Positions 1 through 37,006 of a stretch of 37,006 nt of DNA are shown piece after piece. Under the pieces are notes generated by a model. That model did no database searches. It saw nothing but the letters and a program-made list of their open reading frames with translations, and was not told where the DNA came from. The DNA comes from a virus, in the IMG/VR virus record IMGVR_UViG_3300050015_000794, positions 1 through 37,006 of that record. One strand, written 5' to 3'. Position 1 is the first letter of the stretch; each line of letters starts with the position of its first letter. Position numbers and translations under genes: made by a program.

Positions 1-27
1 CGTGCGAGGCAACGCAAGGAAAAGAAC

Positions 28-489
28 ATGAGTAAGCCAACAAAAAAGCAAATCGCCAGTCGAGCAGCCACGCCTTGTTCGGCTCTTCGGGTAATGGTGG
101 ACCGCATTGAAAAGATCACGGAAGAAGCTTGGACGGTCTATAATGCTGAAGTCCAAGCCATCGCGAATGCGCACGGTGTCCGGATTGCCACGGGCCACAT
201 GTCGGACTTTTGGAAAGTGAAGCGGCCTCGCGCCCGCAAATGGTTAAACGAGCTGTATGACGAGCACCCGGCATTTGACGATCTTCGCACCTTGGATGCA
301 ATTGCTATCGACCTCCGCATCGGCCCTTCAAATATGATGATGTTTAATCCTCTGCCGAACAGTGGGACCAAATTGCCGCTTCAATCGAAGAAACAATTCA
401 AAAAGCAACATTATGAAAGAACACAAGAAGCCAAACCTGATGAGTTTCCCGGCACCCTTTGTCCGTGCCTTGGAGAACGACCGTTATAA
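28..489 (+). CDS. Small phage protein of unknown function (153 aa)
   Basis: I do not recognise a family. The N-terminal ~100 residues look like a normal soluble, mostly helical protein, with a basic stretch (KVKRPRARKW) near residues 63-72. The start is supported by a purine-rich AAGGAAA motif about eight bases upstream of the ATG, one of the few SD-like sites here. The last ~25 codons overlap the start of the downstream nuclease gene (413) by 77 bases, and this tail (rich in Lys and Gln, then Pro and Cys) looks less protein-like. The real C-terminus may therefore be poorly conserved, or a frameshift may lie near 400. Its position just before a PD-(D/E)XK nuclease and an SSB-like gene suggests a recombination or replication accessory role, which is inference only. 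Confidence 0.6.
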   Translation: MSKPTKKQIASRAATPCSALRVMVDRIEKITEEAWTVYNAEVQAIANAHGVRIATGHMSDFWKVKRPRARKWLNELYDEHPAFDDLRTLDAIAIDLRIGPSNMMMFNPLPNSGTKLPLQSKKQFKKQHYERTQEAKPDEFPGTLCPCLGERPL

Positions 490-1291
490 TGCCGGGGATT
501 CCAAGTTCACAGTCACGGGTTTGATCAGCCCACCGCAACGGACCTGGCTGGCAATGCACAATGAAAAGCACGAGGACCCGTACAGCAAATTCCTCGCGTT
601 GTTGGGAACGGCCGTGCACAAAATCCTTGAGGAGAACGTGGATGAATCGCTCGGAGAGTTCGCGGAACGCCGCATGTTCATGGACGTGTCGATGGGAGGG
701 GTGGACTTCAAGGTGAGCGGCCAGATTGACTTTTACGAACCGACCACGGTGTTCGACTACAAGATCACCGGAGGAGTGGTGGACCGGATGAAGCCGGAAC
801 ATTACCACCAGGTCCAAATGAACGCCTACCTCGCGGTCAAGAATGGCGTGCGGGTGGACAACGTGGGCGTGGTCTACGTCCAGCGCGACTGGAGCCACCT
901 CCAGAGCACCCTCAACCCGGGCTACCCACAAACCCCCTTCAAGATCTTCATCCATCCCTACGAGGAGAAGGAAGCCATCCATGACTTCGGGGTGACCATT
1001 GCCGACCACTTTGCCGCGTCGCTGGGCAACCCTCGTGAATGCACCGCAGACGAGCAATGGGCCAAGCCCGACACCTACGCCCTGATGAAACCCCTAGCCA
1101 AGCGGGCGAGCAAGGTGTGCGCATCCTACGCCGAAGCCGAGACCGAGAAGAAACCCGGCCAGTTCATTCAAGTCCGCAAGGGTGACCGGCTCTACTGCGA
1201 CTCGTTCTGCGGGTTCGGGTATTGCTGCCCACAACACCAGAAATACCTCTACGAGAAAAGCCAGGAAAAATCAGGAGACGAACTGCTATGA
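413..1291 (+). CDS. PD-(D/E)XK family nuclease (RecB/Cas4-like exonuclease)
   Basis: This 292-aa protein carries the signature of the PDDEXK_1/RecB-like nucleases: LLGTAVHKILEE with His69, GQIDFYEPTTVFDYKIT with Asp106 and the D-Y-K triad at 115-117, and a YHQVQMNAYL Q-motif around 131-140. These residues would bind the metal and cut DNA, as in lambda-exonuclease-like or Cas4/AddB-type enzymes. The C-terminus holds a cysteine cluster (YCDSFCGFGYCC), which resembles the Fe-S or Zn cysteines at the C-terminal end of Cas4-type nucleases; metal binding is inference. I placed the start at 413 because the protein reads well from there; an in-frame ATG at 362 would add 17 residues overlapping the upstream gene. 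Its TGA overlaps the ATG of the next gene (ATGA). A role in phage recombination or end processing beside the SSB-like protein is likely. Confidence 0.85.
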   Translation: MKEHKKPNLMSFPAPFVRALENDRYNAGDSKFTVTGLISPPQRTWLAMHNEKHEDPYSKFLALLGTAVHKILEENVDESLGEFAERRMFMDVSMGGVDFKVSGQIDFYEPTTVFDYKITGGVVDRMKPEHYHQVQMNAYLAVKNGVRVDNVGVVYVQRDWSHLQSTLNPGYPQTPFKIFIHPYEEKEAIHDFGVTIADHFAASLGNPRECTADEQWAKPDTYALMKPLAKRASKVCASYAEAETEKKPGQFIQVRKGDRLYCDSFCGFGYCCPQHQKYLYEKSQEKSGDELL

Positions 1292-1491
1292 AAATCTACA
1301 AGGAGGATGTCATCAACATGATGCGGCTCAAGGGCGGGAGCTTTGTGAAAGCCCTGGCCGAAGCCTTTGCCACGGCCGACGCCACCAACTTCATGAAGTT
1401 GCGCCGCTGCTTCATGGAGGAATGGCAGAAATACACCGTTTTCGTTGTCAGGAAAATTGAAAGCGAACAACCCGAACCACCAAAGAAATGA
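1288..1491 (+). CDS. Small protein of unknown function (67 aa)
   Basis: The start overlaps the stop of the nuclease gene in an ATGA, with an AGGAGA motif about ten bases upstream, so translation is probably coupled. The protein is basic and helical (KGGSFVKALAEAFATADATN and a following EEWQKY segment). No family is recognised. The sequence resembles the very short helical accessory proteins common in phage early operons. Its own stop is again overlapped by the next ATG. Confidence 0.65.
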   Translation: MKIYKEDVINMMRLKGGSFVKALAEAFATADATNFMKLRRCFMEEWQKYTVFVVRKIESEQPEPPKK

Positions 1492-1793
1492 TACTGAACC
1501 TGCTACCAAAAGACCTCCGAGACATCTTGCAAAAGCACGGCATCGAGGACGACTCGCTCAAGGAATCGTGCAACGACCTCATCATCGAGTGCGAGTCCTT
1601 CAAGCAAGCGGCCAAACTCGCCTTCGAACTTCACGACCTGGCGCTGTGCCTGCCCGACGTCAACGCCGAAACCCAGCAAGCCCGTGTCATCATGATGGAT
1701 CTTCCATCCATCATTGCCAACACCGCCGAACCGGAAGACACTGTGCCCGAGGGCTTCGCCCTGGGGGATGGGGTCACTGACGACACGGTCTGA
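1488..1793 (+). CDS. Small acidic protein of unknown function (101 aa)
   Basis: ATGA-coupled to the preceding gene. The protein is acidic and probably helical, with a Cys/Glu-rich segment (SCNDLIIECESFKQAAKLAFEL, residues ~27-48, described here by its ends). No motif identifies a function. The last codons run through a GAGGGCTTCGCCCT hairpin (1749-1762) encoding EGFALG; the same 14 bases recur just after the DUF5131 gene at 6382. The position between a nuclease and an SSB-like gene suggests a replication or recombination accessory, by context only. Confidence 0.6.
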   Translation: MILNLLPKDLRDILQKHGIEDDSLKESCNDLIIECESFKQAAKLAFELHDLALCLPDVNAETQQARVIMMDLPSIIANTAEPEDTVPEGFALGDGVTDDTV

Positions 1794-1836
1794 AACGGAC
1801 CACTTCCCGTCTCTCCAAACACCAACAAACAATACC

Positions 1837-2409
1837 ATGAGCAATTGCTTCCAAGCCCTGTCGCTTCCCGAAAAGGGCAGCCTTCGTGAAATCGGTCCCG
1901 TCAAAGTGGACTGGAAATACCCCACCGGCCACACCAAGACCGGAAACATTCCCAAATGGGACATCGATGTCACTGACGCCAGTGGCTCCATCAAGCTGAC
2001 CTTGTGGAAAACCTCGGCAGCATTGCAACTGGTCCAGGGGGGGACCTACATCTTCAGTGGAGATCTTGTCAAAACGGTCTACAACGGCGTGCCGAACATC
2101 GGGGGCAGCAATATCACAGCCAAACCGGTGGACGGCTCACAGGGGGCTTCCAGCGCTCCCACTAGGCAATCTGGCGGGTTCTCTCCACAACAGGAGGTCA
2201 AGATCGACCACGTCGAGCTCGCCGGTCAAATGGCGGACTTCGTGGTGGAGTTCGAACAGGCCCTCATCGCCCGCAAGATCGATCCCACCCTGATCACCAA
2301 CCTACTCGCAAGAGTGATTGGAACTGTGCCCGAGTGGTGGTTTGGTGCAAAACAGTTGAAGATGGCCAACCAGTCTCCGGTCGAAGAGGAACCTCCCAAC
2401 CCCTTCTGA
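1837..2409 (+). CDS. Single-stranded DNA-binding-like protein (divergent OB fold, SSB-type C-terminal tip)
   Basis: The 190-aa protein has a beta-rich N-terminal half that reads like an OB fold: KWDIDVTDASGSIKLTLWK, then a strand-rich GGTYIFSGDLVKTVYNGVPNI segment. A flexible Gly/Ser/Pro-containing linker and a helical segment follow. It ends in EEEPPNPF. An acidic tail finishing in Pro-Phe is the hallmark of bacterial and phage SSB proteins, where it docks partner replication enzymes. The core is too divergent to assign by eye to the standard SSB family, so the call rests on fold impression plus the tip. The start at 1837 is chosen because the upstream in-frame stretch reads as an out-of-frame shadow of the previous gene and because a CAACAA-type leader directly precedes this ATG. 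It lies near a recombination-type nuclease, a common pairing in phages. Confidence 0.7.
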   Translation: MSNCFQALSLPEKGSLREIGPVKVDWKYPTGHTKTGNIPKWDIDVTDASGSIKLTLWKTSAALQLVQGGTYIFSGDLVKTVYNGVPNIGGSNITAKPVDGSQGASSAPTRQSGGFSPQQEVKIDHVELAGQMADFVVEFEQALIARKIDPTLITNLLARVIGTVPEWWFGAKQLKMANQSPVEEEPPNPF

Positions 2410-2959
2410 CTCGAAACCATCCCACACGCCTAGGGTAGCGGAATGTTCCGTGAAGGGAAAGTCGAAGCGATCAAACGCGGATGGATGATGCGTGACTGCC
2501 AGGAGAGACTGGCACTACTTTTTCCCTTACCACTTCGGTCCCGCAAAACATAGCCGCAAAGGCTTCCTGTCAGCCAGCACCGTCAGACAATTAGGGATGG
2601 CCGCAACCGTGGTAGAAGGGACGGCCCGGAACAGAGTGAACCCGTAAAGGCGGCATAACCATTGTCAGAAGCTCGAAACTAGGTGACCACTCCGGGAAAG
2701 TAGCGGAGACTCAACAAAAACTTTCAAACTTCCCCATTGCGACCAGACATCGAGGGGAACTAGGGGTCAGGCCCGAGAAACGTGAATGCAGACAAGTGCA
2801 CAATGTCCAATGGAAAACCAATGCTCATCGAGTCCAAGGACGGGTTTGAGCAAAGGGGTAAACCAAGTGACCATGTCCAAGGATGAAACCGCCGGTACGT
2901 CAAGCCGGTCCCGCAAACGGTAAGCGGGACAATCTCCAACCCCAATAGAAACCAACAAC
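2410..2959 (+). ncRNA. Candidate large structured non-coding RNA (about 500-550 nt)
   Basis: No convincing reading frame covers this 550-base interval in an otherwise gapless block. It is rich in complementary segments I could pair by hand: TGCCAG/CTGGCA (2497-2502/2509-2514), a ten-pair helix CCCTTACCAC with GTGGT-ag-AAGGG (2524-2533/2609-2620, two-base bulge), CCCGGA/TCCGGG (2625-2630/2691-2696), TTCCCC/GGGGAA (2730-2735/2754-2759), a two-tier hairpin TGCTCA..GTCC/GGAC..TGAGCA (2822-2852) and GTCCCGC/GCGGGAC (2908-2930). Loops are A/G-rich. The dodecamer CGGTCCCGCAAA occurs twice (2536 and 2906). Length and phage context resemble the large ornate RNA classes known from phages (ROOL, GOLLD), but I cannot match a consensus. 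Strand is inferred from the surrounding genes, and exact ends are unknown. Confidence 0.55.
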
Positions 2960-3238
2960 ATGAATTTGTGCGATCAAGTAGCAACTCCAAGAATTCCTCA
3001 CGTTTCACAAGCGTTCAAACGTCTGGAAGAAATTCCTGGAAAACTGGAAGAACAAATCGAACGTCTTGACAGGCTTATCGTCGCTGTTCTTTCAGAGGAA
3101 ACACCTTCAGTATCGAAGGAGTTGGTATCACCCAATGAAAACTGGGCGCCTCTGGCGACCGGAATACGCGATGTATCAACCCGCATCGAGCGTCTCATCT
3201 CGCAACTGGAACGAATCAACAATCGAATCGAACTCTAA
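2960..3238 (+). CDS. Small coiled-coil protein of unknown function (92 aa)
   Basis: The protein is predicted to be almost entirely helical, with heptad-like leucine/isoleucine spacing in two segments (around RLEEIPGKLEEQIERLDRLI, and the C-terminal IRDVSTRIERLISQLERINN stretch). This suggests a dimeric or trimeric coiled coil. No catalytic motif is seen. It starts directly after a CAA-rich leader (AATAGAAACCAACAAC then ATG) that also forms the 3' edge of the putative structured RNA. It is therefore the first protein downstream of that RNA and may share its transcript. Confidence 0.65.
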   Translation: MNLCDQVATPRIPHVSQAFKRLEEIPGKLEEQIERLDRLIVAVLSEETPSVSKELVSPNENWAPLATGIRDVSTRIERLISQLERINNRIEL

Positions 3239-3264
3239 TCCAAACCAACAAAGGAACAACACCA

Positions 3265-3888
3265 ATGAAATTCAGCTCCCTCACCATAGAACAAAAGAAA
3301 GCCCTGCTCGATAATCCCGTGGCCCGCGACAACGCGTGCGAACTGGAGGCCGTGGACCGTGGCATCACCGTGCCGATCACCCTGCCCGACCTGCTCATCA
3401 AGACCCAGTACGTCGGCTACCAAATCCCCGCGCAGGGAACCCGAGTCTTCGAGATCTGCGTCAACAAGGGCTACAGTGACAACAAGCCCACGGGCATGTG
3501 CTTCCTGACCCGAGAGAAAGCCGAGAAGGCGATGGTCGAATCAATGTCCTGTTTCACCGAAGGCTACAGTGCCAACGAGAAGTGGGTGCTCAAAGAATCC
3601 AAACCCACCGTGATGGAACGCTTCATCTCCCTCACCAGCGATATCCAGAAAAACTTCGCGATCGAACCCTACGAGGCCGACCTCAAGGCCTACCAGGATC
3701 TCTGCGACGAGATCTACAAGGAGATCACCCAGATCGTGCAGGAAGACCACAACAAGGAAGTGAACCAGATCAAGCGCGCCAAGTACCTTGAACTGGCCCT
3801 GGGCAATGAGGACATTGCCAAGGGGTTCTGGAACAACGTCGAGAAGACCGGGTGGCCCGAACCCACCTTTCAGGAAGCAACCGCCTGA
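3265..3888 (+). CDS. Phage protein of unknown function (207 aa)
   Basis: Not recognised. The N-terminal ~115 residues look like a mixed alpha/beta domain (KTQYVGYQIPAQGTRVFEI, then GMCFLTREKAEKAMVESM). The C-terminal ~90 residues are helical and highly charged, probably coiled coil (PYEADLKAYQDLCDEIYKEI onward). Codon use is strongly GC-rich like the other core genes of the block, so it is a genuine gene. It is preceded by a typical A/C leader (CCAACAAAGGAACAACACCA) and sits 26 bases after the coiled-coil gene. Confidence 0.7.
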   Translation: MKFSSLTIEQKKALLDNPVARDNACELEAVDRGITVPITLPDLLIKTQYVGYQIPAQGTRVFEICVNKGYSDNKPTGMCFLTREKAEKAMVESMSCFTEGYSANEKWVLKESKPTVMERFISLTSDIQKNFAIEPYEADLKAYQDLCDEIYKEITQIVQEDHNKEVNQIKRAKYLELALGNEDIAKGFWNNVEKTGWPEPTFQEATA

Positions 3889-3965
3889 TACCAAATGGTC
3901 GGCGTCTGAGAATGGAACCTGCGACAGTTCAAGTATACCAACGCGTCTCAACAGGGCTATCAATA

Positions 3966-4136
3966 ATGACGGGATATCCCGGCCTCCACTTTAACCAACA
4001 CAATGTCGCAGCAGCCGGCCGCAAAGCGGAGGCCCGCACTCGGTTCACCAGGAAATTTCCAGGGCTCCAGTGCGGCGACACCTACTTCGAAGGACTTATT
4101 GGCCCAGCCTTCATGAACCCGCCTCCTCTGCCATGA
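3966..4136 (+). CDS. Doubtful small ORF (56 aa), alternative to the one at 4003
   Basis: This frame is open from an ATG at 3966 and ends in MNPPPLP at a TGA (4134-4136) that overlaps another ATG in the ATGA manner. Its composition is not strongly protein-like, and it overlaps the ORF at 4003-4116 in a different frame. At most one is likely to be a real gene. The polyproline end is the only notable element. Confidence 0.25.
   Translation: MTGYPGLHFNQHNVAAAGRKAEARTRFTRKFPGLQCGDTYFEGLIGPAFMNPPPLP
4003..4116 (+). CDS. Possible small protein (37 aa)
   Basis: A short frame reading MSQQPAAKRRPALG at its start, Ser/Ala/Pro-rich and basic. It is preceded by TTTAACCAACACA, which matches the CAA-type leader in front of most non-coupled genes here; that leader is the main reason to list it. 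Its stop overlaps an ATG at 4113 that would start a seven-codon ORF (MNPPPLP). No family is recognised, and the 3889-4165 interval may simply hold a decayed gene. Confidence 0.35.
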   Translation: MSQQPAAKRRPALGSPGNFQGSSAATPTSKDLLAQPS

Positions 4137-4146
4137 GGCGACCCTC

Positions 4147-4163
4147 TTTTAGTCAAACTAAAA
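4147..4163 (+). promoter_or_regulatory. TTTAG/CTAAA inverted repeat in front of the gene at 4166
   Basis: TTTTAGT-CAA-ACTAAAA forms a perfect seven-pair stem ending two bases before the ATG at 4166. The same TTTAG-N5-CTAAA architecture recurs at 15663, 32429 and, inside the giant gene, at 22804. It could be an RNA hairpin controlling translation or a DNA operator. Confidence 0.6.
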
Positions 4164-4165
4164 TC

Positions 4166-4432
4166 ATGAGAACATCCAAGAACCTCGCTTTAAGAACAGA
4201 ACAACTCAGTTGCGAGGAACTGATCGACATGAACACGGACTTTGTAAAGGGAGTGATTTACAAGACGGACCTTGAACACAAATGGGTTACTCCGAAACAC
4301 ACGTTCAATGGTTGGTGTTGTGATTGCTTTGCGGTGGCAAGAACCCGCCATGGATTTGAAATTCCAAACGACTGTACCTATCCCGTGAGAAAGGAAAACC
4401 TGCTCGAACCCGTTTGCATCATCCTGACATGA
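4166..4432 (+). CDS. Small protein of unknown function (88 aa)
   Basis: Unrecognised protein with a compact, probably beta-containing C-terminal half that includes a WCCDCF cysteine cluster and several aromatic residues, which may bind metal. Two starts are possible: 4166, right after the TTTTAGTCAAACTAAAA hairpin, or 4133, an ATGA overlap with the upstream small ORF that would place the hairpin inside the coding sequence. I prefer 4166 because at two other sites the hairpin is intercistronic and directly precedes a start. Its stop overlaps the next ATG. Confidence 0.6.
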   Translation: MRTSKNLALRTEQLSCEELIDMNTDFVKGVIYKTDLEHKWVTPKHTFNGWCCDCFAVARTRHGFEIPNDCTYPVRKENLLEPVCIILT

Positions 4433-4719
4433 ACCTTGCCAAACAGGCCGCGCTCTCCCTCTTCGCCAACATTGAGGAGAGACGTCAGTTCACCGGGTAC
4501 TACAACAAGATTGTACTACCACCCACGCCACGTGGCTCCCAATCGCTTGAGAATGCCCCACAACGAGGCGCAATGATACGCATGGGGAAAGGTGCCACCC
4601 GCAAGGAGGGCGTCCCTGCGTTCGTCCTGAGGACATACGAACAGAATGGCTTCGTCTATGTTGAAACCGACTGCTGCGGAGTACAACGTCTCCAAGATGT
4701 AATCATTGAACAACCATGA
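4429..4719 (+). CDS. Small protein of unknown function (96 aa)
   Basis: ATGA-coupled at both ends (4429 and 4716). The C-terminal half looks like a small beta-rich domain: GVPAFVLRTYEQNGFVYVET, then a CCG turn. The middle contains a loop rich in Gly, Arg and Lys. No known motif is apparent. The coupling to both neighbours suggests that the three small genes from 4166 to 4919 are made together. Confidence 0.6.
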   Translation: MNLAKQAALSLFANIEERRQFTGYYNKIVLPPTPRGSQSLENAPQRGAMIRMGKGATRKEGVPAFVLRTYEQNGFVYVETDCCGVQRLQDVIIEQP

Positions 4720-4919
4720 AATTCATCCTTAAAATTGATTGTAACAACGCCGCCTTCCATGGAGATGATGACGAAGAAGCCATTGTCCAGGAAACCAATC
4801 ACGAAGTGGCAAGGATTTTGCAAGTTGTAACCAAACAACTCCTTAATGCACAAGACGAAGGAAAAATCTTTGACGTGAATGGAAATGCTGTTGGTGAGTA
4901 TTACTTTGAACTTCCATAG
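4716..4919 (+). CDS. Small acidic protein of unknown function (67 aa)
   Basis: Starts in an ATGA overlap with the previous gene. The product is acidic (HGDDDEEAIVQE near the N-terminus) with a central amphipathic helix and a final beta-hairpin-like segment (FDVNGNAVGEYYFELP). No family is recognised. It is 16 bases from the HNH gene and ends in TAG, unusual here where nearly all stops are TGA. Confidence 0.6.
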   Translation: MKFILKIDCNNAAFHGDDDEEAIVQETNHEVARILQVVTKQLLNAQDEGKIFDVNGNAVGEYYFELP

Positions 4920-4935
4920 GGATGATCTTTAATAT

Positions 4936-5388
4936 ATGAAACCTCCAAAGAAACCCGGTCGCGTCTCCAAACCCAAGACAAAGAAGCGTCTCAACGTCGA
5001 ACGTCCCTATTGTGACGGAACCATGAGCAAGGCAGAGTTTGTCACCTTCGTAAAGAACGCCTTGAGAAAGGCACGCTGGCCGGCCAAGTACAAGTGCGTG
5101 GCAAAGACATTCGTCGGAAAGGGGGTGAACCCTGCGACGGGCCATCCCTGCAAACTGCACATGTGCCCCGAATGCCGCGGCCTCTTTCCCCAGACGGGCA
5201 TGGCCGCCGACCACATCATCAGTGTCGTGGGCGTCGAAGGCTTTATCAACTGGGACACCTTCATCAACCGTCTCTTCTGCAACTCCGATGGATTTTCCGC
5301 ACTTTGCAAGGCCTGCCATAGGGCTAAGTCTGCAATAGAAGCCCGCGAGCGCCGGGAACACAACTCAAGCCAACAACTACTACTCTGA
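4936..5388 (+). CDS. HNH endonuclease-like protein
   Basis: The 150-aa protein has the beta-beta-alpha-metal layout of HNH nucleases. A first zinc-type pair MCPEC (Cys77, Cys80) is followed by AADHI with Asp92-His93, an Asn-containing helix (INRLFC, residues ~110-115), then LCKACHRAK with Cys124, Cys127 and His128. The two CxxC pairs probably hold a structural zinc, and His93, Asn and His128 would form the active site. The N-terminal 35 residues are very basic, suiting DNA contact. It could be a free-standing homing-type nuclease or a phage nuclease used in packaging or host DNA breakdown; the sequence does not decide. Its TGA shares a base with the ATG of the DUF5131 gene (TGATG), so the two are probably translated together. 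Confidence 0.8.
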   Translation: MKPPKKPGRVSKPKTKKRLNVERPYCDGTMSKAEFVTFVKNALRKARWPAKYKCVAKTFVGKGVNPATGHPCKLHMCPECRGLFPQTGMAADHIISVVGVEGFINWDTFINRLFCNSDGFSALCKACHRAKSAIEARERREHNSSQQLLL

Positions 5389-6383
5389 TGGGAACCAATT
5401 CAAATATTTCATGGTGTGATTCGACCTTTAATCCGTGGAGCGGATGCACCAAAGTCAGTGATGGCTGCAAAAATTGTTATGCCGAAACCCTGATGGACAC
5501 CAGATACCACATGGTCAAGTGGGGCAAAGGCAATCCGCGCGTCAGGACATCGGCCGCGAACTGGAAGTTGCCTATCAAGTGGAACGCCCGCAAGCCGGGT
5601 CATGTCTTTGCGGAATGCCCCGGCTGTCACCAGCGGAGTGTTTACAACGCGGACGGAATGCCCTGCGGGACACCATTCGGCGCGATCAACTGTTGTCCTG
5701 AAGCCCCGAAACAGGTTCGTCCCCGTGTCTTCTGCGGCTCGCTGTGCGATTGGCTGGATGACGAGGTACCGATTGAATGGCTGGCGGATTTGTTGGATCT
5801 GATTCGCAAGACCCCGAACTTGGATTGGTTGCTGCTTACCAAACGCCCGGAGAACTTCAAACCGAGATTGTCTGAAATCCTTGAATTGATGGGAAACCAC
5901 CTTACGGTTGAAGAAGCATTCCTTCGCGTATTTATCATGCTCATGCTTGAAGGGTGGAGTTCATCGGCTTACGTCGCTACACCGATCGGAAGAGAGAACT
6001 ACTGGATCGGAACCACGGTGGAAAATCAGGAAATGGCGGACGAGCGGATTCCGATCCTTCTATCTATCCAGGCCAAGGTCCGTTTTCTTTCGTGCGAGCC
6101 GTTGCTAGGTCTAGTGAATTTGAATGTTCCCGTAATGCGAGGAACCACATTTATTGTTGGCGATGAAGGTGGCCATGAATACGTAGGAAGCAAGCGACAG
6201 ATGCTTTCTTGGTGCATTGCCGGTGGTGAAAGCGGCCCCAAGGCCCGCACCATGCACCCCAATTGGGCAAGATCCCTGCGCGACCAATGCAAGTCGGCAG
6301 GCGTCCCCTTCTTCTTCAAGCAATGGGATGGCACACGCAACGACATCCTCGACGGCCAACAACACCACGAGTTCCCACTTTGA
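5388..6383 (+). CDS. Phage Gp37/Gp68-type DUF5131 family protein
   Basis: The 331-aa protein matches DUF5131 (PF07505) along its length: SWCDSTFNPWSGCTKVSDGC at the start with Cys20, Cys27 and Cys30, RVFCGSLCDWLDDEVP near 113-128, LDWLLLTKRPENF near 145-157, IGTTVENQ, FLSCEPLLG, and the ending AGGESGPKARTMHPNWARSL then GVPFFFKQWD. The family is widespread in phages and plasmids. Its cysteine arrangement has been compared with radical-SAM enzymes, but its reaction is unknown to me. This member is longer than the usual ~240-280 residues and carries an extra Cys-rich insert (Cys77/Cys80 and Cys102/Cys103, possibly a zinc ribbon) plus a second insert around residues 160-200. It overlaps the HNH gene by one base. 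The C-terminus looks intact. Confidence 0.88.
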   Translation: MGTNSNISWCDSTFNPWSGCTKVSDGCKNCYAETLMDTRYHMVKWGKGNPRVRTSAANWKLPIKWNARKPGHVFAECPGCHQRSVYNADGMPCGTPFGAINCCPEAPKQVRPRVFCGSLCDWLDDEVPIEWLADLLDLIRKTPNLDWLLLTKRPENFKPRLSEILELMGNHLTVEEAFLRVFIMLMLEGWSSSAYVATPIGRENYWIGTTVENQEMADERIPILLSIQAKVRFLSCEPLLGLVNLNVPVMRGTTFIVGDEGGHEYVGSKRQMLSWCIAGGESGPKARTMHPNWARSLRDQCKSAGVPFFFKQWDGTRNDILDGQQHHEFPL

Positions 6384-6395
6384 GGGCTTCGCCCT
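6383..6395 (+). repeat. Short GGGCTTCGCCC hairpin, second copy of the 1749 element
   Basis: AGGGC-TTC-GCCCT lies at the stop of the DUF5131 gene and belongs to GAGGGCTTCGCCCT (6382-6395), identical to 1749-1762; both are followed by a G-rich tract. No T-run follows, so it is not a standard intrinsic terminator. Confidence 0.4.
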
Positions 6396-6420
6396 TGGGG
6401 AGGGATTGTATCAACTCTAA

Positions 6421-6457
6421 GACAATACCAACCAACAACCAATAGAAAACAAACGAC
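6421..6457 (+). promoter_or_regulatory. A/C-rich translation leader of the DUF932 gene
   Basis: The 37 bases before the ATG contain repeated ACCAAC and ACAACC units, an AATAGAAAAC box also seen before the gene at 2960, and only three G and two T. No Shine-Dalgarno sequence is present. It is one of at least eight such leaders in the plus-strand block. Confidence 0.55.
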
Positions 6458-7465
6458 ATGAGCGCAGGAATCACACAACGGGACCGTCAGGTCGGCATCC
6501 AACAGGCATGGCACAAAGAGACGATTCTCCGTGACGTTGTAACGCTTGAGGAAGCGCTGCCATTCGAAGTCGCGCAAGCGGTCGTCTGCCACAAGTTCGA
6601 GCGGCCGGACGAGTTTGGCATTGTCCGTGAAACCATCGTCGAGGACACGGACTACAAGCGACTCATCGCCACTGATGACTGGCTCCCGGTGGGAGAACCT
6701 TACGGCCCGAGTTACAATCCGTCGTCCATCGCTTTGTTCAAATCAATCGTCTCCAAGGCCTTCGAGGACGTGCCGCACAAAATCATCTCGGCGGGAAGCG
6801 TCGACAACCGCTGCAAGTTGTTCTGCTCGATCCAGACCACGGATGGTTTCCGGATCGGGGACCGCGAGTTCAAGGACTACATTTCGGTCCTGGACAGCTT
6901 CGACAAGTCAACCTCCCTTACCGTCCGCTACTCCAATGTGTGCTGCGTCTGCGCCAACACCGTGGCCATGGCACTCAAGGCCGGCACGGAGATTGGAAAA
7001 GCAAAGCACACCGCGATGCTTGAGTTCAACGTCCAACGCCTGCTGGACGCGATTGACCAGTTCATCGGGACCTCCGCGCAGTTCCAAGCCATGCTCAAGG
7101 AAGCCGACGCCACACCCTGCAGCCGAGACGAGGCACGGGCATGGATCACGGGAATCCAGGGCCGCAACACCGACACGATCAGCAACGGGCTCAAACAGAA
7201 GACCGCCCGAATCGTGGAACTGTTCGACGGTGGTCGGGGCAACCAGGGCCGCACCCGTCTGGACGCGTTCTCATCCATAACGGAGTTCGAGACCCACGAA
7301 AGCACCAACCGCAAGGGGGAGAACGCCCAGTATTACACGAGCGAGTTCGGATCGTCCGCACAGATCAAGACCTTGATGGCATCCCGCTTCAACGAAGACT
7401 GGGACATGTACGTCAAGCGCGGGGAGAAGCTGATCAACCAGTCGACTTTCGCAGTCGCCGGATAA
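6458..7465 (+). CDS. DUF932 / phage-plasmid primase-associated-type protein
   Basis: The 335-aa protein matches DUF932 (TIGR03299-like phage/plasmid protein). It has PVGEPYGPSYNPSSIALFKS near residue 75, a central barrel (IQTTDGFRIGDREFKDYISV), the family-typical SNVCCVCANTVAMAL around 163-177, and the C-terminal FETHESTNRKG and SEFGSSAQIK segments. The family is common on phages and plasmids near replication or anti-restriction genes, and its biochemical role is not established. The protein appears full length. It lies between DUF5131 and the HTH-like gene, with an A/C leader in front, and is followed by a strong hairpin at 7483-7520. Confidence 0.88.
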   Translation: MSAGITQRDRQVGIQQAWHKETILRDVVTLEEALPFEVAQAVVCHKFERPDEFGIVRETIVEDTDYKRLIATDDWLPVGEPYGPSYNPSSIALFKSIVSKAFEDVPHKIISAGSVDNRCKLFCSIQTTDGFRIGDREFKDYISVLDSFDKSTSLTVRYSNVCCVCANTVAMALKAGTEIGKAKHTAMLEFNVQRLLDAIDQFIGTSAQFQAMLKEADATPCSRDEARAWITGIQGRNTDTISNGLKQKTARIVELFDGGRGNQGRTRLDAFSSITEFETHESTNRKGENAQYYTSEFGSSAQIKTLMASRFNEDWDMYVKRGEKLINQSTFAVAG

Positions 7466-7482
7466 TCAAGGTCTCAAAATTG

Positions 7483-7520
7483 CTGGACTCCGTCGCGAAA
7501 ACCCGTTGGATGGAGTCCGG
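7483..7520 (+). promoter_or_regulatory. Strong intergenic hairpin between DUF932 and the next gene
   Basis: CTGGACTCCGTC (7483-7494) pairs with GATGGAGTCCGG (7509-7520) as a twelve-pair stem with G-T wobbles and a perfect GGACTCC/GGAGTCC core. A small GGC-attct-GCC hairpin overlaps its 3' edge, followed by TTTCTC. It could be an attenuator, weak terminator or RNA-processing/stability element; the T-run is too short for a clear intrinsic terminator. Confidence 0.55.
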
Positions 7521-7548
7521 CATTCTGCCTTTCTCAAACCAAATCAAC

Positions 7549-8808
7549 ATGAAAAACACACGCAGCCTGTATTGGAACGACGCCTTGGTAACCGACTCGG
7601 ATCACGTGGAACTCTCGAACGAGTTCCGCATCCCGCTGATCACCGTGGCAGAGGTGCTCACCCAAATCCGTTCCACAGGTGAACCCACCTATTCGGCCTA
7701 CAGCGGCGTTGTACGGGCACGCATCCTCAAGCTGGCCGAGTCCCTGACCTTTGAGCCCGAAGCCCCCTTGAACCCCTCCGAGGCCCCGGAAGGGGCAACT
7801 GGTGAACCCTTCCCCTCCGCACCCGTCGAGGAGCAGTCCGGGGACAACCCAACGGAGGCTGAGTCGGACAACGGCAGGGCCAATCCGATCAAGGATGAGG
7901 AAGGAAAAACCGTGGTTCCGATCCCGCCGACCAAGGCCGAGAAGAAGAAGACCAAGATGAAGGAGTTCTACGCCAGTTCGGAGAAGGAGGCGAAGGCTGC
8001 CAAGACCAAACGCCTCGCGGCCGAGAAACGCAAACGGGACAACGCCGAGAACGGCAAGCAGGCCGATCCGGACGGCAAACATCAGCCGGATCCCGTGGTC
8101 AAACACGCGGTTACCTCTTTGATGACAGCCATGACCAACTCCGGAGGAAACTTCATCATCACTGAAGAAGGCATCTGCTCGATCAACCCGGCCAACCCTC
8201 CCACCCTGATTGACTCCTACGCCGTGGTGCAGAACGTGCTGAACTTCCGCGACATGAGCGAAGTGATCGACGACAAGAGTGCGTGGTTCCTGGGAAGCAT
8301 CATCTGCAACCTTGAGAACTATTTCGGCGAGGACTTCGAAATCGGCCAGGTGTGCGAGCAAACCTCGGTTGCCTACAACACGATGTACAAGGCGGTCACC
8401 GTGTTCCGCGCCTACGAGGGCAAGCGCTTCAACCTGTCCTTCAGCCACCATGCCGAGGCCTACTTCACCAAGATCGACAATGCCTCGCGCAACGACATCC
8501 TCACGATGGCGGAGAAGATGAACCTCAACTGCAAGCAGGTCAGGAGCCTGTGCAACATCGCCAAGCACGAGGACGGACCGCTCACCGTCAAGTCCTTGGA
8601 TTCCAAACAGGAAGCAGAAGACCTCATCAAGGCCCACAAAAGCCAGAAGATCATCTACTACATCTACGACAAGGACAAAGATTTATGGACCCGAAAAATA
8701 GGAACGACGGACGCAATCCCGGTGGGAACCGTGGTGATCGACACGAAGAATCACACAGCGAGGATGAACAACGGCCAGCCGGTCAAGATCTTGAGAGTTC
8801 TCAACTGA
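7549..8808 (+). CDS. Charged linker plus HTH-like putative DNA-binding protein (419 aa)
   Basis: The protein has three parts. Residues 1-70 form a small domain. Residues ~70-185 are a low-complexity linker, first Pro/Glu-rich, then very Lys/Ala/Glu-rich (EKKKTKMKEFYASSEKEAKA onward), probably a long charged helix. Residues ~185-419 form a folded region with LSFSHHAEAYF, then an ILTMAEKMNLNCKQVRSLC segment. That combination resembles ParB/KorB-like HTH domains, where LSxSHH is followed by an AExxxxSVRELR-type helix. DNA binding is therefore plausible but not proven. The start at 7549 follows CTCAAACCAAATCAAC. The C-terminal 124 bases overlap the next gene in another frame, unusually long for this genome. 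Position upstream of the primase-helicase suggests a role in replication initiation or transcription control. Confidence 0.65.
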   Translation: MKNTRSLYWNDALVTDSDHVELSNEFRIPLITVAEVLTQIRSTGEPTYSAYSGVVRARILKLAESLTFEPEAPLNPSEAPEGATGEPFPSAPVEEQSGDNPTEAESDNGRANPIKDEEGKTVVPIPPTKAEKKKTKMKEFYASSEKEAKAAKTKRLAAEKRKRDNAENGKQADPDGKHQPDPVVKHAVTSLMTAMTNSGGNFIITEEGICSINPANPPTLIDSYAVVQNVLNFRDMSEVIDDKSAWFLGSIICNLENYFGEDFEIGQVCEQTSVAYNTMYKAVTVFRAYEGKRFNLSFSHHAEAYFTKIDNASRNDILTMAEKMNLNCKQVRSLCNIAKHEDGPLTVKSLDSKQEAEDLIKAHKSQKIIYYIYDKDKDLWTRKIGTTDAIPVGTVVIDTKNHTARMNNGQPVKILRVLN

Positions 8809-9143
8809 CCTGCGACGCCGAGACCGTCAAGACCTGTCTCAATTTCGCCAAACTCAGCAGCAAATTGCAGACTGAAATGGCAATGTCCCTAATGGCGGAC
8901 CCGGCGGTGAGGAGGAAACTGGTGGAGCAGATCAAACTGCCCGAGCATGAGTTGATGAAGATCATCGACAAGGCGCTCAACCACTTCTTAAACACCTTGC
9001 CGCTGGCGACGCAACTGGGCGAGAACCTGTTTCTCACCGCGTTGGGAAAACACTCGGGACTCACCGGAGACCCGTTGATGAACCAGATCATCTCTGCCAT
9101 CAACGTGGTGATTGCGGGACAGGACTTTGACGATATCGACTGA
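8685..9143 (+). CDS. Protein of unknown function (152 aa), start uncertain
   Basis: From about residue 45 onward this reads as a convincing helical protein (CDAETVKTCLNFAKLSSKLQ, then MADPAVRRKLVEQIKLPEHE). The first ~40 residues are low-complexity, rich in Asn, Gly, Arg and Glu, and overlap the end of the 7549-8808 gene in a different frame. The ATG at 8685 has AAGGACAAAG upstream. The next in-frame ATG (8877) would cut into the helical part, so either 8685 is real and the overlap is 124 bases, or a non-ATG start near 8800 is used. It lies directly upstream of the primase-helicase gene (22-base gap). Confidence 0.6.
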   Translation: MDPKNRNDGRNPGGNRGDRHEESHSEDEQRPAGQDLESSQLTCDAETVKTCLNFAKLSSKLQTEMAMSLMADPAVRRKLVEQIKLPEHELMKIIDKALNHFLNTLPLATQLGENLFLTALGKHSGLTGDPLMNQIISAINVVIAGQDFDDID

Positions 9144-9165
9144 ACCGGATAGGAGTCACACACAC

Positions 9166-11007
9166 ATGACAGACAAGACCGAATTCTACGACCTGGAGGA
9201 AATCAAGATCGCGCTGGCAGGAAGGATCGACGAGTTCATCCTGCATTTCTTCCCCGAGGCCAAGCGCCACAGCCAGTGTTACAAACTGGGAGACATCAAC
9301 GGGGACAAGGGAGACTCGTTCATGATCTCCACCCGCGAGAACAATCCGGGCTATTACAAGGACTTCGCCGACCCCACGGTGTGCGGCAAACCCTGGCGGC
9401 TGGCGGCGATCAAACTCAACGTGAGCCTGCGGGAGGGTATCGTCTGGCTGGCCAACTTCCTGAACATCCAACCCATCCAATCCTTCGGCAACATCAACAT
9501 TGCCAAGGACCCCGAGAAACTGGCACGGGAACTCCGTCCGCTCAGTGCAAAAAGCCTGGCCTATGCCACGAAGCGTGGAATCACCGAAGATACACTGCGC
9601 AAATACGGTGTGGCATCCGGTGTGCACGACGACACGATCTTCCCCTACTACGACATCCACAACAAGCTGGGCATGGTCAAGCACTGGGGGCACGTTCCCA
9701 AACCCGACGGCAGGAAGACCACCTGGACCAACGACAATCCCGTCATGTCGCTCTTCGGCAAAGACGTGTGTGATCCGGAGACTGGCCTGCAGAAGCTGGT
9801 AATCACCGAGGGGGAGTGGGACGCGATGTCCTGTTTTCAGCTGGGGATCCCCGCCGTGTCGATACCGATGGGAGTCAACAACCACTCATGGATCGCCGAT
9901 GATTATCATTATCTCTCGCACTTTGATGAAATTGTTCTTCTCTTCGACAATGATGCGCCGGGGAAGAAAGCGGCCGACGAGGTCGCCGGACGACTGGGGC
10001 GGGAACGCTGCATGATCGTGACGCTTCCGCTCAAGGATGCCAACGACATGCTCAAGGCGGGCCGCGGTTCGGAGATTGACCTGATCATCAAAACCACGGT
10101 GAAGGATCCGATCGCCGAAATCGTCGAGCCATCCTCGATGAAGGACGAGGTGCGTTCCTACATGCGCAACGACCATTTGGTGGAAGGGGACGCCTTCTTC
10201 CTGCCCGGATTCAACATCGCCTTCCGCAAACACGAGATCACCCTGTGGTACGGCTTGAGTTTCCACGGCAAGTCAGTGTGTTTGCAAAACCAGATCGGCT
10301 CCCTGGCGGTGCGCGGAGAATCCTCCTGCGTCGCCTCCTTCGAGCAGTTGCCGCCGATGACTTTCTCGCAGATTCTGGCCTCCGTGGTGGCGCGGCCGAA
10401 CCTGCCCTACGAACCTGACTTCGATGCCGCCTTCGATTGGATGAGTGAGCTCGTGTTCATGTACAAGAGCATGGACCGGGCCACCCCCAAGCACCTCATC
10501 TCCACCTTCAAGCATGCCCACAAACGCTACGGAGTGAAGACCTTCGTAGTGGACAACATCATGACCATGGCGATTGACCGGGGTGACAACACCGACCAGG
10601 CCAACGCGATGGACAAGTTTCGCATGTTCATCGCCGAGGTGCCGGGACATCTGCACATCGTCGCCCACCCGCGCAAGCCGCCGGCAAACACCACCACTCC
10701 ACCCACCATGGGAGACATTCGAGGCGCTTCCGAGTTCGGCGACATCCCGCACAACATCATCCTGGTGTGGCGCGACATGGCCAAGGCCGAACGCATCGCC
10801 GAGATGGAGGATGGCAATTATACCACCGATGAGATCGACGCGTTCTGGGCCTCCACTCCGGATGGAAAACTAGTGGTGAGAAAACAGCGGACTACCGGCG
10901 AAACCCCAATGATCAACTTCTGGTTTGACAAGATCACAAAACGCTTCATGACAAAAGCCGGTCATCCCTTGCCGATGTTCTCCGAATGTCCCTGGAGCAA
11001 AGACTGA
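9166..11007 (+). CDS. T7 gp4/Twinkle-type primase-helicase
   Basis: The 613-aa protein joins a Toprim domain to a RecA/DnaB-type helicase. The Toprim core shows LVITEGEWDA (Glu215) and LLFDNDAPGK (Asp261, Asp263), the metal-binding residues. The helicase shows Walker A GLSFHGKS (363-370), a candidate catalytic Glu393 in SFEQLPP, Walker B FVVDN (460-464), the sensor-like VAHPRKP (499-505) and a GDIRGASEFGDIPHN strand-loop with Arg519. It would unwind the fork as a hexamer and may prime lagging-strand synthesis. The N-terminus has no CxxC-CxxC zinc-binding module as in T7 gp4; only isolated cysteines (38, 73) are present, so primase activity may differ or be lost, as in metazoan Twinkle. The start at 9166 follows AGGAGTCACACACAC. 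It is the main replication gene of the window. Confidence 0.92.
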   Translation: MTDKTEFYDLEEIKIALAGRIDEFILHFFPEAKRHSQCYKLGDINGDKGDSFMISTRENNPGYYKDFADPTVCGKPWRLAAIKLNVSLREGIVWLANFLNIQPIQSFGNINIAKDPEKLARELRPLSAKSLAYATKRGITEDTLRKYGVASGVHDDTIFPYYDIHNKLGMVKHWGHVPKPDGRKTTWTNDNPVMSLFGKDVCDPETGLQKLVITEGEWDAMSCFQLGIPAVSIPMGVNNHSWIADDYHYLSHFDEIVLLFDNDAPGKKAADEVAGRLGRERCMIVTLPLKDANDMLKAGRGSEIDLIIKTTVKDPIAEIVEPSSMKDEVRSYMRNDHLVEGDAFFLPGFNIAFRKHEITLWYGLSFHGKSVCLQNQIGSLAVRGESSCVASFEQLPPMTFSQILASVVARPNLPYEPDFDAAFDWMSELVFMYKSMDRATPKHLISTFKHAHKRYGVKTFVVDNIMTMAIDRGDNTDQANAMDKFRMFIAEVPGHLHIVAHPRKPPANTTTPPTMGDIRGASEFGDIPHNIILVWRDMAKAERIAEMEDGNYTTDEIDAFWASTPDGKLVVRKQRTTGETPMINFWFDKITKRFMTKAGHPLPMFSECPWSKD

Positions 11008-11015
11008 AATCCATC

Positions 11016-11297
11016 ATGAACAACCTGCACAACTGGGCGACCGTTGCCCTTCCCGGAACCAATCCTTTTCTCGCGCCCGAACTCGCCGTGGTCTGTCTGT
11101 GCGGCATCTTGGAGAATCCCGATCACAAGCTGCACGGAAAGTTTGTCACCACCTCCCGGATAATCCATCAAGCCAGTGGCAAGGTGGTGACTCGCAGCGG
11201 TTCCCACTACACCCTGATGGACGTGGCGCCGGACTACGAGAACAACTATCCCAACGCTAGAGAACGCCTCTTCAAATCCCTTCCTTCCACACCGTGA
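11016..11297 (+). CDS. Small protein of unknown function (93 aa)
   Basis: The product has an N-terminal helical hydrophobic stretch (APELAVVCLCGILE), then TTSRIIHQASGKVVTRSGSH and a YTLMDVAPDYE end. The GKVVTRSGSHYTL pattern resembles small beta-strand phage proteins whose family I cannot name. I chose the ATG at 11016, eight bases after the helicase stop. An alternative ATG at 10986 overlaps the helicase gene and would add ten residues. The stop is overlapped by the GTG of the next gene. Confidence 0.6.
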   Translation: MNNLHNWATVALPGTNPFLAPELAVVCLCGILENPDHKLHGKFVTTSRIIHQASGKVVTRSGSHYTLMDVAPDYENNYPNARERLFKSLPSTP

Positions 11298-11686
11298 AAT
11301 TCCCGGAACACCAACGCATGCGCTGCGCCAATTCGCCGTTCGAATCGGAGTTTGGCGACCCTTGCGGAGTCTTTGTAATTCCTTCAACGGAACTTCCCAA
11401 CGGAAAGACCAGCCGGGTACTTAACATCATCGCCACGGACGGGAATGTCGGAATAAACGAAGAAAACAAATGGGAGCATGTCTCGGTAAGTATTTTGGGA
11501 GACAAGAAAAACACTCCTTCATGGCTGGAAATATGTCTGGTCAAGGACCTGTTTTGGGACGAAGAAGAATGCGTGGTTCAGTACCATCCCGCCAAATCCG
11601 ATTACATCAATCTGCACGAAGGGGTGCTTCATTTGTGGAAGCACAAAAACGCGCCGTTCCCGACTCCTCCAACCATCTGTGTATGA
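11294..11686 (+). CDS. DUF7694-like phage protein (130 aa, GTG start)
   Basis: The C-terminal two thirds carries a pattern I associate with a widespread small phage/prophage domain (DUF7694): WEHVSVS, then PSWLEICLVKDLFWDEEECV, VQYHPAKSDYINLHEG, LHLWKHKN and a closing PTPPTI. Function is unknown. The start is GTG at 11294, overlapping the previous TGA in GTGA, which fixes the reading frame. Composition is slightly more AT-rich than the helicase upstream. Its TGA overlaps the next ATG, so it lies in a chain of coupled small genes after the primase-helicase. Confidence 0.7.
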   Translation: MKFPEHQRMRCANSPFESEFGDPCGVFVIPSTELPNGKTSRVLNIIATDGNVGINEENKWEHVSVSILGDKKNTPSWLEICLVKDLFWDEEECVVQYHPAKSDYINLHEGVLHLWKHKNAPFPTPPTICV

Positions 11687-11946
11687 CCCACCGTGATCAA
11701 AACTGCCGCTGCTGGATCGCCCGCAAGACCAAGGGAGGTGTCTGGTATTCCCACGTCTCGGTCCACGGGAAAACCCACCTTCTCAGCACCAACACCCTGA
11801 TGCGCCGCGCTGCCAGGGAGTTCTCCATCATGCATCTGAAAATGCTTCTCTCCAAACCAACCAACAAACATGCAAGTCAAGATCCACAAGATAACGGAAG
11901 AAATCATGACGGCGATCAAGCCGATCTATATCAAGGCCGGCAATGA
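11683..11946 (+). CDS. Small basic protein of unknown function (87 aa)
   Basis: ATGA-coupled to the preceding gene. The first ~55 residues look genuine, with a CRCW cysteine pair and a basic, His-rich strand-like segment (KTKGGVWYSHVSVHGKTHLL). The last ~26 residues are hydrophilic and overlap the next gene in another frame by 77 bases, including that gene's CAA leader, so this tail may carry little function. No family is recognised. Confidence 0.55.
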   Translation: MTHRDQNCRCWIARKTKGGVWYSHVSVHGKTHLLSTNTLMRRAAREFSIMHLKMLLSKPTNKHASQDPQDNGRNHDGDQADLYQGRQ

Positions 11947-12373
11947 CCGGGCCTTCATCGACGCGCTCTGCGTGGCCACGGCACAGGTTGTCAACGCAGG
12001 AACGGTCAAAGGTCACGAATACGAACTCATCAGTTATGTCCAAGCCCAGATCGAGCACTGCTTCATCAAATTCCAGGAAGAAGGCGTCAAGCAAGCCGCC
12101 CAGTTGGACAAAGGCATTGACCGCTTCAATGGATTCGCAACTCCCATCGAAGACACTATTGTCCGCTTCCCCGAAAACACCTTTGAGCGCCTCGTCGAAC
12201 AAGCCGAGGAGCGCGCCGACTGGGACAAGGACGAAACGGCCGACCTCGTGGATGCCGGGAAAACCGACCTCTCAAACGGCATCGTCCGAGACCAGGACCT
12301 CGATGACATCGAGCACCTCGCCAATGGCTCCAGGATCGACGCAGAGGCGTCGGAAGACTCCGATCCCGAGTGA
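11870..12373 (+). CDS. Acidic protein of unknown function (167 aa)
   Basis: The start follows the clear A/C leader CCAAACCAACCAACAAAC although it lies inside the preceding frame. The protein is helical in its N-terminal half (ITEEIMTAIKPIYIKAGNDR and a following segment), and strongly acidic at the C-terminus, ending in DAEASEDSDPE. No domain is recognised. The acidic tail could make it a DNA mimic or a protein-interaction partner, but nothing proves that. The HNH gene begins inside its 3' end. Confidence 0.62.
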   Translation: MQVKIHKITEEIMTAIKPIYIKAGNDRAFIDALCVATAQVVNAGTVKGHEYELISYVQAQIEHCFIKFQEEGVKQAAQLDKGIDRFNGFATPIEDTIVRFPENTFERLVEQAEERADWDKDETADLVDAGKTDLSNGIVRDQDLDDIEHLANGSRIDAEASEDSDPE

Positions 12374-12710
12374 CACCCGCAAGGACCTTCAGAAGCGCTA
12401 CAAGACCGCCTACGATGACATACCATCCACTTGCCGGTGCTCCCGCTGTGGCGCACTCGCCCCGCGTGATAGCATGGAGCGCCATCATGTCGCTGGCCGT
12501 AGGAAACATGCGTTTCTGTTCACAGTGCAAGTTTGCTCCCAGTGCCACCACGCCATTCACGAGTTTCCAAAGCAAGCTGAAGCGATGGGTTTGCTCTGGC
12601 CCGGCCGCAACTCTAAGACATTCACCCTTGTCGCAGCTTACGCACTGGTCCACACCATGAGGTTTCCTCCGCTCTACGCACTCGACATCTACAAGAAGTA
12701 CTCACCATGA
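12324..12710 (+). CDS. HNH endonuclease-like protein (128 aa)
   Basis: The protein has CRCSRCG (Cys37, Cys39, Cys42), then MERHHVAGR with His54-His55, then VCSQCHHAIHE with Cys71, Cys74, His75 and a final His79. This is the compact HNH/zinc-finger layout of phage HNH proteins, with CxxC pairs holding zinc and ERHHVAGR as the first His of the active site. A final helical segment follows. The ATG at 12324 overlaps the upstream gene by 50 bases; the first ~20 residues are basic and low in complexity, so the true start is uncertain. The stop overlaps the ATG of the adenine methyltransferase (ATGA), so the two are probably co-translated. Confidence 0.72.
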   Translation: MAPGSTQRRRKTPIPSDTRKDLQKRYKTAYDDIPSTCRCSRCGALAPRDSMERHHVAGRRKHAFLFTVQVCSQCHHAIHEFPKQAEAMGLLWPGRNSKTFTLVAAYALVHTMRFPPLYALDIYKKYSP

Positions 12711-14386
12711 ACTTTAACCAATCCCTCGCTCTGGTTCAATCCAGAAACGAAGACCATGAGTGGTATCCAACCACTACCGAGATCCTTGACCAACTGGTGA
12801 AATCAATCAAGAAGGATTGTCACAGGAGCAATCGCGATTCGTTCCTCGATATTGGAGCAGGAAATGGAAAAGTGATTGACTACGCACGCAGCAAGTTTTC
12901 TGGAAAACATACGGACGATCTCTACATATCACGCTTCTATGCCATTGAGAAAAGCCAAACCTTGCAAAAAACTCTTGTTCCTGAAATCTTCATCCTTGGA
13001 TGTGATTTCTGGCAAACCACACTCATAGACAAGGATGTGGACATTGTGTTTTCCAATCCTCCTTACTCGTGTTTCGAGGATTGGACCGTGAAAATAATCC
13101 GCGAAGTCCCTTGCACATCAATAGTGTACCTGGTGCTGCCGGAACAATGGTCCACATCCAACGTCATTCAGATTGCGTTAAAAACCCGTTGCATGGAAGC
13201 CAAGAATATTGGCGAGTTCCAGTTTGCAATGAGTGAAGATCGCAAGGCCAGGGGAACCGTCAATCTGATTCAAATCCAAGGCTGTAAAATACCGGCAACC
13301 AAACGTCAATGGAGACACGACAACGAAGACATTGAAGAGACCGATCCGTTTGAACAATTCTTCAACGAAACCTTCACCATGCCGGAACCGGTTAAGGAAA
13401 AGCCATGGGAGGAAAAACTCAACAACACACAGGTTTCCAAACGTCTCAACTTCATCGAGGCATTGTGCCTGCTTTACCAAGAACGCATGGATGAACTCAA
13501 TCGCAATTACCAAGCAGTGTGCGCCATCGATCCAACCATTTTAGTGGAATTTCAAATCAGCAAGGCGGGACTGGTTGAATCTCTTCGAATGAAACTGAAG
13601 GCCTGCAAAAAGGAATACTGGGAACGCCTCTTTTCTGGAATGCAAGACATAACCAACCGCCTGACCGAAGCATCACGCAAGACCATGCTCGAACTGATGC
13701 AAAGCCAAACCGGAATCGATTTCAATCGGGACAACTGCTACGCAGTGGTAATGTGGGTGGTAAAAAACGCCAACACATACTTCGACAGACAGTTCATTGA
13801 CACCTATGAAAAGCTCATCGAGTTCGCCAACGTCGAGGCCTACAAGAGCAACAAGAAGGTATTTGGCCAACACATGTTCCGCTACAACTGGTCGGTCTAC
13901 AAAACGGCAGATCACTTCCGTCTCAAGGTGGGTCATCGTATTGTCCTTGAACGCTGCGGCGGACTGTATACGAAATCGAACTACAGTTGGAAGAAGGGAC
14001 TGAGCGAACGCGCTGCCAACCTTCTCTGCGATCTACTGGTCATTGCCGACAATATGGGCTACCAACTTTCTTGGCATGAAAAGCCATGTGAGTGTCTGTG
14101 GGATGGAAGCCAGGCAGTGAACTACAACTTCTTCAACAAAGAGATACCGGAAACTCTTTTCGAGGTGCGTGCGTTCATGAATCAAAACATGCACCTACGA
14201 ATCAACCCAGACTTCATCCACGCAATGAACGTGCGGCACGGAAAACTCAAAGGCTGGATCAATTCCTTTGAAGAAGCAGCCAAGGAATTGGAGATACCAC
14301 AGACAACAGCTTTCCGTCATTTCAACAATGATGAGTTTCGTATTGAAATGTCATCACTTCCAATGCTTACCAATTCCAATCAATGA
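12707..14386 (+). CDS. N6-adenine DNA methyltransferase with DUF4942-like C-terminal region
   Basis: The 559-aa protein begins with a Rossmann-fold methyltransferase: FLDIGAGNGK (46-55) is the SAM-binding motif I, YAIEKS near 79-84 fits the acidic ribose-binding strand, and NPPY (117-120) in DIVFSNPPYS is the catalytic motif IV of N6-adenine methyltransferases. The C-terminal part, from about residue 270, is helical with a YKSNKKVFGQHMFRYNWSVY stretch near 378, resembling DUF4942, which is often fused to phage methyltransferases. The likely role is modifying phage DNA against host restriction. No cognate restriction enzyme is obvious, though an HNH protein overlaps its start. The gene is visibly more AT-rich than the helicase, suggesting separate acquisition. 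Both ends are ATGA-coupled. Confidence 0.82.
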   Translation: MNFNQSLALVQSRNEDHEWYPTTTEILDQLVKSIKKDCHRSNRDSFLDIGAGNGKVIDYARSKFSGKHTDDLYISRFYAIEKSQTLQKTLVPEIFILGCDFWQTTLIDKDVDIVFSNPPYSCFEDWTVKIIREVPCTSIVYLVLPEQWSTSNVIQIALKTRCMEAKNIGEFQFAMSEDRKARGTVNLIQIQGCKIPATKRQWRHDNEDIEETDPFEQFFNETFTMPEPVKEKPWEEKLNNTQVSKRLNFIEALCLLYQERMDELNRNYQAVCAIDPTILVEFQISKAGLVESLRMKLKACKKEYWERLFSGMQDITNRLTEASRKTMLELMQSQTGIDFNRDNCYAVVMWVVKNANTYFDRQFIDTYEKLIEFANVEAYKSNKKVFGQHMFRYNWSVYKTADHFRLKVGHRIVLERCGGLYTKSNYSWKKGLSERAANLLCDLLVIADNMGYQLSWHEKPCECLWDGSQAVNYNFFNKEIPETLFEVRAFMNQNMHLRINPDFIHAMNVRHGKLKGWINSFEEAAKELEIPQTTAFRHFNNDEFRIEMSSLPMLTNSNQ

Positions 14387-14691
14387 AAACCGAAATACCC
14401 AGTGACAACGACATCAACCAGGAGGTGATTCAACGATGCCTTGCCATCAGTCCCGAACGCGCCGACCACGTCAAAGCCATGGCAATTTTGTGGAAGATGA
14501 CGGGGCAATGGAAGATGCGCCAGAAGTTGCAGACCTTCGCCTGTCAGATCAAAGACGCGGCCGACAACGTCGCCTATCCGGGAAACCTGACCGAGTACCA
14601 GATTGTCGAGTCGCTCTTTGACCTGTGCGACATCTCCAAGGAACTCAACCAAATCGTCCAAGGAATCCTCCAACTCAAAGTAACAGAATGA
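14383..14691 (+). CDS. Small helical protein of unknown function (102 aa)
   Basis: ATGA-coupled to the methyltransferase and to the next cistron. The protein is predicted to be helical throughout (CLAISPERADHVKAMAILWK, then QKLQTFACQIKDAADNV and ISKELNQIVQGILQLK). No motif suggests a function. It returns to the GC-rich codon use of the core block, in contrast to the methyltransferase before it. Confidence 0.62.
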   Translation: MKTEIPSDNDINQEVIQRCLAISPERADHVKAMAILWKMTGQWKMRQKLQTFACQIKDAADNVAYPGNLTEYQIVESLFDLCDISKELNQIVQGILQLKVTE

Positions 14692-14963
14692 GAACACCGA
14701 CCGTACTTTCAACACCAATGCACCCCCAGTCAAAAGAATGGGTGGACCGTGCCTCCTATGTCGAAATGGGGATTGAGTGAAGTTTGGTCAACTCGATCTG
14801 CCAGCAGGAGACAAACCGGGCTGACCGTTTGTTTCGGGAACATGCCGCTTTGAAAGAGAAACTCCGCGTCGTGCGCAAACACTTGCGGGAAAGCAACAAG
14901 GCGTGCGAGCGTCTCTCCCACCGTCTCCAACTTGAGATCTACAAGTCCAACAACAAGCCATGA
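14688..14963 (+). pseudogene. Coiled-coil cistron interrupted by an in-frame TGA (readthrough, reinitiation or decayed gene)
   Basis: An ATG at 14688, overlapping the previous TGA (ATGA), opens a frame that reads 30 codons to TGA at 14778-14780. The same frame then continues open for 60 more codons, encoding a heptad-like helix (ADRLFREHAALKEKLRVVRK and onward), to TGA at 14961-14963. That second TGA is overlapped by the ATG of the following gene. The ATGA couplings at both outer ends, and the coiled-coil character of the second part, indicate one original 91-codon cistron. The TGA could be a point mutation of TGG, a readthrough or recoding site, or a boundary with restart at TTG 14784. Small coiled-coil proteins of this kind are common in phage early regions. 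Confidence 0.6.
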
Positions 14964-15133
14964 AAGAAGCAATAAACACACGCATCCAATCCATCCTCGG
15001 TCATCTCCAAACACTTGGAAAAGTGGCTGATGGCACAGTGGAAATTAGCAAGGAAGCCATGGACGAACTTCATGACCTGCTTGTCACCACGGACGAGAAC
15101 CTCGACGACATCATCTTCGCTCATCTCGTCTGA
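14960..15133 (+). CDS. Small acidic helical protein (57 aa)
   Basis: Begins MKEAINTRIQSILG in an ATGA overlap with the end of the interrupted cistron and ends LDDIIFAHLV. The product is helical and acidic, without a recognised family. Its coupling shows that ribosomes should reach the 3' part of the upstream interrupted frame. It is followed by the 48-base A/C-rich leader of the MazG-like gene. Confidence 0.55.
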   Translation: MKEAINTRIQSILGHLQTLGKVADGTVEISKEAMDELHDLLVTTDENLDDIIFAHLV

Positions 15134-15147
15134 TCCCGAACAACTCT

Positions 15148-15181
15148 CAAACAACAAACACAACACCAACACCAACAACCA
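15148..15181 (+). promoter_or_regulatory. Pure A/C leader before the MazG-like gene
   Basis: Thirty-four consecutive bases before the ATG consist only of A and C, made of CAAC, ACAC and CCAAC units. It is the longest and cleanest example of the CAA-type leaders. It cannot form an internal hairpin or a Shine-Dalgarno pairing. Confidence 0.6.
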
Positions 15182-15661
15182 ATGTTCCAAACAGCAATTG
15201 ATCACCTCAACGAAGAAGTCAACAAGCTCAACATCGCCGGGCATCCCGCCCACACCAGCCCGATCCAGGAGTTGATCGACAAGGCCAACTCACTCATGGG
15301 AGCGTCCCGGTTCCTTTCGATCGCCTACATGGGTGGAGTCTCGGCCCTGATCGCCTCGGTGCGTCAATGGGGGGTGGACCGCAAGATCATCGGACCCGAA
15401 CGGAAAGGCACGGTGTCCGGACAGATGACCAAACTGGAAGAAGAGATGGAGGAACTCGCGGTTGGCATCGACATGGAGGACCAGCACGCCTGCATCGACG
15501 GCATCGGCGACATGACCGTGGTCCTCATCCTCCTTGCCGACATGCTCGGGGTGAAGTTCGAGGACTGTCTGCTGGCGGCCTACGAGGAGATCAGGGACCG
15601 CAAGGGAACCATTGATGGAGGTGTCTTTATCAAGGAGAAAGCCATCGTCACCGAAGTCTGA
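15182..15661 (+). CDS. MazG-like nucleotide pyrophosphohydrolase
   Basis: The 159-aa protein has the all-alpha NTP-PPase pattern: VRQWGVDRKIIG (60-71), KLEEEMEEL with Glu86-Glu91 as the metal-binding ExxE(E) set, and DGIGDMTVVLILLAD with Asp106 and Asp110 as the second metal-binding pair. A final helix (LLAAYEEIRDRKG) closes the fold. MazG-like enzymes hydrolyse nucleoside triphosphates or related nucleotides to monophosphates. Phage versions are thought to modify the nucleotide pool, dispose of unwanted dNTPs, or act on alarmones; which applies here cannot be seen. It is preceded by the longest A/C leader and followed by a TTTAG/CTAAA hairpin. The length is typical of phage single-domain MazG-like proteins. 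Confidence 0.85.
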   Translation: MFQTAIDHLNEEVNKLNIAGHPAHTSPIQELIDKANSLMGASRFLSIAYMGGVSALIASVRQWGVDRKIIGPERKGTVSGQMTKLEEEMEELAVGIDMEDQHACIDGIGDMTVVLILLADMLGVKFEDCLLAAYEEIRDRKGTIDGGVFIKEKAIVTEV

Positions 15662-15662
15662 C

Positions 15663-15677
15663 TTTAGCCGGACTAAA
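15663..15677 (+). promoter_or_regulatory. TTTAG/CTAAA inverted repeat before the gene at 15691
   Basis: TTTAG-CCGGA-CTAAA lies one base after the stop of the MazG-like gene and 13 bases before the next ATG, followed by the A/C stretch ACCAAACACATCA. It shares its TTTAG-N5-CTAAAA form with copies at 4147 and, on the other strand, 32429. Confidence 0.6.
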
Positions 15678-15690
15678 ACCAAACACATCA

Positions 15691-16023
15691 ATGGACAAGC
15701 CAATCAAACCGAAGAAGAAGAAACCCAGCTTCGCGAAGATATTCGACAAGAAGGAGGGCAAGGGCAACCCACCCGTCACTGTGGAGGTCGATGCGAGCGT
15801 TGTGGAGCCCGTGGTGACGTCGCAGCCAGTTGAATGGAACAACTACCCGAAGATTACTGCCAAGGCCCTGGCGGTCTCGCTGGAGAATCTCGTGAACGGA
15901 ATGAATTTCCTCTACGGAAAATCGAAAGGTGTCGCCGACAAGGACAAGGCCATCATGACCCTGCGGATCAAGACCGCTCGGGAACAAATCGCCATTCTCC
16001 AATCCCTGCCCCCGGGAACATGA
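15691..16023 (+). CDS. Small basic protein of unknown function (110 aa)
   Basis: The N-terminus is extremely Lys-rich (KPIKPKKKKPSFAKIFDKKE, residues 3-22 region), probably disordered and nucleic-acid binding. A Val/Pro-rich linker and a helical C-terminal domain follow (ALAVSLENLVNGMNFLYGKS and onward). No family is recognised. It starts after the TTTAG hairpin plus A/C leader and ends in an ATGA overlap. Confidence 0.62.
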   Translation: MDKPIKPKKKKPSFAKIFDKKEGKGNPPVTVEVDASVVEPVVTSQPVEWNNYPKITAKALAVSLENLVNGMNFLYGKSKGVADKDKAIMTLRIKTAREQIAILQSLPPGT

Positions 16024-16235
16024 AACACTCCTTCTCCTTCGACGTGCTCAAGTTCTGCTCCCTCGGATCCGCCGAAGCAATGGTCGGACGCCTGAGCATG
16101 GCGCTGGAGGAGGCCGGCTACTCAGTCGCGCTGGTCAATCCGATAGCCGACACACCCACGGTGACCACGCCGGACGGGAAAAGACATCTCACACGAAGTT
16201 TGAAAGCAACCCTTGTCATCTCCCCGCTCACATGA
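16020..16235 (+). CDS. Small protein of unknown function (71 aa)
   Basis: ATGA-coupled at both ends. The fold looks like a small alpha/beta protein: KHSFSFDVLKFC, a helix GSAEAMVGRLSMALEEAGYS, then a strand VALVNPI and a basic C-terminal segment. No motif identifies it. Confidence 0.58.
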   Translation: MKHSFSFDVLKFCSLGSAEAMVGRLSMALEEAGYSVALVNPIADTPTVTTPDGKRHLTRSLKATLVISPLT

Positions 16236-16534
16236 GACCCAAACTACGGAAGTGTGCCCGTCTCCTGGCCATCCTCAACGAAGGCATGGAACACCAGGAG
16301 CGGCCCGCTTCCTTCAACGAGGCGGTGTTTGTCACTCAAGAGAAGGCAGTCCGCTGCACCCAGACGACCTCCTGTGGCAAACATCGCTTCACCTCGCAAA
16401 AGGCGGCCAAAGCCGCACTCCACAACCGGGAGGACAAGGGAGCAAACGTCTCCGCGTTACGGGCATACTTCTGTCCATCATGCCATGGTTGGCACATGAC
16501 TTCCAGAATCAACTCACTCAACAAAAACCAATGA
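16232..16534 (+). CDS. Small zinc-finger-like protein (100 aa)
   Basis: ATGA-coupled. The protein has TTSCGKHRFTSQKAAKAAL (Cys48, His51) and RAYFCPSCHGWHMTSR (Cys81, Cys84, His85, His88). This pattern occurs in a widespread group of small phage and bacterial zinc-ribbon proteins of the form C-x-K-x-R/F-x-S...A, then Y-x-C-P-x-C-x-x-W-H-x-T. The two halves probably bind one zinc ion. The function of the group is not known to me; RNA or protein binding is plausible. The last codons (NSLNKNQ) are encoded by the A/C stretch AACAAAAACCA. Confidence 0.68.
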   Translation: MRPKLRKCARLLAILNEGMEHQERPASFNEAVFVTQEKAVRCTQTTSCGKHRFTSQKAAKAALHNREDKGANVSALRAYFCPSCHGWHMTSRINSLNKNQ

Positions 16535-16546
16535 AAGGGATCCGAC

Positions 16547-16945
16547 ATGACCGAGCGCATGCTCAAGCTGCTCACCCTTGCCCTTGACTCCGCCGCCCAC
16601 AAGGGCGAGATGGAAACCGCCGCGATCATGTTCGTGCGAGAACTCAAAAAGGAAAACATCGCCGCTACGGATCTGCGCATCGGCAAGATCAATCCCTTCC
16701 AGGGTTACAACTGGAAACAGTCCACCGGTTACACGCCGCCACCCCCGAAACCCAAGGCGAAACCCCGTCCCAAGGCCCCGCCGCCCAAGCCCTGGACCTT
16801 TCCCTTCGGCAAGCACAAGGACCAGCCGCTCAAGGATGTCGACCTGTCCTACCTCGTGTGGGCACTGGCCAACATCACACAGTTTGACCAGGCCACCAAG
16901 GACATCCTGCAAGCCGAGATCACCAGACGGGCAACCGCGGCTTGA
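16547..16945 (+). CDS. DUF2786-like / DUF3820-like fusion protein (132 aa)
   Basis: The N-terminal ~45 residues (KLLTLALDSAAHKGEMETAA, then VRELKKEN) resemble the short helical DUF2786 domain found in phage proteins. A Pro/Lys-rich linker (PPPPKPKAKPRPKAPPPK, about residues 64-81) leads to FPFGKHKDQPLKDVDLSYLV and WALANI, which matches the DUF3820/QSregVF-type motif FGKHKGxxLxxVPxxYLxW. That small domain is often attached to exonucleases or found alone in phages. The function is unknown. This is the last plus-strand gene. Its TGA (16943-16945) is immediately adjacent to the complement of the giant gene's stop, with no spacer. The start at 16547 has AAAGGGA upstream. Confidence 0.7.
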   Translation: MTERMLKLLTLALDSAAHKGEMETAAIMFVRELKKENIAATDLRIGKINPFQGYNWKQSTGYTPPPPKPKAKPRPKAPPPKPWTFPFGKHKDQPLKDVDLSYLVWALANITQFDQATKDILQAEITRRATAA

Positions 16946-19900
16946 TCACTCGTCACTTTCCTCGCGGATGACCTTCTTGAGCTCGTCACCCAGCGCGGTG
17001 CGCAAATCCCGTGTGCTGACCACCTGGGACAACAGGTACATCACGATCTTGAGATAATCCGGTTCCTCAACCGCGGTGCTGCGCGCGGCGGTGACCGCCG
17101 AAGATCCCAGGTCGTACAACGCAGCCGTCGGCGCGGTGTAGGAGGCAATGTCCTCCAGCGCACCACTGTTGCGGTCGAAGATACGGATGCCTTCCGGATT
17201 CAAATTGCTATCGGCAACATCCATGTCTTTAACAAAACCGAAACCTTCCTCCACCGATTTGTCCATGAGGTTCTTGTAAACCGCCTGGACGGGGGAGTAA
17301 CCCAGCAGCAAACCGAAAACAGGGATCGCCTGTGACATTTCCACCAGTTCCTTGCTCATCAGGTCGGCCCATGCAGAATTGCGTGCGGAATCCGGATCAC
17401 GCCAGTCTTGGAACATCTGCTTCTTTCCTCCCACCAGGGTTTTTTTGAGCAGGTTGGCTGCGAACCAACCGTCCTCCTCGTTGGGGGCAAGGACCTTGTC
17501 GGCCACCTCCTGCGCCTTGGTCTGGGCGTCATCATCATCATCCCCACCCAGTTTGAACATGGTGTAGGCGACAAGCGGAATGAGCACATACAACTTGGTG
17601 ACATGAAAGACCATGTTCTGCACAATGGTTCCAACGATGTTCTCGATCGCCTCGCGCTTCATCCGCGCGCTTCCTTCGGTGCGGACTTCCTTGCCCGTCG
17701 CCGGATCCACCACGGTTGATTTGGTCCACAGCGCCGGCAGCATTGCCGAGATGTTCGAGGACCCCGTAGCCGTTTGGTTGCTGAAGCGCACGATGGAACG
17801 AATCAATGAGTGAACCCCCGGATTCCGGGTCTGATTCTGGAAGATCAGTGCTTTCTTGGCTTGGTCGGACTGGCCCATCATGTCGTTGACCTTGACCTGG
17901 GCATAGTGAAACACCGAAGAAGGAATGTCGGAGATGGGCATGTCAAGAAGAGCGTCCACATCCTTCGGGGGGAGAACATCAAGAAGACCACGGGCATGCA
18001 GCGACTGCAATTCATGAATCACCTCCGTGGCATAGATGGACATCGATAATAAACGCTCGGTGGAACCAATGGTGATTTCCATGCCCTTTTCCGACAAAGC
18101 TTCGATCTCCTTGGCAGCGCGTCCGGCGTAGGCCGCGATTCGGTTGGTGCCGTCACGTACGATGCGCCGGCTGGTGCCCTTGTAAGCGTCGTAACCATTG
18201 GCCTGGCGCAGGAACACAAACATGTTCGTGTTTTGCACGAATTGTGTGAGCTTGTCCGTGAATGTCTCGAATGGTGCCGTGTTGGTTCCGGTAATGGTGC
18301 TATTGCCATGCAGTTTTTTCTGTAACTGGTTGGTGAGAAGCCCGCTGGCCACCCGTGCCGTGATGGCGGAAAAGGTGCGGATCTGGTTGAACTGACCCAA
18401 CACGGCCTTCTTGACCATGATGCCAATCATCGGAGGAATGATCTGGTTGATCCACTGGGTGGCAGAAATGAGTGCCCGGGCAATGAACACAGAGGAAAGG
18501 AAATGTGCCATTTCTGCCGCGCGCGTGTCATGCACGCCAGCCTGCATGTCGTTCTGGATCTCCAGCTCACTCTCGCTCAACACGGCGGCCAGAGCCACCT
18601 TCCAGGTCCGGTAATCGGCACTGTGCTGGTGGATGTCGTGCATCACCTTCGAGTCCGTGATTTCAGAGTAACCTCGAGGTGTCTGTTGCTCCACCCCGAA
18701 GGTGTTGCGAAGAATCGAGTAGTTGGGAGTGACATGGATACGATAAAGGGCGTCACTCACCGTTGAGGAGGTCGACTCCATGCCGTTAATGTTGATTGGC
18801 CGCAACACCGCATCCGGTGTCATGATCATGCGGTTGCCCGCCCCGCCGTAGAACGGGCTCTGGCTGATGTCGGTGGTGTGGATCGGATCGGTTGGACGCG
18901 CCGGTTCCGGAAGTCGTTCCTTGGCTTGCGAGGCGTCCACAGCGAACGAGTAATTCATCGGAACAATCGAGAGCATCCGCCCCCGCTCCACCATGCCGCT
19001 GTTCTCCGTTGTGGGAGGAGTGGACAAGGCCATGCGGGTGAGTTCGGTGGCGTCTGCCAGTCCCTTGAACAAACCCAGGACATTTCTAGCGTGAGCAAGG
19101 ATCTCGGCGCCTTTCGGAGAGGAATCGCGCAGAGCATTGACCACATTGCCGATGAGGACCTCGGCCGCAATGTTAGCCTGGGCCATCTCCGCCGCCGTAC
19201 TGCTCGACCAGGCACCCTGGCCCACCAGCGGACCATCCAGCAGGGGTTCCAGAATCGCGTTGATCTTGTGCATCATCGGGATGTCGCGGATCAGACTGAT
19301 CTGGGTGGCGTTGAAGAACTCGTTGACCTTACCGCCGACCCCCTTGCCATAGTGCGCCTTCTGCGTATCGTTGAAAAGAACCAGGTCCTCCATCCCCTTC
19401 TTGTAGTTCACGTACCAGTTGCGCAGGTTGTAGAAGTTGCTGCCGTCGCGAATCTCCAGGATGCCCATGAGGGAGGCGACGAACTTGGCCTTGCTGTGGT
19501 CAAGGGCATTGCTGCCAATCGCCTTGGCGGTAGGCGCCAGCAGATCCTCGGCCTCTGCCAGACGGGTGACGTATCCGGTGCGGCCGGAAATCCCGTTAAT
19601 GCCCCGGTTGAGAATGTTGAGAACCTTGTTGGCTTCCTCGTAAGCGGAATAATCCTTGGCGAACTTGGCGCGCAAACGGGCGTCCTGATGATGCAGGTAC
19701 TTCATCGCCCACAGCGTGGTGTCGCCGATTTTGGCGGCCAGACCTAATGCCAGCCGGTCAAGAATGCCCTGGCCTTCGATCTCCGAATAAACGTCGGAGA
19801 AGATGTCCTCGATCTGCAAGCCGCGGATGCCTTCGGAACTTTGCAACTTGCGACCCGGAAGCAGCATGCCATTGTCCGACACCACTTCCTCAAGGAAACT

Positions 19901-22900
19901 TCTGATCTTTTCGGTCGAGGAATCCACTCCGGTCTTGAGAGTGGGCCAACCGAACGAATGCACGATGCGTTCCACCTTGGAACGAATCAGGTCTTCCGCC
20001 GCTTTCGCATCCTTGTTGTTGAGATTGAGGTTTTTGGAAACACTGGTGCTGTTGCGGTTGGCGAATGCGACCAGCCCGTTAATATAGTGATCACTCACGA
20101 TCTTGCCGACTTCGCGGCGGGTCAGGGGTGGTAAATTCCGGGAGGCGCGACGGGTGTTCTCATTGTTAACCCAGGCAATTCCATTGGTACCAGTGGTGGC
20201 GTTGGCGAAAGCCCCATCGAGGTGGACGTCATTGAAACCCAGCACGTTGTCGGTCATGGCATTGGGGCCACCCACCGGATTGGTCGGATTCACCGCTTCG
20301 AGGATGAGTTCGCTGATACGACTGTTGACCTTGTTCGGGTTGCGGCCGGTCTCGGTGAAGCGACGCGCCATGTCCTCCTTTGCCGTAGTGGAAGCCAGCA
20401 TGATGATCTCGCCATTGTTGACCAGATGACCGATCAGGTTGCGGCGGGAGTCAATGTTATCAGGTGCCGTGTGGAAACGCACGCGGGACCGGGTGTTCTT
20501 GTCAATACCCATGCGGATGATCTCGCCCTTGAGACGAGAGATCTCCTTCTTGGCGGTATCGATCCTGGCTAGCAACGGATTGACCAACTTGTCGCGTTTG
20601 GCTCGGTTACTTGGCGACTTGAACCAGTCCATGTGCTTCTTGACTTCGAAGCGATCGGTCTTGACCTGTTCCTCCAGAGCGCGAATTGCGGAGTTGGCAT
20701 TGTCAGGATTGGCGGAAGGAGTGACACTGACCAGACGGGTTCCCAGTTGCGGGTTGGAAAGAATCGCCAAAGCATCAACACTCAGGGTGTTTGACAGGGA
20801 ACGCTGGCCTCCACTCACCTGTTTGGCCGCGGCATGGAATTCGTCCCAACGCGCCTGGATGACCTCATCCTCCAACTTGGTGTTGGCCATGGCATTGGTG
20901 ATCAGCTGTGCCGGATTGAAGTTGGCATAGGTTTGCAGACTGTTCTGCAACAACCGGTAATTGGCCATGGCCCGATTCTCCGAATAGTCCTGCAAAGCCC
21001 TGCCAAGCGCCTCCTTGTTGATGTAGTAGGAGTAATCATTGTGACCCTTGGCGGCCGCGTCCTCCCACAGTTTGGCATGGTTCGCCACGGCTTCCTCTCG
21101 AACTCCCTCGCGGTCCGAATCCGTCTCCTTCACTTCCGGATTGACGAAGTTGAGTAGGAAGGGAATATGCGGGAACTTGCCAGGCACCGAGTTGCCGGCG
21201 GCGTCACGACGGGTTGCCTCGCGCTGGCGAGTGTCGACATGGGTGTAGATTCCCAACTTGGTGGCGTGGGTCGAGTCATAGACCAGACGCTTCAGCAACT
21301 TGTTGGCGTTGCGTTTGGCCAGAGTCGCCGACAGCAGTTCGTTGTTGGCCTTGCGCAATTCCGCGTGATCTTTCGCCGTGCCCTTGCGCATCATCACCTC
21401 GGTGAAGGTTTCGGCGGGAAGAGCGAACTGCTCCACCAGGTTGTGGAACAGATCGTGGTGAGGTGTGCCGTCAGGCGTCGAGTCGGATTCATCCAATCCC
21501 TCGTTGAGCCGGTCCATCACGTAGTTGCTGACCCGTTCCTTGTCCCAACCATGCTCGAACAAGGCCACGAGGTTGCCCATGAAGGAGGTCATGTTGTCGT
21601 TGACATGATCCACCACGCTCACTCGCTGTCTTCCTTCCTTGCCTCCCAAACTCAACCGGGACGCACTGGCGGAGAGATGCTTCTCCAGGTTCTCGACAAA
21701 GTCCGACGCCGCAAAGAGATGCAGCTTCTTGGTGGTGGAGTTCTCCTGCACGCGAGGAGCCAGGGAACGCCACAGTTCCTGAGGATCAAAGACCATGTCC
21801 AGCGCCTCCGCGAGTTCCTTTCCGGTAACCACTTCCCCGCCGGCAATGTGAGCAATGCCAAGTAGGCTGGAAGGTAGTTTGATTCCAAACTTCGCCTTGG
21901 CGATTTCCGCAAGATCGCGCGAAACCCGTTGACTGAAGTTGTCCAGTTGTTCGTTGATGATCTTCAACTGGGCCTCGTAGTCCGCCTTGTTCTGCTTGGT
22001 GTTCTTGGAGGCGAGCGCCTTGCGCTTCAGTTCCAGCTGATCGCCGGCGAGACGCGCCTTGAGCAGTGCCTGTTGGTGGCGGAGGAGATTCCGGCGGGCC
22101 GCAAAGGTATGCAGGATCTCACTGGTACGCTTCCTGATTGTAACGGTGGTGTGGGAGGCAACCAGCGACGCCACGTTGACCACACCTTCGGTGATCTTGG
22201 TCAGAAAGTCCACATCCTCCCGGGTGATCTCATCCAGCATGCGCTTGACTTCAATCTCGCTCGGCTGCTCCGTCAGTTTTTCGATCAACTCCCTGGACGC
22301 GGCCTCCTGCTTGATCGCGGCGGAACGGGTCTGAACCAAACCCAGCACCATGGCTTGGGTTTCATCGAGGTGACGTTGCAACAAACCAACGGGCAGGTAC
22401 TGGGCATAGTGAGTCATCGCATCGTCGTCCAAAAGCAGATCAAGAGTCTTGACGCCGTAGGGATAGGGCAGCAACTCGCCCCTGGGGTTATCACTGGTGA
22501 CCCGACTGGCCTTGGCCACGGCGGCGGCAGCAGCCACCTGGATGCGCGCGTTGACCTGGGGCGCCAGGGCGATGAAAGCGGTGGAGAACGAACGGGTCCG
22601 ATTGCCACGGAAGATCATGCTCATCATCGTGTTGTTGTCCGAGTTGCGCGGATTCTCGATGTCGCGCCAGGTCCCGGCGGTCTGCGCGTTGAAAGCCGCT
22701 TCGTTCTGCAATATGGGACCGCTGAGAGGATCATCGGACTTGCGCAGCAGGTCGCGATTGGCGGTGATGAAACGCGGATTGTCCGAAATCGCACGCGGAT
22801 GAGCTTTAGCCAGACTAAAGACCTTCGACAAGGTGTTGAACAACATGATGTCGGTGGGCTGGATGTAGTAGCGGGAAAACTCGGTCTGGTTTAGGTCCAG

Positions 22901-25900
22901 CGCCGAGCGCAAAGCCTCGCTGGGACGGGCCATGTCAAAGCGGTCATCCACCCGTCCGTAGAGCAGGGCGTTGATGCTGTCCTGAGTGGGCTCGAACCCG
23001 GTCAACTCAGCCAGATACGGGTTGTCAGGATCGACCTCGCGGTTGAGCTTCGCCTCCATCTCAGCACGTCGTCCCACCAGTTCCTCCAAACGGTCCGCAT
23101 TGGGCCGGCCGCTGTTCTCGTCGGTGATCGACAATAGGCGTTCGATCTCATCCACAATGGATTCGTAATCATCGTCTGCATGCGCGTTGTCCGTGTTGAG
23201 CACCTCAGGAGACTCGCCGGTGGACTCGTTGACGTCGTTGTTATAGAGTCCCCGCTCGGTGTCGAGAGCAACCTTGGTGGCGTCCCACAAGTGACGGACC
23301 TCGAGCAGGGACAAGTTGTCATCCGCCAGTTGCGGCGTGCCCAGCATCACCCGGTCGAACAACAACTTCAGATCGGGATCGGTCAACAACTGGGCGAACA
23401 CCAGGATGTTGTGTTGCGAGGTGCGGGATTCCGAATCCAGCAACGAAATGTCCAAACCCTTCGGATCGGTCGACTGGGTGCGACGACCCAAGTGAATATC
23501 ATTGGTTCCTTCTGTCCAGGCAGTCTCTGTGAAAACCTTCGCGGAGTTCATGTACATCGCCATTTCATTCACATGCCGACGCACCAGACGCTTGAGATCG
23601 GCGCGGCGGGCCCGGTCCATCTTGGAGATGAGTTCTGTATTGTCCGGATTGGCCTTGAGGTAATCATCGGCCAGTTTCTTGAGCGCCTCGGCACGCTGGG
23701 AAACATTTTTTTGGAAACTGTCAATGGCGAAGATGGGCGACACCGAATCCTTGAATTGGTTCATCAGGTCGTTAATGGCCTCGCCGATTGTCGGATTGGC
23801 CTTGGCATGCAGCGTGAACGCCTGCGCCAGTACCGCCAGACGCTCGGAGCGGGTAGCTTGACGGGTTTGTACCTGGGGAGCGAAGACGACGTTGGGACGG
23901 CCTTCACGGCCCGGGAAAATGCGCAGGCCGAAATTGATACCGCTGCCCTGCATGTCCTTCTCGCTGGGAGGGAAGATCAGCGTACGACCGGGAAGGGTTT
24001 GCACCACCAGGGACACCAGCTCGTTGTCGGAGGCATAGGGTGCGCCGTACTCGGGCCAGAAGCGGTTGGCATCGAACATCAACAGACCACTCGACCAGAT
24101 GCGGTTGCCTTTGTCGTCGCGTTCGTTCTCGCGGATCATCGAGGGTTTGTGAGCCATGCGCAGGGCCAGTCTCACGATGAGCTCGTGCTCCTCGTCGGTG
24201 ACGAACTGGTGCTCGGCGGACGTGGTGGCAAAGGGAATTTTGGTGTCGGTACGGGTGCGCGTGGTGGTCAACAAACTGCGATTGGAAACATCTCCCGGAG
24301 AATCCAATGTCATTTCCCCGGCAACCTGTTCCTGGCTGATGCGGTGAGCCTCCTCGAACTCGGGACTGCCCACGAACGCGGAGAAATCCTTGGCCAGTGG
24401 CGAGGACTCATCCAGCGGAAGCGCGGTGAGCATGGTGCGCAGCGCGTCGGCGATCTCGTCGGGGGTGCGGGCGCGGGTCTGATCGACATAGGCCATTTCC
24501 TTGTCGGCCTTGAACTGGACCAGATCGCGCAACAACTCGATGGAGTCGATGGGACGCGCGGTGACCGCCAGGCCGGCAAAGGTTCGCGCCACGGTGGGAA
24601 TCGTCCCTTCCGTGTTGGCGGTGAAATACATGGGATGCGTCTGAGCGAACTCGTCAAAAAGTGACTGCATCAACACCGGGTTTTTGACCTGTTCGAACAA
24701 ACCGCCCAAGCCCCGGTTGATAACACTACGGAGATTGTCCAGATCCAAGTCCTCGATTCCCAGCCGTTCCAGGTCGAAGAGAAAGCGCTCCGCTTCCATC
24801 ACCGATTCCACATAGGTGGTGTGCATTCCGAAATCCTTCGAACGGAAGGCGATCTTGAGGGCAGCGGAGGTGTACCAGCGTTTGCGGCGCTGCTCGGGAG
24901 CGTCCAAGGTTCGGGTCTCCCGCTCCAGATCGGAGTCACTGGCGGAGTTGCTGCGTTCCCCCATCGAACTGCTCAGGGGAGCCCGGTTGTCAGAATCCAG
25001 ATCGTCAATCTTGTGATAGGTGTTACCACGAATGTTGTCGGTGTTGTCAGTCGGGATGATGCCCAACACGTTAGCTCCAGCATAGACACTGTTCTTGCGA
25101 TTCTCAATGTCGTCTGCATTATCGGGACGGGTCTTGTTGAGTTTGTCGAGATATAGACCAAATCGATCATTGCTGTACTGGAGATTGTTGTAGTCATCCA
25201 GAAGTTCGTACGCCCGTAGTGGAGCGAGGCGGATGTAGCGTTTGTCGGACGCGAAGAAGCGCAGGTTCCACGTCACCACGTTGAGCACTCCGGGATCGAT
25301 GTTGCTGTGGCGGACCTGTTCGAACTCGGGACCATAGCCTTCCCAGGCGGCGTCGCGCGAAGTGCGGTTGAGCTCGCGCAACAGTTGCATGCGGTGATGA
25401 CCGGTGAACCCGTTGAGGGCAATACGGGTGAAACGCACGTCGTTGTTGAGCAGGAACAGGGAGCGCTTGAACTCGTTGGCGATACTCGAATTGAGAAGAC
25501 GGTTGGCCTCATACTCGAAACTCTTGCCAGGACCCTGAAGGGCTTCGAGACGTACCTTCTCGGCATCCTCCACAAAACGTGCCATGCGCATCCTGGCTTC
25601 ATCCAGACGGGCGCGCAGGCGCGGAGCGAAGCGTCCGGCCAGGGTCTCACGGCCCGCAAGATGGGTCACCAAGGCGTCGGGGGCCAGGGCCGACTCATAC
25701 ATGCTCAGAACCTCCTCGATGTCGCCCAGGCTCCTTCCCAGACTTCCCGGAGCACCACCGAATTCCGCGCGGATTACCGGGTTGACCGGATTGGTAATGG
25801 AACCCTCGATCCGGTTGTCGGGATCGCTGTCCACCTCGGGCGCAAGTTCGTACTTGAAGGTGCCCAGCATGCGCGCGAACTTGCCGCCATTGACCGCGGC

Positions 25901-28900
25901 GAAGTGGCGTTTGTCGTCCTGTTCGCCAATGGACTTGATGAATTCAAGCAAACCACTGAACTTCATCGCCGGGAACATCTGTTCGATCGTCTCGTAACGG
26001 GCGAACATGTTGGAGTCCACGTTCTCGATCATGCGGATGTTGAAACCACCACCCTCGCCGAACTTCATCATCTCATTGTTTGGGAAATTCTCCCGCTGCA
26101 TCAACGTGATGAAGCGTTCCGCCATGGACCAGCCAGCGAAGTTGGCGTTGGAGGAGATCGTGCGTTCCATCGCCTCATCCTTGAAACCGCTGCCGGGGAA
26201 CATGGCGCCGGTCACGGAATACCGCCAGGAGCCGTCCACCATTTTGGGCTGATTGGCGATCGAATGCTCGGCGTTGAGATACAGGTCGCCCATGGCATGT
26301 CCCAGATACCCGGGAGCCAGGTTATCCTCGATCGTGTGCGACAGGGTGCCCACGCTGACCGAGTCTGAAGGAAGAGCCGGCAGGCTGTTCCAGTAGCGTT
26401 CATCCGCATCATCGCCAACCTTGCTGAAGACCAGACCATATTCGCGGCTGTCAAGTTCGTTCTGTCCCACCGCTCGTTGGAACAGGTAGCGTACCTGTTC
26501 GTTGTAGGTCTCCAGTGCATTCTGCCAGCGCATCACCCGTTGGTAGCGATCTCGAGCCGCGTCCAGATCCAGATCCTTCATTGCCCGCAACAGACTCAGT
26601 TCGTAGGATGGTAGATCCTCATGGGCGATCAGGGAGTTGTCCGGCTTGTGCGCGGATTCGACCCGTTCCAGTTTGGCGATCATCGAATCGATCTTCGCCT
26701 TGGTGTCGAGATTGTTCTTGAGGATGCGGCCTATCGCCTGGAACTGTTCGCTCATCCGAGCAATCGCATCAGTGGAGGGAATCTCCTTCCACTTCATGTC
26801 CTTGTACTGCTCCTGTCGTTGGAACAAGTCACCCAGCCGGCCGGGTTGTTGCGCGATCTTCTGACGGGCGACATTGAGCAGGGTGTTGATCCAACGCGAC
26901 TTGAGTTGTTCGTGGGTCTCGCCTTGTCCGTAAAGTTTCTCCCTGGGTTGCAGTTCGAAATTCAGATCCGCCGCTGCATTGAACAGGGCCACGCCATGCT
27001 TGACTGGGTCCAGGATCAGTTTCCTGAGTACCTTCAGAGCCATGGTATCGTTGAAGCGCAGGGCGTCCTTGCGTGCCTGGATGAGGTTCTGCATGCGGCG
27101 AGCGATCAGCGAACTAGCCACTCGGTCATTGGTCTTGAGCGGCGTGCCGGCAAGCACCTCCGCCATGATGCGAATCTCGTTGGGATCACTGAAGTCGTTT
27201 CCACTCTCGTTGGTCAGCAGCCGGTTGAGGTCGGGAGCGTCCCAGCGTGCCGATTCCAGTGCCCGCCATGCCATCACCGCGTCGCTCAAAGCCAGGTTGT
27301 AGGACTTCTCCCCGTTGAGTTCGAGCAGGGCCTTCTGAATGGCCTTGAGTTCGTCGGGAGTGATCAGCTCGTTGACCTCAAGCGTCTCCACGATGTTGGA
27401 ACGCAACGACAACTGACCGCTGGCATGGTCGAGTTTCAACAGATCGTCCAGATGGGTGACTCCGAGGGAGGCTATCTGAGGTAGTTTGCGCAATAGGATC
27501 AACGCGTCGGTGTTGCGTGCCGCCACCTTGCCGATGACATCACGTCCGGCCTCCCGCGCCGCCGCGTGACGGTTCATATCAGCCACTGTGATCTTGCTCT
27601 TGATCTTGTCGACATCCAGATTCAGTCCAAAGGATTCGGCCGCGGTGTCGAGTCGGCTCAGCATCTCGGCCAGATTGGGATCAAGCTTGCCCATCACCCA
27701 GCGCATCCGTAATACCTGTTGGATCTTCACCAGGTAACGACGGAACAGGTTCATGATGGTGCGCACGCCCTTCTGAATCGTGCCCTTTTCAAGATCGGCA
27801 TTGAGCGCGGCCACCAGATGATAGGAATCCATGGACTGCTGCTCGGTGTGGTTGCCGCTGACCAGTAGGGAATACATCTTGCGCATCACCTCATGGGCGA
27901 TCTGTTCGGCCTGCTGGAGGCCGGTTTCCGTCGCCAGATCCGGATACATCTTGCCCAGTCGCTCAGCCACGGTCTTGTCCAGGATCTCACGTAGAAAGTG
28001 CAAACCCTTGACGTTCTGCAGGTCCATGATTCCCTGGTAGAATTCGTGCATCTCCTCGGATCCGAAGATCCGCGCGGCGACCACATGCAATCCCTCTTCC
28101 CCCATCCACGAGGACAACTGACGGGCGACCTCGAGCGACACCAGTTCGTCGTAGGCGGCACCCTTGCCGGGTTGATACGCACCGAATAACGTGCGGTCCT
28201 GTAGGATCCTCAACATCTTGTCAGGATCGAGATGAATCACCTCGGAACGGTGGGTGGAACCGGGAACCGTGGTGGAGACAACATTGACGAAGGAGGTTCC
28301 AGGCAGGGCTTCCCACGCGATCATGTCGGTGTTGAGGGCGGGAGCCACCACCTTGAGAATCGCGGAAATGGTCTTGACCAGAGTTGGTCGGTCCAACGGT
28401 TTGGAAGTATCCAGAAGGGCCGCCAGACGCGGCAGGAGCTCCGTAGCGGCTCCGGAGAGCAAGTGACTGTGCCAGTCCATCGACAGGCGGTTGAGGTCCC
28501 TGAACTTCACCTCGGTGCTCACTGTGCCCTCATCCAGGTTGTAGGAGGTGAAGCTTTCCCCGAAGAGCGTCTGCGCGCCCAGCCGCAGAATGTTGACCCG
28601 CTGGAAGCGGTACACCCCGTCGGCGATATCCTTCATCACCAGAACCACGTTCTCATCTCCCTCGACCGCCAGGGCATCACCAAACTCAATCGGCATTTCC
28701 ATGCCTTGAGCGGGTGTGTAGTCCAGCAGCTCGGGATCTCCATTGACCGAGGTCCACTTGCCGCCGGTTTCATCGGTGATGCCGACATCCGCCGGGTTCA
28801 TCATGTAGAGAGGCAGGCTCTCGTCATGGAACGCCTGAAGGGATTCCGCTAGATTTGCAGCATTGAGTTCCAGGGATTCGGTTTTGACGGGGGGCTTGGC

Positions 28901-31900
28901 CAGTTCGTCTAATTCCTCCGTGGTATGGACTTTCTCGACCGCAGAAAGAACCTCATCCTCAGTAGAAACCTTCGGGGAAGAAGGCTCCCCCGAAGGTTCT
29001 GATTTGTCGCCTAGCACTTGCCCTTCTTGGGCTTCGGCATCGGCTTGCTTTTCTTCGCTGCCATGGTCGTCAGTGGGTTCGTTGTTTGTATCGGATGCCG
29101 GTGAAGGCGCGGTAGATTCAAAAACAGGAGGACCTGATTTAAGAGTGATGAGGCGACCCGCAGCGGAGGACTTGACACTGTCGGCCCGATACCGTTTGGG
29201 ATCGGTCAAGCCACCGAAGATTTCGGTTTTCATCGAGGCGAGTCGTTGCAGCTGCGCCTCATCGGTTATGGATTGGATTTGCTTCAGGGTTGGCAGCTTT
29301 TCCTCCTTGGTCACCGGACCTTGTGTCTCACCCGTTGATGCTTCTGGTGTTTGTGTCTCAACAACTGCCGGTTGGTTTACAACAACAGGCTCGGTGGCGA
29401 CAGAAGGAGTCAGTTCGGCGGTGCGCGCCAGGATGCGTTCCACCGAGATCCCCAGATCCTTGGCACGCTTGATCGCCACGTACTTAGCGGCGGCTGCCTG
29501 GACGTTATCGGGGTCCGCCACGGCCGCGGCATCGTCCAGCAGGGCCTGTTCCCTTTCGACGGGATCCTTGATCAGTGCAAGCTTGGCGAACAAGGCTTGT
29601 TGGGCGGGAAAGATGTCATTACGTTTCTTCTGGTAACCTTTGGCGAGTTCATCGTGAGATGGTACAGGCTGCGGGCCTGGTGCAGGGTCAGCTGATGTTC
29701 CTTGTGAAGGATTTTCAACGCTTGGTTCTTGGGCAGACGCAGGATGGCTTGCAACCGCGCCGGCGGTAGGGACATTGACAACGGGAGGAACCGGGGTGGT
29801 GTTTGCATTCGAAGTGTTGGTGGAACTCGAGACGGACGCATCAGGCTTGACGCGAATCTTGCCGTGCCACTGGGAAGTCGGGATGACACGTTTGTCGGAA
29901 AGAACAAGCTGATTGCCTTTGGTGGTGCTCTTGACCTGGCTCCAGGTTCCGTCGGATTGCTCCATTTCCACCGGCTTGTTCTGCAACAGGGCCAGGGTGA
30001 TCGCAGTGTGGGCGTTGGTCGAATTGCGGTGGTTGAGTTTGGAATCGAGAGTCACTCCGCCAACCTTGTTGAGCGAACCGCCCTTCATCGCCGCCTGGGT
30101 GATGGCATGCACCTTGTCGGCCATGGGGATGTCCGAGGAACCCATGATGTCGGCGATCTTGAACGAATCGCCATTAATCCGTACCAGTCGATTCGGATCT
30201 TCCGAGAACTTGACGATATTGTCGGCGATGTTCTGGAACGGAGCGAGGATCTCCTGGTGGACAAGCGCTTTGCGCTCGATGTCAGGAGAGAAAAGTTTCT
30301 GGGCGAGAGAGAGCGTGGAACCGTGCGAAGCGCCCGCAGCGCCGCCCAAGCCACCCAGAAAAGCACTTTTGGCCCAGAGCGAGAGATGCTGGCTGGCATT
30401 GCCCCAGATTTCCTTGTCCCAGTCCTTGGACTCGTCGAACATCACTTGCAAATGATCCGAGATCATCTGGTCCATGCCCTCCTCGACGCCTTCCGAAAGA
30501 ATGTCGGCAATGGGTCCGCCACCGCGCAGACCAAGTTGCTTGGCCTGGTTCTTCATGGTCTTGATCACGTCCTGGGTGAAGGCGGAAATGAACTCCGGAC
30601 TCGCCTTCATGTTCTTGATGGCAGTCCTGAAGTAATCCAAACCCTCCCTGGTCTTTCCCATGGTCCGCAGGGTTTGAATCAAAGAGGATCCCAGTTCCTC
30701 ATTCACACCTTTCATTCCAAGAAGACGTTCCGCACCGGGAGCAAAACGGTTCATCATGCCGGTGGCAATGGTCGCCGAGATCGCGTCGGAAGTTCCGGCC
30801 ATCCACGCCTGCTTGTAGGCCTCGTTCTCGTCTCCGGTCTGCTCCAGGGTCTGGTGGTAGGTCTGACCGAAAGTCATGCCGCCCGCCTGGATGCCTCCGA
30901 AATAGGCGGTGGGATCGCTCATCGCGCCCTTGAGGAAGTCCAGGCTCTTGCGGCCGAAACTCTTGGCCACCAGTTCAGCACCGGCTTTCTTAACTACTTC
31001 CGCAGTGACCGCTTTCGCCGCACCCGCCGCCGCTGTTTCGTAATAACCCTTGGCAAGCAAACCATCCATCAAGGATGAACCAAAACCGCCAAGCGCCACC
31101 ATGGAACCCAGCTGTCCCGCCAGTTGCGTGAGATCGCGCCGGCTGACGTCAAACCCAAGTTTGTCTCCACCAATGTGAGCCAATGTCTGGTTCTTGTAGG
31201 CGCCCGCACTCATCTCCGAGAGATAACCCCACTCCTGCGCAGGGATCGATAGGAACTTGCCCGCCGTGTTGTCCTTGTCCTGGGTGAGCGTGTCAATCGC
31301 CCGTCCGACGAGGAACAACGCTCCGGCGCCGACATCCGCCGTGGCGTCGCGGAACGAGTCGGCCAGTTCGGAGGCTAATCCATAGTTCTCCTTGGTCATG
31401 CGTTCCTTGTTGGCGCGCAGGAAGTCCACCCCGTTGCCGCCCTTTTCCAGGTGCGTCTGCAAATCTCCTAGCAGGGTCTTGTTGCCTTCGTCAGTGAGAA
31501 GATATTTGTAAATCTTGTAAATTGAAGTTCCAACAGCCACTCCGGGGTTGCCATATTTGAGAATCGGATTCTCCAACACGCTGCCTTCCAGATCGGAACC
31601 CATCACCCCGTCGGCCGCGCTCGAGTATTGCTTGGCCAGGTCGACGATGCCCGCGTTCACCTTGCGGTGATAGTCGATGATCATGCGCCTCTTCTCCGCC
31701 ACGTTGTAACCCTCGGCTCCATTGATCGCCGCCTCCACCTTGTCGATCTCGGAGAAGTTCTGCGGGTTGATGACCAAGTCACCGGCCACCTTGCGCACGA
31801 TCTCGTCGGGTTTCATCACCGATGGGTTGAAATCGCGCCGCTCAATCATCTTATCGAAGGACTGGCGCATCACCTTGTTGTCCGGATCCACCGTGCCAGG

Positions 31901-32422
31901 TTTCTCCGCATTGGCAAAGGCGACGTAATTGTCCCAGGTGTCTGGTTCCTTCTTGCCGTCCACCACGACCTTGTCCTTTTCCTCCTGCCAGGCGGCGAAC
32001 GCCGGATAGAGCTGCTCGCGAGTGAGGTTTTTCTGGAGGATGGATTCCATCCCGCTGTTCACCGTGGTCTTGCCGGTGAAGGGGTTGACGTAGACGCCGC
32101 CGTCGGGAGAACGCGCCGCGGTTTCGAAGTAACCCTTGACCCGGTCGAGGTAGTCCAGTCCCTCAGTAGTATAGCTTCCGTCGGGAGTGAAGACCGGATA
32201 GTCCACTTCGGCGGGCTTGCCATCGCGGAACCCCTGACCCTTGAAGGTCGCGGCCCTGTCCGCCTGCAACGCCCCCTCGAAGTTCACAAAGGCCTTGGAA
32301 GCCAGTTCGGGACGCTGGTCCGGTGAAGCAGTGCGCCAGAAGTCATTCTCGACGTAGTTGCTGGGTTGGGTGAAATCGGGCTTCTCGTCGGGTGGCGCGG
32401 CCACAACGGTTTCGTCGTTCAT
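16946..32422 (-). CDS. Giant virion-type polyvalent protein (5158 aa)
   Basis: One uninterrupted frame of 5159 codons. N-terminal regions include Gly/Ala-rich amphipathic stretches (LAGQLGSMVALGGFG near 431-446; FLGGLGGAAGASHG near 686-700) beside an ILSEGVEEGMDQ motif, typical of large phage polyvalent (LPD-containing) proteins. A Pro/Ser/Thr/Glu linker spans ~855-1185. EEGLHVVAARIFG (~1443) and AEQIAHEVMRKM (~1505) recall degenerate metallopeptidase and following helices. A long charged helix lies at ~3430-3515. The C-terminal end has hydrophobic segments (~4640-4680, ~4924-4955, ~5030-5048) and GGDDDDDAQ (~4965). I see no lysozyme motif and no clear single-subunit RNA polymerase motif set. 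Position at the end of the virion block suggests an internal, ejected protein that crosses the host envelope and carries effector domains, as T7 gp16 or N4 vRNAP do. A TTTAG hairpin precedes its ATG. Confidence 0.8.
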   Translation of the reverse strand: MNDETVVAAPPDEKPDFTQPSNYVENDFWRTASPDQRPELASKAFVNFEGALQADRAATFKGQGFRDGKPAEVDYPVFTPDGSYTTEGLDYLDRVKGYFETAARSPDGGVYVNPFTGKTTVNSGMESILQKNLTREQLYPAFAAWQEEKDKVVVDGKKEPDTWDNYVAFANAEKPGTVDPDNKVMRQSFDKMIERRDFNPSVMKPDEIVRKVAGDLVINPQNFSEIDKVEAAINGAEGYNVAEKRRMIIDYHRKVNAGIVDLAKQYSSAADGVMGSDLEGSVLENPILKYGNPGVAVGTSIYKIYKYLLTDEGNKTLLGDLQTHLEKGGNGVDFLRANKERMTKENYGLASELADSFRDATADVGAGALFLVGRAIDTLTQDKDNTAGKFLSIPAQEWGYLSEMSAGAYKNQTLAHIGGDKLGFDVSRRDLTQLAGQLGSMVALGGFGSSLMDGLLAKGYYETAAAGAAKAVTAEVVKKAGAELVAKSFGRKSLDFLKGAMSDPTAYFGGIQAGGMTFGQTYHQTLEQTGDENEAYKQAWMAGTSDAISATIATGMMNRFAPGAERLLGMKGVNEELGSSLIQTLRTMGKTREGLDYFRTAIKNMKASPEFISAFTQDVIKTMKNQAKQLGLRGGGPIADILSEGVEEGMDQMISDHLQVMFDESKDWDKEIWGNASQHLSLWAKSAFLGGLGGAAGASHGSTLSLAQKLFSPDIERKALVHQEILAPFQNIADNIVKFSEDPNRLVRINGDSFKIADIMGSSDIPMADKVHAITQAAMKGGSLNKVGGVTLDSKLNHRNSTNAHTAITLALLQNKPVEMEQSDGTWSQVKSTTKGNQLVLSDKRVIPTSQWHGKIRVKPDASVSSSTNTSNANTTPVPPVVNVPTAGAVASHPASAQEPSVENPSQGTSADPAPGPQPVPSHDELAKGYQKKRNDIFPAQQALFAKLALIKDPVEREQALLDDAAAVADPDNVQAAAAKYVAIKRAKDLGISVERILARTAELTPSVATEPVVVNQPAVVETQTPEASTGETQGPVTKEEKLPTLKQIQSITDEAQLQRLASMKTEIFGGLTDPKRYRADSVKSSAAGRLITLKSGPPVFESTAPSPASDTNNEPTDDHGSEEKQADAEAQEGQVLGDKSEPSGEPSSPKVSTEDEVLSAVEKVHTTEELDELAKPPVKTESLELNAANLAESLQAFHDESLPLYMMNPADVGITDETGGKWTSVNGDPELLDYTPAQGMEMPIEFGDALAVEGDENVVLVMKDIADGVYRFQRVNILRLGAQTLFGESFTSYNLDEGTVSTEVKFRDLNRLSMDWHSHLLSGAATELLPRLAALLDTSKPLDRPTLVKTISAILKVVAPALNTDMIAWEALPGTSFVNVVSTTVPGSTHRSEVIHLDPDKMLRILQDRTLFGAYQPGKGAAYDELVSLEVARQLSSWMGEEGLHVVAARIFGSEEMHEFYQGIMDLQNVKGLHFLREILDKTVAERLGKMYPDLATETGLQQAEQIAHEVMRKMYSLLVSGNHTEQQSMDSYHLVAALNADLEKGTIQKGVRTIMNLFRRYLVKIQQVLRMRWVMGKLDPNLAEMLSRLDTAAESFGLNLDVDKIKSKITVADMNRHAAAREAGRDVIGKVAARNTDALILLRKLPQIASLGVTHLDDLLKLDHASGQLSLRSNIVETLEVNELITPDELKAIQKALLELNGEKSYNLALSDAVMAWRALESARWDAPDLNRLLTNESGNDFSDPNEIRIMAEVLAGTPLKTNDRVASSLIARRMQNLIQARKDALRFNDTMALKVLRKLILDPVKHGVALFNAAADLNFELQPREKLYGQGETHEQLKSRWINTLLNVARQKIAQQPGRLGDLFQRQEQYKDMKWKEIPSTDAIARMSEQFQAIGRILKNNLDTKAKIDSMIAKLERVESAHKPDNSLIAHEDLPSYELSLLRAMKDLDLDAARDRYQRVMRWQNALETYNEQVRYLFQRAVGQNELDSREYGLVFSKVGDDADERYWNSLPALPSDSVSVGTLSHTIEDNLAPGYLGHAMGDLYLNAEHSIANQPKMVDGSWRYSVTGAMFPGSGFKDEAMERTISSNANFAGWSMAERFITLMQRENFPNNEMMKFGEGGGFNIRMIENVDSNMFARYETIEQMFPAMKFSGLLEFIKSIGEQDDKRHFAAVNGGKFARMLGTFKYELAPEVDSDPDNRIEGSITNPVNPVIRAEFGGAPGSLGRSLGDIEEVLSMYESALAPDALVTHLAGRETLAGRFAPRLRARLDEARMRMARFVEDAEKVRLEALQGPGKSFEYEANRLLNSSIANEFKRSLFLLNNDVRFTRIALNGFTGHHRMQLLRELNRTSRDAAWEGYGPEFEQVRHSNIDPGVLNVVTWNLRFFASDKRYIRLAPLRAYELLDDYNNLQYSNDRFGLYLDKLNKTRPDNADDIENRKNSVYAGANVLGIIPTDNTDNIRGNTYHKIDDLDSDNRAPLSSSMGERSNSASDSDLERETRTLDAPEQRRKRWYTSAALKIAFRSKDFGMHTTYVESVMEAERFLFDLERLGIEDLDLDNLRSVINRGLGGLFEQVKNPVLMQSLFDEFAQTHPMYFTANTEGTIPTVARTFAGLAVTARPIDSIELLRDLVQFKADKEMAYVDQTRARTPDEIADALRTMLTALPLDESSPLAKDFSAFVGSPEFEEAHRISQEQVAGEMTLDSPGDVSNRSLLTTTRTRTDTKIPFATTSAEHQFVTDEEHELIVRLALRMAHKPSMIRENERDDKGNRIWSSGLLMFDANRFWPEYGAPYASDNELVSLVVQTLPGRTLIFPPSEKDMQGSGINFGLRIFPGREGRPNVVFAPQVQTRQATRSERLAVLAQAFTLHAKANPTIGEAINDLMNQFKDSVSPIFAIDSFQKNVSQRAEALKKLADDYLKANPDNTELISKMDRARRADLKRLVRRHVNEMAMYMNSAKVFTETAWTEGTNDIHLGRRTQSTDPKGLDISLLDSESRTSQHNILVFAQLLTDPDLKLLFDRVMLGTPQLADDNLSLLEVRHLWDATKVALDTERGLYNNDVNESTGESPEVLNTDNAHADDDYESIVDEIERLLSITDENSGRPNADRLEELVGRRAEMEAKLNREVDPDNPYLAELTGFEPTQDSINALLYGRVDDRFDMARPSEALRSALDLNQTEFSRYYIQPTDIMLFNTLSKVFSLAKAHPRAISDNPRFITANRDLLRKSDDPLSGPILQNEAAFNAQTAGTWRDIENPRNSDNNTMMSMIFRGNRTRSFSTAFIALAPQVNARIQVAAAAAVAKASRVTSDNPRGELLPYPYGVKTLDLLLDDDAMTHYAQYLPVGLLQRHLDETQAMVLGLVQTRSAAIKQEAASRELIEKLTEQPSEIEVKRMLDEITREDVDFLTKITEGVVNVASLVASHTTVTIRKRTSEILHTFAARRNLLRHQQALLKARLAGDQLELKRKALASKNTKQNKADYEAQLKIINEQLDNFSQRVSRDLAEIAKAKFGIKLPSSLLGIAHIAGGEVVTGKELAEALDMVFDPQELWRSLAPRVQENSTTKKLHLFAASDFVENLEKHLSASASRLSLGGKEGRQRVSVVDHVNDNMTSFMGNLVALFEHGWDKERVSNYVMDRLNEGLDESDSTPDGTPHHDLFHNLVEQFALPAETFTEVMMRKGTAKDHAELRKANNELLSATLAKRNANKLLKRLVYDSTHATKLGIYTHVDTRQREATRRDAAGNSVPGKFPHIPFLLNFVNPEVKETDSDREGVREEAVANHAKLWEDAAAKGHNDYSYYINKEALGRALQDYSENRAMANYRLLQNSLQTYANFNPAQLITNAMANTKLEDEVIQARWDEFHAAAKQVSGGQRSLSNTLSVDALAILSNPQLGTRLVSVTPSANPDNANSAIRALEEQVKTDRFEVKKHMDWFKSPSNRAKRDKLVNPLLARIDTAKKEISRLKGEIIRMGIDKNTRSRVRFHTAPDNIDSRRNLIGHLVNNGEIIMLASTTAKEDMARRFTETGRNPNKVNSRISELILEAVNPTNPVGGPNAMTDNVLGFNDVHLDGAFANATTGTNGIAWVNNENTRRASRNLPPLTRREVGKIVSDHYINGLVAFANRNSTSVSKNLNLNNKDAKAAEDLIRSKVERIVHSFGWPTLKTGVDSSTEKIRSFLEEVVSDNGMLLPGRKLQSSEGIRGLQIEDIFSDVYSEIEGQGILDRLALGLAAKIGDTTLWAMKYLHHQDARLRAKFAKDYSAYEEANKVLNILNRGINGISGRTGYVTRLAEAEDLLAPTAKAIGSNALDHSKAKFVASLMGILEIRDGSNFYNLRNWYVNYKKGMEDLVLFNDTQKAHYGKGVGGKVNEFFNATQISLIRDIPMMHKINAILEPLLDGPLVGQGAWSSSTAAEMAQANIAAEVLIGNVVNALRDSSPKGAEILAHARNVLGLFKGLADATELTRMALSTPPTTENSGMVERGRMLSIVPMNYSFAVDASQAKERLPEPARPTDPIHTTDISQSPFYGGAGNRMIMTPDAVLRPININGMESTSSTVSDALYRIHVTPNYSILRNTFGVEQQTPRGYSEITDSKVMHDIHQHSADYRTWKVALAAVLSESELEIQNDMQAGVHDTRAAEMAHFLSSVFIARALISATQWINQIIPPMIGIMVKKAVLGQFNQIRTFSAITARVASGLLTNQLQKKLHGNSTITGTNTAPFETFTDKLTQFVQNTNMFVFLRQANGYDAYKGTSRRIVRDGTNRIAAYAGRAAKEIEALSEKGMEITIGSTERLLSMSIYATEVIHELQSLHARGLLDVLPPKDVDALLDMPISDIPSSVFHYAQVKVNDMMGQSDQAKKALIFQNQTRNPGVHSLIRSIVRFSNQTATGSSNISAMLPALWTKSTVVDPATGKEVRTEGSARMKREAIENIVGTIVQNMVFHVTKLYVLIPLVAYTMFKLGGDDDDDAQTKAQEVADKVLAPNEEDGWFAANLLKKTLVGGKKQMFQDWRDPDSARNSAWADLMSKELVEMSQAIPVFGLLLGYSPVQAVYKNLMDKSVEEGFGFVKDMDVADSNLNPEGIRIFDRNSGALEDIASYTAPTAALYDLGSSAVTAARSTAVEEPDYLKIVMYLLSQVVSTRDLRTALGDELKKVIREESDE
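22804..22820 (-). repeat. TTTAG/CTAAA inverted repeat inside the giant gene
   Basis: CTTTAG-CCAGA-CTAAAG is a perfect six-pair stem with a five-base loop, matching the intercistronic copies in form. It encodes FSLAK in the giant protein, so it may be coincidental or a relic. Confidence 0.4.
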
Positions 32423-32428
32423 GAGTGT

Positions 32429-32443
32429 TTTAGTTCAACTAAA
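32429..32443 (-). promoter_or_regulatory. TTTAG/CTAAA inverted repeat in the giant gene leader
   Basis: TTTAGTT-C-AACTAAA is a perfect seven-pair palindrome that fills almost the whole 21-base gap between the stop of the 530-aa gene (32444) and the giant gene's ATG (32422). On the minus strand it directly follows the TGA and is followed by ACACTC and the ATG. Confidence 0.65.
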
Positions 32444-34036
32444 TCATTTGCGCGGGTTGAAGTAGTCTTCCCCGCTGACCCCCGTAGCGGCCTGCTTGTC
32501 CATGAAATCCTGGTTGGCGGCCGTCATCGACTCCAACAGGTCCTTCCGGTACTGGGCTTCCTTCTTCGGGTCCTTGCCGAATTTGGCATACCACGCCTTG
32601 TTGTTCTGAAGCTTGATCATGATCGAATTGACCAGGTGCTCCTCGTTTCCAACGTGCAGCTTGTTGGTGTTCATCTTGTTGGCGATCTGCGTACCAATAG
32701 TGCGAGCGTCGCGGTTGGCGTTCTCGGAGAGCGAGGACAAGTGGTCGTCGGCGAACTTGAAGGCCTTGGCGGAATTCTCCACCACCTTGACCTTGCTGTC
32801 GTAGTCCGCCTGCACCCGGGTCATCTCGTTGTTCATCTTGCTGGAGGCCCACGAAAAGGCGTTCATCTCTGAGGCGAAGGCATCCATGTTGCCACTCTTC
32901 TTGCCTTCCCTCACCAGCGCCTCGATGCGGTCGATCGCTCCGGGAGTTGGTGGTGTGGCGGGGATACCCTTGGCGGCATCGCCGGGACTGCCGGGATCGC
33001 CGTTGATATACCTCTGCAAGTCGCGAGCGTGTGACAGGGCGATTTGCTGCTGGTTGAAAACATCACGGTACTCCATGAAGTCGGCGCGACCCTGGGCGTC
33101 GTTGCCAAACATCTTGTCGATCCGCTTGGGATCAGTGGCGATAATACCATCAGGTCCCATGTTCACCGAACCGTCTGGATTATTCGGTACAAACTTCTCC
33201 CTGGCGAGAACCTTCTGCACCAGCGGATGCATGTTGAGCAGGGGAGTGTAGGCGGAACCGATGTGCGCTGCGCGGCCAGTGAGCTGCAACATCTTGGTGA
33301 ACTGCATCAGATGCGATTCCATATCCGGATTGTTGAGCAACGGGGCGACCCGGGCGATCTTGCGTTGAGAATCGTCGGAGAGCGAGGTGGTGTCCATCGA
33401 CGCGTTGATTCCGTTGAGCAAGTCGTAATCATGCAACTGACGGGTCGCGTCCCACGACTTGTTGGCGGCTTCGGCGGACTTGCGCGCCAGTTCGATTTGG
33501 GCGGTGGCGGTGGCGGCGCGGTCACCGCGGGTCGCCTCGTACTGGTCGGACTGGTCGGTGAGTTGGCGGGTTTCAAGCTGGTTGCGCAGACGCAACAGGG
33601 TGTCGCTGGAGGCCTTGGTGGCGTTGTCGTTGGCCTCCCGCAGGAACTGCATGCTGGCCAGTACGTCCTTGTTGGAACCGAAACGCGCGTCGGAGGAGGC
33701 GATGGAGGACAGGGCGGCGGAACGCTGGGCGGGATCGCTGATGTCCTTGATCCCGTCTACCTGATTGGAGTACTGGGCGAAGATGTCGGCATCCTCCATG
33801 GCGGTGTTGTCCTTGTTGATTCGATCTCTTCCAGCAGCAGACGCCTGTGATGCCTGCTCACGCATTGCCAGCATTTGACTGAGCATCATGTACTCAGGAA
33901 TGACATCCATGTTACTGTCTCCCCTGGCAAAGGAAGTCAACCCGGGAACATTGGCGGCGGGAATCCCTTGTTGAAATTGACTCCAGTCAGAGACAAGAGC
34001 GGAATCGGCCGGCGTGGTAATGGGAGAGTAGGCCAT
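32444..34036 (-). CDS. Putative internal virion protein (530 aa)
   Basis: Predicted almost wholly helical and rich in Ala, Gln, Asp, Asn and Ser, with long charged heptad-like stretches (around residues 55-250: Met/Gln/Ala-rich LSQMLAMREQASQASAAGRD, then a Lys/Ala/Glu-rich helix). A short Pro-rich break (GIPATPPTPGAID) comes before a second helical domain (~370-530). No enzymatic motif is seen. Composition, length and location just before the giant gene fit an internal core or ejection protein, comparable in position to T7 gp14/gp15; homology cannot be judged by eye. It begins four bases after the TAA of the 498-aa gene (TAATTCCATG), so the two are translated together. DNA is very GC-rich here (45 of 60 bases G/C at 33481-33540). 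Confidence 0.7.
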   Translation of the reverse strand: MAYSPITTPADSALVSDWSQFQQGIPAANVPGLTSFARGDSNMDVIPEYMMLSQMLAMREQASQASAAGRDRINKDNTAMEDADIFAQYSNQVDGIKDISDPAQRSAALSSIASSDARFGSNKDVLASMQFLREANDNATKASSDTLLRLRNQLETRQLTDQSDQYEATRGDRAATATAQIELARKSAEAANKSWDATRQLHDYDLLNGINASMDTTSLSDDSQRKIARVAPLLNNPDMESHLMQFTKMLQLTGRAAHIGSAYTPLLNMHPLVQKVLAREKFVPNNPDGSVNMGPDGIIATDPKRIDKMFGNDAQGRADFMEYRDVFNQQQIALSHARDLQRYINGDPGSPGDAAKGIPATPPTPGAIDRIEALVREGKKSGNMDAFASEMNAFSWASSKMNNEMTRVQADYDSKVKVVENSAKAFKFADDHLSSLSENANRDARTIGTQIANKMNTNKLHVGNEEHLVNSIMIKLQNNKAWYAKFGKDPKKEAQYRKDLLESMTAANQDFMDKQAATGVSGEDYFNPRK

Positions 34037-34040
34037 GGAA

Positions 34041-35537
34041 TTATGGGGAAGTTGAAGATGGATTCAAAGCTAGAATGGCTTTGGCTTTTGAAGTTGCTTC
34101 TACGTGTTTCGATAAAATACGAGCAATTGCATCCATTTCAATTGCTTTCCTTTTTTCAAAGTCGGGATGTTTGAAATTGGGTTCATTAGCATACAAAATA
34201 CGCATGCGATCACCAACAGTTGAGACGTTCTCATTGTAGGATTTCGGATCAAATGCAGAAAGTGTTCGACTGAGATTTTCAGAATAATCCATCTCCTTAC
34301 TTCCTGAATCGAGTTTTGTGGAAAGAGCTTTCTTGAGTTGTTCAGGAGTAAGATTTTTGAGATTTTGCAACGGATCGCCTGTCATTGTTTTTCCCAACTC
34401 TGGGTATTGATCAACAAGACGCTTCTGAGCTATTTGACTTTCCAAATCCATCAAATTTAATTGTTTTCCACCAAACTCGCTAAACGCGAACCGACTTCCA
34501 CCGGTTTTATTCAAATCTGAATATTGTCTATCCAATGTCTTATCCGATGCATAATTGGATTTATATGGAAGAGATCCATAAACCTCTTCAGCCATTTGAC
34601 GGTTTTCCTCTCTCCACTTTACAGTGGATGCTTCTGATCGAGATTGCAAACTCATGGAACGTGCCACTTCATCCGCATGCATATTTTCTACTTGAGATTT
34701 TGCAGAAGCAAGAATTTCAGTTTGCCTATTCTTGATCTCCGAATCATTACCCACTCGTTTATCCAAAGTCGCCTGATCTTTTGCTCGACCTTCAACAATA
34801 ACCCGTGCTGCATATTCAGGACTTCTCTTGTTCTTGTAGGAACTGAGAAGTTCAGAAGTAGACATCGTGGTTGGATCCGTTTCAGATGGACGGTCCGTTC
34901 GAGATGTTGTTTGTTGGGTTGTCTGTGGGACCTCTGGAAGGGTTTGTGGAGTGATTGGGGTAGATACAACCGACTGTCCCTGCGAAGCCGTCTGTGGCGA
35001 TCCTGGGGCCACTACGGGGGTACCGGTAGAACCCCTTCCAACTCCATCGACAATCGCCTGAGCACTTGACTGTGCACCCAGATCAGGACGTGAATCGGCA
35101 TACGCGGGATCGGTCGTGGTACCAGGACGTTGAGTCGCTCCAAGGTCAGGACGGGTTTCCGCCACTACCCGACCATCCATCGTTGCTCCTGGTGCTCCCT
35201 GACTACCAGTCAAAGAGTTCTTTAAAACGGAACGATTGAGAGCATCAGAAGTGGCTCGGGTTTGTATGTCGGTGGCGTCGGGAATGGTCGAACTTCCTTG
35301 CACATCCACCATGGGTTTGCCTGCAGCCTTGCCCACTGCAATCATGCGGTTGGCAATTGCTCCCGCACCGGCAATGTCTCCCTGTCTCACGGCACGACGG
35401 TAGGAACGTTGTTCCATGCGATCCTGTCGCATCCGACTAACCTCGGCTGCAACCGCACGTCGTTGACCGTCACGTTCGGCAAAGGTGCTGTAACCGTTCT
35501 GCTTCTTGTCAGGTGTGGAAGTGGTGATCGGGTCCAT
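34041..35537 (-). CDS. Putative virion protein with low-complexity centre (498 aa)
   Basis: The start at 35537 is chosen because its ATG shares a base with the TGA of the preceding gene (TGATG); a longer frame to 35651 only shadows that gene. Residues 20-75 are basic and helical. Residues ~75-225 are a Pro/Thr/Gln/Ser/Gly-rich linker containing two RPDLGA repeats (129-134 and 150-155). Residues ~226-498 are helical and charged. The linker and N-terminus are encoded by GC-rich DNA, while the C-terminal part (about 34041-34870) is strikingly AT-rich (22 of 60 bases G/C at 34081-34140), so the gene looks chimeric. No known domain is recognised. Context suggests a minor virion or ejection-complex protein. 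Confidence 0.68.
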   Translation of the reverse strand: MDPITTSTPDKKQNGYSTFAERDGQRRAVAAEVSRMRQDRMEQRSYRRAVRQGDIAGAGAIANRMIAVGKAAGKPMVDVQGSSTIPDATDIQTRATSDALNRSVLKNSLTGSQGAPGATMDGRVVAETRPDLGATQRPGTTTDPAYADSRPDLGAQSSAQAIVDGVGRGSTGTPVVAPGSPQTASQGQSVVSTPITPQTLPEVPQTTQQTTSRTDRPSETDPTTMSTSELLSSYKNKRSPEYAARVIVEGRAKDQATLDKRVGNDSEIKNRQTEILASAKSQVENMHADEVARSMSLQSRSEASTVKWREENRQMAEEVYGSLPYKSNYASDKTLDRQYSDLNKTGGSRFAFSEFGGKQLNLMDLESQIAQKRLVDQYPELGKTMTGDPLQNLKNLTPEQLKKALSTKLDSGSKEMDYSENLSRTLSAFDPKSYNENVSTVGDRMRILYANEPNFKHPDFEKRKAIEMDAIARILSKHVEATSKAKAILALNPSSTSP

Positions 35538-36220
35538 CAGGGTCGTTGTTGAGGTTTGCGGCGCAGACTCATGTCCATGCCAATGTAGTACTTCTTCGGT
35601 CCCTCCGACTGACGGGTTGCAGCCGTCATTGCCGTGTAGAACTTGTTCCACTTGAACTCACTTCGATCATCGTCGGCGACGTTCTCGTAACACACCGCTT
35701 GGATCCCAAGTTTCAAAGCTCCCATCGAGTGGATCGGAATGAGATTGTCATCACTGGTTAGTACTGGAGGCTCTTTCTTGACCAAGGCATAATAGATGAA
35801 TGAACCTGGATTGAACCCGGCTGGTGCACGGTACTTGCGGCGCTGTAAAATCGTGGTAACTGCGTCAACCGTCTGACTGATCTCCACTGGCCCGAAATCC
35901 ACAAAACAATCGTTTCCTCCAGGACGACCCTCCTTGAACAACATACTCTGATCCATGATGTCCCAACCCATGCCATCCATGCGAAAACCAATCACACCAT
36001 CGTACACATCATCATCCAACAGCAAATAGTACCAATTCGTTTCAACATCCAACTCAAACAAAGAGGGACTCAAAACGATTGATTCCGTGGTCCCCGGCCA
36101 ACGACCCAACTCGTAAACCCGATCCACCACTTCCTGGATCGCGGACTCAATCGTGGTGTTGGAAGTCACCAGATTGGCAAATCGCATCTTAGCGGCACCG
36201 AAGGAAATTTTCTTGGACAT
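35537..36220 (-). CDS. Putative structural (neck/tail-type) protein (227 aa)
   Basis: The protein begins with a helical segment (FANLVTSNTTIESAIQEVVD) followed by ELGRWPGTTESIVL and strand-rich DNA-virus structural-type sequence (NWYYLLLDDDVYDGVIGFR), and ends with GALKLGIQAVCYENVADDD and a helical WNKFYTAMTAATRQ segment. The layout, a beta-rich body and a C-terminal ALK...E...A...L helix, resembles podovirus tail-tube or adaptor proteins of ~200-240 residues that precede the internal virion protein genes. I cannot assign a family with certainty. It is the first gene after a 65-base AT-rich leader and is coupled to the 498-aa gene by TGATG. Confidence 0.65.
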   Translation of the reverse strand: MSKKISFGAAKMRFANLVTSNTTIESAIQEVVDRVYELGRWPGTTESIVLSPSLFELDVETNWYYLLLDDDVYDGVIGFRMDGMGWDIMDQSMLFKEGRPGGNDCFVDFGPVEISQTVDAVTTILQRRKYRAPAGFNPGSFIYYALVKKEPPVLTSDDNLIPIHSMGALKLGIQAVCYENVADDDRSEFKWNKFYTAMTAATRQSEGPKKYYIGMDMSLRRKPQQRP

Positions 36221-36285
36221 GGCAGTGGTGAAGATCTGGAGATTTGAAGCTGACGTGTAAAGGACTTTCTAATAAATCCATAATA
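36221..36285 (-). promoter_or_regulatory. AT-rich leader between the glycosyltransferase-like and 227-aa genes
   Basis: A 65-base gap, reading TATTATGGATTTATTAGAAA at its 5' end on the minus strand, is one of few non-coding AT-rich stretches in this block. It could hold a promoter, but no well-spaced -35/-10 pair is convincing. Confidence 0.25.
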
Positions 36286-36972
36286 TCACCAAGTTTTAAG
36301 AGGCTCCTCGGTGTTGGTCTTGACCGGATGACAGAAAAGACCTGTGTTGATGCCCAATTGATGACCATGGCCTTTCATACACTGATCATTGTAGAACCAA
36401 CCAAAGGTGCCAAGATCAGCAAGTGTGCCCCCGGCATGGCGCACAATCGATGGGTTGTTGATTTCGCAGAACACGTTGCGGTTGACGGGAGCGGACTCGG
36501 CAAGCCAGCCCATCGCGCGGCGGCTCAGGCGGAACATGGCCCCGAGCGCGTGCTGCAAAGCCCACGGCGGGGTAGTCGGATGGCCGAACCAGTCGGGGCG
36601 TTCGGTCTCCGGACGGTTGGAGAGGTGGACGTAGATGCCATCCCGCTCGCTCCCGGAGCTCGCCTCGATGAGGTTGCGCCAGACCCCGGGTTTGGCGACA
36701 ACATCACTCTCCACACACCAGTAGTAGTCGGCGTCCAGATTGAGTTGCGCAACCGCGGCGGGGAATATCCGGTCGCACACCCACCAACAGCGTCGCCCGT
36801 ATTCCATCGCGGGGTCGAAGTCGGGAAGCCAGTCCTCGGGGAACTCGACCGATTGCGCATGCGCGTGGGATTTGTCGGAGGGACAGATAACCACGGTCTC
36901 GGCAATGGTAGCCGGTGCCACTTGTCGCAAAGGGAAACCACCTGGGTCGGAGATGATGATGATCTGTTTCAT
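36286..36972 (-). CDS. Glycosyltransferase-like protein (228 aa from the first ATG; may extend beyond the window)
   Basis: The product starts MKQIIIISD, a typical beta-strand opening of a GT-A/Rossmann-like fold. It contains YYWCVESDVVAKPGVWRNLI (about residues 83-102), where E-S-D stands in place of the DxD metal/nucleotide-sugar motif, followed by RPDWFGHPTTPPWALQHALG and a C-terminal Cys/His-containing region. This fits a phage-encoded glycosyltransferase-like protein that may decorate virion proteins or DNA; the assignment is from pattern only. The frame remains open upstream of the ATG to the window edge (37006), so the true start may be further right. Confidence 0.55.
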   Translation of the reverse strand: MKQIIIISDPGGFPLRQVAPATIAETVVICPSDKSHAHAQSVEFPEDWLPDFDPAMEYGRRCWWVCDRIFPAAVAQLNLDADYYWCVESDVVAKPGVWRNLIEASSGSERDGIYVHLSNRPETERPDWFGHPTTPPWALQHALGAMFRLSRRAMGWLAESAPVNRNVFCEINNPSIVRHAGGTLADLGTFGWFYNDQCMKGHGHQLGINTGLFCHPVKTNTEEPLKTW

Positions 36973-37006
36973 GCGCTGGAAGAAACGTAGGGACTGATCG
37001 AGGCGG

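Follow-up and report, generated by a model that had tools for sequence, protein, structure and literature searches.

Does the 550-nucleotide gap at positions 2410-2959 of this viral contig encode a structured RNA and, if so, of what kind? Positions are those of the window, i.e. the whole stretch of 37,006 nucleotides that was analysed. The gap is flanked by open reading frames at 1837-2409 and 2960-3238. Its longest sense open reading frame has 51 aa, and the statement of a preliminary description that the gap lacks a convincing reading frame thus holds. The same description had called the neighbours SSB-like and coiled-coil genes; neither had a Pfam or PHROG match, and no relatives were found through the flanking proteins in IMG/VR or in phages. 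The gap belongs to the replication/recombination region, as shown by the genes for a PD-(D/E)XK-type exonuclease (362-1291, + strand; phrog_2139, E 2e-25) and for a DNA primase/helicase (9112-11007, + strand; phrog_239, E 2e-92). A gene for a DUF5131 protein (5388-6383, + strand; E 1e-74) adjoins the early replication genes. On the - strand, a 5158-codon open reading frame (16946-32422) fills more than 40% of the 37-kb contig and corresponds to an unusually large phage protein; neither half gave a convincing Pfam domain (best 16.8 bits, below the cut-off).

The gap had been proposed to hold a new or divergent large ornate RNA of the ROOL or GOLLD kind. The 4227 covariance models of Rfam 15 gave no match in a 671-nt region at E <= 10, and none in seven homologous loci at E <= 1. 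The models of ROOL, GOLLD, OLE, group I and II introns, RNase P and HEARO matched neither the window region nor the homologues tested; all of these except HEARO had been put forward for comparison in the preliminary description, and they yielded nothing at E <= 10. The RNA is therefore not ROOL or GOLLD. With Rfam at gathering and lax thresholds, only tRNAs, C4, isrK and weak chance matches were obtained. A search for the motif in open-access literature text returned no relevant paper. Candidate structured RNAs of phages have been surveyed on a large scale, and the RNA described here may be listed there as an unnamed candidate. A CsrA sponge, a CRISPR-repeat mimic and an IscB omega-RNA were considered and dropped for lack of fit. 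The whole gap region folded no better than shuffled sequence (z +1.49), and minimum free energy gave no signal for the whole region or for the larger unit described below, as expected because the RNA is pseudoknotted. Poor folding energy and the lack of an Rfam match alone would have argued against a structured RNA; comparison with other phages reverses that.

The trail started when blastn weakly matched phage MW202879 with window 2472-2515 (E 0.6); the two differ by paired one-base deletions, one on each side of a hairpin. A blast match to PAKlein3 misfits the hairpin and was dropped. The strongest hairpin pair of the gap, at 2475-2514, had been missed in the preliminary description; the 47-nt stretch has a z of -3.2. 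It forms unit 1:

2472-2517, + strand: unit 1, GUGAC hairpin pair, a motif shared with loci L002-L007, L008-L021 and many more
2475-2479/2489-2493, + strand: hairpin 1, followed by the junction GAC (2494-2496)
2497-2502/2509-2514, + strand: hairpin 2, with the hexaloop GAGAGA (2503-2508)

A pattern search retrieved the same hairpin from five further viral contigs, and in all five the complementary 3' arm was found past the letters searched for. Wider patterns gave 19 contigs and then, among the matches listed, over 100 each in IMG/VR and in GTDB genomes. The 270 raw core matches, not all of which are real, include 109 with at least five stem pairs and 80 with four. The motif has the consensus GUGAC-N-GCC-(n)-GARAGA-(n)-GGC-AC and follows an AC/GU-closed hairpin. 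At 70 of 136 non-redundant loci this preceding hairpin has three or more inner pairs; when the 3' strands were swapped among loci, the mean was 30.6 and the maximum 41. The defining pattern (GUGAC-NGCC-n-GARAGA-n-GGC after an AC...GU hairpin) is present at window 2472-2515, and a diverged version lies at 2683-2708 in a second unit. In all, the GUGAC hairpin was found at well over 100 phage and prophage loci.

Comparison of all loci against each other revealed that they have further blocks in common, with shifted positions; window 2590-2662 is one such block. The pattern derived from it fetched 15 homologues of unit 2 from IMG/VR (L049, L139, L281, L282, L284, L285, L286, L288, L291, L294, L296, L298, L300, L302 and L305). 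The order of elements is UUUCUCCC-N-H1, a variable insert, GGGAUGGCCGCAAC-N-H1', GAAGGCACGGCC, a hairpin H5 with H3 in its loop, GUAAAUGCG, a hairpin with an AACC loop, H3', and finally GGUGAC with the GARAGA hairpin. The window carries the elements that define this subclass (CUCCC-N-H1, GGCCGCAAC-N-H1' and the H5-H3 pseudoknot), and a covariance model with the window itself in its training set matched 2595-2709 with 86.3 bits. The features of unit 2 and of the rest of the gap are:

2519-2710, + strand: unit 2, multi-pseudoknot RNA running from UUUUUCCC-N-H1 to the GUGAC-type 3' hairpin; 15 homologues
2528-2533, + strand: 5' strand of H1 (UACCAC), with CCC (2524-2526) just upstream; covaries with 2609-2614
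2534-2593, + strand: variable insert, longer than in the homologues
2599-2626, + strand: H2 hairpin, GGCCG (2599-2603)/CGGCC (2622-2626); invariant in the homologues
2609-2614, + strand: 3' strand of H1 (GUGGUA), in the loop of the H2 hairpin
2627-2644, + strand: H5 hairpin, CGG (2627-2629)/CCG (2642-2644)
2634-2637, + strand: 5' strand of H3 (GAGU), in the H5 loop; partner 2671-2674
2671-2674, + strand: 3' strand of H3 (GCUC); covariation with 2634-2637
2683-2708, + strand: divergent 3' GUGAC hairpin, GUGAC at 2683-2687 and stem 2690-2694/2704-2708; aligned in the homologues
2711-2959, + strand: remainder of the gap; no homologue found, stems not above shuffles

H1' lies in the H2 loop and H3 in the H5 loop, so both helices are pseudoknots. 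We infer a further contact between AACC and GGU in the unit 2 RNA. The strands of H1, H3 and the 3' hairpin were picked out manually and put, with consensus filler, into a composite alignment in which helix positions were set by the conserved flanks and the register of L285, L294, L298 and L302 was chosen by complementarity. In this alignment of 15 sequences, whose figures therefore lean somewhat towards structure, the three helices together were paired in 94.9% of cells, against 28-41% when the partner was slid by 1-3 columns; both sides had changed in 77 cells, and none of 500 shuffles reached this result. Pairing was 96.7% for H1 and 91.1% for H3, with double changes in six of six pairs of H1 and six of six aligned pairs of H3, and 98.2% for the covarying stem of the 3' hairpin; four of the six H3 pairs form in the window. 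In a plain MAFFT alignment, H5 was paired in 97.6% of cells and two of its three pairs changed on both sides. H2 gives no evidence of covariation because the search pattern required it to be invariant. Covariation among homologues, the check suggested in the preliminary description, is thus found in H1, H3, the 3' hairpin and H5, and the conserved protein-like frame that would have spoken against an RNA is absent from the homologues. By its covariation, its lack of a conserved frame and its occurrence in many phages, the window RNA is a real conserved structured phage RNA.

The long-range helix proposed earlier at 2524-2533/2609-2620 is real: it is H1 with a CCC/GGG extension, and its core 2528-2533/2609-2614 covaries in the 15 sequences. 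The 6-pair helix at 2625/2691 is contradicted by the homologues, which put its bases in 2599-2603/2622-2626 and 2690-2694/2704-2708. Helices drawn in 2711-2959 are unsupported, with 12 stems of at least six pairs observed against a shuffle mean of 15.7 and no homologue; this part may contain a further diverged unit. The idea of a conserved structured phage RNA therefore stands, without the link to ROOL or GOLLD. Instead of a single ornate RNA of 550 nt, the gap is made of at least two units of ~45 and ~190 nt, lying ~190 nt apart, plus a remainder of ~250 nt. The repeat reported at 2536 and 2906 proved to be an exact 12-base match, CGGTCCCGCAAA, with one copy (2536-2547) lying in unit 2, within its variable insert, and the other (2906-2917) in a hairpin of seven pairs towards the 3' end of the gap. 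In a single sequence, that of the window, CCATCC (2417-2422) can pair with GGATGG (2479-2484) in the loop of hairpin 1 of unit 1. This pairing would form an H1-like pseudoknot; similar arrangements were seen by eye in L004 and L006.

The RNA is retained independently of genes: L282, an 11-kb fragment only, and the window have 94 nt in common at 89% identity (6e-30) but no protein match. No close relative other than L282 was found with the core common to the two. A different, larger fold has the same 3' hairpin as its end in prophages of alphaproteobacteria. It reads GCGAAAG-helix-GAGUAGG-hairpin-CUGCAACGUC, and its two helices covary in seven sequences (in a composite alignment that likewise leans towards structure). 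The window-subclass model gave weaker full-length matches in many other loci (best L008, 32.8 bits). The family thus has a common 3' end and a varying body. Tandem units ~120-600 nt apart occur in L036, L081, L181, L188, L234, L235 and BUCT708, and complete phages in which the RNA was found carry one or two copies at E <= 0.05. The minimal size is ~65 nt, within an 80-nt spacer between two tRNA genes. Loci L069, L045, L107, L207 and L233 are closely related, with 100-200 nt in common around the GUGAC hairpin. Phages of cyanobacteria, alphaproteobacteria and gammaproteobacteria, and probably of other bacteria, are represented.

In annotated phages, the motif lies nearly always in an unannotated gap. 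It occupies the early-operon leader after the CI/Cro region in the temperate phages BUCT708, Medea1, mEp390 and P7641 (the repressor of P7641 being our own reading of a gene pair without names), a position not seen in the window, Alexa or RcCWillis. Other copies are found in the gap before the terminase genes (DIBBI, PSKM, CS01, ESP2949-1) or in tRNA arrays (MD18, Mwe-JY26, Pokken, L006). The ~140 non-redundant loci have 52 tRNA genes within 1 kb of the motif, every one of them on its strand (0 opposite); these genes are not independent, several coming from the same arrays. Its occurrence at well over 100 phage and prophage loci, often next to tRNA genes or heading gene clusters, points to a tool that many phages share. 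In the window and several homologues, the RNA is inside the operon and not at its head, and in several unit 2 homologues the unit fills, with little to spare, the interval from a stop codon to the following start codon. The end of the motif often precedes a start codon by 20-60 nt, or in L006 a tRNA by ~6 nt, and the gaps around it are as large as 0.7-1.5 kb. RcCWillis, Alexa, Bajun and Itty13 have no co-directional gene directly after it. Downstream genes are very diverse and unrelated to each other, and a gene-specific riboswitch was rejected for that reason. Coupling to intrinsic terminators, suspected by eye at three enterobacterial loci, was dropped since no enrichment was found over 113 loci. 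A test of IMG/VR loci for an intergenic position based on open reading frames gives no information, as antisense frames fill GC-rich DNA.

Our leading, tentative reading is of an RNA that works in cis, on the transcript as it is synthesized; the likeliest form of such action is put-like antitermination through modification of RNA polymerase. The put RNA is ~70 nt long, has two stem-loops and lies in early-operon leaders; it causes terminator read-through without a phage protein, and its action is blocked by mutants of the beta' zinc-binding domain (PMC9378689). In the mechanism proposed, the nascent RNA would fold during transcription and bind either an elongation factor or the RNA polymerase of the host; the polymerase would then pass terminators, pauses and untranslated stretches exposed to Rho, operon leaders and tRNA arrays among them. 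The role played by HK022 put RNA in one group would thus be filled across many phages by an unrelated fold. This reading is based on the gene-independent placement at leaders and tRNA transcripts, the low copy number and the two-stem minimal form, and the leader position after CI/Cro in four temperate phages, where nut and put sites lie, was counted in its favour, as were the copies before terminase genes, the strand bias with tRNAs, the diversity of downstream genes, the covariation, the lack of a conserved frame and the hairpin 1 count above its control. The lack of sequence resemblance to HK022 put, the lack of terminator enrichment downstream, the orphan copies in RcCWillis, Alexa, Bajun and Itty13 and the position inside the operon in the window and several homologues were counted against it.

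The main rival, owing to the copies without a co-directional gene downstream, is a stable trans-acting non-coding RNA, like ROOL and GOLLD in role and not in sequence, that would be processed from the operon transcript like the adjoining tRNAs and perhaps serve as a scaffold or decoy for host defence or RNA-binding proteins. We regard it as possible though doubtful; the orphan copies and the lack of terminator enrichment make it nearly as likely as put-like antitermination. The large gaps around the motif, the tRNA neighbourhood, the many strictly conserved loop bases and the tandem copies all fit such an RNA, whereas units down to ~65 nt, the tight stop-to-start fit in several homologues and the lack of an Rfam family do not. 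A cis element for processing, stability or translation of the downstream message, including a self-cleaving ribozyme that separates tRNAs or messages, is unlikely: the short distances to start codons and to the tRNA of L006 and the conserved unpaired bases would suit it, but the downstream genes are unrelated, no Rfam ribozyme matches and the RcCWillis and Alexa copies have no downstream target. The idea that no RNA is involved, and that the locus is a DNA hairpin or a degenerate small gene in which a peptide MAAT... could begin at the conserved ATGGCCGCAAC, is very improbable and already largely refuted. Although ATGGCCGCAAC begins open frames of 5-50 aa in homologues, these are broken by H1 loops of 6, 7 or 8 nt, which shift the frame, and by early stops; the compensatory changes in pseudoknotted helices and the strand bias with tRNAs also argue against it.

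This strongly conserved RNA is absent from Rfam 15 and from annotation, and would rank among the commoner structured RNAs of phages. Were it an antiterminator, phages would quite generally rely on the capture of RNA polymerase by RNA only, which is known from HK022 and a few relatives. With a mechanism other than RNA antitermination it would be a new class and, if trans-acting, a new class of phage RNA testable in the cultured phages mEp390, Cronobacter CS01, Stenotrophomonas BUCT708 and Pseudomonas Medea1. There is some chance, below even, that it represents an undescribed family of modular RNAs with pseudoknots, very widespread among the phages of several bacterial phyla and with a mechanism unlike those of put, nut, ROOL and GOLLD.

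Among known systems, the lambda-type nut site (boxA/boxB) is alike in its small conserved hairpin with a purine-rich loop and in its place in early leaders. The boxB loop is a pentaloop, whereas the hexaloop GARAGA is found here. ROOL and GOLLD also occur near tRNA genes. They too are structured non-coding phage RNAs with conserved loops, but each is one RNA of 500-800 nt (PMC12286853), whereas the GUGAC-hairpin RNA is built of modular units of 45-190 nt, has different conserved sequences and matches no Rfam model. In form, the RNA resembles putL and putR of HK022, which were considered as homologues and rejected for lack of sequence similarity. Both RNAs are compact, with two stem-loops and a short junction, are present in one or two copies per phage, lie in early-operon leaders (here in four temperate phages) and have no dedicated protein partner that was seen; the ~65-nt minimal GUGAC-hairpin unit also resembles the ~70-nt two-stem put RNA in size (PMC9378689). 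Unlike put, the GUGAC-hairpin RNA has a much wider host range, is often part of a larger pseudoknotted RNA, and is found in tRNA arrays and inside operons as well.
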